Shown: piece after piece, positions 1 through 64,000 of the stretch
How the letters are laid out: each line of letters begins with the position of its first letter
Position numbering within the stretch: the first letter of the stretch is position 1
Source of the DNA: Micromonospora halotolerans
GTDB taxonomy: Bacteria > Actinomycetota > Actinomycetes > Mycobacteriales > Micromonosporaceae
DNA: 64,000 nucleotides
Assembly (NCBI RefSeq): GCF_032108445.1
Contig: NZ_CP134876.1
Coordinates: 4,030,001 to 4,094,000, forward strand
Direction: 5' to 3'
The notes under the pieces: model-generated
Told to the model about the DNA's origin: nothing
Database searches by the model: none
What the model saw: only the letters and a program-made list of their open reading frames with translations
Position numbers and translations under genes: made by a program

Positions 1-653
1 GCCCGGATCACCCCGTAGACGATGGCCGCGATCGCGGCGGTGGACAGCAGCAGACCCGGCAGATCGAGGTGGAACCGGGCGGTGGACCGGGATTCCCGGG
101 CCACGACGAACAGCAGGGCCAGACAGGCGGCCGCCACCGGCACGTTGATCAGGAAGACCGAGCCCCACCAGAAGCGCTCCAGCAGGGCGCCGCCGAGGAT
201 GGGGCCGAACGCCACGGACAGTCCGCCGAGGGCCGCCCAGATCCCCATGGCCTTGCCGTGCTCCTCCTCGGGCACCGCGTGTTTGATGATGGCCAGGGTG
301 GCCGGCGGCACGACCGCGCCGCCGATGCCCATCACGGCACGCCACAGGATCAGGGCGTCCGGGCTGTCGGCGAAGGCCGAGAACGCCGAGGCGACGGCGA
401 ACACGGCAAGGCCGACGGCCAGGGTGCGCCGCCGCCCCCACCGGTCGGCGATCACGCCGGCGGTGAACATCAGCGAGGCATAGACCAGAATGTAGGAGTC
501 GACCGCCCACTGGAGCTGGGAGTTGTCGGCCCGCAGGTCCCGTTGGATGGCCTGCAGCGCCACGTTGAGGATGGTGTTGTCCATCATCACCATGAGGAAG
601 CAGGCGCCGACGACCACGAGCAGCAGGCCCTGACGTTCCGATCTCGTCGTCAT
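1..653 (-). CDS. MFS drug-type exporter (DHA2/EmrB-QacA family), C-terminus beyond window
   Basis: Proton-coupled efflux permease of the major facilitator superfamily, in the cytoplasmic membrane. The first ~217 residues are visible, from ATG at 653 with AAGGA about 10 nt upstream; the rest runs off the left edge. The N-terminus has a hydrophobic helix ending in the DHA2 hallmark MVMMDNTILNVALQ. Further on are the MFS A-motif remnant ADRWGRRRT and the antiporter motif C-like stretch GGLSVAFGPILGGAL, which point to 12-14 TM drug/H+ antiporters. It lies 17 nt downstream of the oxygenase gene on the same strand, so the two are probably co-transcribed and the exporter may export or give self-protection against a product modified by that oxygenase. 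The substrate cannot be told from sequence. Confidence 0.9.
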   Translation of the reverse strand, partial: MTTRSERQGLLLVVVGACFLMVMMDNTILNVALQAIQRDLRADNSQLQWAVDSYILVYASLMFTAGVIADRWGRRRTLAVGLAVFAVASAFSAFADSPDALILWRAVMGIGGAVVPPATLAIIKHAVPEEEHGKAMGIWAALGGLSVAFGPILGGALLERFWWGSVFLINVPVAAACLALLFVVARESRSTARFHLDLPGLLLSTAAIAAIVYGVIR

Positions 654-670
654 TGTGATGTGTTCCTTGT

Positions 671-1783
671 CTAGTCGTTGCTGTAGGCGGGGCGCCGGTC
701 GACGCGCGACAGATCGGTCCCGGACTTGAAGATCCGCCGGTGCACGTGCGAGCGCGGCATCCGATCCGCGGTCGACCGGCGGAGGTCGGGCACGGCGAAG
801 GAGCGGCGCAGCCACCGGTCCTGGCCGTCGTGCCGGGCGGCGAAGCCGGTGCGGCCGTGCACCGCCTTGTCGTTGTCGACGATGAGCAGGTCCCCGGCCT
901 CGAGGACGTGACCGACCAGGTTGGTCAGCATCGCCCGGCGCAGGCTGGCCAGGGCCCGCCGGCCCTCCGGGTCCTCGGTGGTCATCGCGTGGAAGTCGAC
1001 GCACAGCTCCGGATCGAAGGGCGACCCGCTGAGCACCGGGACCGGCCCGGCGTAGACGTCTTCCCGATCGCCCACGAACGAGCTGGCCAGCCGGATCCGG
1101 TAGATCGGCTGGGTGAGCACCTCCCGGGTCCCGCCGTCCAATCCCGCCAGCGCGCGGCGGATGCCGCTGGCCAGCGTGAGCGCCACCCGCTCGTGGTCCG
1201 GCCGGAGGGCGAGCAGGCCGATGAACCGCGGCCGTTGCGGGTGGAACCCGTCCTCGGTGTGCAGCTCCAGGAAGCAGCTGCCGGTGTTCTCCTGCCGCTT
1301 CTCGGCGCCGAGCACGGGCGCGACGTCCTGGATGATCCGGCCCGCCTTCTCGTCGGCGTACGAGATCACGTCGCCGAGGATGTTCATGACCGCCAGCTGG
1401 GTCATCGTGGCGACCTCGAGCCGCTGCCAGTCGCCGTCGTAGTTGCCCTGCTCGGGCGTGGGCGGCAGCACGTCGTCGATCGGCACGTTGCGCAGCAGCA
1501 GCGTCCCGTCCGGGTTGCTGCGGTAGCGGAACTGGGTGAGGGCGCGCACCAGCGTCTCCGGTCCCTCGCGCAGCATCCGCAACTTGCAGTCGACCATCAG
1601 GTCGTCGTCGTCCAGGTGCAGACCCGAGGGTCGGCTCGCATGCCGGGCGGCGATCCCCCGCGCCACCGTCCGCAGGCACTCGCGGTCGTCGTCGGTCAGC
1701 ACGAAAGCCGCGCGCCCCGCCCGCCTGACGGGCCACGAGCGGCCCTCGTCGTCCGTCACCATGGCGACCTTGTCCATCGACAC
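671..1783 (-). CDS. VioC/AsnO-like Fe(II)/2-oxoglutarate amino-acid hydroxylase (TauD/TfdA fold)
   Basis: Soluble non-haem iron dioxygenase of 370 aa. It resembles the clavaminate-synthase-like group that hydroxylates the beta carbon of arginine, asparagine or enduracididine for peptide antibiotics and siderophores. The facial triad is visible: His175 and Glu177 in LHTEDGFHP, and the distal His309 in KAVHGRTGF. The 2-oxoglutarate-binding arginine follows in RWLRRSF (about 323-327). The start is GTG at 1783 with GGGGGAGG just upstream; ATG at 1777 would give better spacing and removes two residues. It is in a probable two-gene unit with the exporter at 1-653, downstream of a MarR gene. Enzyme class is confident; the amino-acid substrate is not determined. 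Confidence 0.88.
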   Translation of the reverse strand: MSMDKVAMVTDDEGRSWPVRRAGRAAFVLTDDDRECLRTVARGIAARHASRPSGLHLDDDDLMVDCKLRMLREGPETLVRALTQFRYRSNPDGTLLLRNVPIDDVLPPTPEQGNYDGDWQRLEVATMTQLAVMNILGDVISYADEKAGRIIQDVAPVLGAEKRQENTGSCFLELHTEDGFHPQRPRFIGLLALRPDHERVALTLASGIRRALAGLDGGTREVLTQPIYRIRLASSFVGDREDVYAGPVPVLSGSPFDPELCVDFHAMTTEDPEGRRALASLRRAMLTNLVGHVLEAGDLLIVDNDKAVHGRTGFAARHDGQDRWLRRSFAVPDLRRSTADRMPRSHVHRRIFKSGTDLSRVDRRPAYSND

Positions 1784-2306
1784 AGGTCCTCCCCCGTCTC
1801 AGTCAACTGATCACGCTCAGGATCCTGATCGCGAATCACACTACATCAATTGCTCGGGACGGACGGGGAAAAGCAATGTCAGGTCGTCGACATCTCGGCG
1901 GTGAATGATTGAACGAAGCGCACATATGCGGTGGAGCAACGCGGCTGGCGATATTGCGAGCTCGTTTCCAGCCGCTGGGACGACTGACGAGTCAAATTTC
2001 CCGGCCGGTGTCATCCCCGGGCCGCCGCCCGGCCGAGGGTCGGAAGAAGGGGCAGGATCGGCAGGTCGGTGGGCTGCGGCGAACGCCGGCGGGCGGCGCG
2101 GCGAGGGGAGCCGGCCGCTATTCCGCGCCGTCGAATCAGTCAACGATGTTGCGTAAATGTGACAGGACGCCGCTGTCGGCGCGGAGCCCTTTCGCGACCA
2201 TCGCCGGCTAACGGACAAACTTATGAATCTGCTGCTTTCGCGACTTCCGGACCGGGTCGAGTGACGCGCCTAACATTTCCGCCGCAGGGTCCCGGACCGC
2301 CGGAAG
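1784..2306. other. Intergenic region with no supported gene
   Basis: This 523-bp gap lies between the MarR gene and the oxygenase gene. It is visibly less G+C-rich than its surroundings. Short open frames on both strands here do not show the third-position G/C pattern of the neighbours, and none has both a ribosome-binding site and recognisable protein. It probably holds the promoter of the oxygenase-exporter unit and a long leader. A perfect 12-bp palindrome at 1817-1828 is listed separately. Confidence 0.6.
1817..1828. promoter_or_regulatory. Perfect 12-bp palindrome upstream of the oxygenase gene (candidate operator)
   Basis: TCAGGATCCTGA is a perfect palindrome 34 bp upstream of the oxygenase start codon. 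The nearest upstream regulator gene encodes a MarR protein, a family that binds short palindromes over promoters. The link to that regulator is inference; a 12-bp palindrome may also occur by chance. Confidence 0.3.
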
Positions 2307-2798
2307 TCACTCGCCGGACGTCGGCCTCGCCGACTTCTCGGGGTCGTCGAGCACCCGGCGCGCCCGCTCCAGCAGATGCCGCAGGGCGGCCAGCTCGTCC
2401 GCGCTGAACTCCTCCTCGTAGCGGGCGTCGACCTCCCGGGCGGCGAGGTCGGCGCGGGCCAGCAGGGCGGCGCCCCGACGGGTCAGGGTCAGCGCCAGGA
2501 CCCGGGGGTGGATCGCCGCGGGAGTCCGCTGGGCCAGCCCGCGCTTCTCGAGGGCGGCGGTCACCACGCTCATCGACTGGGGCGTGACCCGGCACAGGCG
2601 CGCGAGTTGCGCGCTCGACGACCCGGGATTGCAGCGCAGCATCAGCATCGCGGTGTACTGGGTGACGGTGAGGTCGAACGGCGCCAGGCAGTCCGCCTTC
2701 CGGACGACCATCACCGACGCCGCGTGCTGGAGCAGGGTGCTGACCCGCCCGTTGATCTCCTGCTGCCGCGCCACGTCGGCCCTGCTCGTCGTGCCCAC
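2307..2798 (-). CDS. MarR family transcriptional regulator
   Basis: A 163-aa dimeric winged-helix regulator. The DNA-binding region includes SSAQLARLCRVTPQSMSVVTAALEKRGLAQR (in two parts about residues 60-90), followed by the wing. The family senses phenolic or drug-like ligands and usually represses a neighbouring exporter or enzyme operon. The GTG start at 2798 is preceded by GGGAGGAA about 7 nt upstream. The next genes on the same strand are the oxygenase and exporter, 520 bp downstream, which makes them plausible targets. The ligand is unknown. Confidence 0.88.
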   Translation of the reverse strand: MGTTSRADVARQQEINGRVSTLLQHAASVMVVRKADCLAPFDLTVTQYTAMLMLRCNPGSSSAQLARLCRVTPQSMSVVTAALEKRGLAQRTPAAIHPRVLALTLTRRGAALLARADLAAREVDARYEEEFSADELAALRHLLERARRVLDDPEKSARPTSGE

Positions 2799-2947
2799 TG
2801 ACGGTTCCTCCCGCGCCTGTCCGTCCCGGTCGGTACCCGCGGACGGCCGACCTCAGGGCCACTGTCGCACGGCGCGGGAGTACCCGACACTCGACACAGA
2901 CACCCTGAGCAGCGGATCGGCCCGGGTCTCGCGCCCGGCGGCCGCCG

Positions 2948-3001
2948 GGCGCCGCCCGGGCGCGGCGATCAGCGGCCGCCGGCCGGGCGCGGCGATCAGC
3001 G
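2948..3001. repeat. Tandem duplication of a 27-bp unit
   Basis: Two adjacent 27-bp units (2948-2974 and 2975-3001) share the 19-bp block CCGGGCGCGGCGATCAGCG and differ at a few 5' positions. They sit between the MarR gene start and the stop codon of the clamp-like gene, ending 2 bp before that stop. It looks like a simple local duplication. Confidence 0.7.
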
Positions 3002-3003
3002 CC

Positions 3004-4089
3004 TCAGAGGCGGACCGGCATGAGGATGGAGAACGCGTCGCCGTCGTCGGGGCGGCGCACGGCCAGCGGGGCGATCGGGCCGTCCAGCTCCAGCACGAGC
3101 TGGCCCCGGCCACCGGCGTCCAGGGCGTCGAGCAGGTACTCCCGGTTCACCGCCACCCGCAGGCCGTCCGGGGTGTCGGGTCCCACCACGCGCAGCCCGT
3201 CCCGGTCGTCCAGGCCGAGCACGACCACCTCGTGGTCGACCCCCGCGTACTCCCGGAGCAGCACCGGGACGCCCTCGGCGGTGAGCGCCCGCCGCAGCGC
3301 CGCCACGTCGACCGGGATCCGGTGGGTGGGCGGGTCGCCGACCTGCCCGTGCAGGAGCCGGCGGTAGTCCGGGAAGTCGTAGGGGAGCGCGGCGGCGGTC
3401 ACCGGCCGGCCGGCCACCGAGACCTCGACCCGGTCCGGGGCCACCAGGAGGTACGCCTCCGGGGTGCTCCCCGCGCCGGTGTCGAGCAGGGCGCGCAGCG
3501 CGTCGACCGCGTCCACCGGCAGCAGCGCGCGCACGGGCGGGCCGTCGACCGTCCCGCCCGCTCGGGCCACGGCGAGCCGGTGCCGGTCGGTGGCGACGAG
3601 CCGGACGCCGTCCGGCTCGACCTCCAGCAGCACGCCGGAGAGCACCGGCAGTTCCGGGTCGGCGCCGACGGCGAACCGGACGGCGTCCACGGCGGCGGCC
3701 AGGTCGGCGCGGGACAGGGCGACTCGGGTGGTGGTCATGAGGTTCTCCTCCGGATCGATCAGGGTGCGGATCCGGGAGAGCTCACGGCGGGCGTCGGCGA
3801 GGCCGTCCTCCAGCCGGCGCAGGTGCGCGTCCAGCAGCCGGTGCACCAGGGCCGGCCGGTGCCGGTGCCGCAGGGCCTCGGCGATCCCGGCCAGCGGCAT
3901 GCCGACCCGGCGCAGCCCGGCGACGAGGCGGGCCGGTGCCACCTGGTCGTCGGTGTACCAGCGGTAGCCGGTGACCGGGTCGACCAGCGCCGGCACGAGC
4001 ACGCCGGACCGGTCGTAGAACCGCAGCGCGCTCACGGTCAGCCCGCTGGCCCGGGCCAGCTCGCCGATGCTGCGCAGTTCGCTCTCCAC
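3004..4089 (-). CDS. MerR-type regulator fused to DNA polymerase III beta-clamp-like domains
   Basis: 361 aa in two parts. Residues 1-115 are a MerR winged helix (SIGELARASGLTVSALRFYD, then a YRWY segment and a coiled-coil dimer helix). Residues ~120-361 resemble two sliding-clamp (DnaN) domains: LSRADLAAAVDAVRFAV, VLSGVLLEVEPDGVRLVATD, DYRRLL, and a C-terminal FSILMPVRL that matches the end of DnaN. It is shorter than the ~375-aa three-domain replicative clamp, so it is not the cell's beta clamp. GTG at 4089 is chosen because the MerR motif follows directly. An internal ATG at 3738 has a much better ribosome-binding site, so the clamp part (244 aa) may also be made alone. The upstream enoyl-reductase-like gene ends 35 bp away on the same strand. 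Target genes are unknown. Confidence 0.85.
   Translation of the reverse strand: MESELRSIGELARASGLTVSALRFYDRSGVLVPALVDPVTGYRWYTDDQVAPARLVAGLRRVGMPLAGIAEALRHRHRPALVHRLLDAHLRRLEDGLADARRELSRIRTLIDPEENLMTTTRVALSRADLAAAVDAVRFAVGADPELPVLSGVLLEVEPDGVRLVATDRHRLAVARAGGTVDGPPVRALLPVDAVDALRALLDTGAGSTPEAYLLVAPDRVEVSVAGRPVTAAALPYDFPDYRRLLHGQVGDPPTHRIPVDVAALRRALTAEGVPVLLREYAGVDHEVVVLGLDDRDGLRVVGPDTPDGLRVAVNREYLLDALDAGGRGQLVLELDGPIAPLAVRRPDDGDAFSILMPVRL
3736..3751 (-). promoter_or_regulatory. Strong internal ribosome-binding site and ATG at the MerR/clamp domain boundary
   Basis: On the minus strand GGAGGAG (3745-3751) stands 6 nt before ATG (3736-3738), in frame inside the fused gene and exactly at the end of the MerR coiled coil. 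Real coding sequence would not need such a site. It suggests a second translation product consisting only of the clamp-like domains, or an earlier state in which these were two genes. Confidence 0.6.
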
Positions 4090-4124
4090 GACGCCGGATC
4101 CTGGGCCCTCGACCCGGTCGAGGG

Positions 4125-5300
4125 TCAAGCGTCCAGCACCCGGAACGTGATGCCGGCCCGGACCAGCCGGTCCAGCAGGGCGTCGCCCATGGCGGTCACC
4201 GGGGTCACCTGCCCGGCGGTCGGGGGCAGGTCGTCGAGGGCCAGGCAGAGCGCGGACTCGGCGAGCATCTTGGCGGTCTCGTCGTAGCCGGGGTCGCCGC
4301 CGGCCACCTCGGTGCGGACGGTCCGGCCGCCGCCGGTGCCGACGAACCGGACCCGGAACCAGGACTTCGCCCGCTGGGCGGCGTTCGGCCCCTGGCCGGA
4401 GGAGAGCCGGCCGAGCAGCCAGCGCCGGGTCGGCGGCAGCTTCACCAGCCCGACCACGCCGGCCAGGCCCACGCCGGCGGCCAGCACGGTGGGCAGCCGC
4501 TTCACCGCGGCGAAGTGGCGGTAGGTGAAGTCCGGGCCGTACTCGGGGCGGGCCGCCGCCGACCGGCGGACCACCTGCGGGTCGATGGTGGGCAGCGGCA
4601 CCGCCCACTGGCCGAACTCCCGCACCCGGCCGACCCGCCCGGGCACCGCCCGGACCCGGCGGCCCTCCGGCCGTGGCTCGACCGCCCGGCGGGCCTTCGC
4701 CGCCCGGCTCATCTCGCCGGTGCGGGAGAACGCGGTCAGCGCCGAGTGGTACGTGCCGGCGGAGAACCGCCCGCCGGCCCGGACGTAACCGTCCACGGTG
4801 ACCGGCCCGTCGGTCGGCAGCTGCTTGACGGTGAACCAGGCGCCCAGGTCGTGCGGGATCGAGTCGAAGCCGCAGGCGTGCACCAGCCGCGCACCGGTGC
4901 GCACCGCCTCGGCGTGGTGCCGCACGTACATGAGGTCGACGAACTCCGGCTCGCCGGTGATGTCGAGGTAGTCGGTGCCCGCCGCGGCGCACGCCGCGAC
5001 CAGCGGCTCGCCGTGGTGGACGTACGGGCCGACGGTGCTGGCCACCACCCGCGCGCTCTCCGCCACGGCACGCAGCGACGCCGGGTCGGTGACGTCGGCG
5101 GTGAGCAGCGGCAGCTCGGCCAGGCCCGGCTCGATGGCGGCCAGCCGGTCGCGCACTCCGGCCAGCTTGCCCGGGTTGCGGCCGGCCAGCGCCCAGCGCA
5201 GCCCGTCCGGGGCGTGCCGGGCGAGGTACTCGGCGGTGAGGCCGCCGGTGAAACCGGTGGCGCCGAAGAGGACGAGATCGTACGAGCGGTCGTCGCGCAT
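4125..5300 (-). CDS. Saccharopine dehydrogenase-like / trans-acting enoyl-reductase family protein
   Basis: 391-aa NAD(P)-binding protein. The N-terminal Rossmann motif is VLFGATGFTGGLTAEYL (about residues 9-25), followed by WALAGRNPGKL. The middle has STVGPYVHHGEPLVAACAAA and TDYLDITGE, typical of the family that includes mycobacterial trans-acting enoyl reductase Rv2953 and many actinobacterial relatives of unknown substrate. Length is close to the family's ~400 aa. ATG at 5300 is the first start before the Rossmann strand. It is followed at 35 bp by the MerR/clamp gene on the same strand. A lipid or polyketide reductase role is possible, but nothing nearby identifies the substrate. Confidence 0.85.
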   Translation of the reverse strand: MRDDRSYDLVLFGATGFTGGLTAEYLARHAPDGLRWALAGRNPGKLAGVRDRLAAIEPGLAELPLLTADVTDPASLRAVAESARVVASTVGPYVHHGEPLVAACAAAGTDYLDITGEPEFVDLMYVRHHAEAVRTGARLVHACGFDSIPHDLGAWFTVKQLPTDGPVTVDGYVRAGGRFSAGTYHSALTAFSRTGEMSRAAKARRAVEPRPEGRRVRAVPGRVGRVREFGQWAVPLPTIDPQVVRRSAAARPEYGPDFTYRHFAAVKRLPTVLAAGVGLAGVVGLVKLPPTRRWLLGRLSSGQGPNAAQRAKSWFRVRFVGTGGGRTVRTEVAGGDPGYDETAKMLAESALCLALDDLPPTAGQVTPVTAMGDALLDRLVRAGITFRVLDA

Positions 5301-5353
5301 CCGCCGAGTGTGCCACCCGCGGCCGTCCGGATCACGGGGTGCGGCGCCCGCCC

Positions 5354-5770
5354 TCAGCCCGCGGCCGGCCGTTCCAGGGGGGAGCGGTCCGCCCGCAGCA
5401 CCTCCCCGGTCTCCACGAGCTGCTGCGTCTCCCGCAGCGCCTGACGCAGGAACCGGCCGGGGTCGTCGCCGACCAGGTGGGCGGCCAGCCCGGGAAGCAT
5501 CGTCGGCCCACCGGGCAGGCGGGCCGCCAGTTCGGTGCCGCGCCCGCCGGGGGCGGGGCGCGCGGACAGCTCGACCGCGTCGCCGAGCCGGTGCAGCGGT
5601 TCCGGGGGGCACCCGGGTGGCAGCACCTCCTCGGGCCGGCCGGCCACCGTCACCACCTCCCAGCGCCCGCACCGCGGCCCGGGCACGGCCGTGGGCGCCC
5701 GGCGTCGGTGCCGGTGCACGAGGGCGCCCGCGACCGCGGCGGCCAGCCCGCCGCCGGCCAGGCGTCCCAT
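5354..5770 (-). CDS. Small hypothetical protein with an SRPBCC-like central segment
   Basis: 138 aa, starting at ATG 5770. The first 20 residues form a possible membrane or signal helix (GRLAGGGLAAAVAGALV followed by basic residues). The middle (WEVVTVAGRPEEVLPPG, then LHRLGDAVELSARPAPGGRG) recalls fragments of polyketide-cyclase/SRPBCC proteins, and the C-terminus LRETQQLVETGEVLR is shared with a group of actinobacterial 'cyclase' proteins as I recall them. It lies 53 bp upstream of the enoyl-reductase-like gene on the same strand. No catalytic residue can be pointed to. Confidence 0.6.
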   Translation of the reverse strand: MGRLAGGGLAAAVAGALVHRHRRRAPTAVPGPRCGRWEVVTVAGRPEEVLPPGCPPEPLHRLGDAVELSARPAPGGRGTELAARLPGGPTMLPGLAAHLVGDDPGRFLRQALRETQQLVETGEVLRADRSPLERPAAG

Positions 5771-5942
5771 CCGTGCCACCCGTCCCTCCCGTCCTCGGGG
5801 ATCCCGGGCGGCCGACGTGCTGTGGCCGGCCGCCCGCGTGCCTCCACCCTGCGGCCGGATCGGGTGACACCGGTTCGCCCGGAAGGGGTGAACCGGTCCG
5901 GGCCGGGTAACCGCTGCCCGCACCGACCGGGGGAGGGGCCGC

Positions 5943-8858
5943 ATGCCGCAGGAGGCTGACCGCGTCGAGGTCGCCGCGACACCGACCGACGGGGCCGGGG
6001 CGACGGACGTCGCCGACCCGCCGTTCGCGCCGGGCGGGAGCGCCGGGGCGGTGGGGGTCGGCGGAGTGCCGGGCGGAGGCGGGTCGGCCGGCGGCCTCGG
6101 GGTGGTGGGCGCGCCGCTGCTGGCGTCCCGGCTGGCACCGGCCGCGCTGCCCGAGCCGGTGCTGGTCCGGCCCCGGCTGCTGGATCGGCTCGATGCGGGC
6201 GCCGCCGGGCCGGTCACCCTGGTCCTCGCGCCGGCCGGCTGGGGCAAGACCACGCTGCTCGCCGGCTGGGCCCGGGCCGTGCGGGCCGAGCCGCCGCCGG
6301 CCTGGGTGACGGTGGAGGAGGGCGACACCGGCGAGCGGCTCTGGGCCTACCTGGCGGCGGCGCTGCGGGCGGCCGCCGAGGGGGTTCCGGACGAGGGCCC
6401 CCGGCCGCCGGTGCCGGACGGCCCGCCCCGGCCGGACCAGCTCGAACTGCTCGCCGCGGCGCTCGCGGCCCGGGAGCGCCCGGTGCTGCTGGTCCTGGAC
6501 GACCTGCACCGGGTGTCCGATCCCGCCGCGCTGACCGGGCTGGAGTTCCTGCTCCGGCACACCGAGGGACGGCTGCGGCTGGTGGCCGCCGCGCGGACCG
6601 ACCCGCCGCTGGCCCTGCACCGGTGGCGGCTGGCCGGTGAGCTGACCGAGGTGGGGCCGGGGGAGCTGGCGTTCACCCCGGACGAGGTGGCCGACCTGCT
6701 GGTCGCGCACGGCGTGCCGCTGCCGGCCGCGGCGGTGCCCCGGCTGGCCGACCGGACCGGGGGCTGGCCGGCCGGCCTGCGCTTCGCCGCGCTTGCGCTG
6801 CGTGCCCAGGCCGACCCGGCCCGCGCGGTCGACGGGTTCGCGGGCGACCAGGCGGACGTCGCCGGGTACCTGCGCGACGAGGTGCTCGCGCCGCTGGACC
6901 CGGCCGCCCGGGAGGTGCTGCGCCGCAGCGCGGTGGCCGCCGCCGTCTGCGCCGACCTGGCCGACGCCGTGACCGGGCGGCCCGACGCCGGCCAGGTGCT
7001 GGCCGACCTGGCCCGGGAGGGCGGCTTCGTCCAGCAGGACGGGGGCATCCCACCCTGGTACCGGTGCCACCCGCTCCTGGCCGACCTGCTCCGCGACGAA
7101 CTGGACCGGCTCCCCGCCGACGAGCTGCGCGAGCTGCACCGGCGCGCCGCCGGCTGGTACGCGGGCCACGACCGGCCGGCCGAGGCGCTGCGGCACGCGC
7201 TGGCCGGCGGCGAGTGGGACGCCGCCTCCGAGCTGCTGATCGCCCGCTGGCCCGAGCTGGCGCCGTACGAGCGGGACGGGCGCGCCGCACCGGCCCCGCC
7301 CGAGCCGCCGGTCGAGGCGGTGCGCCGCGATCCCGAGCTGGCGCTGGCCGGAGCGGCCGAACGGGCGTACGCCGGGGACGCCGGAGCGGCCGCGGAACGG
7401 CTGCGGACGGCCGGCGAGCACGCCCGCGATCTGCCCGCCCCGCGCCGGGACCGGTTCCGGCGCCTGGCCACCGCGGTGGAGCTGACCCTGGCCCGGCTCG
7501 ACGGGAACCACGACGAGGTACGCCGGGCGGCGGGGCGCCTGCTCGCCACCGCCGCCCCGACCGCGCCCGGGGACGACCCGCGGGCCGGGGCGGCGGAGGA
7601 CGCCGACGTGCGGGCGGTCGCCGGCACCGCGCTGGGGCTGATGGCGCTGGCCGAGGGGGAGCTGTCGGACGCCGCCGGGCACTTCTCCGGTGCGCTGGCG
7701 GCGGCGCGGCGCGCGGGCCGTCCGCGTACCGAGCTGGTCTGCGCGAGCCGGTCGGCGCTGCTGGACGCGGCGCACGGCGCGCTCCGGTCCGCCGAACGCA
7801 CCGCCCGGGAGGCGCTGGCCATGGCGCCCTGCGAGGGGTGGTCCTCGCGGCTGGACTGCGGTTACGCGTACCTGGCGCTGGCCCTGGTGGCGTGGGACCG
7901 CGACGAGCCGGCGGAGGCCGCGGCGAACCTGGCCCTGGCCGGCCCGGCGACCGCGGAGCCGGGCGGGGCGGCGCTGGCCGCGCTCTGCCGGGCCGGGCTG
8001 CTGGCCGCCGGCGGTGAGCCGGCCGCGGCCCTGCGCGCGCTGGCCGCGGCCCGGGAGACGCCGCCCGGCCCCGAGCTGGGCGCCTGGCTGCTCGCCGACG
8101 AGGCCCAGCTGCGGGCCGCCGTGGGGGACCTGGAGACCGCGCGTGCCCTGCTCGCCGACGCGGGAGCGGGCCAGCCGGACACCCCGAGCCCGCCCGACCC
8201 GGCCGGCGCGGCCCCGGCGGGCGGGCCGGGGGCCGCCGGGGAGCCGGACGGTGCGCGCGGTGGCGGGCGGGCCGCCCTGGACGTGGCCCTGGCCCGGTTG
8301 CGGCTGGGGGCCGGCGACGCGCGCGCGGCCGGCCGGGCGCTACCCGACTGGACCGGCCCGGACGCGGACTCCTGGCCGCTGCCCGTGCGGCTCACCGCCG
8401 GGCTGCTCGACGCGGTGCTGACCGGCGCCGCCGGCGACGACCGCGGCGCCGGGCGGATCCTGGAGCGGGTGCTCGACCTGGCCGAGCCGGAGGGCTACCG
8501 GCGGGTCTTCACCCGCGCCGAGCCCGCGGTCCGCGACCTGCTCGCCGCGCACCTCGACGCCGGCACGGCGCACTGGGCGATGGTGAGCGACCTGGTCCGC
8601 GGGGCCGACGAGCGGCGGGCCGACGAGACGCCGGAGCGCCCGGCCGGCCCCGAGCGGCCCCTGGACGAGCCGCTCACCGAGCGGGAGCTGACGATCCTGC
8701 GCTACCTGCAGAGCATCCTGTCCAACGTGGAGATCGCGAGCGAGCTGTCGCTGTCGGTCAACACGGTGAAGACCCACGTGCGCAACATCTACCGCAAGCT
8801 CGACGCGACCCGCCGGCGGGAGGCCGTCCGGCGGGCGCGCGAGCTGCGGCTGATCTGA
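5943..8858 (+). CDS. Large ATP-binding LuxR-family regulator (MalT/LAL type)
   Basis: 971-aa STAND-type transcription factor. After a Gly/Ala-rich leader come the P-loop APAGWGKTTLL (about residues 96-106) and the Walker-B-like VLLVLDDLHRV (about 181-191). A winged-helix/arm region and a long helical TPR-like sensor segment rich in Ala, Leu and Arg follow (about 330-850). The C-terminal LuxR helix-turn-helix has LTERELTILRYL and NVEIASELSLSVNTVKTHV (about 905-945). ATG at 5943 is preceded by GGGGGAGGGG. Such proteins bind ligand and ATP, oligomerise and activate promoters. It is divergent from the 138-aa gene and converges on the DsbA-like gene 12 bp downstream. The ligand is unknown. Confidence 0.92.
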   Translation: MPQEADRVEVAATPTDGAGATDVADPPFAPGGSAGAVGVGGVPGGGGSAGGLGVVGAPLLASRLAPAALPEPVLVRPRLLDRLDAGAAGPVTLVLAPAGWGKTTLLAGWARAVRAEPPPAWVTVEEGDTGERLWAYLAAALRAAAEGVPDEGPRPPVPDGPPRPDQLELLAAALAARERPVLLVLDDLHRVSDPAALTGLEFLLRHTEGRLRLVAAARTDPPLALHRWRLAGELTEVGPGELAFTPDEVADLLVAHGVPLPAAAVPRLADRTGGWPAGLRFAALALRAQADPARAVDGFAGDQADVAGYLRDEVLAPLDPAAREVLRRSAVAAAVCADLADAVTGRPDAGQVLADLAREGGFVQQDGGIPPWYRCHPLLADLLRDELDRLPADELRELHRRAAGWYAGHDRPAEALRHALAGGEWDAASELLIARWPELAPYERDGRAAPAPPEPPVEAVRRDPELALAGAAERAYAGDAGAAAERLRTAGEHARDLPAPRRDRFRRLATAVELTLARLDGNHDEVRRAAGRLLATAAPTAPGDDPRAGAAEDADVRAVAGTALGLMALAEGELSDAAGHFSGALAAARRAGRPRTELVCASRSALLDAAHGALRSAERTAREALAMAPCEGWSSRLDCGYAYLALALVAWDRDEPAEAAANLALAGPATAEPGGAALAALCRAGLLAAGGEPAAALRALAAARETPPGPELGAWLLADEAQLRAAVGDLETARALLADAGAGQPDTPSPPDPAGAAPAGGPGAAGEPDGARGGGRAALDVALARLRLGAGDARAAGRALPDWTGPDADSWPLPVRLTAGLLDAVLTGAAGDDRGAGRILERVLDLAEPEGYRRVFTRAEPAVRDLLAAHLDAGTAHWAMVSDLVRGADERRADETPERPAGPERPLDEPLTERELTILRYLQSILSNVEIASELSLSVNTVKTHVRNIYRKLDATRRREAVRRARELRLI

Positions 8859-8870
8859 CCGCGACCGGGT

Positions 8871-9422
8871 TCAGCCGTCCGCGGCCGCGTCCACGGCGGC
8901 CAGCAGCTCCGCCAGGTCGTACCCGCCGTCGTACCGCACCTCGTTGACGAAGAGCGTCGGGGTCCCGTCGACCCCGCTGCGGATGCCGCCCACGAAGTCC
9001 TGCCGGACCCGGTCGGCGTGGGCGTGGCGTCCCACCTCCGCGCCGACCTCGTCGGGCGGCAGCCCGAGCTGCTCCACCCCGAGCGACAGGTGCACCGGGT
9101 CGAGCTGGTCCTGATGCTCGTAGAGCCAGTCGTGCATCTCCCAGAACCGGCCCCGCCGGCCGGCCGCCTCGGCCGTCTCGGCGGCGCTCTCGGCGTACGG
9201 GTGGACGTTGGCGATGGGGAAGTGCCGGTAGACCAGCCGGACGGTGTCGGCGCGCTGGCGCAGCACCTCGGCCAGGTTGGTGTGGGCGGCCCCGCAGAAC
9301 CGGCACTGGAAGTCGCCGTACTCGACGAGGGTGACCGGCGCGTCGGCCGGCCCGCGGGTGTGGTCCGTCCCGGTCACCGGTAGCCGCAGCCGGGCGGTGG
9401 TGACCTGCAGTGGCGTGGTCAT
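8871..9422 (-). CDS. DsbA/FrnE-like thioredoxin-fold oxidoreductase
   Basis: 183 aa. The thioredoxin fold starts at APVTLVEYGDFQ and has the active-site CRFC (about residues 36-39). A helical insertion and the cis-Pro loop GVDGTPTLFVNEVRY (about 149-163) follow, in the layout of DSBA/Na+-antiporter-NhaA-linked thioredoxins. No signal peptide is visible, so a cytoplasmic disulphide or redox role is more likely than envelope oxidation. ATG at 9422. It converges with the LuxR gene; the BON-domain gene lies upstream on the same strand. Confidence 0.88.
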   Translation of the reverse strand: MTTPLQVTTARLRLPVTGTDHTRGPADAPVTLVEYGDFQCRFCGAAHTNLAEVLRQRADTVRLVYRHFPIANVHPYAESAAETAEAAGRRGRFWEMHDWLYEHQDQLDPVHLSLGVEQLGLPPDEVGAEVGRHAHADRVRQDFVGGIRSGVDGTPTLFVNEVRYDGGYDLAELLAAVDAAADG

Positions 9423-9525
9423 CAGGCCCTCACCCGCCGATCCGGGGTGGCGTTCGGATCAGTCATGGTTCCCAGCCTCGCGCACGGCGGGGTGAGCCGG
9501 GATCACCCGGCCGGGGTGGTCCGCC

Positions 9526-10203
9526 TCAGCGGCCCACGGTCACCTGGTTCCGCACCTCCCGGATGCCGGGCGCGTTCCACACCACCCGCTCGATGTCCGC
9601 GCGCTCACCGGCCGAGTGGACCGACCCCTCCAGCAGCACCGTGTCGCCGTGCACCCGGACGCTGATGCCCTCCGCCTCGGTGGCGCCGTTGCGGGCCAGG
9701 GCGTCCACGATCCGCTCGGCCAGGTCGCGTCCGTCGGCGCGGGCGCTCGGCCGGACGGTGATGCCGTTGCTCACCCCGCATACGCCGGTGAGCCGGGCGA
9801 CCGAGCGCTCGGCGGCCCGGCGCTGGTACTCCCATTCCACCTCGCCGTGCAGGGTGACCCAGCCGTCGGCGACGGTCACGTCGAGCGCCTCGATCGGCAC
9901 GAAGGCGTCCCACTCCAGAGCGCGGCTCGCCGCGACGGCGATCTCCGGGTCGCTCTTCTCGGCGGAGGTGGCGATCCGGACGGCGATGTCGTTGGCCACC
10001 GCCCGCACCCGGGGCACCCGGTGCGCGGCCCGCTCGGCGGCCCACTTCTTGGCGTAGCTGTCCACCGAACCGGCCAGCGTCACCACCCCCTCGGTGACGG
10101 TCACCCCGATCTCGTTGGGGCGTACCCGGGGTTCCCAGGTGAGCTCGTCGAGGACGGCGGACTGGATCTCCTGGTCGGTGTGGATGGTCGTGGCGGTGGC
10201 CAT
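9526..10203 (-). CDS. Triple BON-domain protein
   Basis: 225 aa with three consecutive BON domains (about 8-72, 82-148 and 155-222), each with a central Gly and strands such as GVVTLAGSVDSYAKKWAAER, DGWVTLHGEVEWEYQRRAAE and GDTVLLEGSVHSAGERADIE. BON domains bind membranes, lipids or polysaccharide and stabilise envelope under stress. There is no signal peptide. ATG at 10203 is preceded by GGGAGGAA. It is divergent from the GH74 gene. Actinobacterial relatives are often in stress and dormancy regulons, which is family knowledge and not shown here. Confidence 0.88.
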   Translation of the reverse strand: MATATTIHTDQEIQSAVLDELTWEPRVRPNEIGVTVTEGVVTLAGSVDSYAKKWAAERAAHRVPRVRAVANDIAVRIATSAEKSDPEIAVAASRALEWDAFVPIEALDVTVADGWVTLHGEVEWEYQRRAAERSVARLTGVCGVSNGITVRPSARADGRDLAERIVDALARNGATEAEGISVRVHGDTVLLEGSVHSAGERADIERVVWNAPGIREVRNQVTVGR

Positions 10204-10322
10204 GCTGACTTCCTCCCGGGATCGGTTCGCGGTGCGGCGGGCCCCGCCGGCACGGAGTCCCGCAACCCCGATCCTGCGCCCACCCCGGGTGACCCGCCCT
10301 CACCCGATACGGGTGTCCCGCT

Positions 10323-10336
10323 TGGGAGCGCTTCCA
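10323..10336. promoter_or_regulatory. CebR/CelR-type operator (14 bp, one mismatch to the palindromic consensus)
   Basis: TGGGAGCGCTTCCA differs by one base from TGGGAGCGCTCCCA, the binding site of the LacI-family cellobiose sensors CebR (Streptomyces) and CelR (Thermobifida). It lies 153 bp upstream of the GH74 xyloglucanase start codon, where such sites control cellulase and xyloglucanase genes. Repression lifted by cello-oligosaccharides is the expected mode. No cebR gene is in the window. Confidence 0.8.
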
Positions 10337-10489
10337 TAATCAGCGACGCAGCGGTTAAGGTGAATGCCCCTCGGCTGTGGGAGCCAGCACGCCGACGGGG
10401 AGCCCGGGCAGCTCCCCACGAACGGTCGACGTCGTCAGGGCACGCGCGTCGCTCCCCTTCCAGCACGGGCAACCGAGAGGAACCGCCCC

Positions 10490-13225
10490 ATGCGTAGAAG
10501 TCTCGCCGGCGTGGCCGCCGCCGCGCTGGCCGCCACCGTGGCGGCCGTCGTCGTGCCGCTCGCCGCCGCACCGGTCACCCCGGCCGCCGCCGCGTCGGCC
10601 GAGCCGTACAGCTGGCGGAACGTCCGGATCGACGGGGGCGGCTTCGTCCCCGGCATCGTCTTCAACCCGAGCGAGAAGAACCTCGTCTACGCGCGCACCG
10701 ACATCGGCGGGGCCTACCGCTGGGAGCAGTCGACCCAGTCCTGGACGCCGCTGCTGGACTGGGTCGGCGCCGACCGGTGGGGCTGGAACGGCGTGGTCAG
10801 CCTCGCCACCGACCCGGTGCAGACCAACCGGGTGTACGCCGCGGTCGGCATGTACACCAACGACTGGGACCCGAACAACGGGGCGATCCTGCGCTCCACC
10901 GACAAGGGCGCCACCTGGCAGGCCACCGCGCTGCCGTTCAAGAACGGCGGCAACATGCCCGGCCGCGGCATGGGGGAGCGCCTCGCCGTGGACCCCAACC
11001 GGAACAGCATCGTCTACTACGGCGCCGAGGGCGGCAACGGCCTGTGGCGCAGCACCGATTACGGCGCCACCTGGGCGAAGGTGACCAGCTTCCCCAACGC
11101 CGGCAACTACCGGGCCGACCCGAACGACAGCAGCGGCTACCAGAGCCAGAACCAGGGCCTGACCTGGGTCAGCTTCGACAAGAGCACGGGTACGGCCGGC
11201 AACGCCAGCCAGACCGTCTACGTGGGCGTGGCCGACAAGCAGAACCCGGTCTACCGGAGCACCGACGGCGGCGCCACCTGGCAGCGGATCCCCGGCCAGC
11301 CCATCGGCTACCTGGCCCACAAGGGCGTGGTGGACCCGGTCGGCGGCTACCTCTACATCGCCACCAGCGACACCGGCGGCCCGTACGACGGCGGCAAGGG
11401 CGACGTGTGGAAGTTCAACCGGGCCACCGGCGCCTGGACGCAGATCAGCCCGGTCCCGTCGTCCAGCGCGGATGCCTACTTCGGCTACGCGGGGCTGACC
11501 ATCGACCGGCAGCACCCGAACACCCTGATGGTCGCCACCCAGGTCTCCTGGTGGCCGGACGCCATCTTCTGGCGCAGCACCGACGGCGGCGCCACCTGGA
11601 CCCGGATCTGGGACTTCGCCAGCTATCCGAACCGCACGAAGAAGTACACGATGGACATCTCCTCGGTGCCCTGGCTGACCTTCGGCACCAACCCGTCACC
11701 GCCGGAGGAGAGCCCGAAGCTGGGCTGGATGAACGAGTCGCTGGAGATCGACCCGTTCGACAGCAACCGGATGATGTACGGCACCGGCGCCACCGTCTAC
11801 GGCACCACCGACCTGACGAAGTGGGACACCGGCGGCCAGGTCACCATCCGGCCGATGGTCAGGGGGCTGGAGGAGACGGCGGTGCTCGACCTGGTCAGCC
11901 CGCCCTCGGGGGCGCCGCTGGTGAGCGCGCTCGGTGACATCGGCGGCTTCCGTCACACCGACCTGGCCGCGGTGCCGCCGACGATGTTCACCCAGCCGAT
12001 CTTCACCAGCACCACGAGCCTCGACTACGCCGAGACCAGGCCGGCGGTGCTGGTCCGGGCCGGCAACTTCACCGACGCGGACCGCCCCGGCGACAGCCAC
12101 GTCGCGTTCTCCACCGACGGCGGGGCGAACTGGTTCCAGGGCAGCGAGCCGTCGGGGATCAACAGCGGCGGCACGGTGGCCGCGTCCGCCGACGGCAGCC
12201 AGTTCGTCTGGGCGCCGGGCGACGCCGGTCAGCCGGTGGTCCGGTCGGTCGGCTTCGGCACCTCGTGGGCCGCCGCGACCGGCATCCCGGCCAACGCGGT
12301 CGTCGAGTCCGACCAGGTCGACCCGAACAGGTTCTACGGCGTCAGCGGCGGGCGGTTCCACGTCAGCACCAACGGCGGCGCGAGCTTCACGGCCACCGCG
12401 GCCGGCGGCCTGCCCACCACGGGGGTCAAAGTCAAGGCGGTGCCCGGCCGCCAGGGCGACGTCTGGCTGGCCGGCGAGGGCGGGCTGTGGCACTCGACCG
12501 ACTCCGGCACGAGCTTCACGAAGCTGGCCGGGGTCACCTCGGCGGTCAACGTGGGCTTCGGGAAGGCCGCCCCCGGGCAGACCTATCCCGCACTGTTCAC
12601 CGTCGGGACCGTCGACGGCAACCACGGCGTCTACCGGTCGGACAACGCCGGCGCGACCTGGGTGCGGATCAACGACGACCAGCACCAGTACGGCAACGCG
12701 GGCGAGGCCCTCACCGGCGACCCGCGCGTCTACGGCCGGGTCTACCTGGGCACCAACGGCCGGGGCATCCTCGTGGCGGACCGGCTCGGCGCCACGCCCG
12801 GCCCGACGCCGACCACCCCCGGTCCCTCCCCGACCACCCCGGGACCGTCCCCGACCACGCCGGGTCCGACGCCCACCTCCCCGAGCCCGTCACCCAGCTC
12901 GCCCGGCCCGTCGCCGAGCAGCGTGGGCTGCACGGCGACATACGCGGTGACGAACTCCTGGCCCGGGGGCTTCCAGAGCGAGGTGACGGTGCGCAACTCC
13001 GGCGCCGCCCCGATCGCCGGCTGGACCGTGGCCTGGACCTTCCCGGACGGCCAGAAGATCACCCAGGTCTGGAACGGGTCGTACACGCAGACCGGGTCCG
13101 CGGTGACGCTGCGGGACGCCGGCTGGAACGGCAACCTCGGCGTGGGTGGGGTCACCACAGCGGGCTTCACCGGCACGTACACCGGCGGCAACCGCGCGCC
13201 GGCCCCGTCCTGCACCGCCCGCTGA
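10490..13225 (+). CDS. Secreted GH74 xyloglucanase with C-terminal CBM2
   Basis: 911-aa extracellular glycoside hydrolase acting on xyloglucan. The signal peptide is residues 1-37 (basic start, Ala/Val core, cleavage near AAAASA). Two seven-bladed propellers follow, with recurrent Asp-box/BNR motifs (RSTDKGATW, RSTDGGATW, RSDNAGATW). Probable catalytic aspartates lie in ARTDIGGAYRW (~residue 66) and SALGDIGGF (~485), matching the two GH74 catalytic positions. A Pro/Thr/Ser linker with a repeated 7-residue unit (about 770-808) leads to a CBM2 cellulose-binding module (about 810-911: VTNSWPGGFQSEVTVRN, WNGNLGVGG). ATG at 10490 has GAGAGGAA upstream. The CebR-type box upstream indicates cello-oligosaccharide control; a strong hairpin follows the gene. 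Confidence 0.95.
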   Translation: MRRSLAGVAAAALAATVAAVVVPLAAAPVTPAAAASAEPYSWRNVRIDGGGFVPGIVFNPSEKNLVYARTDIGGAYRWEQSTQSWTPLLDWVGADRWGWNGVVSLATDPVQTNRVYAAVGMYTNDWDPNNGAILRSTDKGATWQATALPFKNGGNMPGRGMGERLAVDPNRNSIVYYGAEGGNGLWRSTDYGATWAKVTSFPNAGNYRADPNDSSGYQSQNQGLTWVSFDKSTGTAGNASQTVYVGVADKQNPVYRSTDGGATWQRIPGQPIGYLAHKGVVDPVGGYLYIATSDTGGPYDGGKGDVWKFNRATGAWTQISPVPSSSADAYFGYAGLTIDRQHPNTLMVATQVSWWPDAIFWRSTDGGATWTRIWDFASYPNRTKKYTMDISSVPWLTFGTNPSPPEESPKLGWMNESLEIDPFDSNRMMYGTGATVYGTTDLTKWDTGGQVTIRPMVRGLEETAVLDLVSPPSGAPLVSALGDIGGFRHTDLAAVPPTMFTQPIFTSTTSLDYAETRPAVLVRAGNFTDADRPGDSHVAFSTDGGANWFQGSEPSGINSGGTVAASADGSQFVWAPGDAGQPVVRSVGFGTSWAAATGIPANAVVESDQVDPNRFYGVSGGRFHVSTNGGASFTATAAGGLPTTGVKVKAVPGRQGDVWLAGEGGLWHSTDSGTSFTKLAGVTSAVNVGFGKAAPGQTYPALFTVGTVDGNHGVYRSDNAGATWVRINDDQHQYGNAGEALTGDPRVYGRVYLGTNGRGILVADRLGATPGPTPTTPGPSPTTPGPSPTTPGPTPTSPSPSPSSPGPSPSSVGCTATYAVTNSWPGGFQSEVTVRNSGAAPIAGWTVAWTFPDGQKITQVWNGSYTQTGSAVTLRDAGWNGNLGVGGVTTAGFTGTYTGGNRAPAPSCTAR

Positions 13226-13243
13226 CCGGACCGGGAACAGCGC

Positions 13244-13273
13244 GTGGCCGCCCCCGTCCCCGGGGGCGGCCAC
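13244..13273. terminator. Bidirectional hairpin terminator
   Basis: A perfect 13-bp stem (GTGGCCGCCCCCG / CGGGGGCGGCCAC) with a TCCC loop lies between the convergent GH74 gene and the 134-aa membrane protein gene. It lacks a T-run, as is common in high-GC actinomycetes. Confidence 0.75.
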
Positions 13274-13288
13274 CGTCGCGTCCGGGGC

Positions 13289-13693
13289 TCAGCCGTCCAG
13301 GCCGGCGGGGGAGTTGGGGCGGTCGACGTCGACGAACTCGATCTCGTCGACGTCCCGCTCCCGGCTGCCGGCGGCCCGCGCGGCGGTGCCGGCGGCCCAG
13401 CCGATCGCCGCGCCGGCCAGGGCCGCGGCGATGAGCAGCGTCCAGGGCAGCGCCGGCCGACGGCCGGCGAGCGCGTCGAAGGCGAGGGTGGCCCTGCGGC
13501 GGGCCTCCTCGGCGGCCGAGCCGACCAGGTCGGTGGCGTCGTCGGCGAGGCCGGAGGAGTTGCGGCGGGCCGACCGGGCGGCGTCCCGCACGCTGTCCCC
13601 GGCGGAGCCGGCGGCGGAGAGCAGGTGCTGCCACGCCTGGTCGGCGACCCGCTCGGGCTTGCTGCGGCGGTCCAGCAGGGTGGATCCGAACAT
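13289..13693 (-). CDS. Hypothetical single-pass membrane protein
   Basis: 134 aa. Residues 1-85 are hydrophilic, Ala/Arg/Ser-rich and predicted helical (RVADQAWQHLLSAAGSAGDS, SAAEEARRRATLAFDALAG). One TM helix follows (about 88-110, PWTLLIAAALAGAAIGWAAG). An acidic tail includes ERDVDEIEFVDVD. ATG at 13693 has GAGGAGGT 5 nt upstream. Similar small proteins occur across Micromonosporaceae as far as I can recall, but I know no function. Confidence 0.75.
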   Translation of the reverse strand: MFGSTLLDRRSKPERVADQAWQHLLSAAGSAGDSVRDAARSARRNSSGLADDATDLVGSAAEEARRRATLAFDALAGRRPALPWTLLIAAALAGAAIGWAAGTAARAAGSRERDVDEIEFVDVDRPNSPAGLDG

Positions 13694-14129
13694 GGTGTTA
13701 CCTCCTCGGGGTGCCGAAGTCCGGCGGCCAGATCGGACTCCGGGTGTCATCCGGCGCGTGACGGTTCGCTCACCGGGGCCAGTGCCCCCAGCGGAGCCGG
13801 CGCAAACCCACCGGGGTGGGCCGGGTCGCGCCGATCGGCGCGGGACCGGACGAACCACGCGGACGCGCCGGGGGCGGGTGCCACCCGGGCGTGCGCCCGC
13901 CCGCTACCCTGGGTCGGCGGATCGGCCGGGCCTACCCCGGCCGATCGACCGGTTGGGACCCCGCGCCGCGGGGAAACAGGAGCCCGAAGGTCCGGATTGG
14001 GATGCCCAGGTGTGCCCAGTACGCGAATTGCTCATCCCGAGGGGTGGCGACCGAGGCCGTCGGAGGAATACTCTCGGTCGCGGCCCGCGTACTGATGAGG
14101 CGCCCGTACGGGCGAGTGGAGGTGCTCGC
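13694..14129. other. Divergent promoter region and long leader of the STAS gene
   Basis: This 436-bp gap separates the divergent membrane-protein and STAS genes. A hairpin at 13920-13946 (11-bp stem GATCGGCCGGG, 5-nt loop) sits about 185 bp before the STAS start, just after a TACCCT element that could be a -10 box. If transcription starts there, the STAS mRNA has a structured leader of about 210 nt. No convincing ORF is present. Confidence 0.45.
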
Positions 14130-14489
14130 GTGAGCCTGTCGATCGTGAAGTCGGTGCTGCCGGGTGGTGTGGTCCAGATCGCCCCGCGAGGGGAGATCGA
14201 CGTCGACACCGCGTACGAGGTGCGGGAAGCGATCGCCGAGGTGCTCGCCAAGGGCCGGCCCTCGCGGATCGAGCTCAACATGCGGCTCGTCACCTTCATC
14301 GACTCCGTCGGCATCAGCGCCATGGTCGCCGGCTTCCAGACCTGCGAGGTCAGCGGCGTCAAGCTGGTGGTCACCGAGCCGAGCCGCTTCGTGCACCGGC
14401 AGCTCTGGGTGACCGGCCTGCTCGGCCTCTTCGGCGCGCCCGAGCCCTGGTTCGCCGACAGCACCCCCCAGGTGCTTCCCGGCGCCTGA
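14130..14489 (+). CDS. STAS-domain anti-sigma factor antagonist
   Basis: 119 aa, a single STAS domain. VVQIAPRGEIDVDTAYEVRE forms the N-terminal strands. The segment around the usual phospho-serine reads LVTFIDSVGISAMVAG (about 52-67), with the conserved D-S pair, so regulation by an RsbW-like kinase is plausible. Such antagonists bind anti-sigma factors and free a sigma factor. GTG at 14130 is chosen because GGAGG stands 7 nt upstream. No partner anti-sigma or phosphatase gene is adjacent, so its sigma factor is unknown. Confidence 0.88.
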   Translation: MSLSIVKSVLPGGVVQIAPRGEIDVDTAYEVREAIAEVLAKGRPSRIELNMRLVTFIDSVGISAMVAGFQTCEVSGVKLVVTEPSRFVHRQLWVTGLLGLFGAPEPWFADSTPQVLPGA

Positions 14490-14616
14490 TCGACCTCACC
14501 CCTCGCTGATCGAGTCCCGCTCGCCGACCTACCGCCAGCCGGGACCTTCGACCCGTTGCCAGCCCGGCTCCGGTACGGGACGATCGTGCGAATCCACGAC
14601 GGCGAGGGGGTGCCGC

Positions 14617-15069
14617 TTGCTCAGCAGCGACAGCTTCAGCTACACCGTGCAGGCCCGGTGCACGAGGGCCCACGCGGTGGCTCTGCTCGGCGACCTGAGT
14701 CGGCAGGGTGAGCTGCATCCGCTGATCGTCCGGGTCCGTCAACTGCCGGCCCGTCCCGGGGCGCTGGCCAGCTACGCGATCACCGACCGGCTGGCGCTCG
14801 GCCCGCTGCACTTCCCGGTCACCTACCAGGCGGACGTGCTGGTCGCCAACGAGGACGAGGTCGTGACGGTGGCGCGGCAGCAGCCGGCCACCACGGTGCG
14901 CAACCACACCCGGCTGCGCGACGAGCCGGACGGGGTGGTGCGCATCGACGTGGAGATCACCCTCTCCGCGCCGGCGCCGCTGTTCGGCTACGCCTTCCGG
15001 CAGGCCCGTGCGGCCCACCTCGGCCTGGCCAGCCGGCTCGGCGCCACCCTGGAGGGGCAGGCGTCCTGA
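14617..15069 (+). CDS. SRPBCC (polyketide cyclase/dehydrase-like) protein
   Basis: 150 aa with the START/SRPBCC fold. It has an N-terminal strand SFSYTVQARCTRAHAVALLGDL, the typical helix and 'hydrophobic cup' strands (LALGPLHFPVTYQADVLV, VVTVARQQPATTVRNHTRL), and a long C-terminal helix. The family binds lipids, polyketides or other hydrophobic ligands. The TTG start at 14617 has GCGAGGGGG upstream; no better ATG or GTG is in frame. It follows the STAS gene by 127 bp. The ligand is unknown. Confidence 0.78.
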   Translation: MLSSDSFSYTVQARCTRAHAVALLGDLSRQGELHPLIVRVRQLPARPGALASYAITDRLALGPLHFPVTYQADVLVANEDEVVTVARQQPATTVRNHTRLRDEPDGVVRIDVEITLSAPAPLFGYAFRQARAAHLGLASRLGATLEGQAS

Positions 15070-15093
15070 CCCGGCCACCGGCGGCGGCGCGGC

Positions 15094-15603
15094 TCAGCCG
15101 CGGCGCCCGGCGGACACCGGTCGCCGGACCGTCGGGCGCGCCGGCCGGAGCCGCCCCCACGGCTTGTAGGTGGACAGCACCGTCACGACGAGCAGCAGCG
15201 TGCTGGAGACGGTGGGGGCGACCACCAGGTCGACGCGCAGGTGGTCGTCGGCCGCTCCGGCCAGCTCACCGAGGTGCCGGACCCGCGGGGTGAGCAGGAG
15301 CAGCACCAGCGTGAGCACCACGGTGGTGACGGCGAACTTCACCAGCACCCAGCGCCAGCGCAGCAGCCCCCACGGGGTGAGCAGCGCGCTGGCGAGCCCG
15401 ACCAGCCAGACGAGCACGCTCAGCGGGGCGAACAGCCAGGTGACCAGCAGCGCGGCGGCCGGGTAGACCACCTCGGGGTCGGCCCCGCGCAGCCCGGCCA
15501 CGCCGAGGGCCAGCAGCACCAGGTCGGCGCCGAGCCACCCCAGCGAGGTGACCAGGTGCAGGATGAGCAGGGCCTTGCGCCCGGCGGGGGAGAGTCGAGT
15601 CAT
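15094..15603 (-). CDS. DUF2269-like integral membrane protein
   Basis: 169 aa with four predicted TM helices: ALLILHLVTSLGWLGADLVL (about 11-33), a second around VTWLFAPLSVLVWLVGLASA, a third WVLVKFAVTTVVLTLVLLLL, and a fourth SSTLLLVVTVLSTY. The tail is basic (RPARPTVRRPVSAGRRG). The pattern fits the DUF2269 group of predicted membrane proteins; the family has no assigned function. ATG at 15603. The gene converges with the SRPBCC gene. Confidence 0.78.
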   Translation of the reverse strand: MTRLSPAGRKALLILHLVTSLGWLGADLVLLALGVAGLRGADPEVVYPAAALLVTWLFAPLSVLVWLVGLASALLTPWGLLRWRWVLVKFAVTTVVLTLVLLLLTPRVRHLGELAGAADDHLRVDLVVAPTVSSTLLLVVTVLSTYKPWGRLRPARPTVRRPVSAGRRG

Positions 15604-15653
15604 GCCCCCGATGCTCGGCCGTGGCGGGCGCCGCGTCGTGGGCCGCGCGGCGA

Positions 15654-15687
15654 CACCCGGCCTACGTCGTGGCGCGTAGGCCGGGTG
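15654..15687 (-). terminator. Hairpin terminator after the riboswitch-controlled gene
   Basis: A perfect 13-bp stem (CACCCGGCCTACG / CGTAGGCCGGGTG) with an 8-nt loop stands 12 bp after the stop codon of the secreted coiled-coil protein gene. Confidence 0.75.
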
Positions 15688-15699
15688 CCGGAGCGCGGA

Positions 15700-16776
15700 T
15701 CAGTACACCGACAGGTGCACGTGGTTGGTGTGGTCGCTGGACGGGTCGCCGTTGCCCCCGCTGTACGACTTCCAGCCGCTGCTGGGCAGCCAGATCTGTT
15801 TGAACCAGATCACGTAGAGCACGGCGAGCGCGTCGGCGTTGCGGATGAAGTAGGCCGCGAGGTTGTTGCCGTACGTCTTGTCGCCGCCGGTGGCCACGCC
15901 GCCGAAGCCGCTCTTCTGCGCGGCGAAGTCGCAGGCCCGCCCCTTCGGGTGCTCGCCCGAGCCGCTGGGCCGGTGGCAGGAGACGTAGCGGGTGAAGCCC
16001 GCCGCCTTGGCCTGCTGGAGCGCGTGCAGCGTACGCGGGGTGATGCAGCCGTCGGCCGGGGTCGGGTCGTCGACGCTGCACGACTCCGACGGCCAGGAGC
16101 CGTCGGCGTTCCGCTTGGCCGGCTTGGCGTTGGCCGAGGAGGTGCCCTGCACGCTGCCGCCGCCGCTGCTGGACGCCCGGTTGTTCGCCACCTCCAGGGC
16201 GCGTTCGGCCTGCTGCTTGCGCTTGGCCATCACCGCGACCTGCTTGCGCTGCTCCTGGATCTCGCCGGTGAGCGCGGTCTGCGTGCGGGTCGCCTTGTCC
16301 CTGGTGTCGAGGAGGTCGCGGAGCGCCCGGTCCTCGTGCGCGGCCACCTGCTCCAGGGCCGCGGCGCGGTCCATGAAGCCCTCCGGGCTGGTGCTGCCGA
16401 GCAGCGCCGCGGCCGTGCCCAGCCGCCCGGACCGGTACGCCACCCCGGCGATCTCGCCGACCTTCGCGCCGCGCACGGTCAGCTCGGCGTTGACGGTCTT
16501 GAGCTGGGCGGTGAGTTGCTGCTGCCGGGTCACCGAGCGGTTCAGCGCGGTGCGTGCGTCCAGCCAGCCCTTGCTGGCCGCGTCGAGCTGGGCGCGCAGC
16601 GCGGGGGTGCCGCCCTCGTCGTCGCCGGGCGCGGCGGCGAGCAGGCCGGTCGGGGAAGCGGCCGTGGTCGCCGAGGCGGGGGAGACCGGCGCGGTCACGA
16701 CGCCGAGGGCGAGCGTCGCGACGAGCAGGGCCGCCAACCGGGCGGCCGTCCGTCGTACAGGTGCCACTGGGGGCAT
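15700..16776 (-). CDS. Secreted coiled-coil protein with M15-like (ARB_07466-type) C-terminal domain
   Basis: 358 aa. The signal peptide is residues 1-36 (RRTAARLAALLVATLALGVV, cleavage near ASA). A long coiled coil at ~55-195 (LRAQLDAASKGWLDARTALN to EIQEQRKQVAVMAKRKQQAE) resembles the regulatory coiled coils of cell-wall hydrolases. After a Ser/Gly linker, the C-terminal domain (about 230-358) has GFTRYVSCHRPSG, HPKGRACDFAA and SSDHTNHVHLSVY, giving His/Asp residues placed like D-Ala-D-Ala peptidase M15 relatives. It probably acts on, or organises, peptidoglycan outside the cell. A c-di-AMP riboswitch lies directly upstream, as for other actinobacterial wall hydrolases. Catalytic competence is uncertain. 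Confidence 0.88.
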   Translation of the reverse strand: MPPVAPVRRTAARLAALLVATLALGVVTAPVSPASATTAASPTGLLAAAPGDDEGGTPALRAQLDAASKGWLDARTALNRSVTRQQQLTAQLKTVNAELTVRGAKVGEIAGVAYRSGRLGTAAALLGSTSPEGFMDRAAALEQVAAHEDRALRDLLDTRDKATRTQTALTGEIQEQRKQVAVMAKRKQQAERALEVANNRASSSGGGSVQGTSSANAKPAKRNADGSWPSESCSVDDPTPADGCITPRTLHALQQAKAAGFTRYVSCHRPSGSGEHPKGRACDFAAQKSGFGGVATGGDKTYGNNLAAYFIRNADALAVLYVIWFKQIWLPSSGWKSYSGGNGDPSSDHTNHVHLSVY

Positions 16777-16793
16777 TCACGTGTCCTTCCGTC

Positions 16794-16915
16794 AACCGCC
16801 GACCGGGTTAGCTGACGGGTTCGGGACGGAAGATCCCTACCGCTGACGCGGATGCACCCCACGAACGTGGTTCCCCGGCTCGCCCGTGCGGGCGATTAGG
16901 CGCTGGCCACCGCGG
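16794..16915 (-). promoter_or_regulatory. ydaO/yuaA c-di-AMP riboswitch
   Basis: The minus-strand leader of the secreted wall protein carries the conserved ydaO core: GCCGGGGAACCACG, TGGGGTGCATCCGCG, GCGGTAGGG, CCGAACCCGTCAGCTAACCC and GGTCGGCGG, in the right order and spacing. This class binds c-di-AMP, normally turning expression off, and in actinobacteria precedes rpf and other wall-hydrolase genes. Its 3' end is about 18 nt before the start codon, so it can act on translation or on termination in the leader. Confidence 0.95.
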
Positions 16916-17055
16916 GCGCCGCTGGGCGCCGCCCGGCGGGGGCCGCGGTCGAGCCTACCGGCGCTGTGCCGGGGCGGCTCTGCTGGTGGGAGCCGGTGTC
17001 CCGGACAAAACCGGCATAGGTGCACAATAACCACTTGGATTTAAGATTGCCCTAA

Positions 17056-17976
17056 TTACCACTCGACTGCGCCGCACGCGCCGGGAGACGCTCCGGGTTC
17101 GATCTGCAACGTGGCGTGATCGATGGAGAAGTCCTCGTGCAGGGCGGTACGGGCGGCCGTCAGCACCTCGCCGACCTCGGCGCCGGGGGCCATGGTCAGG
17201 TGCGCCGACGCCACCTCCATGCCCGAGGTGAGCGTCCAGACGTGCAGGTCGTGCACCTCGGCGACGCCGGGCACGGCGGCCAGCCGGTCGTGCACGGCGG
17301 TCACCTGGAGGTGCTCCGGGGCGGCCTGCACCAGGATCCGGACCGCGGCCCGGCCGAGCCGCCAGGTGCGGGGCAGGATGAACAGCCCGATCGCCACGGC
17401 GACCAGCGGGTCGGCCCACCACCAGTCGGTTATCGCGATGACCAGGGCGGCGCCGATCACGCCGAGCGAGCCGAGCAGGTCGCCCAGCACCTCCAGGTAC
17501 GCCCCGCGCAGGTTGATGCTCTCCTCGGCGCCGGCGCGCAGCAGCGCGAACGCGCCGATGTTGGCGAGCAGGCCGAGCACCGCCACGGCGAGCATCGGCC
17601 CGGCGAGCACCTCCGGCGGCTCGCCGAACCGGCGTACCGCCTCGACCAGGACGTAGACGGCCACGGCGCCGAGCAGCACCGCGTTGGCCAGCGCGGCCAG
17701 CACCTCCAGCCGGTAGAGCCCGAAGGTGCGCTGCGGGTCGGTGTCGGCGTGCCGGGTGGCGGTGATCGCGGCGAGCGCCATGCCGATGCCGAGGACGTCG
17801 GTGAACATGTGCCCGGCGTCGGAGAGCAGGGCCAGCGATCCGGTCGCGAAGGCGGCCACCGCCTCGACCACCATCAGGGCGGTGAGCAGCGCGAAGGCGC
17901 CCCAGAGCCGACCACGGTGACGCTGCGCCGCGTTGGCCACCGCGCCGCTGTGGTCATGACCTGCGCCCACGCCCAC
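17056..17976 (-). CDS. Cation diffusion facilitator (CzcD/ZitB-like metal exporter)
   Basis: 306-aa inner-membrane antiporter exporting Zn2+ or a similar divalent cation. It has six TM helices, with metal-site residues in LLSDAGHMFTDV (TM2, HxxxD pattern, about 50-61) and LEVLGDLLGSLG (TM5, about 161-172). The cytoplasmic C-terminal domain has EVHDLHVWTLTSGMEVAS. The His-containing start (AGHDHSG) is typical. The GTG start is at 17976, with GAGAGG upstream. The promoter region carries an inverted repeat listed separately, so metal-responsive control is likely. The HelD gene lies upstream on the same strand but ends before the promoter. Confidence 0.93.
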   Translation of the reverse strand: MGVGAGHDHSGAVANAAQRHRGRLWGAFALLTALMVVEAVAAFATGSLALLSDAGHMFTDVLGIGMALAAITATRHADTDPQRTFGLYRLEVLAALANAVLLGAVAVYVLVEAVRRFGEPPEVLAGPMLAVAVLGLLANIGAFALLRAGAEESINLRGAYLEVLGDLLGSLGVIGAALVIAITDWWWADPLVAVAIGLFILPRTWRLGRAAVRILVQAAPEHLQVTAVHDRLAAVPGVAEVHDLHVWTLTSGMEVASAHLTMAPGAEVGEVLTAARTALHEDFSIDHATLQIEPGASPGACGAVEW

Positions 17977-18006
17977 ACCCTCTCGTCCGCCGCCCCGGCC
18001 GGGCTC

Positions 18007-18035
18007 AATCTATGCTCACATCGCTATGTGTGCAA
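18007..18035 (-). promoter_or_regulatory. Promoter of the cation exporter with an inverted repeat filling the spacer
   Basis: On the minus strand TTGCAC (18030-18035) and TAGATT (18007-18012) are 17 bp apart and could be -35 and -10 boxes. An inverted repeat TGCTCACAT-4 bp-ATGTGTGCA (18013-18034, one mismatch) fills the spacer and most of the -35 box. A repressor bound there would block RNA polymerase. ArsR/SmtB or similar metalloregulators bind such sites upstream of CDF genes; the identity here is inference. The start codon is 30 nt downstream. Confidence 0.6.
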
Positions 18036-18060
18036 GTGAACGCCGGACGAGGCGCCGTCG

Positions 18061-20175
18061 TCACCCGACCGGGTCGAGCGTGGTGAGCCGCTGGGTGGCC
18101 CGGGAGAGCGCCACGTACAGGGTCCGGACCCCCGACCCCGGATCGGCCCGGATCTCGCTCGGGGCCACCAGCACCACCCCGTCGTACTCCATGCCCTTGG
18201 CCTGGAGGCTGGTCACCACCTGGAGCCGGCCGCCCAGGTCGCCCAGCCACCCGGCCACCTCGTCCCGGCGCGGCACCGGCGTGATCACGCCCACCGTGCC
18301 CTCGACCTCCGCGAGCAGCGCGCGCGCCGCCGCCGCGGTGGCGTCGGGCAGGTCGGCGGCGGGCACCGTCCGCTCGACGGGGGCCACGCCGGTGGAACGG
18401 ACCGCGGTGGGCAGCGCCAGATCCGGGTGTACGCGGTGGATCTCCGCGGCCGCCACGGCGAAGATCTCCGCCGAGTTGCGGTAGTTGGTGGTCAGCTCGT
18501 ACCGGTGGCGGCGGCGCCGGCCCAGCGCCTGGTCCCGGGCCCGGGCCAGCTCCTGCGGGTCGCCGGTCCAGGCGGTCTGCGCCGGGTCGCCCACCACCGT
18601 CCAGGAGGCCAGCCGGCCGCGCCGGCCGACCATCCGCCACTGCATCGGCGAGACGTCCTGCGACTCGTCGACGACCACGTGAGCGTAGTCGCGGTAGTCC
18701 TCCGGGCGCTCCCGGGCGGCGGCCCGGGCGGCGCGCTGCCGGTCGGCGGCCGTGCTCAGCTCCCGGACGCCGCCGGCCAGCAGGAACGGGTCCCGCTTCT
18801 GCCTCGCCCGCTGCACCGGCCGGCCGAGCAGCGCGTCCAGCTCGTCCAGCAGCGCCACGTCGGCGATCGTCAGCCCCTCCCCGTCCAGGCTCCGGTACGC
18901 CTCGGTCAGCAGCCGGATCTCGGCACCGGACAGGACGCCCCCGGCGTACCGGCGCAGCCGCTCCGGGCGCGCCAGCCAGCCCAGCACGTGGCGGGGGTGC
19001 AGCCGCGGCCACCAGGCCTTGAGGAACTCCCGGAACTCCGGCCGCTCGATGATCTCGTCCTCGAACGCGGGCTGCTCCGGGAGCCGGCCGATCCGCAGCC
19101 GGCGGGCCTGCGCCCAGAGCGCGGCGAGGACCGCGTCGAAGGCCGCCCGGCGCACCTCGTTGCGGCGCGCGCCGCGCGACAGCGTCCGGTCCCGGATGGC
19201 GTCCAGCTCCGCCCGCTCCAGCCGGAGCAGCTCACCCCGGTAGAGCAGGCGCAGCTCGCCGGGGGAGTCGGGCACCGCGTCCCGGACCGCCCGCTCCAGC
19301 ACCCGGCGCATCCGCAGCGACCCCTTCACGGCCGCCACCTCGGGCGGGTCCGTCCGGTTCGCCGACACGCCGGGGAAGAGGGAACCCAGCGAGTGCAGGG
19401 TGGCCGTCTCCTCGCCGAGCGAAGGGAGCACCGAGGCGATGTACTGGACGAACACGCTCGACGGGCCGACCACCAGGATGCCGCCGCCGGCGTACCGGGC
19501 GCGGTCGGAATAGAGCAGGTACGCGGCCCGGTGCAGGGCCACCGCCGTCTTGCCGGTGCCCGGGCCGCCGGAGACGATCGTGACCCCGCTGGCGGGGGAC
19601 CGGATCGCCTCGTCCTGCTCCCGCTGGATGGTGGCGACGATGTCCCGCATGCCGTGGCCGGTGGCCCGGGACAGGGTGGCCAGCAGCGCGCCGTCGCCGA
19701 CCACGGCCATCTCCGGCGGCGCCGACTCCGGGTCCAGCAGGTCGTCCTCGATCCGGGTGACCTGCTCCGCGGACGACTGGATCGTGCGCCGCCGCACCAC
19801 GCCCTGCGGATCGGCGGGGGTGGCCTGGTAGAACGCGGCGGCGGCCGGCGCACGCCAGTCCACCACCAGCGTCTCGGCGTTCTCCCCGCGCACGCCGAGG
19901 CGCCCCACGTGCAGCACCTGCCCGGTACGCAGGTCCAGCCGGCCGAAGACCAGCCCCTCGTGCTCGGCGTCCAGCACGTGCCGGCGCTGCGCGGCGTGGA
20001 AGACCATCGCGTCCCGCTCGACCAGCGCGCCGAAGTTGCCGACCCGGGCGAGCCGGTAGCCCTCCCGCTCGGCGTCGGCGGCCGACCGACGCAGTTCGGC
20101 CAGCCGGGCGTACACCCGGTCGAGATGCCGTTGTTCGACGGCGATCTCCCGTTCCAGGGTGGTCTGGTCGCTCAA
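18061..20175 (-). CDS. helD: HelD-type RNA polymerase-recycling helicase-like ATPase
   Basis: 704 aa, UvrD/RecB-like superfamily 1 ATPase. The N-terminal arm is a coiled coil (LEREIAVEQRHLDRVYARL). Walker A is SGGPGTGKTAVALH (about 202-215), Walker B VVVDESQDVSPMQW, motif III VVGDPAQTAW, motif IV LTTNYRNSAEIF, and motif VI LYVALSRATQRL. The motif order and long N-terminal arm identify HelD, which enters RNA polymerase channels, removes nucleic acid and recycles stalled enzyme; some actinobacterial members (HelR) also displace rifampicin. The TTG start at 20175 is chosen because CAGGAG stands 8 nt upstream; an ATG 75 nt further up lacks a site. It is followed by the CDF gene, which has its own promoter. 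Confidence 0.9.
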   Translation of the reverse strand: MSDQTTLEREIAVEQRHLDRVYARLAELRRSAADAEREGYRLARVGNFGALVERDAMVFHAAQRRHVLDAEHEGLVFGRLDLRTGQVLHVGRLGVRGENAETLVVDWRAPAAAAFYQATPADPQGVVRRRTIQSSAEQVTRIEDDLLDPESAPPEMAVVGDGALLATLSRATGHGMRDIVATIQREQDEAIRSPASGVTIVSGGPGTGKTAVALHRAAYLLYSDRARYAGGGILVVGPSSVFVQYIASVLPSLGEETATLHSLGSLFPGVSANRTDPPEVAAVKGSLRMRRVLERAVRDAVPDSPGELRLLYRGELLRLERAELDAIRDRTLSRGARRNEVRRAAFDAVLAALWAQARRLRIGRLPEQPAFEDEIIERPEFREFLKAWWPRLHPRHVLGWLARPERLRRYAGGVLSGAEIRLLTEAYRSLDGEGLTIADVALLDELDALLGRPVQRARQKRDPFLLAGGVRELSTAADRQRAARAAARERPEDYRDYAHVVVDESQDVSPMQWRMVGRRGRLASWTVVGDPAQTAWTGDPQELARARDQALGRRRRHRYELTTNYRNSAEIFAVAAAEIHRVHPDLALPTAVRSTGVAPVERTVPAADLPDATAAAARALLAEVEGTVGVITPVPRRDEVAGWLGDLGGRLQVVTSLQAKGMEYDGVVLVAPSEIRADPGSGVRTLYVALSRATQRLTTLDPVG

Positions 20176-20284
20176 CGCGGGGGCTCCTGTGGTCAGACGG
20201 CGCGGCTGAATGAGGGTACGGGCCTCCGACCCGGCCCGTGTCGGGGCCATGCCGCTGCCCGCCGCCGCCCGTCCGGGTTGCCCG

Positions 20285-21226
20285 TTATCCGGGCGTTCCC
20301 ACCCGCTGCCCGGCCGTTCCCGCGTCCGTCCCCGAGAGCACCTGGTGCAGCACCCCGGCGACGGCCGCGGTCACCTCGTCGGGGCGTTCCATCATCAGCA
20401 TGTGGCCGGCGCCCGGGCAGACGGTCAGCTCGGTGGTCGGCAGCGCCGCGGCGATCGACTCGGCGCACGGCGGCGGGGTGAGCCGGTCCCGGTCGCCGAC
20501 CAGCGCGGCGGCCGGCAGCCGGCCGAGCGCCGCGAGGGTGTCCAGCCGGTGCTGGGCCCCGATCGAGGCGCGGAACCCGCCGATCGAGCGCAGCGAGGCG
20601 TGCGCCACCGCCGAGGTGACCAGCCGGATGTCGGCGGGGTCGCAGCGGTCGCCGAAGAGCATCCAGCGGATGCTGGGGCGCAGCGCGCGCAGCAGCGCGT
20701 GCGGCGGGCGCCAGGCGCCGCACCGGGCCAGCACCCCGGCGCCGGTGGTCTCGGCCAGCCGGATCAGCCGGGCGATGCGGGGGGAGAGCCCGTAGGCGGT
20801 GTGGGTGTGCCCCTCGGCGGTGGTCGAGACGAAGACCAGGCCGGCGACGCGGGCGGCGAAGCGGTCGGGGTGGCGGTGGGCGAACTCCATCACGGTCATC
20901 CCGCCCATCGAGTGCCCGATGAGCACGATCGGGCCGGACGGGACGAGCTGGTCGACCACCGCGGCCAGGTCGTCGCCGAGCTGGGCCAGGGTGGCGGTGC
21001 GCAGCGCCATGCAGCTCGACCGGCCGTGCCCCCGGGCGTCGTAGGTGAGCACCCGGATCCGGTCGCCCCACCGGTCGCGCAGGCCGGCGAGCTGGCGGTG
21101 CCAGCTGCGACCGTCCAGCGTCCAGCCGTGCAGCAGGACGGCGGTGACCTCGGCGTCGACCGGCCCGGTCGCCGTCACGTGCAGGCGTACGCCGTCGGGA
21201 AGTCGCACCTCCAGGTGCTCCGGCAT
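20285..21226 (-). CDS. Alpha/beta hydrolase
   Basis: 313 aa, alpha/beta-hydrolase fold. It has the oxyanion-hole HGWTLDGRSW (about 32-42), nucleophile elbow GHSMGGM (Ser ~104), acid in GDRDRLTPP and catalytic His in GAGHMLMMERPDEV (about 276). ATG at 21226 has GGGGAGGTGG 4 nt upstream. Substrate is not evident; similar enzymes are esterases, lipases or lactonases. The gene lies upstream of helD on the same strand with a 109-bp gap and is divergent from the carbonic anhydrase gene. Confidence 0.88.
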   Translation of the reverse strand: MPEHLEVRLPDGVRLHVTATGPVDAEVTAVLLHGWTLDGRSWHRQLAGLRDRWGDRIRVLTYDARGHGRSSCMALRTATLAQLGDDLAAVVDQLVPSGPIVLIGHSMGGMTVMEFAHRHPDRFAARVAGLVFVSTTAEGHTHTAYGLSPRIARLIRLAETTGAGVLARCGAWRPPHALLRALRPSIRWMLFGDRCDPADIRLVTSAVAHASLRSIGGFRASIGAQHRLDTLAALGRLPAAALVGDRDRLTPPPCAESIAAALPTTELTVCPGAGHMLMMERPDEVTAAVAGVLHQVLSGTDAGTAGQRVGTPG

Positions 21227-21376
21227 GTTCCACCTCCCCGGGCCGACCGGTGACCGCGCACCGGAGTGACCCGGTGGTGACACCGGCGTACCCCTCATGA
21301 CAGCACGGCAACCGGGGTGGTGAGAAGATTCCCAACCCCGCCTCGCGGCGTCGGATCGGTGACCAGGCTGGAGGGC

Positions 21377-21988
21377 ATGCCGCCCACCCCCGCCGCCCGG
21401 ACGCCCCGGGCCGCCCTGGCCGAGCTGCTCTCCGGCAACCGGCGCTTCGTCAGCGGGCAGCCGGTGCACGGCCACGACGTCACGGCCGCCGCCGCGGTGG
21501 CCTCGGGCGACCAGCAGCCGTACGCCGTGGTGCTCGGCTGCATCGACTCGCGGGTGCCGCTGGAGGCGATCTTCGACCAGACGTTCGGCTCGATCTGCGT
21601 GATCCGCACCGGCGCGCACGTGCTCGACCGGGCCGTCCGCGGCTCGATCGAGTACGTGGTGGGGCAGCTCGGTGTGCGGCTCGTGATGGTGCTCGGCCAC
21701 GAGCGCTGCGGCGCGGTGGGCTCGGCGGTCGAGGCGCTGCGCAGCGGGCACCGGCCGGGCGGCGCGCTGGGCTACGTGGTGGACCGGATCACGCCGGCGG
21801 TCCACGAGGTCGGCGTGGACGACCCGGACGCCCACCCGCTCGCCGTCCGCCGGCACGTCCGGCGCACGGTGGCCGCCCTGCGCGCCGACGACCTGCTGGC
21901 CGGCCCGGTGGCGGCCGGCGAGGTGGCCGTGGTCGGCGCCCTGTACGACCTGGCCACCGGCGAGGTGGCGCTGCTGCCCGGGGAGTGA
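21377..21988 (+). CDS. Beta-class carbonic anhydrase
   Basis: 203-aa zinc enzyme interconverting CO2 and bicarbonate. Ligands and catalytic residues are visible: Cys and the Asp-Arg pair in VVLGCIDSRVPLE, and His and the second Cys in VLGHERCGAVGSAVEAL. N-terminal LLSGNRRFVSGQ is the family's usual start. The start is uncertain: ATG 21377 is closest to the conserved region, but its purine-rich GGAGG is very close; GTG at 21359 and 21317 are in frame. A strong terminator follows at 21999. Confidence 0.9.
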   Translation: MPPTPAARTPRAALAELLSGNRRFVSGQPVHGHDVTAAAAVASGDQQPYAVVLGCIDSRVPLEAIFDQTFGSICVIRTGAHVLDRAVRGSIEYVVGQLGVRLVMVLGHERCGAVGSAVEALRSGHRPGGALGYVVDRITPAVHEVGVDDPDAHPLAVRRHVRRTVAALRADDLLAGPVAAGEVAVVGALYDLATGEVALLPGE

Positions 21989-21998
21989 GGAGAGACAG

Positions 21999-22032
21999 AA
22001 CCGCCCGCCGGGGTGACCCCCGGCGGGCGGTT
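21999..22032. terminator. Bidirectional hairpin terminator
   Basis: A perfect 15-bp stem (AACCGCCCGCCGGGG and its complement) with a TGAC loop lies between the convergent carbonic anhydrase and 109-aa genes. Confidence 0.85.
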
Positions 22033-22053
22033 CGTGGTGTCGCGGGTGAGGGC

Positions 22054-22383
22054 TCAGCCCTCGAAGACGCCGGCCTCGACGAGACGCTTCTCGGTCTTGT
22101 CCCAGCCGTGGTCCGGGTGGGTGGCGGCGAGAGCGTTGATCTCGGCGCGGACCTTGGCGGCGTGGCCGGCGGCGGCCAGCACCCGGATCTCCTCGACGAA
22201 GGCCTCGGAGTCGGTGCGCAGGTGCGCGGTCTTGCCGTTGGTCAGGTTGCGCACGTAGGCGTGCTTGCCGCCGTTGAGCGGGATCAGGTACTTGAACTCG
22301 CCCAGCACGCTGAGGGCGCCACCCTGGCCAGCCTGGCCGGCCCGGACTGACGCGCGCGCGGTCTTAGAGGTGTTGCTCGCCAC
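22054..22383 (-). CDS. Conserved small basic protein of unknown function
   Basis: 109 aa starting at GTG 22383, with AAGGAG about 7 nt upstream. It is Ala/Lys-rich: a flexible N-terminus (SNTSKTARASVRAGQAG), a compact centre LGEFKYLIPLNGGKHAYVRN followed by TAHLRTDSEAFVEEIRV, and a C-terminal helix with HPDHGWDKTEKRLVEAGVF. It uses Lys where neighbours prefer Arg, which suggests a nucleic-acid or abundance-related role, but I do not recognise the family. It is convergent with the carbonic anhydrase gene. Confidence 0.75.
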   Translation of the reverse strand: MASNTSKTARASVRAGQAGQGGALSVLGEFKYLIPLNGGKHAYVRNLTNGKTAHLRTDSEAFVEEIRVLAAAGHAAKVRAEINALAATHPDHGWDKTEKRLVEAGVFEG

Positions 22384-22713
22384 GGAGGTACTCCTTGCAG
22401 ACGTACGGGAGGACGGAAACCGTCCGGGGGCTGAATGTGCGGTTGACGCCCGGGGTGAGCGTCAGCCCGCGAAGACGTGCGGCGGCACAGAACCGCCCAG
22501 AGAACTGTACACGACCCCGACGCCTGGCTGGTCGTCGCGCCGTCAGGGAGCACAACCAGGTCAACCTCCCGGGTATTTCCCGGTCACCGGCACCGGCGAA
22601 TTTTCCGATTCGCTGGCGCACCATCCGTCACACAGGTCATCATGTGTTGCAGAGGCCACTCGCGTGGACGAGGTCGTAGGGGAAGACGCACCTCGGCTCA
22701 CCGGGAGGTCACC
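22384..22713. other. Divergent promoter region between the 109-aa gene and DUF3145
   Basis: 330 bp without a supported gene. It should hold both divergent promoters. AT-rich patches around 22595-22650 are the likeliest promoter elements, but no clear -35/-10 pair stands out. No RNA gene is seen. Confidence 0.5.
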
Positions 22714-23205
22714 GTGCCAACGCGTGGCGTCGTATACGTCCACTCGACCCCGCTCGCCGTGTGCTCACACGTCGAGTGGGCGATCGCGCGCGTCCTCGCC
22801 GCGCCGGTCAACCTGCACTGGACGGCCCAGCCCGTCGATCCCGGGGCGCGGCGCGCCGAGTGCGGGTGGACCGGCAGCCCGGGGACGGGCGCCGAACTGG
22901 CTGCTGCCCTCCGGCAGTGGCCCATGATTCGTTTCGAGGTCACCGAGGAGCCCAGCGCGGGGGTCGACGGCGAGCGCTTCATGTACGTCCCGGGGCGCGG
23001 CCTGTTCCGGGCCACCGTGGGCGCGGCCGGTGACATCCAGCTCGGCGAGGATCGGCTGCGCGGCATCATGGCCGCCGCCCGGGCCCCGGAGGCGCTCGCG
23101 CACGCCCTGGACAAGGCACTCGGCACCGCCTGGGACGCCGAGCTGGAGCCCTACCGGTACGCCGGTGACGGCGCGCCCGTGACACTGCTCACCCGGGTGG
23201 GCTGA
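22714..23205 (+). CDS. DUF3145 family protein
   Basis: 163 aa, a conserved actinobacterial protein of unknown function. Recognisable segments are TRGVVYVHSTPLAVCSHVEW (start), VNLHWTAQPVDPG, RFEVTEEPSAGVDGERFMYV and LGTAWDAELEPYRYAGDG (end). It is acidic and has no signal or TM segment. GTG at 22714 is chosen because GGGAGG stands 6 nt upstream; in-frame sequence before it is not conserved-looking. The GH3 lipoprotein gene follows within 30 bp and may be co-transcribed. Confidence 0.92.
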   Translation: MPTRGVVYVHSTPLAVCSHVEWAIARVLAAPVNLHWTAQPVDPGARRAECGWTGSPGTGAELAAALRQWPMIRFEVTEEPSAGVDGERFMYVPGRGLFRATVGAAGDIQLGEDRLRGIMAAARAPEALAHALDKALGTAWDAELEPYRYAGDGAPVTLLTRVG

Positions 23206-23230
23206 CGGAAGGTCAAGTTGCCCCGATACG

Positions 23231-24961
23231 GTGGGGCGCGTGTCGATTTCCCCGCGCCGCACCTGCGTCGCGCTCGCCGCACTGACCGCGCTGCTCGTCT
23301 CCGGGTGTTCGGGTGAGCCCGAACGGCCCCGACCGACCCCGTCGAGCCCGGCGCCGGTCCCGTCGTCGGCCGCCCCCGCCCCGACCGGCGCCGACCCGGC
23401 CGCCCGGGCGGCCGCCCTGGTGGCGACGCTCTCCGACGAGGATCTCGTCGGCCAGGTGCTGATGCCCTACGCGTACGGCAGCTCGGCGACGAAGGTCTCG
23501 CCCGGGTCGGCGGCCGGCAACCGGGCCCTGGCCGGGGTCGACACCCCCGCGGAGATGGTCGCGAAGTACCGCCTCGGCGGGCTCATCCTGGTCGGCTTCA
23601 GCGCCGACGACCCCACCTCGGGCAACCAGGAGACCACCAACGTCGACAACCCGAAGCAGGTCCGCGCGCTGACCGACGGGCTGCGCGCGGCCGCCGGCCG
23701 GCTGCCCGCCGGGCCCGCCCCCTTCCTGATCGGCACCGACCAGGAGTACGGCGTGGTCACCCGGATCACCGACGGGGTGACCCTGCTGCCCAGCCCGCTC
23801 GCCGCCGGCGCCGCCGGCAACCCGGCGCTCACCGAGGCCGCCTGGCGGGCCGCCGGCGCCGAGCTGGCCGCCATGGGCGTCAACCTGGACTTCGCCCCGG
23901 TCGCCGACGTGCTGGCCACCCGCAGCACGGTGATCGGCTCCCGCTCCTTCGGCGCCGACCCGACGACCGCCTCGGCGCAGGTGGCCGGCGCGGTCCGGGG
24001 GTTGCAGGCCGAGGGCGTCGGTGCCGCCGTCAAGCACTTCCCCGGGCACGGGCTGACCGCCGCCGACTCGCACACCGACCTCCCGGTGGTCGGGCAGTCC
24101 CGCGCCGTGCTGGACCGCACCGCGTTCCCGCCGTTCCACGCCGGGATCGACGCCGGCGCCATGGCGGTGATGTCCGCCCACCTGGACGTCAAGGCGGTCG
24201 ACCCGGGCACACCGGCCACGTTCTCCCACAAGCTCCTCACCGACGTGCTCCGCGGCCAGCTCGGCTTCCAGGGCGTGGTGATCACCGACGGGATGAACAT
24301 GGCGCCGGCCAAGCGGTGGTCGCCCGGCGAGGCCGCGGTCCGCGCGCTGAACGCCGGCAACGACCTCATCCTCATGACCCCGAACGTGGGCCAGGCGTAC
24401 GACGGGCTGCGTGCCGCGCTCAAGGACGGCTCGCTGCCCCGGACCCGGCTCGTGGAGGCGGTCACCCGGGTGCTGACCATGAAGTTCAAGCTGGCCGACC
24501 GGCCGGCGCCGGCGCTGTCGACGCTGGACAGCCCCGAGCACCGGAAGGCCGCCGCCGACCTGGCCGCCGCCGCGGTGACCATGCTGCGCGGCCGGTGCGG
24601 CAGCCCGGTGGCCGGCCCGGTCACCGTCACCTCCGCCAAGGGACGGGACGGCACCCGGGCCGCGCTGACCGCCGCGCTCACCGCCGCCGGGGTGAAGGTC
24701 GTGCCCAGCGGCGGCACGGTCGTGCACCTCGTCGGGTACGGCGACGGGAGCGCGGACCTGAACGCCGACGCGGACGTGACGGTGGCCATGGACACCCCGT
24801 ACGTGCTGGCCGGGGCGAAGTCACCGACCCTGCTGGCCACCTACTCGTCCACCCGGACGTCGATGACCGCGCTGGCCGCGGTGCTCGCCGGCAAGGCCCG
24901 CCCGACCGGCCACTCGCCGGTGAAGGTGTCCGGCCTGCCCGCCACCACCTGCGGCACCTGA
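23231..24961 (+). CDS. GH3 beta-N-acetylhexosaminidase-like lipoprotein
   Basis: ~576-aa exported lipoprotein. The lipobox is LLVSGC (Cys ~26), then a Pro/Ser/Ala linker to ~55 and a GH3 (beta/alpha)8 domain. The GH3/NagZ signature is KHFPGHGLTAADSHTDLP, with the catalytic His/Asp pair in the loop; the nucleophile Asp is in VVITDGMNM. NagZ-type enzymes cleave GlcNAc from muropeptides, and secreted actinobacterial forms act on wall or chitin fragments. A C-terminal ~110-residue domain follows. The start is GTG 23231 or GTG 23240; the second gives a cleaner signal peptide. It is 25 bp after DUF3145. Confidence 0.9.
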   Translation: MGRVSISPRRTCVALAALTALLVSGCSGEPERPRPTPSSPAPVPSSAAPAPTGADPAARAAALVATLSDEDLVGQVLMPYAYGSSATKVSPGSAAGNRALAGVDTPAEMVAKYRLGGLILVGFSADDPTSGNQETTNVDNPKQVRALTDGLRAAAGRLPAGPAPFLIGTDQEYGVVTRITDGVTLLPSPLAAGAAGNPALTEAAWRAAGAELAAMGVNLDFAPVADVLATRSTVIGSRSFGADPTTASAQVAGAVRGLQAEGVGAAVKHFPGHGLTAADSHTDLPVVGQSRAVLDRTAFPPFHAGIDAGAMAVMSAHLDVKAVDPGTPATFSHKLLTDVLRGQLGFQGVVITDGMNMAPAKRWSPGEAAVRALNAGNDLILMTPNVGQAYDGLRAALKDGSLPRTRLVEAVTRVLTMKFKLADRPAPALSTLDSPEHRKAAADLAAAAVTMLRGRCGSPVAGPVTVTSAKGRDGTRAALTAALTAAGVKVVPSGGTVVHLVGYGDGSADLNADADVTVAMDTPYVLAGAKSPTLLATYSSTRTSMTALAAVLAGKARPTGHSPVKVSGLPATTCGT

Positions 24962-25054
24962 TCGGGGTGGCTGCTCCGCGACCGACCCGCCCTGACCTGC
25001 CCGGCTGGTAGCGTCGGCCCGGTCCGCCGCCAGGGAATCCGGGGGTCGAGTGCC

Positions 25055-26041
25055 GTGACCGCGCCGCAGCCGGCCCTGTCCGTCGTGGTGCCGATGTTCA
25101 ACGAGGAGGCCGTCCTCCCGCTGTTCGCCGTCCGGCTGCGCGGCGTGCTTGACGGGCTCGGCGAGGCGTACGAGGTGGTGGCCGTCGACGACGGCAGCAC
25201 CGACGCCACCGGCGCGGCGCTGGCCGCGCTGCGGGTCGGCTGGCCCGAGCTGCGGGTGCTCCGGTTGCGCCGCAACAGCGGGCACCAGGTCGCCCTGCAC
25301 GCCGGCCTGCTCCGCGCCCGGGGCGCGTACGTGGTCAGCATCGACGCCGACCTCCAGGACCCGCCCGAGGTGATCGTCGAGCTGCTGTGCCGGGCCCGCG
25401 CCGACGGCGTGGACGTGGTCTACGCCGTGCGGGCCGACCGCAGCCGGGACACCCGGTTCAAGCGGTGGAGCGCGGGCGGGTACTACCGCCTGGTCCGGCG
25501 GCTGGTCGGCGAGCAGGTCCCCGCCCAGGCCGGCGACTTCCGGCTGCTCGGCCGGGCCGCCGTGGAGGCGCTGCGGGAGCTGCCCGAGCGCAGCCCGGTG
25601 CTCCGGCTGGTGGTGCCCTGGCTCGGCTTCCCCAGCGCCGAGGTGACCTACGAGCGGCAGGAACGCGCCGCCGGCCGCACGAAGTACCCGCTGTCCCGGA
25701 TGGCCGGGCTGGCCGCCGAGAGCGTCACCAGCTTCTCCGCCGCGCCCCTGCGGGTGGCCACCTGGCTGGGCCTGGTGGGCGTGGCGGTCTGCGGGGTGCT
25801 GGTGGTGGCGGCGCTGCTGGCCTGGTTCGCCGGCGCCACGGTCACCGGCTGGCCCTCGCTCTACGTGGCGATCCTCTTCCTCGGCGCCGTGCAGCTGCTC
25901 TGCCTCGGCCTGCTCGGCGAGTACGTGGCCCGGATCTACACGGCCGTGCAGGGCCGGCCCGCGTACCTGGTGGCCGGCGACAGCGCCGCCGCCGGGCCGG
26001 CCCACCCGGACCCCGCCGAGCTGGCCGACAGCCTGCGGTGA
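25055..26041 (+). CDS. GT2 family glycosyltransferase with C-terminal membrane helices (DPM1/GtrB-like)
   Basis: 328 aa. The GT-A domain has SVVVPMFNEEAVLPLF, VVAVDDGSTDATG and the DxD-like VSIDADLQDPPEVI (about 92-105). Two TM helices near 232-254 and 268-290 anchor it. This layout transfers a sugar from a nucleotide donor to polyprenyl phosphate at the inner leaflet, supplying lipid-linked sugar. The GTG start is at 25055. Its stop overlaps the start of the next gene (GTGA), so the polytopic protein downstream is translationally coupled and probably uses or moves the product. Confidence 0.92.
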   Translation: MTAPQPALSVVVPMFNEEAVLPLFAVRLRGVLDGLGEAYEVVAVDDGSTDATGAALAALRVGWPELRVLRLRRNSGHQVALHAGLLRARGAYVVSIDADLQDPPEVIVELLCRARADGVDVVYAVRADRSRDTRFKRWSAGGYYRLVRRLVGEQVPAQAGDFRLLGRAAVEALRELPERSPVLRLVVPWLGFPSAEVTYERQERAAGRTKYPLSRMAGLAAESVTSFSAAPLRVATWLGLVGVAVCGVLVVAALLAWFAGATVTGWPSLYVAILFLGAVQLLCLGLLGEYVARIYTAVQGRPAYLVAGDSAAAGPAHPDPAELADSLR

Positions 26042-28314
26042 CCGCCCTCGCCGCCGGCGCCACCCCGGCGGCCGTCGACCCGCGCCGCCGTCCGGCCGGC
26101 CTGCGGTGGGCCCCGGCCGTCGCCGGGTACGCCGCCGTCGTCGCCGTGCTGCTCGCCGCCGGCACCCCGGCCGGCGCGATCGCCCGGTGGACCGCGTACG
26201 CGGCGCTGGCCGTGCTGCTCCCCGGCACACTGGTGTTCCGCGCGCTGCGCCGCCGGCCGCACACCCTGGTCGAGGACCTGGCCATGGGCGCGGCCGTCGG
26301 CCTGGTGCTGGAGCTGGTCGCGTGGGCCGCGTTCACCGCGGTCGGGCTGCCCGGCTGGCTGCGGCTCTGGCCGCTCGCCGTGGTGGTGCCCTTCGCCGCC
26401 GTGCCCCGGCTGCGCCGGCACTGGCGGGTCCGGTACCCGACCGTGGCGCCGGCGGGGTGGGCCTGGTCGCTGGCCGGGGTGGTGGCCGGCTTCACCCTCT
26501 ACCTGTACGGCTCGTTCCTCGCGGTCAACCCGGTGCTGCCCACCGACGAGGGTCAGGCCCAGTACATCGACCTGGCGTTCCAGCTCACCCTCGCCGGGGC
26601 GGCCACCCACCAGGTGCCGCCCGAGGTGCCGCAGGTTGCCGGTGAGCCGCTGCACTACCACTGGTTCGGTTTCGCCCACCTGGCCGCCACCAGCCTGGTC
26701 AGCGGGGTGGACCTGCCGACGGTGCTGTTCCGGCTGGCCGTGCCCGCGCTCTGCGCGCTCGCCGCCGTGCTGGTGGCCGTGGTCGGCTGGCGGATCAGCG
26801 GCCGGCCGTACGCCGGGGTGGTGGCCGCCGCGCTGCTGTTCACCGTCGGCGAGTTCGGCTTCGAGAACGGCTGGCGGCAGCTCTTCGGCAGCCAGGCCAC
26901 CTTCATCGTCTGGGGCAGCCCGTCGATGACGTACAGCTGGGTGCTGCTGCTGCCGCTGGTCGCCGCGCTCGGTGAGCTCGCCGGCCGGGCCCGCGGGGTG
27001 ACCGTGCCCGCGCTGGGCCGCGGCGCCTGGGCGCTGGCGGTCCTCTTCCTGGCCGCGTCGACCGGCGCCAAGGCCAGTTCGCTGCCGGTGGTGCTGGCCG
27101 CGCTCGGTCTCACCGCCGCGGTGACGCTGGTGGCCCGCCGCCGGCTGCCCCGGGCCGTGCTCGTCGCCGCCGGGCTGGCCCTGGCCGCGCAGGTGTTCGC
27201 CACCGCCGTGCTGTTCGCCTTCGAGAGCCACGGGGTGGTCCTGGACCCGTTCTCGGGGCTGCGCCCGTACGTGCCGACCGGCCGGCCCGCCGGGGTCACC
27301 GCGCTGTGGTGGGTGCTCGTGGCGGTGGCGTTCCTGCTGAACCTCCAGCTCCGGGTGGCCGGTGCCCTGGCCTTGCTCCGGCCGCGCCGGTGGCGGCTGG
27401 AGCCGGTGCAGGTGTTCCTGCTCGGTGGCGCGCTGGCCGGCCCGGCGATCTACCTGCTCGTCGGTCATCCCGGCAGCAGCAACCAGTACTTCACCCGGAC
27501 CGGGTTCGCCTTCGGGGTGCTGCTCTCCGGGTGGGGCTGGGCCGAGGTGGCCGAGTGGGCCGCCCTCTCCCCCCGGGGGCGGTGGCTGCTCGGTGCCGGC
27601 GCCGCCGGGTTCGCCGCGCTGCTCACCGCGGTGCAGCTCCACTCCGCGGCCAGCTCGCCGGCCGTCCCCGCGTACGCCCCGGTGCTGCCGTTGCTGCGCT
27701 GGGCGGCCGTGCTGGCCGTGCCGGCGGTGCTGGTGGCCCTGTGCTGGCCCGCGCTGGTCGGGCGCTGGCCCGGGCTGGCCGGCCGGGGCGGGCTCGTGCT
27801 GCTCACCGCCGTGCTGACCGCCGGGGCGCCGGGGCTGGTGCTGGACGCGACCGCGACCCGGGAGTACCCGAACGGCGGGGCGTACCCGGTGGTGGCGATG
27901 CCCGCCTCCCGGGTCGAGGCGGCCCGCTGGGTGCGGGCGCACAGCGCGCCGGACGACGTGCTCGCCACCAACGCCCACTGCCGGGAGGTGGTGGACGGGT
28001 GGTGCGACGCCCGGTCGTTCTGGCTGAGCGGCTACGCCGAGCGGTCGGTGCTGGTCGAGGGGTGGGCGTTCGCGCCCCGGATGGTCGGCCGGCCCGACGG
28101 CCCGTACGCGCCGTTCTGGGACGCCGACCGGCAGCGCGCCAACGACGTGGCCTTCACCGCACCCACGGCCGCCGGCCTGGCCGCCCTGCGCGACCGGTAC
28201 GGGGTGCGCTGGCTGGTGGTGGACCGGCAGGTCGGCCCCGAGGCGCCGGCCCTGCGGACCCTCGCCGACCTGCGCTTCGAGAACGCGCGGACGGCCGTCT
28301 ACCGGCTCCGTTGA
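26038..28314 (+). CDS. Large polytopic membrane protein, probable GT-C-like glycosyltransferase
   Basis: 758 aa, with about 14 hydrophobic helices from residue 25 to 610 and a soluble C-terminal domain (about 620-758). An early exoplasmic loop has NPVLPTDEGQAQYIDLAF and later GEPLHYHWFGFAHLA, where acidic and His residues resemble catalytic loops of lipid-sugar-using GT-C enzymes. The C-terminal part includes WVRAHSAPDDVLATNAHCRE and VRWLVVDRQ. The GTG start overlaps the GT2 stop by 4 nt, linking it to a polyprenyl-phosphate sugar donor. The exact acceptor is unknown; an export or scaffold role is possible. Confidence 0.8.
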   Translation: MTALAAGATPAAVDPRRRPAGLRWAPAVAGYAAVVAVLLAAGTPAGAIARWTAYAALAVLLPGTLVFRALRRRPHTLVEDLAMGAAVGLVLELVAWAAFTAVGLPGWLRLWPLAVVVPFAAVPRLRRHWRVRYPTVAPAGWAWSLAGVVAGFTLYLYGSFLAVNPVLPTDEGQAQYIDLAFQLTLAGAATHQVPPEVPQVAGEPLHYHWFGFAHLAATSLVSGVDLPTVLFRLAVPALCALAAVLVAVVGWRISGRPYAGVVAAALLFTVGEFGFENGWRQLFGSQATFIVWGSPSMTYSWVLLLPLVAALGELAGRARGVTVPALGRGAWALAVLFLAASTGAKASSLPVVLAALGLTAAVTLVARRRLPRAVLVAAGLALAAQVFATAVLFAFESHGVVLDPFSGLRPYVPTGRPAGVTALWWVLVAVAFLLNLQLRVAGALALLRPRRWRLEPVQVFLLGGALAGPAIYLLVGHPGSSNQYFTRTGFAFGVLLSGWGWAEVAEWAALSPRGRWLLGAGAAGFAALLTAVQLHSAASSPAVPAYAPVLPLLRWAAVLAVPAVLVALCWPALVGRWPGLAGRGGLVLLTAVLTAGAPGLVLDATATREYPNGGAYPVVAMPASRVEAARWVRAHSAPDDVLATNAHCREVVDGWCDARSFWLSGYAERSVLVEGWAFAPRMVGRPDGPYAPFWDADRQRANDVAFTAPTAAGLAALRDRYGVRWLVVDRQVGPEAPALRTLADLRFENARTAVYRLR

Positions 28315-28321
28315 CCCCGGC

Positions 28322-28954
28322 TCACTCCCGGTTGTTCTTGGCGGTCTGCTTGGCCAGCTGGTACGCCGGCAGCATGGCCAGGTGCTCCTCGTCGTCCGCT
28401 CCGCCGAGGGTCAGCAGGTAGCGCCCCCAGATGGTCGAGACCAGGATGGCCCGCTCCCGGGTGCCGCCCGGCCCCACGAAGCTCGCCTCGTAGGCATCGA
28501 GCGGGCCGGCCTTCGTCCGGCGGTACTGCCGCTGGGTGGCTTCGCCGTACGCGTCGAGGAACTTGTCCATCGTGTACTGCTGGCTGAGGCCCGCATCGGC
28601 GTCCCAGACGCGCAGGAAGCCGAGGTGCCCGGCGGGTTTGCCGTCGATCTCGCACATCGGCACGGCGTCGCCGATCGCGGCGTCCCGGCCGGCCGTCACC
28701 GCCTTCGCCCGCCACTTCGCCGGGATCGAGAAGATGATTCCCATCGGGCACGGGCTCGCCTTGCCGCCGATCTCACCGGCGGCCTCGATCGGGGCCACCT
28801 CGTCGTACCAGGGCGGTCCGGCGACGACGGGTGAGCCGGTCGGGCTCGGTGCCGTCGAGGCCGTCGCCGCTGGCCGCGGCTTCCCGTCGCCGCAGCCGGC
28901 CATCCCGGCAAGGGCCAGCACGGCCACCATGGCAGTGGCGGTACGTCGCCGCAT
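28322..28954 (-). CDS. Hypothetical lipoprotein
   Basis: 210 aa. The signal peptide ends in the lipobox LAGMAGC (Cys ~21). A Ser/Pro/Thr linker is followed by a soluble domain with Cys pairs in KASPCPMGIIF and DAVPMCEIDGK that could form a disulphide. Later come GHLGFLRVWDAD and VSTIWGRYLLTLGG. The ATG at 28954 has CAGGAGGACGG upstream. I do not recognise the family; the layout suits a surface-exposed ligand-binding lipoprotein. It converges with the polytopic gene 8 bp away. Confidence 0.75.
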   Translation of the reverse strand: MRRRTATAMVAVLALAGMAGCGDGKPRPAATASTAPSPTGSPVVAGPPWYDEVAPIEAAGEIGGKASPCPMGIIFSIPAKWRAKAVTAGRDAAIGDAVPMCEIDGKPAGHLGFLRVWDADAGLSQQYTMDKFLDAYGEATQRQYRRTKAGPLDAYEASFVGPGGTRERAILVSTIWGRYLLTLGGADDEEHLAMLPAYQLAKQTAKNNRE

Positions 28955-29001
28955 TTCCGTCCTCCTGAATGGGTGCCACCGTGCCCGGCGGCCCAGGAAG
29001 G

Positions 29002-29745
29002 CTAGTCGATCTTCACCGGCCCTGGTGTCCCGGGATCGGACGGGCGGTGCGCCCGCAGCATCAGCGAGACCCCGGGCAGCGCCTGCACGGGCAGGTGCCG
29101 CTCGACCGCGACCACCGTACGCAGGCCGAGGTTGACCAGCGGGTGCGGCTCGTCCAGGTCCGAGCCGGTGCACCGGCGGCGCCGCCAGGCCGCCACCGGG
29201 CGGAGCAGCACGTTCCAGCTCCACAGCTCGTCCACCACCAGCCCGGCCCTCTCCACCACGGCCCGCAGCCCGGCGCGGTCGTAGCGGCGGACGTGCCCGA
29301 CCGCCGCGTCGTGCGCCGACCAGAGCCGCATGTCGGCCGGCACCGTGATGAGGGCCGTCCCGCCGGGGCGCAGCGCCCGCCGCAGCTCGGCGGCCGCGAG
29401 GTGGTCCTCGTCGACGTGCTCCAGGATGTCGAAGGCGACCACCAGACCGAGCCCGGCCGAGCGGACCGGAAGCCGCCGGGCGTCGGCCCGGATCACGTCC
29501 AGGCCCCGGCCCCGGGCCACCCCGGCGCCCTCGGCGCTGTATTCCAGCGCGACCGGCCGCCAGCCGTGCGCCCGCAGCACCCGGGTGTTCCCGCCGCCGG
29601 CCGCGCCGATGTCCAGCGCCCGCCCCGGCCGGGTGCCCGCCGCCGCCAACCGGCGCAGCGCCCGGCCCAGCAGGACGCGCCGCTCCCGGTACCACCAGTG
29701 GGTGTCCTCCAGCGCGGCGAGCTTGCGGATCTCGGTCGCGTCCAC
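29002..29745 (-). CDS. SAM-dependent methyltransferase (class I)
   Basis: 247 aa with the class-I Rossmann fold. The SAM-binding motif is RALDIGAAGGGNTRVL (about 42-57), the acidic tip VALEYSAEG, and the post-motif LGLVVAFDILEHVDEDHLAA. The C-terminal part (SLMLRAH) is as in lipid- or sugar-directed methyltransferases. GTG at 29745 has CGAGGAG upstream. It lies near the GT2 and polytopic genes but on the opposite strand, so a shared glycan/lipid role is only suggestive. Confidence 0.88.
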   Translation of the reverse strand: MDATEIRKLAALEDTHWWYRERRVLLGRALRRLAAAGTRPGRALDIGAAGGGNTRVLRAHGWRPVALEYSAEGAGVARGRGLDVIRADARRLPVRSAGLGLVVAFDILEHVDEDHLAAAELRRALRPGGTALITVPADMRLWSAHDAAVGHVRRYDRAGLRAVVERAGLVVDELWSWNVLLRPVAAWRRRRCTGSDLDEPHPLVNLGLRTVVAVERHLPVQALPGVSLMLRAHRPSDPGTPGPVKID

Positions 29746-29960
29746 GGGTGGTGCTCCTCGACGGCTCGGCGGTCCTCACCGTAACCGCCCCGGCGGGCCG
29801 GAACCGGGCCGCCGGCAAATCCGGGTGCGGCCGGACGCGGGCGCTGGCAGGGCGACGCCGATGGGGGCCGCGCCTGGTGATGGTCCGGTGGACCGGCAAC
29901 TACCGGCGGGGCAACGAGCGGACCGCGCGGGAGCATCCCCGCAACCGGGGCTGAGACGCG

Positions 29961-29997
29961 CTCGAGGCCCGCGTCCGGTGCGGACGCGGGCCCCGAG
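29961..29997 (-). terminator. Terminator of the fatty-acid synthase operon
   Basis: A perfect 12-bp stem GGCCCGCGTCCG / CGGACGCGGGCC with loop GTG, flanked by further CTCG/CGAG pairing, stands 15 bp after the fabF stop codon. Confidence 0.8.
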
Positions 29998-30011
29998 CGG
30001 GCAGGCCGTGC

Positions 30012-31238
30012 TCAGGCCCGGGTGAAGACCAGGGCCACGTTGTGCCCGCCGAAGCCGAACGCGTTGTTCAGCGCCGCCGGGATCTCCAGGTGACGCGCCT
30101 TGTGCGCGGCCACCTCGAGGGTGAGGCCCTCGTCCGGGTCGTCGAGGTTGATCGTCGGCGGCACGACACCGTCCCGGATGGCCAGGATGGTGGCGATCGA
30201 CTCCAGCGCACCGGCCGCACCGAGCAGGTGCCCGGTCATCGACTTGGTGGCCGATAGCAGCACGTGGTCGCCCACCGCCTTGTGCAGCGCGCCGATCTCC
30301 AGCATGTCGCCCACCGGCGTGGAGGTGGCGTGCGCGTTCACGTGCCGGATGTCGGTCTTCGCGACGTCCGCGTCCGCGACCGCCTTGGCGATGGCCCGGA
30401 TGGCGCCCTCGCCCTCGGCGTGCGGCTGCACGATGTCGTACGCGTCCGACGTGATCCCGGCGCCGGCGAGGCGCGCGTAGACCCGGGCGCCGCGGGCGGC
30501 GGCGTGGTCGGCGCGCTCCAGGACCACCACGCCCGCGCCCTCACCGAGGACGAAGCCGTCGCGGCCCTTGTCCCACGGGCGGGACGCCTTCTCCGGCTCG
30601 TCGTTGCGGGTCGACATGGCCCGCATCGAGGCGAAACCGGCGATCGGCAGCGGGTGGATGACCGCCTCGGTGCCGCCGGCCACCACCACGTCGGCCCGGC
30701 CGGAGCGGATGATGTCCAGCCCCAGCGCGATCGCCTCCGCGCCGGTCGCGCAGGCGCTGGCCACCGAGTGCACGCCGGCCTTCGCGCCGAGTTCCAGCCC
30801 GACCCAGGCGGCCGGGCCGTTCGGCATCAGCATCGGCACCGTGTGCGGGGAGACCCGCCGCGGGCCGGAGGCCTCCAGGATGTCGTCCTGGGCGAGCAGG
30901 GTCGTGGCGCCGCCGATGCCGGAGCCGACGCTGACCGCCAGCCGCTCCGGGTCCAGCCCGGAGTCGGCCAGGCGGGCGTCCGCCCAGGCCTGCTGCGCCG
31001 CCACGATGGCGATCGCCTCGGACCGGTCCAGCCGACGGAGCTTGACCCGGTCCAGCACCGTCGACGGTTCGACGGCGAGCTGCGCGGCGATCCGGACGGG
31101 CAGTTGCGCGGCCCACTCCTGGGTGAGCGCACTCACCCCGGAGCGGCCGGCGAGCATGGCGTCCCAGGTCGACGCGACGTCCCCGCCGAGCGGGGTCGTC
31201 GCGCCGAGCCCGGTGACGACGACGTCGGGACGACTCAT
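30012..31238 (-). CDS. fabF: Beta-ketoacyl-ACP synthase II (FabF)
   Basis: 408-aa condensing enzyme elongating acyl-ACP in type II fatty acid synthesis. The Cys-His-His triad is visible: Cys163 in SVASACATGAEA, His in VNAHATSTPVGD (about 303) and His in TKSMTGHLLGAAGA (about 338), plus the C-terminal NAFGFGGHNVALVF. Length is normal. It is last in the minus-strand unit fabD-fabH-acp-fabF, 2 nt after the ACP stop. Start ATG 31238. Confidence 0.97.
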   Translation of the reverse strand: MSRPDVVVTGLGATTPLGGDVASTWDAMLAGRSGVSALTQEWAAQLPVRIAAQLAVEPSTVLDRVKLRRLDRSEAIAIVAAQQAWADARLADSGLDPERLAVSVGSGIGGATTLLAQDDILEASGPRRVSPHTVPMLMPNGPAAWVGLELGAKAGVHSVASACATGAEAIALGLDIIRSGRADVVVAGGTEAVIHPLPIAGFASMRAMSTRNDEPEKASRPWDKGRDGFVLGEGAGVVVLERADHAAARGARVYARLAGAGITSDAYDIVQPHAEGEGAIRAIAKAVADADVAKTDIRHVNAHATSTPVGDMLEIGALHKAVGDHVLLSATKSMTGHLLGAAGALESIATILAIRDGVVPPTINLDDPDEGLTLEVAAHKARHLEIPAALNNAFGFGGHNVALVFTRA

Positions 31239-31240
31239 GA

Positions 31241-31480
31241 TCAGGACTGCGCCGCGATGTAGCTGACGGCGTCGCCCACGGTCTTGAGGTTCTGCACCTC
31301 GTTGTCCGGGATCTTGACGCCGAACTTCTCCTCGGCCGCCACCACGACCTCCACCATGGAGAGCGAGTCGACGTCGAGGTCGTCGGTGAAGGACTTCCCC
31401 TCGGCCACGTCGTCCGGGTTCACCCCGGCAACCTCTTCGAGGATCTCGGCGAGGCCGGCGGTGATCTCGTCACGGGTCAT
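31241..31480 (-). CDS. acpP: Acyl carrier protein
   Basis: 79 aa, acidic four-helix carrier. Ser39 in DLDVDSLSMVEVV takes the 4'-phosphopantetheine arm. It carries growing acyl chains between FabD, FabH and FabF encoded beside it. ATG 31480; 85 bp separate it from fabH, and that gap contains a GC-rich hairpin. Confidence 0.97.
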   Translation of the reverse strand: MTRDEITAGLAEILEEVAGVNPDDVAEGKSFTDDLDVDSLSMVEVVVAAEEKFGVKIPDNEVQNLKTVGDAVSYIAAQS

Positions 31481-31512
31481 TGCGGTTGGTTCCTCTCATC
31501 GGGGGTTCACTC

Positions 31513-31535
31513 GACGGCCGGCGACGCCGGCCGTC
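31513..31535 (-). terminator. Intercistronic hairpin between fabH and acpP
   Basis: GACGGCCGGC-GAC-GCCGGCCGTC forms a perfect 10-bp stem with a 3-nt loop in the fabH-acpP gap. It could be a partial terminator, an mRNA processing or stability element setting the high ACP:enzyme ratio, or chance in GC-rich DNA. It lacks a T-run. Confidence 0.45.
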
Positions 31536-31565
31536 ACACCTCGGCGCTCACGCCCGAGGGGGTCT

Positions 31566-32510
31566 TCATGGGCAGCGGACGACCTGACCGGCGTAGGTCA
31601 GGCCACCGCCGAAGCCGAACAGCAGCACCGGGGCGCCGGAGGGCACCTCACGCCGTTCGACCATCTTCGACAGGGCCAGCGGCACGCTCGCCGCCGACGT
31701 GTTTCCGGACTCGACGATGTCCTTCGCGATGATCGCGTTCGGGATGTCCAGCCGCTTGACGATGCCGTCGATGATCCGGGCGTTGGCCTGGTGCGGCACG
31801 AACGCGGCCAGCTCCGACGGCGCCACCCCGGCCTTCTCGCAGGCCTGGAGCGCGAGCGGGGCCAGCGCCGTGGTGGCCCAGCGGAAGACCGCCTGCCCCT
31901 CCTGCGCGATGTACGGCCGCCAGCCCTCGATCCGGACCGCGTCGCTCTTCTCCGGCACCGAACCCCACACCACGGGGCCCACCCCGGCCGGCTCGCCCTC
32001 GGCGGCCGCGGTGACCACGGCCGCGCCCGCGCCGTCACCGAAGATGATGCAGGTCGACCGGTCGGTCCAGTCGGTGAAGTCGGACAGCTTCTCGGCGCCG
32101 ATGACGATCGCGTTGCGCGCCGCGCCGGCCAGGATGGCGTGGTCCACGGTGCCCAGCGCGTACGCGAAGCCGGAGCAGGCGGTGTTGATGTCGTACGCGC
32201 CCGGGGCGCTGATGCCCAGCTTGGCCGCGACCCGGCAGGCCACGTTCGGGCTGCGGTCCACCGAGGTGCAGGTGGCGACCACGACGAGGTCGATGTCGGC
32301 GGCCGTGAGGCCGGAGTTGGCCAGCGCCTTGCCGGCGGCCGCGGCGGCCATGTCGGCCACCGTCTCGTCGCCGGCGATCCGGCGGGTGACGATGCCGACC
32401 CGGTCCCGGATCCACTCGTCGTTGGTGTCGACCATCTGGGCGAGGTCGTCGTTGGTGACCACGCGGGAGGGCTGGTAGTGCCCCATCGCGACGATCCGGC
32501 TGCCGGCCAT
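31566..32510 (-). CDS. fabH: Beta-ketoacyl-ACP synthase III (FabH)
   Basis: 314 aa. It starts fatty-acid synthesis by condensing an acyl-CoA primer with malonyl-ACP. Cys112 in INTACSGFAYAL, His in FVPHQANARIIDG and Asn in VESGNTSAASVPL form the triad. In actinomycetes this enzyme accepts branched primers, giving iso/anteiso lipids; this is family knowledge. ATG 32510; fabD ends 58 bp upstream. Confidence 0.97.
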   Translation of the reverse strand: MAGSRIVAMGHYQPSRVVTNDDLAQMVDTNDEWIRDRVGIVTRRIAGDETVADMAAAAAGKALANSGLTAADIDLVVVATCTSVDRSPNVACRVAAKLGISAPGAYDINTACSGFAYALGTVDHAILAGAARNAIVIGAEKLSDFTDWTDRSTCIIFGDGAGAAVVTAAAEGEPAGVGPVVWGSVPEKSDAVRIEGWRPYIAQEGQAVFRWATTALAPLALQACEKAGVAPSELAAFVPHQANARIIDGIVKRLDIPNAIIAKDIVESGNTSAASVPLALSKMVERREVPSGAPVLLFGFGGGLTYAGQVVRCP

Positions 32511-32568
32511 CAGTGGATACCTTCCGTTAGCGACTGCGGGACCCGCAGGATCGGCTCGTGGTGCGGGC

Positions 32569-33489
32569 TCATGCGCGGTGCCGGGCGATCAGGTCCCGCG
32601 CGGCGGGCAGGTCGTCGGGGGTGTTGAGGGTGACGATCTCGGGCGCCCCCGCGCCCTTGAGCTCCCGCTTGACGAGGCCCGCCAGGGTGCCGGCCGGCGG
32701 CAGCTCGATGACGCCGGTGACGCCGAGGTCGGCCAGCGTGCGCATGCACAGGTCCCAGCGGACCGGGGCGGTCACCTGGCGGACCAGCCGCTGCACCAGC
32801 TCCTGGCCGTGCTCGACCGGCGCGCCGTCCAGGTTGGAGAGCAGGATGCGGGCCGGGTCGGCGGGGGTGATGCCGGCGGCCACCTCGGCCAGCGCGGCCT
32901 CGGCCGGGGCCATGTACGGCGTGTGGAAGGCGCCGGCCACCTTGAGCATGATGACCCGGGCCCGGGCCGGCGGTTCGGCGGCGAGCTTCTCCAGCCCGGC
33001 CACCGCGCCGGCGGCGACGATCTGGCCGGCGCCGTTGCGGTTGGCCGGGTGCAGCCCGTGCGCGGCCAGGGCGGCGAGCACCTCGTCCGGGTCGCCGCCG
33101 AGCACGGCGGCCATCCCGGTCGGCTCCAGCGCGCAGGCGGCGGCCATCTCGCGGCCGCGTACGCCGGCCAGGCTCACGGCCGTCTCGGCGGTCAGCACCC
33201 CGGCCAGGGCCGCGGCGCCCAGCTCGCCGACGCTGTGGCCGGCGACCAGCCCGACGTCCTCCATGGGGAGGTGCCCGGCGGCGAGCAGCGCGGCGGCGAC
33301 GAGCAGCGGCTGGGTGCGGGCGGTGTCCTTGATCTCGTCCGCGTCCGCCCGGGTGCCCAGGTGGAGCAGATCGACCCCGGCCAGCGCCGACCAGGAGCTC
33401 AGGCGCGCCTCGGCGCCGGGCAGGTCGAGCCAGGGGGTCAGGAAACCGGGCTTCTGCGAACCCTGTCCGGGTGAGAGTACGGCGAGCAC
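32569..33489 (-). CDS. fabD: Malonyl-CoA:ACP transacylase (FabD)
   Basis: 306 aa. It moves malonyl from CoA to ACP. The N-terminal LSPGQGSQKPG, catalytic Ser86 in GHSVGELGAAAL, His in KVAGAFHTPYMAPAE and the Arg site GVRGREMA are present. GTG start at 33489. It is the first gene of the fab unit; the regulator gene lies 78 bp upstream on the same strand, with a perfect inverted repeat in between. Confidence 0.96.
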   Translation of the reverse strand: MLAVLSPGQGSQKPGFLTPWLDLPGAEARLSSWSALAGVDLLHLGTRADADEIKDTARTQPLLVAAALLAAGHLPMEDVGLVAGHSVGELGAAALAGVLTAETAVSLAGVRGREMAAACALEPTGMAAVLGGDPDEVLAALAAHGLHPANRNGAGQIVAAGAVAGLEKLAAEPPARARVIMLKVAGAFHTPYMAPAEAALAEVAAGITPADPARILLSNLDGAPVEHGQELVQRLVRQVTAPVRWDLCMRTLADLGVTGVIELPPAGTLAGLVKRELKGAGAPEIVTLNTPDDLPAARDLIARHRA

Positions 33490-33537
33490 GTCTACGACTC
33501 TGACGGATACTCGCGGGTCGCGCTGTAACGCACGGCA

Positions 33538-33560
33538 CCAAACCGCACTAGAAGGTTTGG
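33538..33560. promoter_or_regulatory. Perfect 7-bp inverted repeat upstream of fabD (candidate FasR operator)
   Basis: CCAAACC (33538-33544) and GGTTTGG (33554-33560) are separated by 9 bp in the 78-bp gap between the PucR-type regulator and fabD. This AT-containing repeat stands out in the GC-rich surroundings and lies 49 bp before the fabD start. In Streptomyces coelicolor the PucR-type FasR binds the promoter of the same operon; that this repeat is its site is inference. Confidence 0.6.
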
Positions 33561-33567
33561 AGGATAC

Positions 33568-34833
33568 CTACAAAGATCGGCGCCGATCATCACCAGTCTG
33601 CGGCGTTTTGCCGGCACCTGGGCTCATTGTCTGGCTCGGGACCGGTGCGACGCCCGGTACCACCGGGTCGAGCCGGCCGACCGTCAGCGCCACCTGGAGG
33701 GTGAACGCGTCCCGCGGCGTGAGCGGCGAGAAGCCGGCCACCTCGGCGACCCGCTTGAGGCGGTACCGCACGGTGTTCGGGTGCACGAAGAGCGCCCGGG
33801 CCGCGCTCTCCAGGGTGCCGCCGGCGGCGAAGAAGGCGTCCAGCGTCTCCAGCAGCTCGCCGCCGGCGCGGGCGAGCGGGGCGTACACGTCGTGGCGCAG
33901 CCGGCGGCGGGCCTCGGCGTCCCCGGCCAGGGCCCGCTCGGGCAGCAGGTCGGCGGCGGAGACCGGGCGGGGCGCGGTCGGCCAGGCCGGCGCGGCCCGG
34001 AAGCCGGCCAGCGCGGCGCGCGCCGAGTCGGTCGCCTCGTCGAGGCTGGGCACGGCCGGGCCGACCACCACGGGGCCCTCCCCGAACGCGGTGAGCAGCT
34101 TCTCCGTGGCCGCCACCGGGTCGGCCGCCCCGCCCAGCACGATGACCAGCCGGTCGCCGTGCACGCCGCCGATCACCTCGACCCCGATCCGGCGGGCCTG
34201 CCGGTAGACGGTGTGCAGCACGGCCGCCACCTCACCGCCGGGGGAGCGGCCCACCGCCACCGCCACGGGCGGCGCGTCCGACCAGCCCAGCGCCGCCGCC
34301 CGGCTGGCCAGCACGTCCGGGGAGTCGCCGCGCAGCAGGGCGTCCACCAGCAACGCCTGCAACCGGGCGTCCCAGGAGCCGCGGGTCTCGGCCGCGCGGG
34401 CGTAGACCCGGGCGGCGGCGAAGGCGATCTCCCGGGAGAAGCGCAGCACCGCCTCCCGCAGCAGTTGCTCCTCGCCCTTCACGGCGAGGTGGGACACCTG
34501 CTCCTCGACCACCTCGATGGTCACCTTGATCAGCGCCACGGTCTGCTGGAGGGTGATCGAGCGCGCGAGGGCCTGGGGCGCGGCGGCGAAGACCTCGTCC
34601 GACACCTCCTGGGTGCTGTCGGTCGCGCCACCGCCCTGGTGCAGCCACTGGACCAGCGACCGGACGCCCGCCTGGGCGACCAGCATGACCCAGGAGCGCT
34701 GGTCGGCCGGCAGCTCCCGGAACCAGGGCAGCGTCTCGTCCATCCGCGCCACGCTGGCGGTCGACAGCGCGCCCGCCGCCCGCTCGATGCGGCGCAGCGT
34801 CGCCGACAGCTCGGTCCCGCCCGGTTCGCTCAC
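33568..34833 (-). CDS. fasR: PucR/CdaR-type activator of fatty acid synthesis (FasR-like)
   Basis: 421 aa. The C-terminal PucR helix-turn-helix is visible: GTLESAARALFVHPNTVRYR then LKRVAEVAGFSPLTPRDAF (about 335-385). The N-terminal ~330 residues are a helical GGDEF-like/sensor region. Immediate linkage to fabD-fabH-acp-fabF is the arrangement of FasR in Streptomyces, an activator of that operon. GTG at 34833 is supported by length and by the preceding non-coding stretch. The C-terminal tail after ~390 is Pro/Gly-rich. The effector may be an acyl-CoA or acyl-ACP, not shown here. Confidence 0.88.
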   Translation of the reverse strand: MSEPGGTELSATLRRIERAAGALSTASVARMDETLPWFRELPADQRSWVMLVAQAGVRSLVQWLHQGGGATDSTQEVSDEVFAAAPQALARSITLQQTVALIKVTIEVVEEQVSHLAVKGEEQLLREAVLRFSREIAFAAARVYARAAETRGSWDARLQALLVDALLRGDSPDVLASRAAALGWSDAPPVAVAVGRSPGGEVAAVLHTVYRQARRIGVEVIGGVHGDRLVIVLGGAADPVAATEKLLTAFGEGPVVVGPAVPSLDEATDSARAALAGFRAAPAWPTAPRPVSAADLLPERALAGDAEARRRLRHDVYAPLARAGGELLETLDAFFAAGGTLESAARALFVHPNTVRYRLKRVAEVAGFSPLTPRDAFTLQVALTVGRLDPVVPGVAPVPSQTMSPGAGKTPQTGDDRRRSL

Positions 34834-34924
34834 GGCACCAGCCTGACACGCCGTGACCAGCGGCTCCACTCCGAGGGCCGCCCGCCGGCCGGGCGCCGCC
34901 GGCCGGCGGTGACAATGATCTCCC

Positions 34925-35470
34925 GTGACCGACGACCCGCGCGCCCGCGCCGAACTCGCCCGCGACATCGACGCCACCTGCCGGCTCACCGGCCGGTTCG
35001 TGCTCCGCTCCGGCCGGATCGCCGACGAGTACTTCGACAAGTACCGGTTCGAGGCCGATCCCGTCCTGCTGGACCGGGTCGCCGCCGGCCTGGCCCGGCT
35101 GGTCCCGCCCGGCACCGAGGTGCTGGCCGGCCTGGAGCTGGGCGGCATCCCGGTGGTCACCGCCCTGGCCCGGCACGTCGGGCTGCCCTGCGCGTTCGTC
35201 CGCAAGACCGCCAAGGCGTACGGGACCGCCCGGCTGGCGGAGGGCGCGGACGTCGCCGGGCGGCGGGTGCTGGTGGTCGAGGACGTGGTGACCTCGGGCG
35301 GTCAGGTGGTGCTCTCCACGGGCCAGCTCCGGGAGCTGGGCGCCACGGTCGCGGACGCACTCTGCGTGATCGACCGGGGCGAGGGCGGCACGGAGGCGCT
35401 CGCCGGGCACGGCATCGCGCTGCGCGCCCTGCTCACCCGCGCCGACCTGGACGCCGCCCGCCGAGCCTGA
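34925..35470 (+). CDS. pyrE: Orotate phosphoribosyltransferase-like protein
   Basis: 181 aa. The PRPP-binding motif is RRVLVVEDVVTSGGQVV (about 113-129); upstream are FVLRSGRIADEYFDKYRFEA and AGLELGGIPVVTALA, typical of PyrE. It would make OMP from orotate and PRPP in pyrimidine synthesis. Other pyr genes are not adjacent, so a salvage or paralogous role remains possible. GTG start at 34925. It is divergent from fasR with a 91-bp gap. Confidence 0.88.
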   Translation: MTDDPRARAELARDIDATCRLTGRFVLRSGRIADEYFDKYRFEADPVLLDRVAAGLARLVPPGTEVLAGLELGGIPVVTALARHVGLPCAFVRKTAKAYGTARLAEGADVAGRRVLVVEDVVTSGGQVVLSTGQLRELGATVADALCVIDRGEGGTEALAGHGIALRALLTRADLDAARRA

Positions 35471-35599
35471 CCCGTTCCGGTCCGCCGGCGATCTCCACGG
35501 GTAGCGCTGAACAGCCCGTCGGGCCCGGCCAGTACGGTGTCAGGGCACGTCGGGGTGACGACCGCCCGACGGGCGTGAGGCGAACGTGAGGAGACCGGG

Positions 35600-35932
35600 A
35601 TGGCGCACGGGGAGGCCGAGCACGGCTGCGCCCAGGGCGAGCCCTGCCGACCGGGCCACCACGACCAGCCGGCGCCCGCCAAGCATCCGCGCCGGACGGG
35701 TCTGACCCATCCGGAGCCGGTCGCCGGCTGGGCGCCCGAGCGGGCCGACGACGAGCCGCCGGTGCCCCGCCAGCGAGCCGCCGAGCCGGTGCCGCCGGCC
35801 GGGCCCGAGGCCGAGCCGGCCCAGGGCTGCCGCAGCGACCTGCCCGGCTGGGCGGGCGCCCACCGGCACGGCCCGGTCCGGCCGCGCAGCCGCGCGGTGC
35901 GCCGGGAGAGGCCCCCGCGCCGCTGGTGCTGA
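35600..35932 (+). CDS. Hypothetical disordered Pro/His/Arg-rich protein
   Basis: 110 aa. The frame is supported by GTGAGGAG 7 nt before ATG 35600 and by nearly exclusive G/C at third codon positions. The protein is low complexity: many Pro, Glu, His and Arg, four Cys (HGCAQGEPC near the start), no hydrophobic segment, and a basic C-terminus. It lies 130 bp after pyrE and 36 bp before an oxidoreductase gene. No family is recognised; it could be Micromonosporaceae-specific or an over-prediction. Confidence 0.5.
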   Translation: MAHGEAEHGCAQGEPCRPGHHDQPAPAKHPRRTGLTHPEPVAGWAPERADDEPPVPRQRAAEPVPPAGPEAEPAQGCRSDLPGWAGAHRHGPVRPRSRAVRRERPPRRWC

Positions 35933-35968
35933 CCGCGCGGCCGCCGTCCGGCGGCTAGCCTGGGCGGG

Positions 35969-36895
35969 GTGAAGGCGATCGCGATCGACGCGTACGGCCC
36001 GGTCGACCGGCTCGCCCTGCGCGAGTTGCCCACGCCGCCGGTGGGGCCGGACACGGTCCTGGTCCGGGTGCGCACCGCCGGGGTGAACCCGGTCGACGGG
36101 AAGATCCGCGAGGGGAACCTGGCCGCCCTGATGCCGACCCACTTCCCGCTGGTGCCGGGCTGGGACGCCGCCGGGGTGGTCGAGGCGGTCGGGCCGGCGG
36201 TCGCCGGGTTCGCCGTCGGTGACGAGGTGATCGGTTACGTCCGGCGCGACGACGTGCAGCACGGCACGTACGCGGAGCTGGTTCCGGCTCCGGAGCGGTG
36301 CCTGGCCGACAAGCCGGTGCAGGCGTCCTGGGCCGAGGCGGGCGGGCTGCCGCTGGCCGGGCTCACCGCGTACCAGGCGTTGCAGCTGGCCCGCACGGGC
36401 GCGGGCGACACGGTGCTGGTGCACGGCGCGTCCGGCGGGGTGGGGCACCTGGCGGTGCAGCTGGCCCGGGCGCTCGGCGCCGGCCGGGTGATCGGCACGG
36501 CGAGCGAGGCCAACCACGACTTCGTCCGGTCGCTGGGCGCCGAGCCGGTCAGCTACGGCGACGGCCTGCTGGACCGGGTCCGCGCGGTCGCGCCCGACGG
36601 GGTGGACGTGGCGCTGGACCTGTTCGGCGGTGACGCGCTGGACGTCTCCGCCGAGCTGCTGACCCGGCCCGCGCGGCTGATCTCCACGGCCGACCCGGAG
36701 CACGTCACCCGGCTCGGCGGCAGCTACGTCTTCGTGAAGCCGTCCACGGCCGACCTGAGCGTGCTGGCCGGGCTGGTCGACGCCGGCCGGCTCGCCGTGC
36801 ACGTGACCCGGACGTTCCCGCTGGCCGAGGCGGCCGAGGCGCAGCGCCTGGTGGCGGCGGGACACGTCCGGGGCAAGGTCGTGCTGGAGGTCTGA
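35969..36895 (+). CDS. NADP-dependent quinone-oxidoreductase-like MDR protein
   Basis: 308 aa, zinc-free medium-chain dehydrogenase/reductase. The catalytic domain begins MKAIAIDAYGPVDRL and has RVRTAGVNPVDGKIREG; the Rossmann motif is VLVHGASGGVGHLAVQLA (about 150-167). No zinc Cys cluster is visible, matching the quinone oxidoreductase branch that reduces quinones or enals with NADPH. GTG start at 35969. It converges with the membrane protein gene 10 bp away. Confidence 0.9.
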   Translation: MKAIAIDAYGPVDRLALRELPTPPVGPDTVLVRVRTAGVNPVDGKIREGNLAALMPTHFPLVPGWDAAGVVEAVGPAVAGFAVGDEVIGYVRRDDVQHGTYAELVPAPERCLADKPVQASWAEAGGLPLAGLTAYQALQLARTGAGDTVLVHGASGGVGHLAVQLARALGAGRVIGTASEANHDFVRSLGAEPVSYGDGLLDRVRAVAPDGVDVALDLFGGDALDVSAELLTRPARLISTADPEHVTRLGGSYVFVKPSTADLSVLAGLVDAGRLAVHVTRTFPLAEAAEAQRLVAAGHVRGKVVLEV

Positions 36896-36904
36896 GGCCG
36901 GTGG

Positions 36905-37567
36905 TCAGCGGGTGCGGCGCCGCACCAGCAGCGCGATGCCGGCCAGCCCGGCGGTGATGACCACCATGACCCCGACGTTGAGCAGCAGCAGCCGCTGGAG
37001 CTCGCCGAGCGCGCTGTCGATGTCCTGCACCGGGTCGAGCGCCTCCTCCGGGATGACCCGCTCGCCGCCGCCGATGCCGCCGCTGAGCGTGTCGAACTGC
37101 CGCTCCAGCGGCACCCCCACGGTGCGCAGCGTCTCGGACATGTTGAGCCGGCCGAAGAACCAGCCGGCCCGGGTCTTGCTCAGGTCGGGCTGCTTGGCCG
37201 GCCGGTAGACGCGGGGGCCGCCCTTGGCGAGCGGGTAGAGGTCGTAGGTCTTCGTGGCCGTGCCCGCGACGAACAGCACGACCGTGTACTTCGGGCCGAG
37301 GTCCTTGGCCGCCGGGCCGCGCTGCTGGCCGCTGGCGCCCAGCCACTTGACCTGGTCGACGACCATGTTCACCTCGGCGGGCCGGGTGTCCGCGCGCAGT
37401 TTCAGCGGCTGGTCGAGTCGGTGGCCGGTGATGTCCACACCGGCCGGTGCGAGCTTCGGCTTGGGTGCCGCCTGCACGGGCGTCGCGCCGACGAGGGCCA
37501 GCGAGCACGCCGTCGCCACCACCATCCCGGCCACGGCCGCCAGCAGCCGCCTCACCTTTCGGACCAT
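36905..37567 (-). CDS. Hypothetical exported protein with C-terminal membrane anchor
   Basis: 220 aa. The signal peptide is residues 1-34 (RRLLAAVAGMVVATACSLAL, cleavage near VQA). An extracellular domain has ADTRPAEVNMVVDQVKWLG and TKTYDLYPLAKGGPRVY. A C-terminal TM helix (about 193-214, NVGVMVVITAGLAGIALLV) is followed by RRRTR. ATG 37567 has CGAGGAGG 5 nt upstream. It is divergent from the CopC-like gene with ~220 bp between; co-regulation is possible. No known family. Confidence 0.75.
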   Translation of the reverse strand: MVRKVRRLLAAVAGMVVATACSLALVGATPVQAAPKPKLAPAGVDITGHRLDQPLKLRADTRPAEVNMVVDQVKWLGASGQQRGPAAKDLGPKYTVVLFVAGTATKTYDLYPLAKGGPRVYRPAKQPDLSKTRAGWFFGRLNMSETLRTVGVPLERQFDTLSGGIGGGERVIPEEALDPVQDIDSALGELQRLLLLNVGVMVVITAGLAGIALLVRRRTR

Positions 37568-37789
37568 CGCCGCCTCCTCGCCCCGTTCGATGGGTGGCTT
37601 CCGCTGCAGGTCGCGCTGGGTCGGCCGAGGGGTGGTCGCCGGGCGCGGACCGGCGTCCACCTCAAAGACTCCGCAGAACGGCGCTAGGTTGCACTCGCCG
37701 GAAGAGTATTTGGAACTATGTGCGATCTGCGACCGACCAACACAGCGGCCGATGATCAGCGGCCGGATCGTACCCGGATGGAGGAGTTC

Positions 37790-38383
37790 ATGGGGGGCAG
37801 GGTTCGTGTGGCGCGGGGCTGGTCGGTGGTGCTCGGGGTGGTGGCCGCGGTGTCGGTGCTGCTGCCGGCCGCGCCGGCGGCCGCGCACAACTCGCTGACC
37901 GGCAGCGACCCGAAGAACGGGGCCCGGCTGGCCACCGCGCCGAAGCGGGTCGAGCTGACGTTCCTCGCCGCACCGGCGCCCGCCACGACGAAGATCACAA
38001 TCACCGGGCCGGACAACGTGGCGGCCGCGGGTGGCGCGCCGACGTTCGCCGGCAAACGGGTGAGTGTGCCGTTCACCCCGGGCGAGGCCGGCCTCTACAT
38101 CGTGGCCTACCGGGTCGGCTCGACCGACGGCCATCCGGTCAGCGGGGAGATCCGCTTCACCCTCACCACCGGCACGGCCGCCGCCCCGCCGTCGGCCACT
38201 CCCGCCGCGACCGGCGCCGCCCCGAGCACCCCACCCACGACGTCCGGGGTGAGCCCCACGCCCGCCGCCGACGAGGCCGAGGACGACGGGGGTACGGGGT
38301 GGCTGTGGGCGGTCGGCGCGGCCGTGGTGCTGGTCGCGCTGGGCGCCGGCCTGCTGCTGCGCCGCCGGTCCACCCGCGGCTGA
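37790..38383 (+). CDS. CopC-domain copper-resistance-like protein
   Basis: 197 aa. The signal peptide ends before AHNSLTGSDPKNGARL, so the mature protein starts with His, the N-terminal copper ligand of CopC. The CopC beta-barrel runs to ~120 and contains YRVGSTDGHPVSGEIRF with the second conserved His. A Thr/Pro/Ala linker and a C-terminal TM helix (LWAVGAAVVLVALGAGLLL) with RRR follow, the YcnJ/CopC-anchored layout. GGAGGAG 3 nt before ATG 37790 fixes the start. No CopD is adjacent. Probable periplasm-like copper binding at the cell surface. Confidence 0.88.
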   Translation: MGGRVRVARGWSVVLGVVAAVSVLLPAAPAAAHNSLTGSDPKNGARLATAPKRVELTFLAAPAPATTKITITGPDNVAAAGGAPTFAGKRVSVPFTPGEAGLYIVAYRVGSTDGHPVSGEIRFTLTTGTAAAPPSATPAATGAAPSTPPTTSGVSPTPAADEAEDDGGTGWLWAVGAAVVLVALGAGLLLRRRSTRG

Positions 38384-38394
38384 CGCGGATACGC

Positions 38395-38426
38395 GAGGGG
38401 CCCGCCGGACGACCGGCGGGCCCCTC
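38395..38426. terminator. Bidirectional hairpin terminator
   Basis: A perfect 14-bp stem GAGGGGCCCGCCGG / CCGGCGGGCCCCTC with loop ACGA sits between the convergent CopC-like gene and gltX. Confidence 0.85.
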
Positions 38427-38438
38427 GGCGAGCCGGGG

Positions 38439-39848
38439 TCAGAACAGGCGCACCCGGGCGGCCCGCAGCCGGGTCAGGGTGCGGTCGCGGCCGAGCACCT
38501 CCAGCGACTCGAACAGCGGCAGGCCGACGGTGCGGCCGGTGACCGCGACGCGGACCGGCGCCTGCGCCTTGCCCAGCTTCAGGCCGCGCTCCGCGCCGAC
38601 CGCCTCCAACGTGGACTTGAGCGAGCCGGCGTCCCAGGACTCCAGGGTCTCGAACGCGGCGATCGCCGCGTCCAGCAGGTCGGCCGCCCCCTCCTTCATG
38701 GCCTTGGCCCAGGCCCCCTCGTCGATCAGCGGGTCGGCCAGGAAGAGGAAGTCGACGTTCGGCACGATCTCGGCGAGCACCGCGATCCGGGTCTGCGCCA
38801 GCGGCGCGACCGCGGCGAACGCGGCGGGGTCGAACTCCTCCGGCTGCCACGGCGGCGGGGCGATCGTGTCGGTGCCGGTCAGCCACGGCTGGCAGGCCGC
38901 CACGAACTCCTCGACCGGCAGCGCCCGGATGTAGTCGCCGTTGAACGCGCGCAGCTTCTTCTCGTCGAAGAAGGCGGGGGAGGGGTTCACCTCCTCCAGC
39001 CGGAACTCCTCCTCGATCACCGACCAGGGCACGATCTCCCGGTCGCCCGAGGGGGCCCAGCCGAGCAGCATGAGGTAGTTGCGCATCGCCTCGGCGAGGT
39101 AGCCCTCGTCCCGGTACGCCTCCAGGGCGACCTTGTCCCGCCGCTTGGAGAGCTTCTGCCGCTTCTCGTTGACCACCACCGGCACGTGCGCCCAGACCGG
39201 CGGCTTGACCCCGAGCGCGTCCCAGAGCAGCTGCTGCTTCGGCGTGTTGGGCAGGTGCTCCTCGGCCCGGATCACGTGGGTGATCCCCATGGTCATGTCG
39301 TCGACCACGTTGGCCAGCAGGAAGACCGGTGAGCCGTCGCCGCGGGCGATGACGAAGTCCTCGATCAGCTTGTTCTCGAAGGTCGGCTCGCCGCGGATCA
39401 GGTCGACCACCACGGTCTCGCCCTCGTCCGGGGTCCGGAAGCGCAGCGCCCGCCCCTCGCCCGGGCCGAGCCCCTTGTCGCGGTGGAAGCCGTCGTAGCC
39501 CTGGTACTGCGAGCCGGTGCGCGCCTGCACGTCCTCGCGGGTGCAGTCGCAGTAGTACGCCCGGCCGCCCTCGTAGAGCCGCTGCGCGGCGGCCCGGTGC
39601 TCACCCGCGTAGGAGGACTGGAAGTACGGGCCCTCGTAGCTGCCCCGGGCGATGCCGATCCAGTCGAGCGCGGAGAGGATGCCCTCGGTCCACTCGGGCT
39701 TGTTGCGGGCCGCGTCGGTGTCCTCGATGCGGAGCACGAACACCCCGCCCTGCTGCTTGGCGTAGATCCAGTTCTGCAGGGCCGAGCGGGCGCCGCCGAC
39801 GTGGAACATTCCGGTCGGGGAGGGGGCGAAGCGTACACGTACCGTCAC
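38439..39848 (-). CDS. gltX: Glutamyl-tRNA synthetase
   Basis: 469-aa class I synthetase. The HIGH-like motif is [15 protein letters not shown] (about 8-22) and the KMSKS-like motif [12 protein letters not shown] (about 242-253). Anticodon-binding helices occupy the C-terminal half. Length is standard. In actinobacteria lacking GlnRS it also charges tRNA-Gln for amidation. GTG at 39848 gives the normal N-terminus [11 protein letters not shown]. It is on the same strand as the MFS-GH1 pair, 49 bp downstream of it. Confidence 0.96.
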
Positions 39849-39897
39849 GCCCCCCAGCCTACGGCGGGCCGCGACCGCTTTCCGGCAGGGGGCCGGT

Positions 39898-41175
39898 TCA
39901 GGGCACCGCCTTGATCTTCACGACCAGGGCGCTACCGACCAGGGTGACCGCCGCGGTGACCGCGTACAGGGTGGGGTAGCCGCCCAGGTGGACCACGATC
40001 GGGGCGGAGAGCGCCGGGCCGAGCACCTGCGGCGCCGAGTTGGCGATGTTGATCACGCCGAGGTCCTTGGCCCGGTCGGTGGCGGCCGGCAGCACCTGGG
40101 TGATCAGCGCGGCGTCGACGGCCAGGTAGACCCCGTAGCCGGCGCCGAGCAGCAGCGCGGCGACGATCGCCATGGGCCAGGTCGGGGCCACCGCGAGGAG
40201 CGTGGCCGCCACCGCCATGATCAGCCCGGAGACGATCACGAAGACCTTGCGCCGGCCCGAGCGGTCGGAGATCCGCCCGGCCACCACGGCGGTGAGCATC
40301 ATGCCCAGCGTGTAGAGCAGGATCAGCACCAGCAGGGAGCCCTCGGGGTCAGCCACCCGCACCCCGTCGGTCAGGAAGTAGAGCAGGTAGAGCGTGCCCA
40401 GCGCGTTGCCGGTCTGCACCAGGAACCGGGTGAACCAGGCCCAGGCGAAGTCGGGGTGCCGGCGCGGGCTGATCCACATCGAGGCGAGCAGCGCGCGCGG
40501 CCGCAGCGGCGACCGGTGCTCCCGGGGCAGCGGGTCGTCCTGGGTGAGCAGCGCGAACGGCAGGGACAGCAGCAGCACCGCGAGCGCGATGGCGGCGTAC
40601 CCGGCGGCGTTGCCGGTGACCACGGCGGTGACCAGCACCGCGCCGACGACCAGGCCGAGCGCCTGCGGGATGCCCACCCAGCCGGAGACGCCGCCGCGCT
40701 GCGCCACCGGCACCCGGTCCGGGATGGCGGCGGTCAGGCTGGCCAGCATGGCGTTGAAGCAGACCTGGGCGGCGACCCAGGCCGCCGCCACCCCGGCGAT
40801 GCTGTCCTGCCGGGCCAGCACCACCAGGAAGAGCGCGCCGACCACCGCGCCCGTGGCGGTCCAGACGTGCCGACGACCGAGGTGCCGGTTCGCCAGGCGC
40901 AGCGAGGTCCGGTCGGACAGCGCCCCGGCGAGCGGGTTCGCCAGCACGGCGGCGAGCGCGCCGAGGCCGGTGACCACCGCCAGCATGGCCTCCTTGTCGC
41001 CCGGCGCGATCCGCTCCACCTGCTGCGGCAACAGCACCTGGATCGGGGTGAAGAAGGCCATCCAGACGCCCAGGTTGGCCGCGAAGATCAGCGCGATCCA
41101 GCTCCGCCGCACCGGCACGGTCGGCTCGGCGAGCGCCGCCGGCAGCGAGGCCGGCGTCGGGTTGACGGTGGTCAT
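39898..41175 (-). CDS. MFS transporter, probable oligosaccharide/sugar carrier
   Basis: 425 aa, about 12 TM helices, resembling the SLC45/sucrose-type and GPH-like MFS carriers. It has [20 protein letters not shown] early, the A-motif [11 protein letters not shown], and a second-half equivalent [11 protein letters not shown]. The start ATG overlaps the stop of the beta-glucosidase gene (ATGA), so the two are translationally coupled. Uptake of beta-glucosides or cello-oligosaccharides for the glucosidase is the natural reading, but transport specificity is not visible. Confidence 0.88.
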
Positions 41176-42503
41176 CGCCGGACCAGGTCCCGGAACCAGG
41201 CGTACGACGACTTCGGGGTGCGCCGCTGGGTGGGGTAGTCGACGTGCACCAGGCCGAACCGCTTGGTGAAGCCCTCGGCCCACTCCCAGTTGTCCAGCAG
41301 CGACCAGACGAAGTACCCGGTCACCGGCACCCCGGCGGTCAGCGCCTCGTGCACGGCGCGCAGGTGCCCGTCCAGGTACGCGATGCGCTCCGGGTCGGGC
41401 ACGCGGCCGTCGGCGTCCGGGACGTCGTCGTACGCGCAGCCGCTCTCGGTGATCTGGATCGGCGGCAGCGCGTCGCCGTAGCGCTGGTGGAGCTGGAGGA
41501 GCAGCTCGCGCAGCCCGTCCGGGACCACCGGCCAGTCGAAGGCGGTCCTCGGGTAACCCTCCAGCGGCACCATCTCGAACGGCAGCGGCGAGTCCTCGTC
41601 GGCCGGGACGCGGATGCCGGTCGGGTTGTAGTAGTTGACCCCGAGCACGTCGATCGGTGCGGCGATCACGTCGAGGTCACCGGCCCGGACCACGGCCGGG
41701 TCGAAGCCCGGCTCCTCGGGATACCCGAGGCCGAGCAGCGGGTCGGTGAAGAGCCGGTTGTGCAGCGCGTCGTACGCCGCCCCGGCGGCCCGGTCGGCGT
41801 CGGTCTCCCCGGCCAGCCGCACGGGTGAGTAGTTGTTGGCGATGGCCACCGGGCTGGTGCTGCGGGCGCGCAGCGCGGAGACCGCGAGGCCGTGCCCGAG
41901 GAGCTGGTGGTGGGCCACCGGGAAGGCGTCGAAGAGCAGCATCCGGCCGGGGGCGTGCGCGCCCGTGCCGTGGCCGAGGCTCATGTGGACGAACGGCTCG
42001 TTCAGGGTGATCCAGAGCTTCACCCGGTCGCCGAGGCGGGTGGCGACCAGGTCGGCGTACTCGGCGAAGCGGTGGGCGGTGTCCCGGTTCAGCCAGCCGC
42101 CGGCGTCCTCCAGGGCCTGCGGCAGGTCCCAGTGGAAGAGGGTGGCCACCGGGTCCACGCCGGCGGCGAGCAGGGCGTCCACCAGCCGGTCGTAGAAGTC
42201 CAGCCCGGCCGCGTTGGCCGGGCCCGCGCCGGTGGGCTGGACCCGGGGCCAGGCGATCGAGAACCGGTACGCCGAGACGCCCAGCCCGGCCAGCAGCCCG
42301 ACGTCCTCGGCGTACCGGTGGTAGTGGTCGCACGCCTCGTCGCCGGTGCTGCCGTCGACGATCCGGCCGGGGGAGTGGGCGAAGGTGTCCCAGATGGACG
42401 GCCCCCGGCCGCCGGCGGTGACCGCCCCCTCGATCTGGTACGCGGACGTGGACACCCCCCACCGGAAGCCGGCGGGGAACTCGGGCATCGGCGCGCTCGT
42501 CAT
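41172..42503 (-). CDS. bglC: GH1 beta-glucosidase
   Basis: 443-aa cytoplasmic glycosidase (no signal peptide), GH1 (beta/alpha)8 barrel. The N-terminal PAGFRWGVSTSAYQIEGAV, acid/base Glu in WITLNEPFVHMSLGHG (about 168) and nucleophile Glu in QITESGCAYDD (about 350; TESG in place of the common TENG) are all present. It hydrolyses cellobiose or other beta-glucosides taken up by the cell. ATG 42503 has GGGAGGGCGA upstream. It is first in a coupled pair with the MFS carrier. Unlike Streptomyces bglC, no full CebR box is seen upstream. Confidence 0.94.
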   Translation of the reverse strand: MTSAPMPEFPAGFRWGVSTSAYQIEGAVTAGGRGPSIWDTFAHSPGRIVDGSTGDEACDHYHRYAEDVGLLAGLGVSAYRFSIAWPRVQPTGAGPANAAGLDFYDRLVDALLAAGVDPVATLFHWDLPQALEDAGGWLNRDTAHRFAEYADLVATRLGDRVKLWITLNEPFVHMSLGHGTGAHAPGRMLLFDAFPVAHHQLLGHGLAVSALRARSTSPVAIANNYSPVRLAGETDADRAAGAAYDALHNRLFTDPLLGLGYPEEPGFDPAVVRAGDLDVIAAPIDVLGVNYYNPTGIRVPADEDSPLPFEMVPLEGYPRTAFDWPVVPDGLRELLLQLHQRYGDALPPIQITESGCAYDDVPDADGRVPDPERIAYLDGHLRAVHEALTAGVPVTGYFVWSLLDNWEWAEGFTKRFGLVHVDYPTQRRTPKSSYAWFRDLVRR

Positions 42504-42518
42504 TCGCCCTCCCAGAAA

Positions 42519-42535
42519 CGCGAAGCGTGCTCGCG
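42519..42535. promoter_or_regulatory. Short inverted repeat upstream of the beta-glucosidase gene
   Basis: CGCGA and TCGCG flank 7 bp (AGCGTGC) 16-32 bp upstream of the beta-glucosidase start. It is a weak candidate for a LacI-type operator; five-base GC-rich arms can arise by chance. Confidence 0.25.
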
Positions 42536-42690
42536 ACTCTAGGGCCCGGGCGGTCGCCGCGCCATAGGCCGGCAAAGGCAGGCAAGGCAAGGGTTTTCGG
42601 CGTGTCTTTTCCGAACCCGTCCGCTTAAGTCCGATTTACACATAGAGTGCCGAATATCGCGGATGTGTTTTAAGTGGGGGAAAGATAGAC

Positions 42691-43137
42691 ATGATCCTCG
42701 TGGAGCGCAGTGCGCACGTGGTGGCACCGGTGGAAGCGGTCTGGGACGTCGTCCAGCGGGCCGAGCAGTTGCCGGCCTGGCTGGCGGGGGTCCGCGCGGC
42801 CGAGGTCCTCTCGGGGGAGGGGTTCGGCCGGCGACAACTGGTCCAGGCCGGGCGAGGCGCGGCGCACGAGGCCGAGGTGATCGCCTACCAGGAGCCCACC
42901 CTCATCGGGTGGCGCGAACGGGCCCGGGGCGCCGGCGCGCGCGCCGAGGCGCGCACCGAGATCTACGTGCAGCTGACCCCGGACGAGGAGGAGGGCGGGA
43001 CCGTCGTGCGGCTCATCGTCGTACGGTGGCCCGCCGGGCCGGTCAAGGCCGCCCTGCTCCGGCTCGGCCTGCGCCGGGTGGGCGCCGATCTGGAGGACTC
43101 GCTGGCCCGGCTGACCGACCTGGCCGCCGTCGGCTGA
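42691..43137 (+). CDS. SRPBCC family protein
   Basis: 148 aa with the START/Bet v1-like fold: VERSAHVVAPVEAVWDVVQR (start), HEAEVIAYQEPTLIGWRER, TEIYVQLTPDEEEGGTVV, and a C-terminal helix VGADLEDSLARLTDLAA. It binds a hydrophobic ligand or acts as a cyclase-like scaffold; unknown partner. ATG 42691 has GGGGGAAAG upstream. It is divergent from the beta-glucosidase gene and ends in a strong hairpin. Confidence 0.82.
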   Translation: MILVERSAHVVAPVEAVWDVVQRAEQLPAWLAGVRAAEVLSGEGFGRRQLVQAGRGAAHEAEVIAYQEPTLIGWRERARGAGARAEARTEIYVQLTPDEEEGGTVVRLIVVRWPAGPVKAALLRLGLRRVGADLEDSLARLTDLAAVG

Positions 43138-43168
43138 CCGAGCCTGTTCCGGCGTCGCCCGCGATGGT

Positions 43169-43205
43169 GATGGTCCGGCGTCCCCGCCAGGGACGCCGGA
43201 CCATC
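43169..43205 (+). terminator. Hairpin terminator after the SRPBCC gene
   Basis: A perfect 16-bp stem starting GATGGTCCGGCGTCCC with a CGCCA loop, 32 bp after the stop codon. Confidence 0.85.
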
Positions 43206-43324
43206 GTCGGCTTCCGCGCCCTTCCGCCGCTCCCGGCTCGCCCGAGGGCGGTACGCGAGACGCCCCCTCTGCCGGCCGCAGAACGCCCCACCCCCGGCCG
43301 CGCGGCGCCCCTAGCCTGGTCCGG

Positions 43325-44029
43325 GTGACCACGGAACGACTCCATCCCCGGCTGCACCGCCTCGCCCTCGGCGCCTTCCAGGCGTACCTCTGGGCCGACG
43401 ACGACGGGCTCACCCTGGTCGACACCGGGCCCGCGGGGTCGGGGCCGGCCATCGCGGCCGCCCTGCGCGGCCTCGGCCACGCGCCCGGCGACCTGCGCCG
43501 GATCGTCCTCACCCACTTCCACGACGACCACGCGGGCGCCGCCGCCGAGGTGGCCGCGTGGGGCGACGTGGAGGTGGTCGCGCACGCCGCAGAGGCCCCG
43601 GTCCTGCGCGGCGAGCGACCCGGCCCGCCTTCGGCCTTCGCCCCCGCCGAGCGCGACCTGCACGCCCGGTTGGCGGCCGGGCTGCCTCCGGCCCCACCGG
43701 TACGCGTCGACCGCGAGGTCACCGACGGCGACCTCCTCGACCTCGGCGGCGGCGCGCGGGTGGTGGCGACCCCCGGTCACACCGACGGCAGCATCGCCCT
43801 GCACCTGCCCGCGCACCGGGTGCTCTTCACCGGAGACATCGCCGCCGAGCACGGCGGTCAGGTGATCTTCGGGGTCTTCCACGTCGACCGCCGGGCGGCG
43901 GCGGGCTCGTTCCGACGCCTGGCCGCCCTCGACGACGTCGACCTGGCCTGCTTCGGCCACGGTGAACCCGTCCTCGGCGGCGCGGGCGACCGCCTCCGCG
44001 CCGTCACCGCCACCCTCACCGAACTCTGA
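43325..44029 (+). CDS. Metallo-beta-lactamase-fold hydrolase
   Basis: 234 aa. The binuclear-metal motif is TLTHFHDDHAG-like: VLTHFHDDHAGAAAEV (about 61-76). The third His is in VATPGHTDGSIALHL (about 149) and the bridging Asp in VLFTGDIAAEHGG. The last His is in LACFGHGEPVLGG. These are the residues of glyoxalase II, lactonase and related hydrolases; the substrate is unknown. GTG start at 43325. The palindromic repeat pair follows the gene. Confidence 0.9.
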   Translation: MTTERLHPRLHRLALGAFQAYLWADDDGLTLVDTGPAGSGPAIAAALRGLGHAPGDLRRIVLTHFHDDHAGAAAEVAAWGDVEVVAHAAEAPVLRGERPGPPSAFAPAERDLHARLAAGLPPAPPVRVDREVTDGDLLDLGGGARVVATPGHTDGSIALHLPAHRVLFTGDIAAEHGGQVIFGVFHVDRRAAAGSFRRLAALDDVDLACFGHGEPVLGGAGDRLRAVTATLTEL

Positions 44030-44049
44030 CGCGCCCTCCCGGCAGGGGT

Positions 44050-44102
44050 GTTAGAAGGGGGCCCCTTCTCTACCGGAGGCGTTAAGAAGGGGCCCCTCCT
44101 TT
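44050..44102. repeat. Pair of GGGGCCCC-centred palindromes (probable dispersed intergenic repeat)
   Basis: Two similar palindromes stand head to tail: AGAAGGGG-G-CCCCTTCT (44053-44069) and AAGAAGGGG/CCCCTCCTT (44084-44101, one mismatch). Each is preceded by GTTA or TTA, and CTACCGGAGGC lies between. Similar GTTAAGAAGGGGCCCC elements recur between genes in Micromonospora genomes as I remember them, so this is probably a member of a repeat family and may also terminate transcription from both sides. Confidence 0.65.
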
Positions 44103-44117
44103 CCGGGCCGAAAAAGG

Positions 44118-44151
44118 CGGAGGGCCCGCCGCCGAAGCGCCGGGCCCTCCG
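44118..44151 (-). terminator. Terminator of aceE
   Basis: An 11-bp perfect stem CGGAGGGCCCG / CGGGCCCTCCG around a 12-nt loop lies 12 bp after the aceE stop codon. Confidence 0.75.
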
Positions 44152-44162
44152 TGGTGGTGCAC

Positions 44163-46907
44163 TCAGCTGTCGCCGCCGGTCTCCCCGACCGGGGCGGCGT
44201 TGACGTCGTCCAGCGCGTACTTCTTGGCGGCCTCGGCCGGCACGTGGGCCGGCACCGCGCCGCGCAGGGCGAGCTGGCGCAGCGTCGCGACGGCCACCGA
44301 CTCGGCGTCCACGTGGAAGTGCCGGCGCAGCGCGTGCCGGGTGTCCGACATGCCGAAGCCGTCGGTGCCGAGCGAGGTGTAGTCGCCCGGTACCCAGCGG
44401 GCGATCAGGTCCGGCACCGCGCGCATCCAGTCGCTCACCGCGACCTTCGGCCCGTCGGCGTCGGCCAGCTTCCGCTGGATGTACGGCACCCGCTGCTCGC
44501 CGCCCGGGTTGAGCAGGTTGTGCTCCTCGCACTCCACCGCGTCCCGGCGCAGCTCGGTCCAGGACGTCACCGACCAGACGTCGGCGGCCACGCCCCAGTC
44601 CTCGGCGAGCAGCTGCTGGGCCTTGAGCGCCCACTGCATGCCGGTGCCGGAGGCCAGGACGTTCGCCTTCGGCGCGTCCCCGTCGAGCTGCGGGGCCGGC
44701 GAGTAGCGGTAGATGCCCTTGACGATGCCCTCGACGTCCACGCCCTGCGGCTCGGCCGGCTGGAAGATCGGCTCGTTGTAGACGGTGAGGTAGTAGAAGA
44801 TGTTCTCCTGCGCCTCGCCGTACATCCGGTGCAGGCCGCTCTCGAGGATGTGCGCCATCTCGAAGGCGAACGCCGGGTCGTAGGCGACCACCGCCGGGTT
44901 GGTGGCGGCGATCAGCAACGAGTGGCCGTCCTCGTGCTGGAGGCCCTCACCGTTGAGCGTCGTCCGGCCGGCGGTCGCGCCGAGCAGGAAGCCCTTCGCC
45001 ATCTGGTCGGCCGCCGCCCAGAACTCGTCGGCCGTCCGCTGGAACCCGAACATCGAGTAGAAGATGTACATCGGGATCATCGGCTCGCCGTGGGTGGCGT
45101 ACGACGTGCCCGCCGCCGTGAACGAGGCGACCGAGCCGGCCTCGTTGATCCCCTCGTGCAGGATCTGGCCGGTGGTGGCCTCCTTGTAGGACAGGAACAG
45201 CTCCCGGTCCACCGAGGTGTACCGCTGGCCGTGCGGCGAGTAGATCTTCGCCGTCGGGAAGAGCGAGTCCATGCCGAAGGTGCGGGCCTCGTCCGGGATG
45301 ATCGGCACCCAGCGCTTGCCGAACTCCTTGTCCTTCATCACGTCCTTGAGCAGGCGGACGAAGGCCATGGTGGTGGCCACCTTCTGCTTGCCCGAGCCGC
45401 GCTTGACGTCGGCGAACCGCTCGGGGCCCGGGATCTGCAGCGTCTTGTGGCTGGTCCGCCGGGAGGGCAGGTAGCCGCCGAGCTGCTTGCGCCGCTCGTG
45501 CAGGTACTCGATCTCGTCGGACTTCTCGCCCGGGTGGAAGTACGGCGGGAGGTAGGGGTTCTCCTCCAGCTGCTTGTCCGGGATGTCCAGGTAGAGCCGG
45601 TCGCGGAAGAGCTTGAGGTCCTCCAGCGTCAGCTTCTTCATCTGGTGGGTGGCGTTGCGGCCCTCGAAGTGCGAGCCCAGCGTCCAGCCCTTGATCGTCT
45701 TGGCCAGGATCACCGTCGGCTGGCCGGTGTGCTCCATCGCCGCCTTGTAGGCCGCGTAGAGCTTCCGGTAGTCGTGGCCACCCCGCTTGAGGTTCCAGAT
45801 CTCGTCGTCGCTCAGGTGCTCGACCATCTTGCGGGTGCGCGGGTCGCGCCCGAAGAAGTGCTCCCGGACGTACGCCCCGGACTCGGCCTTGTAGGTCTGG
45901 TAGTCACCGTCGGGCGTGGTGTTCATGAGGTTGACCAGCGCGCCGTCGGTGTCCGCCGCCAGCAGCGGGTCCCACTCGCGGCCCCAGACCACCTTGATGA
46001 CGTTCCAGCCGGCGCCCCGGAAGAACGCCTCCAGCTCCTGCATGACCTTGCCGTTGCCGCGGACCGGGCCGTCCAGCCGCTGCAGGTTGCAGTTGATCAC
46101 GAAGGTGAGGTTGTCCAGCTCCTCGCGGGCGGCCACGCCGATCGCGCCGAGCGACTCCACCTCGTCCATCTCGCCGTCGCCCAGGAACGCCCAGACGTGC
46201 TGCTGCGAGGTGTCCTTGATGCCCCGGTGGTGCAGGTAGCGGTTGAACCGGGCCTGGTAGATGGCGTTCAGCGGGCCGAGGCCCATCGACACCGTGGGGA
46301 ACTCCCAGAAGTCCGGCATGAGCCGCGGGTGCGGGTACGACGGCAGCGCGCCACCCGGGTGCGACAGCTCCTGCCGGAAGCCGTCGAGCTGGTCGGCGCT
46401 GAGCCGGCCCTCCAGGAACGCCCGGGCGTACATGCCGGGGGAGGCGTGGCCCTGGTAGAAGATGTGGTCGCCGCCGCCCGGGTGGTCCTTGCCCCGGAAG
46501 AAGTGGTTGAAGCCCACCTCGTAGAGGGACGCGGAGCTGGCGAAGGTGGAGATGTGCCCACCCACGCCGATCTCCGGCCGCTGCGCCCGGTGCACCAGCA
46601 TGGCGGCGTTCCACCGGATGTAGGCCCGGAGCCGCCGCTCGACGTGCTCGTCACCCGGGAACCATGGCTCGCGCTCCGGCGGGATGGTGTTGATGTAGTC
46701 GGTGGTGGTCAGGGACGGCACCCCGACCTGGCGCTCGCGGGCCCGCTCCAGCAGGCTCAGCATGACGTAGCGGGCGCGCTTGGTTCCGCGCTCGTCGATG
46801 ACACCGTCAAGCGACTCGACCCATTCGCTGGTCTCTTCAGGGTCGATGTCCGGAAGCTGGCTCGGCAGACCAGCGGTGATCACCGGGCGCTTGCGTTCCG
46901 TAGCCAC
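44163..46907 (-). CDS. aceE: Pyruvate dehydrogenase E1, homodimeric type
   Basis: 914-aa thiamine-diphosphate enzyme, the decarboxylating E1 of the pyruvate dehydrogenase complex. The TPP/Mg2+ motif is [17 protein letters not shown] through [13 protein letters not shown]. Other conserved segments are [40 protein letters not shown] and the C-terminal [15 protein letters not shown] with [10 protein letters not shown]. Length matches the ~900-aa family. It supplies acetyl-CoA for the fatty-acid pathway also encoded in this window. GTG at 46907 has CGAGGGAA upstream. E2 and E3 genes are elsewhere. Confidence 0.97.
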
Positions 46908-47108
46908 AGGCGTTCCCTCGGTTCTGTGTGGGATAGGTCTCTAGCGCCATCCTGCCCCCTGGTGGCGCTCGTCGTCACGTCTCCCTCCCCCAGACGCGAC
47001 GCTGAACACAGGTACTCGCCGGTAACTTTGTGCGATCGCGCGGCTGTGCCGGGGCGGGCCGCCGACACCGGCGGCGGTCGCGCGCCCGGCTGCGGCAGAA
47101 TGCGCCGT

Positions 47109-47513
47109 ATGCGCAGTGAGGTGATCACCGTCCGGACCGGGTCCCGGCCGACCGTCCGCGACATCACCAGCGAGGCCGAGCGGTTCGTCGCCGGCCAGGG
47201 GGACGGCCTGCTGCACATCTTCGTGCCGCACGCCACCGCCGGCCTGGCGATCATCGAGACCGGTGCCGGCTCCGACGACGACCTGCTGCGGGCGATCGAC
47301 GACCTGCTCCCCACCGACGACCGCTGGCGGCACCGGCACGGCTCGCCCGGGCACGGCCGGGACCACGTGCTGCCCGCCTTCGTCCCCCCGTACGCCACCC
47401 TGCCGGTGCTCGGCGGGCGGCTCCAGCTCGGCACCTGGCAGTCGATCTGCCTGGTCGACACCAACGGCGACAACCCCGACCGGCAGGTCCGCTTCTCCTT
47501 CCTGCCCGGCTGA
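47109..47513 (+). CDS. YjbQ/UPF0047 family protein
   Basis: 134 aa. The UPF0047 signature HIFVPHATAGLAIIETG (about 38-54) and SPGHGRDHVLPAF, plus the C-terminal LGTWQSICLVDTNGD, are clear; His residues probably hold a metal. Some members have weak thiamine-phosphate synthase activity, so a link to the neighbouring TPP enzyme is tempting but unproven. Start ATG 47109, or ATG 47100 three codons earlier. It is divergent from aceE. Confidence 0.9.
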   Translation: MRSEVITVRTGSRPTVRDITSEAERFVAGQGDGLLHIFVPHATAGLAIIETGAGSDDDLLRAIDDLLPTDDRWRHRHGSPGHGRDHVLPAFVPPYATLPVLGGRLQLGTWQSICLVDTNGDNPDRQVRFSFLPG

Positions 47514-47526
47514 ACCTCCGCCGACG

Positions 47527-48298
47527 TCAGCCCAGCAGCCGGCGCAGCCCGCCGGGGGTGTGGCCGAGCTGGGCGCGGACCGTGCGGGTCAGGTGGGCCT
47601 GGTCGGCGAAGCCCAGCTCGACGGCGAGCCCGGCGAGGCTCTCCGCGCCCTCCTCCAGCCGGTCGAGGAGGCGCCCGACCCGCAGCCGGTTGCGGTAGCG
47701 GGTCAGCGGCACCCCGACCCGGGCCTGGAACTCCCGGCTGAGACGGTAGGGCGAGACCCCGAGCGCCCGGGCCAGCGGCAGCAGCCCGGCGGCCTCGGGC
47801 GCGCCGTCGTGCAGGGCCGCGCGGGCCCGCTCGACCAGCCGCCGGTCCCGCCCGCTCCCGCCCACCGCCGGCCCGGTCGCCCCGCCGAGCAGCCGGACCA
47901 GCCGCTCGGCCGCCGCGTGGTCGGGGTCGGCCACCGACCGCAGCAGCAGCCGGTGGGCCAGGTCCACCCGTGCGTCGACGTGCACCACGGCCGGCACCGG
48001 CCGCTCCCGCGAACAGCTCCCGCCACAGCCGCGCGGACAGGCGCACCGAGGTGCAGTCGTCCCCGCCCGCCGGGTGCGCGAAGCGCTCCTCCTCACCCGG
48101 CACGGTCAGGTAGGCCACGGTCGGCTCGACGAACTCGGCGCCGCCGCGCCCGGCCCGACGGAAGCCGCCCCGCCGGGTCAGCACGAGGCCGTACGCGGTG
48201 GCCGGCTCGGGCGCGGACCAGCCGGTGTGGTCGTCCCGGCACCGCACCAGGCCGATCCGGAAGTCGGGATGCGCCAGCAGCGGTGTGGCGGTACGCAT
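47527..48298 (-). pseudogene. AraC-family regulator split by one frameshift
   Basis: The N-terminal AraC-ligand part is in one frame from ATG 48298 (TPLLAHPDFRIGLVRCRDDH, then TVPGEEERFAHPAGGDDCTS). The rest, with the double helix-turn-helix (LARALGVSPYRLSREFQARV and LAVELGFADQAHLTRTVRAQ), is in another frame ending at 47527. The switch falls near 48001-48012 (region reading GTTCGCGGGAGCGGCC on the coding strand), where a 2-nt loss or 1-nt gain joins ...WRELFAG to RPVPAVVHVDA. The total of 772 nt is one off a multiple of three. Either a recent pseudogene or a sequencing error. It is divergent from an MFS exporter gene that it would be expected to control. Confidence 0.8.
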
Positions 48299-48386
48299 GC
48301 CGGTCAGGGTAGGCCGACGGGCCGACACGACCGTCCCGCAAGGATCGACAAGACCGCCGCCCGCCGGGGCGGGCAGGGTGGCGGCC

Positions 48387-49829
48387 GTGACCGAGTCGAC
48401 CCGCCGGACCGCGGCCCTGCTCACCGTCCTGCTCACCGGGCAGGCGATGGCCTCCATGGACACCTCGATCGCGGCGGTGGCCGCTCCCGCGATCCGGGCC
48501 GACCTGGCCGGACCGCCGGCCGTGCAGCAGCTCGTGCTGGCCGGCTACACCCTCACCTTCGCCGTGCTGGTGGTGGTCGGGGCCCGGCTCGGAGCCCGGC
48601 ACGGCTACCCGAGGATCTTCCTGCTCGGCCTGGCCGGGTTCACCCTCGCGTCGCTGGCCTGCGGCCTCGCCCCGGGGCCGGCCGCGCTGGTGCTGGCCCG
48701 GGTGGCCCAGGGCGCCGCCGGCGCGCTCATGGTGCCGCAGGTGCTGTCGCTGATCCAGGCGGCGGTCCCGGCCGTGGCGCGGGCGCGGGCGATCGGGGCG
48801 TACTCGATGGTGCTGGCCCTCGGCGTGGCCGCCGGGCAGGTCGCCGGCGGGCTGCTGGTGACCCTCGACCTGGGCGGCCTGACCTGGCGGGCGGCGTTCC
48901 TGGTCAACGTGCCGGTCGGCGTGGTGCTCCAGGTCGTCGGGCGGCGGGTGTTCGCCGGCCTGCCGGCCGGCCCGTCCCGGCGCGAGCCACTGGACCTGCC
49001 GGGCGCGGTGATCCTCGCTGCGGCGATGCTCACCCTGGTGCTGCCGCTCGTGCTCGGCGGTGACCTGGGCTGGCCCGGCTGGGTCCGGGCCGCCGCTGTC
49101 GCCGCCGGCGCCGCCGGGCTGCGGCTCTTCCTCGGGTACGAGGTCCGGCGCGCCCGTCACGACGCGGCCCCGCTGCTGGACGTGACGGTGCTGCGCCACC
49201 CGGGGGTGCCGGCCGGGCTGCTCGCCTGCTGCGTGGTGATGGGCTGCTACGCGGGCTTCCTGTTCGTGCTCACCCTGCGGCTCCAGGACGGCCTGGGCTT
49301 CACGGCGCTGGCGGCGGGACTGGCCTTCCTCCCGTACGCCTCGGGTTTCGCCCTCTGCGGCCTGGCGGTGGCGCGGCTGCCCGAGCGGGTCCGGGCGGTG
49401 CTGCCGGTCACCGGCCCGCCGGTGCTGGCGGCGGTGGTGGTGGCGGTGGCCGGGGTCTCCGTCGGGGGCTGGCCGTGGCCGGCGGGAAGCGCGCTGCTGG
49501 TGGCCGGCGGGGCGGCGCACGCGGCCGCGTTCAGCCCGCTGGTCAGCCGGCTCACCGGCGTCGTGCCGGCCGGCGCGGCCGCGGCGCTCTCCGCGGCCGT
49601 CTCCACCGGCACGTTGCTCGCCGCCGTGCTCGGCGTGACCCTGGTCGGCGGCCTGCACCTCGCCCTTGCCGCGACCGGCCGGCACGGCCCGGCGCTCGTC
49701 CTGCCCCCGGCGCTCCTGACCGCCGTGCTGCTGCTGGCCGGCGCCGTCGCCGCCCGGCGGGCCGCCCGGCCGGCGGCGGAGACGGGTCCGGTCCCGGCCG
49801 GCCCCGAGGCCGTCCGCTCACGGCCGTGA
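48387..49829 (+). CDS. MFS exporter (DHA2, 14-TM drug-type)
   Basis: 480 aa with about 14 hydrophobic helices. TM1 ends in [19 protein letters not shown] (DHA2 motif D1), then [17 protein letters not shown] (motif A) and [20 protein letters not shown] (motif C). It exports a drug or metabolite by proton antiport. GTG at 48387 is chosen for the helix position; a GTG nine nt earlier is also possible. Flanked by a divergent AraC regulator and a downstream MarR gene on the same strand, both plausible controllers. Confidence 0.9.
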
Positions 49830-49866
49830 CCCGGGGTGTGTGAGCTGCGCACGTAGGATGTGGGAC

Positions 49867-50328
49867 ATGGCGCAGTCCACCGTCCCCGACCGCTCCGGCC
49901 TGGCCGGGGACGCCGTGCGCCGGATCATGCACATCGCCTCGGCCATGCGCCACTACCAGAACGTGGAGATCGCCGCGCTCGGGCTCACCCCGGCCGCCGC
50001 CCGCGCCCTGGACGAGCTGGACCCCGACCGCCCGCTGCCCGCCCGGGACCTCGCCGCGCAGTTGGGCTGCGACCGCTCCAACGTCACCGGGCTGGTCGAC
50101 AAGCTGGAGCAGGCGGGCCTGGTGGAGCGGCGGGTCGACCCGGCCGACCGGCGGCAGAAGACGCTGGTGGTGACCGCGGAGGGCCGGCGGGTCCGGGACC
50201 GGGTCCGGCGCGTGATGTCCGACTCCCGACTCCTCGGCGGGCTCACCACGGCAGAGCTGGCCACCCTGCGTGAGCTGGTCTGGAAGGTCTCCGACGGTGG
50301 CTGCCCGGAGCAGTGCGCGGAGGCCTGA
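49867..50328 (+). CDS. MarR family transcriptional regulator
   Basis: 153 aa. Winged helix: [20 protein letters not shown] then [20 protein letters not shown] (about 58-98). A C-terminal [10 protein letters not shown] gives two Cys that could be redox-active. ATG 49867 has AGGATGTGGG upstream. It lies 37 bp after the MFS exporter gene and probably co-transcribes with it, as in autoregulated efflux operons. Confidence 0.9.
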
Positions 50329-50379
50329 CCGCAGCCGGGCGGAACGTGTCCGACTGGGCGAGGTGCCCTCCGGTCGGTA

Positions 50380-53034
50380 ATGCTGTCCGACGTGACCACC
50401 CCGCAAGATCTCGACGACCGGTTCCGGGCGGCGCTGACCGCGCTCGGTGCCCCCGCCCAGCGGCGTGACCTGGGTGAACCGCTGCCCGGCGGCGGGTCGC
50501 TGACCGGGGCGCAGGCGCTGGCCCTGTTCGACGCCCAGCTGACCAGCCGGCTGCTCGACCTGGCCGGGCGCTGGCTGCGCAGCTTCGGCGAGGGGTACTA
50601 CACGATCGGCTCCGCCGGCCACGAGGGCAACGCGGCCGTGGCCGCCGCGCTGCGGCCGACCGACCCCGCCCTGCTCCACTACCGCTCCGGGGCCTTCTAC
50701 TGCCTGCGTGCCGCCCAGGCGGCGGGCCGCTTCCCCGTCGGCGCGGAGGTGCCGGACGCCGACGTGCCGGAGCCGACCGGGGCGGCGGCGCGGATCCCCG
50801 ACCCGCGCACCCCCGGCGACGGCGACGCGGACGCGGATTCCGGCGCGCCGGACGGGCCGCCGGAGGCGGCCGCACCGGACGCCCCGGTGACGCCCGGCGA
50901 GTCCGCGCGGGCCGGCGCCACGAGCCCGTACGGCGGGGCCGAAGCGGCTGGTGACGGGGCGGGCCCGTCCGGTGGCTCGCCGGCGGCCGACGACGGGGCG
51001 GCGAGCCTGCCCACCGGGGCGGGGGTGGCCGTCGACACGGACGGCGCCGCGATCGCCGGCGTACCGGAAGTGCCCCTGCCCGAGCCCGACGACGCCTACG
51101 CGGAGGCGGCCCGCGACGTGCTGCGCGGGATGGTCGCCTCCGCCGCCGAACCGATCGCCGGGGGCCGGCACAAGGTCTTCGGCCGGGCCGACCTCGCGGT
51201 CATCCCGACCACCTCCACCATCGCCTCGCACCTGCCCCGGGCCGTCGGCCTGGGCCTGGCCCTGGAACGGCTGCGCCGGGGCGGCCGGCGGGCCGACGGG
51301 GAACCCGACGCCGTGACCTGGCCGCCGGACGCCATCGTGGTCTGCTCGTTCGGCGACGCCTCGGTCAACCACGCCACCGCGACGGCGGCGTTCAACACCG
51401 CCGGCTGGTACGACCACACCGGGCTGCGCATCCCGGTCCTGTTCGTCTGCGAGGACAACGGGCTCGGCATCAGCGTGCGCTCACCGCAGGGCTGGGTGGC
51501 CGCGACCCTGCGGGCCAGGCCGGGGACCCGCTACTTCTCGGCGGACGGCACCGACGTGGCCGAGGCGTACCGGGTGGCGGGGGAGGCGGCGGCCTGGGTG
51601 CGCCGGCACCGGCGGCCGGCCGTGCTGCACCTGACCACCGTGCGGCTCATGGGGCACGCCGGGGCGGACGCCGAGACCGCGTACCGGAGCCCGGCCGAGA
51701 TCGCGGCGGACCTGGCGCGGGACCCGCTGCTGGCCACCGCCCGGCGGCTGGTCGAGGCCGGCTGCGCCTCCGGCGAGGAACTGCTGGCCCGGTACGACGA
51801 GCGCGGCTGGCAGATCCGCCGGCTCGCCGAGGAGGTGCTGGACGAGCCGAAGCTGACCTCCCCGGTCGACGTGGTGGCCGAGCTGGCCCCGCGCCGGCCC
51901 GTCCGCATCTCCCGGGCGGTCGCCGACGCGGCGACCCGGGCGGCCGGCCCGGACGCCGGTGCCCGGGCCGAGGCGTTCGGCGGCAAGCTGCCGGAGCTGG
52001 CCGGGCCGCTCACCCTGGCGCAGAGCATCAACGCGGCCCTGGCCGACGGGATGCTCGACCACCCCGGGGTGGCCGTCTTCGGCGAGGACGTGGCCGCCAA
52101 GGGCGGGGTGTACGGGGTGACCAAGGGGCTGCGGGACCGGTTCGGGGCGGCGCGGGTGTTCGACACCCTGCTCGACGAGACCTCGATCCTCGGGCTCGCG
52201 CTGGGTGCGGGGGTGGCCGGGATGCTGCCGGTGCCGGAGATCCAGTACCTGGCGTACCTGCACAACGCCGAGGACCAGCTCCGGGGCGAGGCGGCGACCA
52301 TGCGGTTCTTCTCCCGGGGGGCGTTCCGCAACCCCATGGTGGTGCGCGTGGCCGGCCTGGCGTACCAGGAGGGGTTCGGCGGGCACTTCCACAACGACAA
52401 CTCGGTGGCCGTGCTCCGCGACGTGCCGGGGCTGGTCGTCGCGGTGCCGGCCCGCCCGGACGACGCCGCGCCGATGCTGCGTACCTGCCTGGCCGCCGCC
52501 GCGGTGGACGGCGCCGTCAGCGTCTTCCTGGAGCCGATCGCGCTTTACCACACCCGCGACCTCTACACCGAGGGCGACGGTGAGTGGCTGGCGGAGTACG
52601 CCGAGCCCGGCGCCTGGGCGGCCCGCCACGTGCCGATCGGCCGCGCCCGGGTGTACGGGGTCGGCTCGGCCGAGGACCTCACCATCATCACCTTCGGTAA
52701 CGGGGTCCGGATGTCGCTGCGGGCGGCGGCCACCCTGGCCGACGAGGGGGTCGGCAGCCGGGTGGTGGACCTGCGCTGGCTGGCGCCGCTGCCGGTGGCG
52801 GACATCATCCGGGAGGCCGCGGCCACCGGCCGGGTGCTGGTCGTGGACGAGACCCGCCGCTCGGGCGGGGTGGGCGAGGGCGTGATCGCCGCGCTGGTGG
52901 ACGGCGGGTACGTCGGCACGGCGCGCCGAGTGGCCGGACTTGACTCGTTTGTACCATTAGGTCCGGCGGCTCGTCAGGTCCTGGTCTCCGAGGATGCCAT
53001 TACCGAGGGTGCCCGCACGCTGCTGGCACGGTAA
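50380..53034 (+). CDS. Fused E1 alpha-beta 2-oxoacid dehydrogenase with a ~120-residue disordered insert
   Basis: 884-aa TPP enzyme in which the alpha (to ~530) and beta (~535-884) subunits of a branched-chain 2-oxoacid dehydrogenase E1 are joined. Alpha: [20 protein letters not shown], substrate loop [19 protein letters not shown], and TPP motif [20 protein letters not shown]. Beta: [38 protein letters not shown] and [11 protein letters not shown]. Between [17 protein letters not shown] and [12 protein letters not shown], where normal E1 alpha has ~10-20 residues, sits a Pro/Ala/Gly/Asp-rich stretch (about residues 115-235). Start ATG 50380 or GTG 50392. No E2 is adjacent. Substrate could be branched-chain oxoacids. 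Confidence 0.88.
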
Positions 53035-53145
53035 ATTCCGTTCCACCCGGTGCGCCACTTGCGCGGGGAGCCACAACTGTGTGGACTTGGCGCGACGGCG
53101 TCGGACGACGCCACGAGCAGGGACGAGATGAGGAGGCACGCGACA

Positions 53146-53583
53146 GTGAGCGCGACCGCTGGTCAGGCCGCCGACGGGGTACGCAGCCTGGCGGACCGGT
53201 TCGGGATCGAGCCGGGGATGGTCGTCATGGAGATGGGGTACGACGACGACGTCGACCAGGATCTCCGGGACGCCCTGACCGACCGCTGTGGAGATCTGGT
53301 CGACGAGGACACCGACGAGGTGGTCGACTCGGTTCTCGTCTGGTACCGCGACGGCGACGGCGACCTCTTCGAGCTCCTCGTCGACGCCCTCGGACCGCTG
53401 GCCGACAACGGTGTGGTCTGGCTCCTGACGCCCAAGGCCGGCCGGGACGGCCACGTCGAGCCGAGCGAGGTCGCGGAGAGCGCGCAGACCGCCGGCCTCC
53501 AGCAGACCTCCACGGTCAACGCGGGCCGCGACTGGAGCGGCGCCCGCCTCGTGCTCCGGCGTGGGTCGAAGAGCAAGAAGTAG
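53146..53583 (+). CDS. DUF3052 family protein
   Basis: 145 aa, conserved actinobacterial protein of unknown function. Segments: RSLADRFGIEPGMVVMEMGY, DDDVDQDLRDALTDRCGDLV, VLVWYRDGDGDLFELLVDAL and the C-terminal VNAGRDWSGARLVLRRG. Very acidic, soluble. GTG 53146 is fixed by AGGAGG 9 nt upstream. It precedes the AhpE gene, as it does in many actinomycetes, which suggests a shared context but not a known function. Confidence 0.93.
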   Translation: MSATAGQAADGVRSLADRFGIEPGMVVMEMGYDDDVDQDLRDALTDRCGDLVDEDTDEVVDSVLVWYRDGDGDLFELLVDALGPLADNGVVWLLTPKAGRDGHVEPSEVAESAQTAGLQQTSTVNAGRDWSGARLVLRRGSKSKK

Positions 53584-53661
53584 GCCGGGCTCGGCACCCG
53601 GCGGCCGGTGTCGCCGGGTGTGGCAGGCTGATCATCTCCAGACCCGATCCAAGGAGTTCCC

Positions 53662-54129
53662 ATGCCCATCGAGGTTGGCGCCGAGGCGCCGGACTTCGTG
53701 CTCAAGGACCAGAACAACCAGGAGGTCCGGCTCGCCGATTTCCGCGGCCGGCGCACCGTCCTGCTGGTCTTCTACCCGCTCGCCTTCACCGGCATCTGCC
53801 AGGGCGAGCTGTGCGAGGTGCGGGACAACCTCAACGAGTACGTCAACGACGACGTCCAGGTGCTGACGGTCAGCGTCGACTCCGTCTACGCCCACAAGAT
53901 CTGGGCCGACCGGGAGGGCTACCAGTTCCCGCTGCTGGCCGACTTCTGGCCGCACGGCGCGGTCGCCCAGGCGTACGGCGTCTTCAACGACGTCGCGGGC
54001 ATCGCCAACCGGGGCACCTTCGTCATCGACAAGGCCGGCGTGGTCCGGTTCGCCGAGATGAACATGCCGGGCGAGGCGCGGGACCAGCAGGGCTGGCGCA
54101 AGGCCCTCGCCGAGGCCGTCGCCGCCTGA
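53662..54129 (+). CDS. ahpE: Peroxiredoxin AhpE
   Basis: 155 aa, AhpE-class peroxiredoxin reducing hydroperoxides. The peroxidatic Cys46 lies in FYPLAFTGICQGEL. Later FPLLADFWPHGAVAQAYGVF and GIANRGTFVIDKAG match Mycobacterium tuberculosis AhpE closely. A second Cys (Cys51) follows, where the mycobacterial protein has Asp as I recall, so a resolving role within the same helix is possible. ATG 53662 has AAGGAG 6 nt upstream. Confidence 0.94.
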   Translation: MPIEVGAEAPDFVLKDQNNQEVRLADFRGRRTVLLVFYPLAFTGICQGELCEVRDNLNEYVNDDVQVLTVSVDSVYAHKIWADREGYQFPLLADFWPHGAVAQAYGVFNDVAGIANRGTFVIDKAGVVRFAEMNMPGEARDQQGWRKALAEAVAA

Positions 54130-54209
54130 TCCCACCCCGGGCCCGTCGTTCGACCGGGCCGGAGGCCGGCAGGTAAGCTTGCCGCTCCGGCCCGCCGTAC
54201 GGGCGTTCC

Positions 54210-54284
54210 GGGCGCGTAGCTCAGTGGGAGAGCACTCGCCTTACAAGCGAGGGGTCGCAGGTTCGAAACCTGCCGCGCCCACCA
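54210..54284 (+). tRNA. tRNA-Val (anticodon TAC), with encoded CCA
   Basis: Full cloverleaf: acceptor GGGCGCG/CGCGCCC, D-arm GCTC-AGTGGGA-GAGC, anticodon arm CTCGC-CTTACAA-GCGAG with TAC, short variable loop GGGTC, T-arm GCAGG-TTCGAAA-CCTGC, discriminator A then CCA. It reads GUA (and other GUN) valine codons. Its 3' half and downstream bases are the attachment site of the adjacent integrated island and are duplicated at 60384. Confidence 0.97.
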
Positions 54285-54293
54285 CCATTCACC
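54240..54293 (+). repeat. attL: 54-bp direct repeat spanning the 3' half of tRNA-Val
   Basis: From the anticodon loop to 9 bp beyond the CCA end, 54 bp are identical to 60384-60437; similarity continues a further ~12 bp with two mismatches. This is the core left by site-specific integration into a tRNA 3' end, keeping the tRNA intact at the left boundary. Confidence 0.92.
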
Positions 54294-54382
54294 AGCGGAA
54301 ACCGCGTCCGGTCGGGCAGCGGAAGAACGCTGTCTGAGTCCTCGGTCTTGGTGTCTTGCAGACGGAGCTTCCCGCCGGCCCG

Positions 54383-54880
54383 CTACACGGTCTGACTGAT
54401 GGCGGCGGTGCCGTTGTTTAAGTCCAGGTCAGACCAGCGCAGCCCAAGGAGTTCGCCTCGCCGGAGTCCCAGCGTTGCCGCAACGACGTAGAGCGGGTAG
54501 AGACGGTGTCCCTCGGCTGCGGCGAGGAGCCTGCGGACCTGGTCAACGGACAGGCCCTTACCGATCCGGTAGCGGGGGGAGGGGACGCGCACCAGCTTGG
54601 CGACGTTGCGGGACACCAGCTCCTCACGCATGGCGTGCTGGAGCGCGTTGCGCAGCACTGCGTGCACGAACTGGATCTGCCGAGTGCTCGGGTAGCGCTC
54701 ACAGCAGCGGCCGACGGAGCAGCACTGCCGATCGGATCGACGGTTCTTGTCGAGGCCAGCCGTGCAGCAGAGGCACTTGCGACGGAACTCGTCCATGAAC
54801 GCCTTGACATGTTGGACCTGGAGGCCGTCGAGGCGCTTCGTGCCGAGGGCCGGGACCAGGTGCAGTCGGACCGCGCTGTT
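54383..54880 (-). pseudogene. Tyrosine integrase remnant (pSAM2/AICE type)
   Basis: The readable part begins VRLHLVPALGTKRLDGLQVQ (core-binding domain) and has the Cys-rich insert CLCCTAGLDKN...CCSVGRCC, known from integrases of actinobacterial integrated plasmids. It then has RNALQHAMREELVSRNVAKL and the first catalytic block LGLRRGELLGLRWSDLDL with the first catalytic Arg. It stops at 54383, so the later R-H-R-Y residues are missing. The N-terminal arm domain is also absent upstream of ~54880. It cannot be active. Its position, ~90 bp from attL, marks it as the island's own integrase. Confidence 0.88.
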
Positions 54881-54962
54881 CTTCCTACCCCCGGTGTTGT
54901 TCCAACTGGCACGACTCGTCATACCGCACCCCCACGGCCAGGCCATAGCAACCGTTGACCGT

Positions 54963-55205
54963 GTGCTGGCCGTCGTGACCATCGCCGTGGTGCCGGTCGT
55001 CGCGACCATCGTCGTCCGGTTGCTCGCGCCCAGTTACTTCACGCTGCCCGGCCACCGCCTCCAACTCACCGTGGTGGCGATCGTCGCCGCCGTGGCGCTG
55101 CTGGGCTTTCTCACCGGCCGCTTCAACGACCACTTCCTCACGTGCGAAGACTTCATCGTGGCCGGCGAAGATCCTGCCCCGAACGGCACGCACACGAAGC
55201 CGTAA
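54963..55205 (+). CDS. Small two-helix membrane protein
   Basis: 80 aa if GTG 54963 is used; the frame is open further upstream but overlaps the integrase remnant antisense. TM1 about 1-22 (VLAVVTIAVVPVVATIVVRL), TM2 about 35-52 (TVVAIVAAVALLGFLTG), then a hydrophilic tail with CEDFIVAGEDPAPNGTH. Small membrane proteins of this kind (Spd-like) accompany transfer regions of actinobacterial plasmids, but no specific family is recognised. No good ribosome-binding site supports the start. Confidence 0.45.
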   Translation: MLAVVTIAVVPVVATIVVRLLAPSYFTLPGHRLQLTVVAIVAAVALLGFLTGRFNDHFLTCEDFIVAGEDPAPNGTHTKP

Positions 55206-55266
55206 GCCGGCTCGCCGTCCCGTCAGTCACTGGGCCAAGAAGCCGCGCCCGCCGTGAGCCTCGTGT

Positions 55267-55731
55267 TCAGGGAGTCGGCATTTCGTGTTCCGGGATCTGC
55301 ACTTCTCCAGCGATCGCCTTCTCGGCCAGCTCTACCCGCTCTGGGTGAAGTTCGCCGTCCAGCGGGTGCCTGGGCACGTTGATGCAGCTCTGACCGGGCA
55401 CGGATTTGCAAATTGGGCATGGGACGAACAGCCCGCCGCCGGGGATCTGGACACCGCGGAGGACGACCGCCCTGCCGATCTTGCGCAGCGCCTTGAACAG
55501 GTTGTCGTCCCTGTACCGCGTGGCAGCAGCGGCCACGTCCCGCATCCCTTCCCAGAACTCCGCGATGGCCTTTTCCCGGTGTATGTCGACGGAACCCACG
55601 CCCCCGGCTCCCCACCCTCGGATCAGCCAAACCTCGTCCGCCCCTTCCAGGTACGGCCCGACCGGAGTCGGACGGCCGGCTGCCGGCGTGTCTAGTCCCA
55701 GCACATGCTTGACGAATCCGTCCCAGGACAT
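55267..55731 (-). CDS. Zinc-ribbon protein whose 5' end comes from a module repeat
   Basis: 154 aa as read from ATG 55731. The first ~20 codons are translated from the tandem repeat and core of the neighbouring module (SWDGFVKHVLGL and then DTPAAGRP); native sequence appears to begin near TPVGPYLEGADEVWLIRGW. The C-terminus has CPICKSVPGQSC plus a downstream HPERVELAEKA, the 'CxxC-xGxxC...HxxR' ribbon common in actinophage and plasmid proteins. The gene was thus cut by the module at 55688 and may have acquired a new start. Function unknown. Confidence 0.55.
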   Translation of the reverse strand: MSWDGFVKHVLGLDTPAAGRPTPVGPYLEGADEVWLIRGWGAGGVGSVDIHREKAIAEFWEGMRDVAAAATRYRDDNLFKALRKIGRAVVLRGVQIPGGGLFVPCPICKSVPGQSCINVPRHPLDGELHPERVELAEKAIAGEVQIPEHEMPTP

Positions 55732-55738
55732 GCTTGAC
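55673..55738. repeat. Module junction 1: core plus left end repeats (type A)
   Basis: Core GGCCGGCTGCCGGC (55674-55687), then two copies of the type A motif at 55695-55713 (GTCCCAGCACATGCTTGAC) and 55720-55738, exactly 25 bp apart. This is the left end of module 1. Confidence 0.85.
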
Positions 55739-56272
55739 GGTTGGCCTAGGACGAGGACAGCAACCAGATCCCGTCCTCCTCCGTGGTGACCCCGCAGAGT
55801 GCGTGCGTTTCGGTCCCGATAGTTACGAACTCGGGCTCGCCCGGATAGATGATCAAGTGCTGAGCCATCCGGGGATCGTCTTGCAGGCGGACGAGTGCCC
55901 ACGGCAGCGCGAACGCTCCGGGACCGGCGACGCTGACGAGGAACGTTCGGTCTGCGCTGATGACGCCAACTGACTGCGCCAGGTGCAGCCAGGCCTGGTT
56001 CACCTCGTCCAGGTATCCGTCCCGGCTGTCATCGATCACGACGTCTGGTTGCGCCCCGGCGCGAGCCACCGTCTGCCAGGCGCGTTTGGGATCCAGCCAG
56101 CCGGGATCGGTACCGATGACGGAGAGGCCAGCGGCAACCAGGAGCTCATCCCGGCTCCTCAGGTTTAAGCGATCCACGCCACGCTCCTGGTCCGCTCCGG
56201 CGGTCACGGTTATCGGATCATGGCAACCATCTGGTGGGATGCCACCGTCAAGCATGTGCCGTGACAGGACAC
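55688..56272. mobile_element. Module 1 (585 bp, type A ends, one gene)
   Basis: Left end GTGTC with the two 25-bp-spaced motifs described for junction 1. The right end carries the same pair inverted: outer copy 56247-56265 (GTCAAGCATGTGCCGTGAC), inner copy about 56222-56240. The element ends in GACAC directly before the next core. It carries a single gene on the minus strand and no transposase. Confidence 0.75.
55746..56177 (-). CDS. Module 1 gene, hypothetical protein
   Basis: 143 aa from GTG 56177, chosen because CAGGAG stands 7 nt upstream; the longer frame to 56255 is translated repeat sequence. Soluble, acidic, alpha/beta: SRDELLVAAGLSVIGTDPGW, QPDVVIDDSRDGYLDEVNQA, SADRTFLVSVAGPGAFALPW, VTIGTETHALCGVTTEEDG. 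Size and composition resemble small immunity-type proteins, but I recognise no family. It is the only gene of the module. Confidence 0.65.
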   Translation of the reverse strand: MDRLNLRSRDELLVAAGLSVIGTDPGWLDPKRAWQTVARAGAQPDVVIDDSRDGYLDEVNQAWLHLAQSVGVISADRTFLVSVAGPGAFALPWALVRLQDDPRMAQHLIIYPGEPEFVTIGTETHALCGVTTEEDGIWLLSSS

Positions 56273-56338
56273 GGCCGGCTGCCGGCGGTGTCGGGTCTCA
56301 GGACCTGCGTGACAGATCAGTCTCAGGACGTGGGTGAC
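56222..56338. repeat. Module junction 2: inverted type A end, core, type B end
   Basis: Inverted type A motifs (56222-56265), core GGCCGGCTGCCGGCG (56273-56287), then type B motifs GTCTCAGGACCTGCGTGAC (56295-56313) and its second copy (56320-56338), 25 bp apart. One core is shared by two modules with different end sequences. Confidence 0.85.
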
Positions 56339-57025
56339 ACGTCTGGCTAGAGGATCTTGTATTGCCTCGCGGTAGCCCCAAAGTCGCATGGTTGCTGCTC
56401 CTGCGCCTGAGAACGTCCGAGGGCCGACAACGTCCCGGATGGCAACCTGTATGCGTGGATGCGTTTGCGGATCGAGTCGACGGCGCTTGGGAGTGGCTCT
56501 CCGCCGCCATTGAAGAAGCGCAGGAGGGGCGCTGGGTCCGCGATGCAGTGGAACGGCAGGTGATGAAGGACATCAGGGCCGCCACCAACGCGCTGCATGG
56601 TGGGCGGCTGGCCCCGTTTACCGAGGACCTGTGGCACGTGCGTATCGGGCGGATCGCCAACTGGGCGGGGGTGATCCGGTTGGCTGCCCGAGCTGGTGGA
56701 TGGGAACTCCAACCCGTCGTCGGGCAGAGCCCGCCGCAGCCTGCGGGCATGGCCGAGCTACTCTCCGGCATCTACGCGATCGGCGAGCAGGGCGAGGTAT
56801 GGATGAAGCAGCTCCTCAGAGGGGGCGGGCCGCCACCGGAGGACGCGATCGCCAAGGCCGAGGGCTTCCTGACCGGGCCAGGCTCGATCGAGGATCTTGA
56901 ACAGCTCTTCTACGACTGAAACCATCGGGTACGGCGGTTCCGTCACGCTCATCTCCACCAATGCTCGGCGGAGTGTCACGCAGGTCCTGATACCGCCGTG
57001 TCACGCAGGTCCCGAGACCGGACAG
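56288..57025. mobile_element. Module 2 (738 bp, type B ends, one gene)
   Basis: Left motifs at 56295 and 56320; right motifs inverted at 56975-56993 and 57000-57018 (GTCACGCAGGTCCCGAGAC), again 25 bp apart. One gene on the plus strand; no transposase. Confidence 0.75.
56362..56919 (+). CDS. Module 2 gene, hypothetical protein
   Basis: 185 aa from TTG 56362 with AGAGG about 8 nt upstream; the true start may be later. Mostly helical: AFADRVDGAWEWLSAAIEEA, RDAVERQVMKDIRAATNALH, IGRIANWAGVIRLAARAGGW, and an acidic C-terminus SIEDLEQLFYD. No signal or TM segment. No family recognised. It stops 55 bp before the right end motifs. Confidence 0.6.
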   Translation: MPRGSPKVAWLLLLRLRTSEGRQRPGWQPVCVDAFADRVDGAWEWLSAAIEEAQEGRWVRDAVERQVMKDIRAATNALHGGRLAPFTEDLWHVRIGRIANWAGVIRLAARAGGWELQPVVGQSPPQPAGMAELLSGIYAIGEQGEVWMKQLLRGGGPPPEDAIAKAEGFLTGPGSIEDLEQLFYD

Positions 57026-57091
57026 CCGGCTGCCGGCGGTGCCTGGTCTCGCATGATGGTTGACGGAACGGCGTCGCACGGTGCTTTACAT
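56975..57091. repeat. Module junction 3: inverted type B end, core, type C end
   Basis: Inverted type B motifs (56975-57018), core GCCGGCTGCCGGCG (57025-57038), then type C motif GTCTCGCATGATGGTTGAC (57046-57064) and a weaker second copy near 57073-57091 (27 bp apart). Confidence 0.8.
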
Positions 57092-58278
57092 GATCGCGAC
57101 TGTCGTTATCCAACGGATCCAGGCTGAAGCGGTCAAGCTAGGCCGCTACCCCGGCCCGCTTACGGCGGATCGTCGGACATTGGGTAGCGGGCGGCGAGGG
57201 CAAGGGCATCGTTCGAGCGCCCGGTCATCGCGTAGCCCACTATCAGCGTCCCTCGCAACCTGCGCAGGTCGTCGTGTTCGGCGCCGAGCAGTGCGCGGAC
57301 GTCGCCGATGATGCGCTCGCCTAGGGCGATGGACTGCGCTACGTCGTGGCCGCCCTCGGAGTATCGGGCGGCGAGCTGGACCTGGGCGTGGAGCGTGCGG
57401 GGATGGGTCGGGCCCAGCAGGCGCTGATGGTCGGCCGCGATCTGCTCGAGTAGGGACACCTCGTCGTCGGTGCGGCCTACCCACCGGTGGCAGTAGGCGT
57501 GGCGCTCGCGGGCGTAGACGGTGTCGGGATGCATCGGGCCGAGCTGCCGTTCCCGTTCGGCCGCAAGCCGTCCCCACGACGCGATGACCCTCTCCAGCAG
57601 GGTGACCCGGTCCTGCTTTCGTCCGACGTCTTCCCATGCAGCGGCGAGCCGGATCCGGGCGAACTGCGTGTCGGGTTCGTCAGGGCCGAGCCACTGCTCT
57701 CGCTCGGCCACGATTTGCTCCCAGCCGAGGGCAATCCGCTGCCGCAACGCAGGGATCTCGTCGCGCTGTCGCCCCCGGTCGTAGAGGAAGGTGAGGCTCG
57801 CCCAAGAAGCCAGGGTGTCTGGATGAGCTGTCCCGAGGACTCGGGCTCGGCCCTCTGCGACCCGCTTCATGGCGCCGATCGCATCGGGCAGCGGTGCGTC
57901 GCCATTGCCGATGCCGACGTGGAAGTAGGTCAACGCGAGCTCGTGCCGCGCGGACAGTGTGTCCGGGTGGTCGGGACCGAGCACATGGTCCCGGACGACC
58001 ACAACCTCCTCCAACTCAATCAGGGCATCCTCGTCGCGCTCGTCTTCCCGATACCCGAGAGCAAGGCGTACCCGTGCCTCGAGCGTCTGCGGATGCTCCG
58101 CGCCGAACTCCCGCAGGGTGGCGGCAACGGCGGCCTCAAGACCGATGACTCGTCCCGAACTCATGCACACACCACCTGTCGATCGTTCATCCGCCAAGCG
58201 TCACGCGCGGCGCGACTCCGGCGATCATGCCAAGCGACAACCCGAGGTCGCGGTGTCAACCATCAACCGGCGCAGGAC
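57039..58278. mobile_element. Module 3 (1240 bp, type C ends, TPR gene)
   Basis: The left end is described at junction 3. The right end has an inverted motif GTCAACCATCAACCGGCGC (58255-58273) and a degenerate inner copy around 58224-58244. One gene on the minus strand. Confidence 0.7.
57160..58164 (-). CDS. Module 3 gene, TPR (kinesin-light-chain-like) protein
   Basis: 334 aa from ATG 58164 (TTG 58197 is an alternative). About six TPR_10/12-type repeats with the recurring LGPDHPDTL-like unit: FGAEHPQTLEARVRLALGY, LGPDHPDTLSARHELALTY, LGTAHPDTLASWASLTFLY, LGPDEPDTQFARIRLA, LGPMHPDTVYARERHA, LGPTHPRTLHAQVQLAARYS. These form a superhelix for protein binding. In actinomycetes such arrays are found in signalling and conflict-system proteins. 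There is no attached enzyme domain here. Confidence 0.85.
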   Translation of the reverse strand: MSSGRVIGLEAAVAATLREFGAEHPQTLEARVRLALGYREDERDEDALIELEEVVVVRDHVLGPDHPDTLSARHELALTYFHVGIGNGDAPLPDAIGAMKRVAEGRARVLGTAHPDTLASWASLTFLYDRGRQRDEIPALRQRIALGWEQIVAEREQWLGPDEPDTQFARIRLAAAWEDVGRKQDRVTLLERVIASWGRLAAERERQLGPMHPDTVYARERHAYCHRWVGRTDDEVSLLEQIAADHQRLLGPTHPRTLHAQVQLAARYSEGGHDVAQSIALGERIIGDVRALLGAEHDDLRRLRGTLIVGYAMTGRSNDALALAARYPMSDDPP

Positions 58279-58343
58279 GGCCGGCTGCCGGCGTGTCTTG
58301 TCCCACCACATGCTTGGCAGATCCGTCCCACCAGATGCTTGAC
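58255..58343. repeat. Module junction 4: inverted type C end, core, type A end
   Basis: Inverted type C motif, core GGCCGGCTGCCGGC (58279-58292), then type A motifs at 58300-58318 and 58325-58343, 25 bp apart (GTCCCACCAGATGCTTGAC in the second). Confidence 0.85.
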
Positions 58344-58855
58344 GATCGGCCTAGAGAAGTGGCGAAGGACCGCCACACCTGAAGCGGTGGTCAGTCGGCC
58401 TGCTCGGGAGGGAAGTCGTCGGCGAAGGCAGCGTCGACAGCTGCCGCTGGCATGCAGTCGTGTTCGTGGGCCCAGGTGCCTGCATCGTGCAGCACGGGAT
58501 CGGGTCCGTCATCGGTGGCGAAGGTGAAGTCGACGCGTTCAGGCAGGGTGCGCAGCCCGCACTGTCCCTCGATCGGCTTGAGCCGTTCCCACCGGCAGTC
58601 CGCGGCGGCCAGGGCGTCGGCCACCTGAGCGAAGGTCAGTTGTGCGGGCAGGGCGATGACCTCGTCAGACTGTGCTTGGCTCGGCAGCTCGACCGTCCCT
58701 CGCCAGGTCTGAACCGTCACCGAGGTGATGATCCGGCAGCGGCATACGACGAACTCGACGTCACCGTAGGAGTACAGGTGCGGCCACCTGTGGCGCTTGT
58801 CGATCCGCTCGACTAACTGGGTGACGCTGGCCGTGACCGGCGACGGAACTTCCAT
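58293..58855. mobile_element. Module 4 (type A left end; no right end found)
   Basis: The left end is described at junction 4. One minus-strand gene follows. No inverted motif pair or core is seen between the gene and the island end, so the module is truncated or its right end was lost. The end given is the gene end, not a proven boundary. Confidence 0.5.
58391..58855 (-). CDS. Module 4 gene, hypothetical protein
   Basis: 154 aa from ATG 58855. Soluble: PSPVTASVTQLVERIDKRHR, LYSYGDVEFVVCRCRIITSV, LPAQLTFAQVADALAAADCR, RTLPERVDFTFATDDGPDPV, acidic C-terminus DDFPPEQAD. Several Cys (five), no clear metal motif. I recognise no family; size and acidity resemble immunity-type proteins. Confidence 0.65.
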   Translation of the reverse strand: MEVPSPVTASVTQLVERIDKRHRWPHLYSYGDVEFVVCRCRIITSVTVQTWRGTVELPSQAQSDEVIALPAQLTFAQVADALAAADCRWERLKPIEGQCGLRTLPERVDFTFATDDGPDPVLHDAGTWAHEHDCMPAAAVDAAFADDFPPEQAD

Positions 58856-59173
58856 GGATGGTCTTGGAGGATTGCAGCAGCTAGCTGCTTACAACGATCC
58901 TGTTCAGCGAGGCGTGTTCGTTGCCTGGGGGTCAAGGAGTCGGTCGCCTTCGTGCCCACTGCGTGCCCGGTAGGCCGGTTAACAAGGGGCAGCAAGGGGA
59001 ACTTTCGCGCCGCCTTCCTTGCCTGGCCAGTCGAGACCAGCCTGACCACCAGCACGGAAGCAAGGGCCTACCTCGAAATCAAGGCACCTTCCAAACTGGC
59101 GGTGGGGCTCGGCGGCAGACAGATAGCAGCGACCGAGCCGTGTTCGGGGCCCTCAGGCGGCGAGAATCGGCGG
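58856..59173. other. No supported gene (318 bp)
   Basis: Holds short open frames on both strands with mixed third-position bases. It includes a run of AAGGGGCAGCAAGGGGAA (58985-59002) and may be debris of island genes. No repeat motif of the module family is present. Confidence 0.5.
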
Positions 59174-59431
59174 ATGGATGATCTCCTCAGATTCCTTCAT
59201 GCCCGTTATGAGGCGGACTGCCATGCCTACGCGGAGGTGGCCCACCGCTTCGGGGGCGCAGCTCTCCCCGACAGCCAACTGCCGATGCTCGACCTGGTCG
59301 ACATGCTGGCACGGGAGTACGAGGCGATGGACCGGACTGACGAGCGCGTCACTGGTCTCACGTACGCGCTACGGGTGCTTGCACAGTCGTACGACGAGCA
59401 CCCCGACTACCGCGACGAGTGGCGTCCCTAG
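59174..59431 (+). CDS. DUF6221-like small protein
   Basis: 85 aa from ATG 59174. N-terminus MDDLLRFLHARYEADCHAY and C-terminus LRVLAQSYDEHPDYRDEWRP match the two ends of the DUF6221 family, which is frequent on integrated plasmids and phages of actinomycetes; the middle is shorter than usual. Function unknown. It supports the AICE origin of the island. No strong ribosome-binding site is seen. Confidence 0.7.
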   Translation: MDDLLRFLHARYEADCHAYAEVAHRFGGAALPDSQLPMLDLVDMLAREYEAMDRTDERVTGLTYALRVLAQSYDEHPDYRDEWRP

Positions 59432-59805
59432 CTGCTCAGCAAGCAGGCAGCCATGGGCGACTATCTGAGTGACGACGGCTACGAGCCGGGGAGAACGTCT
59501 ACGGACGCCGACGACGGTTGCCGCAGCTAGGCCCTCCTGGTAGTACAGGTCACCGAGTTCTGTTGGTTGCCGGGGGGGCCAATGAGTCTGCCGGGGCACA
59601 AACGGGGCACAAGACACTGTGAAACGTCGGCAACCAGCCATCAACGACGCGAGCCCAGGAGTAAGCGTGACCAGGGCGCTGACCAGGTCACCCCAGGTCA
59701 CGGAAGTGGCAGCCCAAGTTCCGCTTCAACTCACCTGCGTCGAACCGTCGCCGGGTGTTTGTGCCGTGCCCGGTTCGTCAGGTGGGAGCAGTTAGCTTCT
59801 AAGTT
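59432..59805. other. No supported gene (374 bp)
   Basis: Short frames only. A G-run (59570-59577) and repeated GGGGCACAA (59588 and 59599 area) stand out. It probably contains the promoter of the gene at 59806. Confidence 0.45.
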
Positions 59806-60234
59806 GTGAAGACGACGCGTTGGCTGCGGGCGTTGCTGGATAGGGGTACTACGAAGCGTCCCGAGGAGTCCTCTGACGTCGAACCCTTCGCACCGGAGTG
59901 CATGTCGCTGCTTGAGTTGGCCCGGCTGCTCGCTGGTCGGAGGTACAGCGAGAGAGTTGCCAGTGCGTATGTCGAGGTGGTGACCTTCGCATCGGCTGAC
60001 GAGATCGTGGCGATGCTGGAGGTGATGCTGGAGGAGGACTGGATAGGTCTTCCGGTCTGGGCGCGAAACCTCGCATTCCGGCTGGCCTGCCTCCAACGGC
60101 CGGAGGATGTCGAGCTGTTGCGTGTGGCGGCCAACGACCTACATGCCTTCGGTCCCGACTGGGACACCATAGCTGCGGAACTTCACCGTCGAGCAGACCG
60201 GTTGGAGGCCAGCCAGGAAGAGAGCCTTCCCTGA
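59806..60234 (+). CDS. Hypothetical helical protein near attR
   Basis: 142 aa from GTG 59806. Predicted all-helical: CMSLLELARLLAGRRYSERV, SADEIVAMLEVMLEEDWIGL, ARNLAFRLACLQRPEDVELL, and LRVAANDLHAFGPDWDTIAA. Acidic overall, no membrane segment. Third positions are less G/C-biased than in chromosomal genes. Unknown family; possibly an immunity or regulatory protein of the island. Confidence 0.65.
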   Translation: MKTTRWLRALLDRGTTKRPEESSDVEPFAPECMSLLELARLLAGRRYSERVASAYVEVVTFASADEIVAMLEVMLEEDWIGLPVWARNLAFRLACLQRPEDVELLRVAANDLHAFGPDWDTIAAELHRRADRLEASQEESLP

Positions 60235-60383
60235 CACCTCTGCTCCTGAGCAGTTGTCCTGGTGCTGTCGACAGCAACGGCGACAGCAACGGGGACAGAC
60301 GGGGATGGGTGCGGCTGGACGGCCGCGGATTGCCGCCCGAGCTCAGAGACAGACGCGGACCGGCCCGGACGGAGCGCCCAGAA

Positions 60384-60437
60384 CTTACAAGCGAGGGGTC
60401 GCAGGTTCGAAACCTGCCGCGCCCACCACCATTCACC
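60384..60437 (+). repeat. attR: second copy of the 54-bp tRNA-Val repeat
   Basis: Identical to 54240-54293. It starts in the anticodon loop, so it lacks the 5' half and is not a functional tRNA. It marks the right boundary of the island; chromosomal-style codon usage resumes at once with the 71-aa gene. Confidence 0.92.
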
Positions 60438-60524
60438 GGTGGAAACCGCCCCGAGAAGATCACTCCCCGGGGCGGTGACATCAGCAGACGCCTGCCGTTG
60501 AGCTCTGTCGGCCGCAACCGGTGG

Positions 60525-60740
60525 CTAGTGAGCCCGCCGGCGGTTGGACTCCTGCTGGATCGCCTCCGTGAGATCCCGCCAGGTGCCAGCCGAGGTCTTC
60601 ATCATCCGGTCGACCATCGAGCGGGCGGCGGGTTCGTCCGGGAAGTCGTACGAGACTTCCCGACCTCCGTCACCGCCGAGCCGGCCCCGTACTCGCCACA
60701 GCCGGCCGTCGGAGAGCAGCCAGGTGTCGCGCCGGGCCAT
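60525..60740 (-). CDS. Small conserved-looking hypothetical protein
   Basis: 71 aa from ATG 60740. MARRDTWLLSDGRLWRVRGR, DGGREVSYDFPDEPAARSMV, TSAGTWRDLTEAIQQES: a compact single domain with two Trp and a strong helical C-terminus. Third positions are mostly G/C, as in the chromosome. It stands just outside attR, so it was probably next to tRNA-Val before integration. Confidence 0.65.
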   Translation of the reverse strand: MARRDTWLLSDGRLWRVRGRLGGDGGREVSYDFPDEPAARSMVDRMMKTSAGTWRDLTEAIQQESNRRRAH

Positions 60741-60804
60741 GCGGCCCGTTCCACCAGCGTCCCCGTACCTTCACCGGCAACAATCTAATCGAACATGCGT
60801 ACGA

Positions 60805-60871
60805 GCCGGCCGGCTGCCGCTTGTCTAGTCCCACCACATGCATTACGAATCCGTCCCACCACAGGGTTGAC
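60805..60871. repeat. Module junction 5: core plus left end repeats (type A), outside the island
   Basis: Core GGCCGGCTGCCGC (one base short, 60808-60820), then type A motifs at 60828-60846 and 60853-60871, again 25 bp apart. Confidence 0.8.
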
Positions 60872-61765
60872 AGTGGACCTAGGAGATGCCGTCAGCTTCA
60901 GGCGTGGGGGGCTGGGTTGGCGGGTTTGTCCCTCAGCACGTCTAGCAGGCGGCGGTATTCGGCCTCGGCTCCGATCGCTGCCCGGTGTTCGGGATGTGCG
61001 AGGTAGTACCAGATCGCGTCGCTGATGAACCAGGCGTCGACGGTCTTGATCGGTAGCCGTCGCGGGCGCAGCACGAGGCCGCGACGACGTACCAGGTCGG
61101 GTCGGGCGTAGGTGAGGGTCAGAGTGTCGGCGTACAGGGCCGGCCGTTGCGGGTAGCCGGGGGCCAATGCCTCCCATGGCACCCGCACTGACCCGGCCAG
61201 TGTGCGCCACCACAGGCCCTCAGGCCGCAGGTGAACAAGGAACCCGCACCAGGCTAAGACCATCTGCCTACCTGCCAGCGCGGAGACCAGGACCGGCAGG
61301 ACGGCGTCGAGGGGCCGCAGGTTGTGTGCCCAGATCGGTCGGACCCCAGAGCTGATCTGCGCGGAGGCTGCCAACGCCAGAACAACGGCGCCCCAAACGG
61401 CAATGAAGCTGGGCGGCGTGTTGAAGGACGAGACCTCCGGCCGTACGACGAAGACTGCAGGCCGCTCATCCGGCAAGGCATAACCCAACAGCGCCAACAG
61501 GATCAAAAAGCCAACTAGGAGCCCGAAAACCAACACGTCAACGATCTTGTGGCCCGAGCCAGCGAACCACGGCACTAGGGGATAGCCGACAGAGACGGCC
61601 AGAGCGATGGCGAGGACGGTCCGGCGCTGCCGGACCACAGCTGCTTGGAATGCAGACACGCCCCACAGTACGGGTGCCGGACCACCGACTCTTCCAACAA
61701 ACTGGGCCGATCATGTCAAGCATTTGGTGGAACGCGAATGTCATGCATGTCCCGTGACGGGGCAC
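60821..61765. mobile_element. Module 5 (945 bp, type A ends, membrane protein gene)
   Basis: The left end is described at junction 5. The right end has inverted motifs at 61715-61733 (GTCAAGCATTTGGTGGAAC) and 61740-61758 (GTCATGCATGTCCCGTGAC), 25 bp apart, followed by a core. It lies right of attR, so modules are not confined to the tRNA island. Confidence 0.75.
60898..61659 (-). CDS. Module 5 gene, membrane protein with PH-like C-terminus
   Basis: 253 aa from GTG 61659. Four hydrophobic helices: VLAIALAVSVGYPLVPWFAG, VDVLVFGLLVGFLILLALLG, FIAVWGAVVLALAASAQISS, and LDAVLPVLVSALAGRQMVLA. A soluble C-terminal part with LRPEGLWWRTLAGSVRVPWE and YADTLTLTY resembles bacterial PH-like membrane proteins. 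Function unknown; the only gene in its module. Confidence 0.7.
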   Translation of the reverse strand: MSAFQAAVVRQRRTVLAIALAVSVGYPLVPWFAGSGHKIVDVLVFGLLVGFLILLALLGYALPDERPAVFVVRPEVSSFNTPPSFIAVWGAVVLALAASAQISSGVRPIWAHNLRPLDAVLPVLVSALAGRQMVLAWCGFLVHLRPEGLWWRTLAGSVRVPWEALAPGYPQRPALYADTLTLTYARPDLVRRRGLVLRPRRLPIKTVDAWFISDAIWYYLAHPEHRAAIGAEAEYRRLLDVLRDKPANPAPHA

Positions 61766-61831
61766 GACCGGCTGCCGGCGATGCCTGGTCTCGCATGATG
61801 GTTGACGAAACGGCGTCGGAGGTTGCTTGAC
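61715..61831. repeat. Module junction 6: inverted type A end, core, type C end
   Basis: Inverted type A motifs (61715-61758), core ACCGGCTGCCGGCG (61767-61780), type C motif GTCTCGCATGATGGTTGAC (61788-61806, identical to the one at 57046) and second copy GTCGGAGGTTGCTTGAC (61815-61831, 27 bp apart). Confidence 0.8.
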
Positions 61832-62370
61832 GTCCGGTCGTGATCGAGTAGGTCTGGTGCTTCGGACCGATGGTAAGTCATGGGCAAGGTGCTATTCGCT
61901 CATGAGCAACCCGATCCGTCTGTCGTTGGTCGCTGTGGCATCGTGACGCTGTGAACCCCGGCGGCTGGCGGCATCTGCTGCTGAGCGACGACGCCTACGT
62001 GCTGAGGCCGCCGTCTTCCGTCGCTGCCGTCTCGCAGGTCGAGGCGCTACTGGGCGTCGATCTTCCGGCCGACCTGCGAGCTCTCTATCTCGCGACCGAT
62101 GGCGTGTTCGACAAGACCGGCCAATGGTTCGTGTGTTGGCCTCTGGATGAGGTGGTCAAGCGCAACCAGGACGCGTGGGCCCAGGAAGGGGCAGGCCGGC
62201 GGCAGTTGCTCGGCTTCGGTGACGATGGGACTGGCTCCCCGTTCTGCATTTCCACAAGCGGCAGCGGCCACGTGTTCATCTGGGATCCGATCGACGCCGT
62301 GGCTTATCCGCTCGCGACCAACCTCGCCGACTTCTGGCGCGGCTGGCATGCCGGCACGTTGAAGACCTGA
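61780..62370. mobile_element. Module 6 (type C left end; right end not found)
   Basis: The left end is described at junction 6. It carries the SUKH-like gene on the plus strand. No inverted type C end is seen after it; an Mrr-like gene fragment follows directly. The end given is the gene end. Confidence 0.45.
61951..62370 (+). CDS. SMI1/KNR4 (SUKH superfamily) protein
   Basis: 139 aa from GTG 61951. SUKH pattern: SVAAVSQVEALLGVDLPADL then RALYLATDGV (about 24-51), WPLDEVVKRNQDAW, and a C-terminal FCISTSGSGHVFIWDPID with NLADFWRGWHAG. SUKH proteins are common immunity proteins neutralising contact-dependent or type VII secreted nuclease toxins. A type VII-like locus lies 0.5 kb away on the other strand, which fits, but no cognate toxin domain is visible. 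Confidence 0.82.
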   Translation: MNPGGWRHLLLSDDAYVLRPPSSVAAVSQVEALLGVDLPADLRALYLATDGVFDKTGQWFVCWPLDEVVKRNQDAWAQEGAGRRQLLGFGDDGTGSPFCISTSGSGHVFIWDPIDAVAYPLATNLADFWRGWHAGTLKT

Positions 62371-62380
62371 AGCTTCTCTT

Positions 62381-62677
62381 ATAGGTCAGCGCCATGGACT
62401 CTGCATCGTCCAAGCGAAGCGCTACAGCAAGACCGTCGGCCTTGAGGCGGTCCATGCATTAGCCGGGGTGATGGAGGACAAGCACGCCGCCAAGGGCGTA
62501 CTCGTGACGACCTCCTGGGTCGGCAAGGCAAGCCGCGACTTCGCCGCCCGCAACGGCAGGATCGAGATCACCGAGGGCCGACACCTCAAGCACATGCTCC
62601 TGGAACATCTCGGCCTAGACGCACTGATAAGCCTGCCCAAGCTGCCACCCGACTGGGAGCAGACAGATATCGCGTAG
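62381..62677 (+). pseudogene. Mrr-like restriction endonuclease fragment (5'-truncated)
   Basis: An open frame without its own proper start reads LIGQRHGLCIVQAKRYSKTV, then GLEAVHALAGVMEDKHAAKG, VLVTTSWVGKASRDFAARNG and HLKHMLLEHLGLDALISL. The QAKRY with its Lys is the QxK of the Mrr_cat nuclease domain. The preceding D/E catalytic residues and DNA-binding part are missing, cut where the SUKH gene ends. ATG 62468 would make a 69-aa product lacking QxK. Most likely a gene remnant. Confidence 0.75.
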
Positions 62678-62819
62678 CAGCGACGACAGCAGCAGCCCCG
62701 GACGACGGCGGCTGAGTCGGCCCGACCACCGCAGGCTGCCCGATGCTGGGCACCACCCGCGGACGCGAGCGGCCTCGCCGCACAGAGCTTGTAAGCGAGA
62801 CGTCGATGGGTTCGGGTCG

Positions 62820-63128
62820 TCAAGGTCGGGCGTTGCCCGCGCGGTGTTCGACGTCTTGGTCGTCGACGTAAGCGGTGGCTTCGAGCTGCTGGCGTTCTTC
62901 AGGGTCGAGTTGGCGGTAATAGGTCCAGAAGCTGCCGAAGGCGTCGCTGAGCGCGGGACCGTATGCACTGGTGAGGCCGGCCGTCCTGAGGGTGATGTCG
63001 CCGTTCAGAACGGCCCGGGCCATTTCGCGGAGTTCAGGTTGTTGGCTGTTGGCAAGCCGGTCGAGGCTGCCGCGCAGTGCCTTTATGCGTCGGGGATCGT
63101 CGTTGGCGATGTCGGCGATGTCGCTCAT
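62820..63128 (-). CDS. Small helical partner of the WXG100-like protein
   Basis: 102 aa from ATG 63128, whose ATGA overlaps the stop of the upstream gene by 4 nt, so it is translationally coupled. Sequence: DDPRRIKALRGSLDRLANSQ, PELREMARAVLNGDITLRTA, SDAFGSFWTYYRQLDPEERQ, and an acidic tail. Small helical proteins next to WXG100-type genes often act as chaperones or secretion partners. The specific family is not recognised. Confidence 0.7.
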   Translation of the reverse strand: MSDIADIANDDPRRIKALRGSLDRLANSQQPELREMARAVLNGDITLRTAGLTSAYGPALSDAFGSFWTYYRQLDPEERQQLEATAYVDDQDVEHRAGNARP

Positions 63129-64000
63129 CGGGTGGCTCCGGCCGTGACGAGGGGGTGGTCGTAGCCGTTGGTGCCGGGTAGCGCGGGGAGCCTGACGGAT
63201 TCGAGGTCGCCGAGCCGGTGCGTCAGAGCGGACCGGAACGCGAGGACGGCGGCGTTGGCGTGTTGGTAGAGCTGTGTGGCTTGGCCCCAAAGCCGGAGCA
63301 TGTTGGCGACCTCCACGGCGGCTACGCCGTAGCCGACGACCGCACCGACGCCGGTGGCCGCGGTGATGGTTCCGGCGGCGGCGGAGATACCGGCGATGAT
63401 GGCCGCGTCGATGAGGCCCTTGATGATGCCGCCGATCGATTCGCCGATGGACCAGACGGAGTCGGCCATGACCTGGTATTCGTTGCCGATGTCGTTGAGC
63501 GGTCCCCGCAGGGCGGCGGTGGCACCGGACAGCTGCGTGAAGTAGCTGTGGGCGGCGTCTCCTGCCTGTCCGTGCCACATCTGGTGCAGCGTCGTGGCGC
63601 CGGTCTGGACGTTGAGGGCCAGGTCGTGCAGGGCGTTGCCGGCGTTGGTGAGGACGGGTTGCATGGTGGCGAGGGCTTCCCAGTTGCCGAACAGGCGTTC
63701 TTGCAGCCAGGAGATCGGGTCGAAGCCGAAGACCGCGTCGAAGCCCTTCATGGCCCAGGACGTGGGGCTGATGTAGTCCATCCAACCGAGGGCGTTCGGG
63801 GGTGAGTTCGGCTCCAATGGCGGGGTGAGACTGCCGGATACATCGCGCAGGTCGACGAAGGGCGGTGGGGGACAGGCGAGGGTCCTGAGTTCCTCCTCCA
63901 GCGCTGTCGGAGGCTGACAGGGGACGGCACCTGGGAGGGTGCGATCCAGGTCAGATGCTGCCCTGAGGTCGGTCTTCCGGTAGTAGGCGGCGGCAGCAGT
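63125..64000 (-). CDS. WXG100-like type VII secretion protein, N-terminus beyond window
   Basis: The frame is open from the stop at 63125 to the right edge, 291 codons, so the gene starts outside the window; an internal TTG at 63817 is not needed as a start. Visible order: AAAYYRKTDLRAASDLDRTL (end of an N-terminal ESX-substrate-like helix), a Pro-rich linker, FGNWEALATMQPVLTNAGNA and LHQMWHGQAGDAAHSYFTQL (a WXG100 helical hairpin with the W-x-G turn WHG). A hydrophobic Gly/Ala segment (IIKGLIDAAIIAGISAAAG and following) and a C-terminal helix with tail VRLPALPGTNGYDHPL follow. It probably belongs to a type VII secretion or polymorphic-toxin locus lying to the right. Confidence 0.8.
   Translation of the reverse strand, partial: TAAAAYYRKTDLRAASDLDRTLPGAVPCQPPTALEEELRTLACPPPPFVDLRDVSGSLTPPLEPNSPPNALGWMDYISPTSWAMKGFDAVFGFDPISWLQERLFGNWEALATMQPVLTNAGNALHDLALNVQTGATTLHQMWHGQAGDAAHSYFTQLSGATAALRGPLNDIGNEYQVMADSVWSIGESIGGIIKGLIDAAIIAGISAAAGTITAATGVGAVVGYGVAAVEVANMLRLWGQATQLYQHANAAVLAFRSALTHRLGDLESVRLPALPGTNGYDHPLVTAGATR

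Follow-up and report, generated by a model that had tools for sequence, protein, structure and literature searches.

The locus examined here raises the question of how a row of small, unrelated genes came to stand between junctions of one plan, and whether a transposase or a recombinase put it together. It lies in a 64-kb stretch of Micromonospora halotolerans DNA (the window, meaning the whole stretch analyzed), for which a first-pass annotation described six junctions (J1-J6), each with a core, GCCGGCTGCCGGC, and paired 19-bp motifs. The motifs are genuine: with up to two mismatches allowed, GTCYCANNACNTGNNTGAC has 13 matches in the window, every one within 55695-61758, against a mean of 0.49 and a maximum of 3 in 100 shuffles. 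Exact cores are located at 55675, 56274, 57025 and 58280, and also at 20511, where motifs are absent; variant cores occur at 60809 and 61767. The right-hand motif pair is found at all six junctions, with a spacing of 25 bp at J1, J2, J4 and J5; at J3 and J6 the motifs are weaker and stand 27 bp apart. The inverted left-hand pair ascribed to the internal junctions holds for J2, J3 and J6 only, being degenerate at J4 (21.5 bits) and missing at J5; likewise, the description of one gene per module fits most of the array but not the J4-J5 interval, which contains three predicted ORFs and a duplicated 3' part of tRNA-Val. In all probability, the modules are mobile insertion cassettes of IS481 type that have lost their transposase, usually hold one passenger between short ends, and were gathered by serial insertion at a target.

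This reading rests first on the ends. Alignment showed that, at the level of sequence, both termini of autonomous IS481-type elements are preserved in the modules, each with its 19-bp motif in two copies (the second 25 bp inside the end) and with TGTC...GACA tips, and that the genus holds autonomous elements of this sort, consisting of a transposase plus a passenger. The stretches retained are short (mostly 45-70 bp), the same ends enclose unrelated interiors, and the cargo is usually one gene in the place of the transposase (ORF counts are based on 41 of 45 elements, as L160, L169, L171 and L172 were not in the ORF-caller set). Both ends could be typed in 41 of these 45 elements, 40 of which are of one type throughout (16 A and 24 B, the latter including L115, both ends of which best match a left end), and one, L169, is mixed. 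Nor are such ends confined to this locus: the M. halotolerans genome has 24 matches to an end model (R1) whose 25 source ends came from the window, this genome and six other genomes and are thus found by construction, and matches occur in 88 of 111 genomes of the genus and in 21 of the 44 family genera sampled. A strict core-plus-pair pattern, found in 7 of 300 family genomes, proved too strict, and R1 was used instead. The same ends around different single genes, empty sites and a transposase lying between such ends were all found, which bears out the proposal of non-autonomous gene-carrying elements with IS481-like ends.

The autonomous elements of related genomes encode an IS481-family transposase of about 611 aa (611 aa in L105, 603-616 aa in close full-length relatives) and a passenger gene; in L094, L103 and L105 (about 2.5 kb), an ORF for the transposase and a single small one for the passenger were all that was seen. 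The transposase matches the NCBIfam IS481 model (NF033577; E=1.7e-88, 296.8 bits, cut-off 224) and the Pfam families rve and LZ_Tnp_IS481, and has about 300 extra C-terminal residues and, probably, three extra beta-rich repeats. Its AlphaFold2 model has a low pTM (0.36) and was used for secondary structure only; a search of PDB sequences returned only two weak retroviral-type integrase matches. Two kinds of passenger were scanned, one matching WapI and the other GyrI-like, below the cut-off. An intermediate form, L099, keeps 318 bp of the transposase end with a truncated ORF. By comparison, an ordinary IS481 element considered as a partner (L036, 10257-11243, 328 aa) was rejected, as an end lies nearby on one side only, with no partner end seen beyond the gene.

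The core itself had been taken as a component of the elements and as a possible recombining site, and neither view is supported. It is flanking DNA, replaced by unrelated 15-bp repeats at other loci, and comparison of occupied sites showed it to be, as far as sequence can tell, target DNA duplicated upon insertion over about 15 bp (15-16 bp). Flanking repeats of 14-20 bp scoring at least 11 were detected in 35 of 52 candidate elements, compared with 1 of 3000 controls; of the remainder, 6 lack tips or a repeat and 11 scored below 11. Tips of the TGTC...GACA form are present in 46 of the 52 (TGCC/GGCA variants allowed), and the repeats are unlike GCCGGC at L033, L102, L103, L105 (two elements, three copies), L111 and L125. 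A reading of each junction as a miniature element of about 110 bp with outward TGTCA tips was also rejected, since it is the interiors, not the surrounding DNA, that accompany the ends, and the TGTC tips by the core adjoin 15-bp repeats. In addition, identical and relocated copies indicate movement: one genome (G045) has four copies of 2504 bp that are 100% identical, of which three lie between perfect 15-bp repeats that differ from copy to copy and the fourth has unmatched flanks, and a window module (E5) recurs in the same-species genome G270 at another site, 96% identical, between repeats of its own, GGTCGATTGAA[T/C]GCCC.

Within the window, four elements and two lone ends can be delimited. 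Element E1 (55689..56271, minus strand) has type A ends matching the autonomous element L101 at 88% and 84%, tips and a 16-bp flanking repeat; its cargo, a 169-aa ORF (55746-56255, minus), has no family in a Pfam search. E2 (56289..57024, minus) has type B ends (91-92% match to type B elements), tips and the perfect 15-bp repeat GCCGGCTGCCGGCGG; its cargo, a 185-aa ORF on the plus strand (56362-56919), again without a Pfam family, has a second copy in the same genome, at L035. The left end of E2 (97 bp, 56928..57024, minus) is 91.8% identical to L103 positions 97-1 and includes the start codons of the transposase (MTLRRALVEMSV...); an ORF is predicted at 56758-56979. E3 (57040..58279, neither strand nor end type assigned) has a degenerate right end and a 20-bp flanking repeat with 2 mismatches, encloses a TPR protein gene (57160-58197, minus; TPR_12, E=1e-17), and shows no match when its ends are compared with type A and B elements. 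E5 (60822..61764, minus) has type A ends matching L101 at 92% and 89%, a 253-aa ORF (60898-61659, minus) with no Pfam family above cut-off, and no clean flanking repeat at this position. The two lone ends, to which no strand is assigned, are the right-type J4R (58294..58347; end-model score 63.7 bits at 58280-58344), adjoined by an ORF at 58391-58855, and J6R (61782..61836; 48.6 bits), followed by an SMI1/SUKH gene (61951-62370, plus; SMI1_KNR4, E=1.7e-13); a partner end was found for neither. The first-pass possibility that all modules derive from one IS by internal deletion is half true: they are IS481-type derivatives, but their interiors are foreign cargo, and module 2 alone retains a small remnant of the beginning of the transposase.

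Part of this array lies on an island bordered by copies of the tRNA-Val 3' part (54240..54305, plus, and 60384-60449; 66 bp, 97% identity), which holds three elements and one lone end (J1-J4), with one element and one lone end beyond it. The stretch between the tRNA-Val copies is missing at the same place in G270, and the difference at J1-J4 is an island difference rather than a cassette change; the place in G116 matching the island (L156) has no end-model match. An integrase-like fragment lies at 54383-55009, outside the modules. No transposase of this kind was found in the M. halotolerans genome at E<=1e-30, though ends are present, and the window elements may therefore be immobile now. The array looks like an old stack. 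A search beside it found no target flank.

The target copies of the window, all on the plus strand, lie left of E1 (CGGCCGGCTGCCGGCG, 55673..55688), between E1 and E2 (56272..56288), between E2 and E3 (57025..57039), and between E3 and J4R (58280..58293). As judged from such spacings, array neighbours were shown to be separated by one common target copy, which upholds the earlier idea of an array built by repeated insertion. The alternative that deserves most consideration, while still unlikely, accepts IS481 transposition for the insertion of cassettes but holds that the arrays grew mainly because cores and end repeats recombined, by homologous exchange or unequal crossing-over, and not by repeated insertion at one target. 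It would account for the long similar ends that neighbours have in common, the two end types of L169, and the missing target copy in the flanks of the L096 neighbours. However, elements of types A and B with unrelated cargo adjoin at the exact 15-bp spacing (window E1/E2, L095, L089 and L105), and single elements keep the same exact spacing from a conserved flank.

This flank, CCGCCTTGANNNNGTA[CT]AGAAA, is the end of a dispersed repeat found 56 times across 26 of 41 genomes. Among 35 occupied sites, the element tip is 24-29 bp beyond the flank in 31 (27 bp beyond GTA[CT]AGAAA in 18) and at +37 to +43 in four. Site comparison thus showed insertion at a fixed distance from the end of the repeat, whatever the neighbouring 15 bp. 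The opposite end faces the flank in 2 of 30 occupied sites (L073 and L094, by eye), and some elements adjoin another flank (AATAGGAGCGTC) or none that was recognized; occupied sites are over-represented among the 55 pooled, as many loci were fetched by their ends. At gathering thresholds, Rfam returned only tRNAs for six loci; for two pieces of the target repeat, all its matches were below threshold. It could be argued that there is no real targeting and that the element prefers GC-rich palindromes such as GCCGGCAGCCGGC, with the flank hitch-hiking; indeed, many target copies are GCCGGC-like, even at loci without a recognized flank. This is very improbable, given eight occupied sites with the tip at +27 to +29 and a neighbouring 15 bp unlike GCCGGC, and four identical G045 copies that all follow the flank, one in the other orientation. 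Marginally less probable again is that the cassettes are carried by a larger composite mobile element to which the flank repeat belongs, the repeat then not being their target. In its favor, the flank is multicopy and folds strongly, and in L033 it stops 2-3 bp short of the duplication. Against it, 15 of 30 loci chosen by the flank alone are occupied and 15 are empty, the latter including genomes without any end-model match (G207, G294 and G310), and the duplicated 15 bp do not include the flank.

An integron-like system, with one-gene cassettes joined at GCCGGCTGCCGGC by a recombinase of the tyrosine or serine type, is the least credible of all, despite the single core between neighbours, the uniform core direction and the mostly single genes, as unrelated sequences replace the core at other loci with the same ends, an IS481-type DDE transposase sits between these ends, the duplications of about 15 bp vary, and core-like sequence also occurs at sites without any element. 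The array resembles integron cassette arrays and dif modules in its serial one-gene modules with a common short site; in contrast to them, this site is a target duplication made by a transposase, no integron integrase is found among the predicted ORFs of the modules, and, as far as tested, no integrase or Xer site is involved.

Cassettes inserted by a transposase would instead stack as follows. The paired motifs are putative transposase-binding sites; an element with transposase and passenger would lose the former and become a cassette, which a transposase supplied in trans could move; and every new cassette would enter the same 15-bp target, producing head-to-tail stacking. Serial insertion at the flank would thus explain head-to-tail arrays with one common core. 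Choice of the target may lie with the additional beta-rich repeats in the transposase, or with a protein of the host that binds where the repeat ends.

Several known systems share parts of this behavior. As in the IS481 family, for which PMC10045372 reports target duplications of 2-15 bp, the transposase scores above the NCBIfam cut-off, tips are TGT...ACA with inverted terminal repeats, and the duplication of 15-16 bp falls within that range give or take one; these elements depart from that family in the length of their transposase (611 aa, about 300 C-terminal residues being extra), in having each end motif twice, and in their fixed landing site, passengers and numerous transposase-less derivatives. 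The IS1202 family, according to PMC10132070, has transposases of 394-507 aa with a Q seven residues beyond the catalytic E, and an additional transposase-binding site near each end; its ISAjo2 type uses dif/pdif targets with 3-5-bp duplications, and for long-duplication relatives no target was reported. Likenesses to this type include TGT/ACA tips, one orientation, a fixed distance from a specific site and a TnsB-like transposase (PMC10132070). The second motif copy 25 bp inside each end may correspond to the extra binding site; by eye, the residue seven beyond the catalytic E is Q in type B (L105) and R in type A (L101). Differences are the duplications of about 15 bp, another target (the end of a dispersed repeat), cargo cassettes and the 603-616-aa transposase. 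Tn7 and Tn7-like elements likewise insert at a fixed distance regardless of the duplicated sequence and have several motifs per end, and TnsB and IstA are the best structural matches of the modelled transposase (pTM 0.36); L094, L103 and L105 have no TnsA, TnsC or TnsD helper genes, only transposase and passenger ORFs. Finally, mobile insertion cassettes (MICs; IS ends around other genes without a transposase) and transporter IS (tIS; transposase plus passenger), the terms being those of PMC3129680, both occur here; what sets the present case apart is that cassettes of mixed types follow one another in series at a single targeted site and, over a whole bacterial family, carry many different single genes. 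The modules are classified as IS481 mobile insertion cassettes of a new, target-locked kind, and not as an integron.

For genome biology, the finding describes gene arrays without an integrase, in which a fixed-distance DDE transposon leaves one common site and imitates a cassette array. It makes it possible to test directly how one DDE transposase picks its target, a question still open for those relatives in the IS1202 family that make long duplications (PMC10132070). It also offers an origin for small orphan genes of Micromonosporaceae genomes. A few cargo proteins match immunity families and most match no family; SUKH, Imm32, Imm33 and WapI types are represented, and the array may be in part the immunity collection suggested earlier. 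A defence reading was rejected, PADLOC giving one weak match among 10 cargo proteins (the SUKH protein, E=0.0028). A wider proposal, at somewhat less than even confidence, is that this target-locked IS481 lineage, its transposase having three extra beta-rich repeats, gains single genes time and again and sheds its transposase gene, and that cassettes from several lineages then stack head to tail where a dispersed repeat ends, thereby providing Micromonosporaceae with an exchangeable accessory, partly immunity-type, repertoire. If true, this would also supply a defined target for long-duplication IS of the IS481/IS1202 group, for which PMC10132070 found none. In soil bacteria of the Micromonospora family, jumping cassettes with an accessory gene may thus be a transposase-run counterpart of integrons.

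The 19-bp motif that is doubled at the element ends occurs 13 times in the window (up to two mismatches), always within 55695-61758, against a chance mean of 0.49. As described in the first-pass annotation, its right-hand pair stands at all six junctions (J1-J6), whereas the inverted left-hand pair is clear at only three. The element ends are not confined to this locus. A sequence model, R1, built from 25 ends, matched 24 times in the own genome (6.96 Mb, one contig) and at least once in 88 of 111 genomes of the genus (E ≤ 0.01), so restriction of the motifs to this place, earlier named as fatal to a cassette reading, does not apply. In a family draw, R1 matched 137 of 300 genomes and 21 of 44 genera (E ≤ 1e-4); the strict core-plus-pair pattern was present in seven of 300 family genomes, and its reverse gave no match among the matches listed.

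When the window array was compared with twelve loci by Blast, an end of ~50-90 bp was held in common and the interiors were unrelated, with few exceptions (the cargo of window element E2 in L035, and flanking sequence); the expectation that the same ends would surround different genes elsewhere was thus borne out. Comparison of 45 elements with five autonomous ones distinguished two classes of IS481-type ends, A and B. Both ends could be typed in 41 elements and belonged to one type in 40 of them (16 A and 24 B, the latter including L115, where each side matched the left end of the autonomous type), with L169 as the sole mixed-type element; the four untyped elements include window element E3 and L034. 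Element length ranges from 526 to 2035 bp (median 818). An ORF caller applied to 41 of the elements predicted a single ORF in 38, more than one in two and none in one. Relative to the transposase-start end, the cargo runs in the same direction in 23 cases and in the opposite direction in 14.

The GCCGGC-like core is a target duplication. Recognisable tips (TGTC...GACA, or the variants TGCC/GGCA) were present in 46 of 52 candidate elements, and 35 of the 52 are flanked by direct repeats scoring at least 11 (14-16 bp and no more than one mismatch; in E3, 20 bp and two mismatches), compared with 1 of 3000 random position pairs. These repeats are not independent, since many are GCCGGC-like; those at L033, L102, L103, L105, L111 and L125 are unrelated to GCCGGC. 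Genome G045 carries four 100% identical copies of one 2504-bp element, three with perfect 15-bp repeats, each different, and the fourth with unmatched flanks. The earlier proposal that the core itself recombines is contradicted by these unrelated and differing repeats. Neighbouring elements have one target copy in common: in L105, two elements alternate with three copies of GCTCAGCACGGAGGAG, and shared junctions were recognised by eye in 20 loci besides the window. L096 is an exception, since its two adjacent elements meet directly with no target copy between them.

Upstream of many insertions lies GGGCCGCCTTGAAGACGTACAGAAACTTTGAAC. Of 41 genus genomes, 26 contain the pattern GCCGCCTTGANNNCGTACAGAAANT, at 56 places in all, and its reverse gave no match. 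Of 30 loci found by this pattern alone, half (15) carry an element end and the other 15 lack one, as judged by eye (a script count leaves out the diverged end in L140), so the empty sites looked for at the outset do exist; G207, G294 and G310 likewise possess the site and no end-model match. The fetched loci together contain 55 distinct sites, of which 35 are occupied, in a pool enriched for occupied ones. The tip lies at +27 from the flank in 18 of these 35, at +24 to +29 in 31 and at +37 to +43 in four, end-like patterns occurring in 305 of 20,000 random 60-mers from fetched loci. Among the occupied sites with a tip offset of +27 to +29 are eight whose adjoining 15 bp do not resemble GCCGGC. 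In a diverged flank class (L033 and the copy of window element E5 in G270, a genome of the same species), CCGCCTTGA is 41 and 42 bp from the tip, versus 39-41 in five others. The L033 flank (8692-9014) is a dispersed repeat of ~320 bp with strong folding potential (z=-6.0) and at least ten copies in G255; its right end, 2-3 bases before the duplication, is the cassette landing site. Two pieces of the target repeat gave only sub-threshold matches to Rfam, with no family found. Another flank, AATAGGAGCGTC, precedes four insertions (L087, L102, L115 and L124), and no recognised target flank lies beside the window array.

Short tandem duplications are found at the landing sites of L089, L129, L137, L150 and L162 (for example, GACTCCCGCTAGACTCCCGCTAG in L129, whose genome has no end matches), and could be traces left by elements that have since been lost. 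In L136, L140, L146, L152, L155, L169 and L173, the same landing site is used by a diverged end of a third type (TGTCCGACTCCGG... or TGTCGTACTCCG...), and similar sequence is present in the window to the left of J1 and J4.

The tRNA-Val neighbourhood of G270 matches window 53001-54305 at 98% identity and then lacks a 6.1-kb stretch between two 66-bp copies of the tRNA-Val 3' part (54240-54305 and 60384-60449, within 54210-60449). This stretch, which contains J1-J4 and an integrase-like fragment (54383-55009), is probably an integrated island. Beyond it, the lone end right of J6 is present in both window and G270 (86%), adjoined by E5 in the former and by a module with a 245-aa ORF in the latter. 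E5 itself lies on a different contig of G270 (96% identity over window 60853-61764), measuring 921 bp tip to tip versus 943 in the window, because it lacks one of the motif copies. There it stands between GGTCGATTGAATGCCC and GGTCGATTGAACGCCC, beside a repeat end of the landing-site kind. Left of J5 lies another dispersed sequence (60484-60835) with a small gene (60525-60740), and directly ahead of the J5 core is a box, TCGAACATGCGTACGA, which may resemble the actinobacterial LexA box.

Autonomous partners of ~2.5 kb occur in L094, L103 and L105, with type B ends, an open transposase frame of 611-615 aa and, following this frame, a small passenger ORF; the frame is split in L125, and in the type A relative L101 the transposase is divided between two frames. 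The transposase passes the NCBIfam IS481 model. Most of its relatives (best 120 of 7680) are annotated as IS481 family transposase or transposase InsO, and their hosts include Micromonospora, Actinoplanes, Dactylosporangium, Krasilnikovia, Actinomadura, Nonomuraea and Streptosporangium. At E ≤ 1e-30, matches were obtained in 36 of 111 genus genomes, some being fragments or more distant proteins, and none in the own genome. An AlphaFold2 model (mean pLDDT 74, pTM 0.36) predicts helices at the N terminus, a catalytic fold and three all-beta units that resemble one another (~365-418, 453-505 and 533-585). In a Foldseek comparison with the PDB, it matched complexes of IstA and TnsB best. Window element E2 retains 97 bp of the transposase end, including start codons, and L099 retains 318 bp, with a 148-aa ORF of transposase-like start beside a UPF0167 gene. 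These remnants fit a series from transposase-plus-passenger elements to cassettes, that is, transposase-less elements with a cargo gene; as to direction, cassettes would have arisen by transposase loss.

Related kinds are described in earlier accounts, covering the termini and 2-15 bp duplications of the IS481 family (PMC10045372), the terms mobile insertion cassette (MIC) and transporter IS (PMC3129680), and target-specific IS with doubled ends, together with long-duplication members whose target was not found (PMC10132070). Among the open-licence papers listed, no title or abstract described these cassettes or their target.

The 63 proteins predicted by the ORF caller form 46 clusters. Cargo of the LtrA type is present in eight elements or intervals from seven genomes, a 147-aa cargo is common to G300 and G233 (94.6% identity), and one further copy of the E2 cargo exists in the own genome. 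The Pfam cut-off was passed by 16 of 43 proteins scanned, the other 27 having no match above it; the families are LtrA (four), GNAT (two), SMI1/SUKH, SUFU, Imm33-like, Imm32, WapI immunity, UPF0167, GrpB, DUF4440, glyoxalase and TPR. The type A cassette with the DUF4440 gene (L102, 3859-5893) also contains two ORFs (102 and 287 aa) that form a transposase-like pair and probably represent another IS that inserted there. Four cargo proteins belong to families named for immunity or SUKH, and SUFU proteins have an immunity role. The cargo may possibly represent an immunity repertoire.
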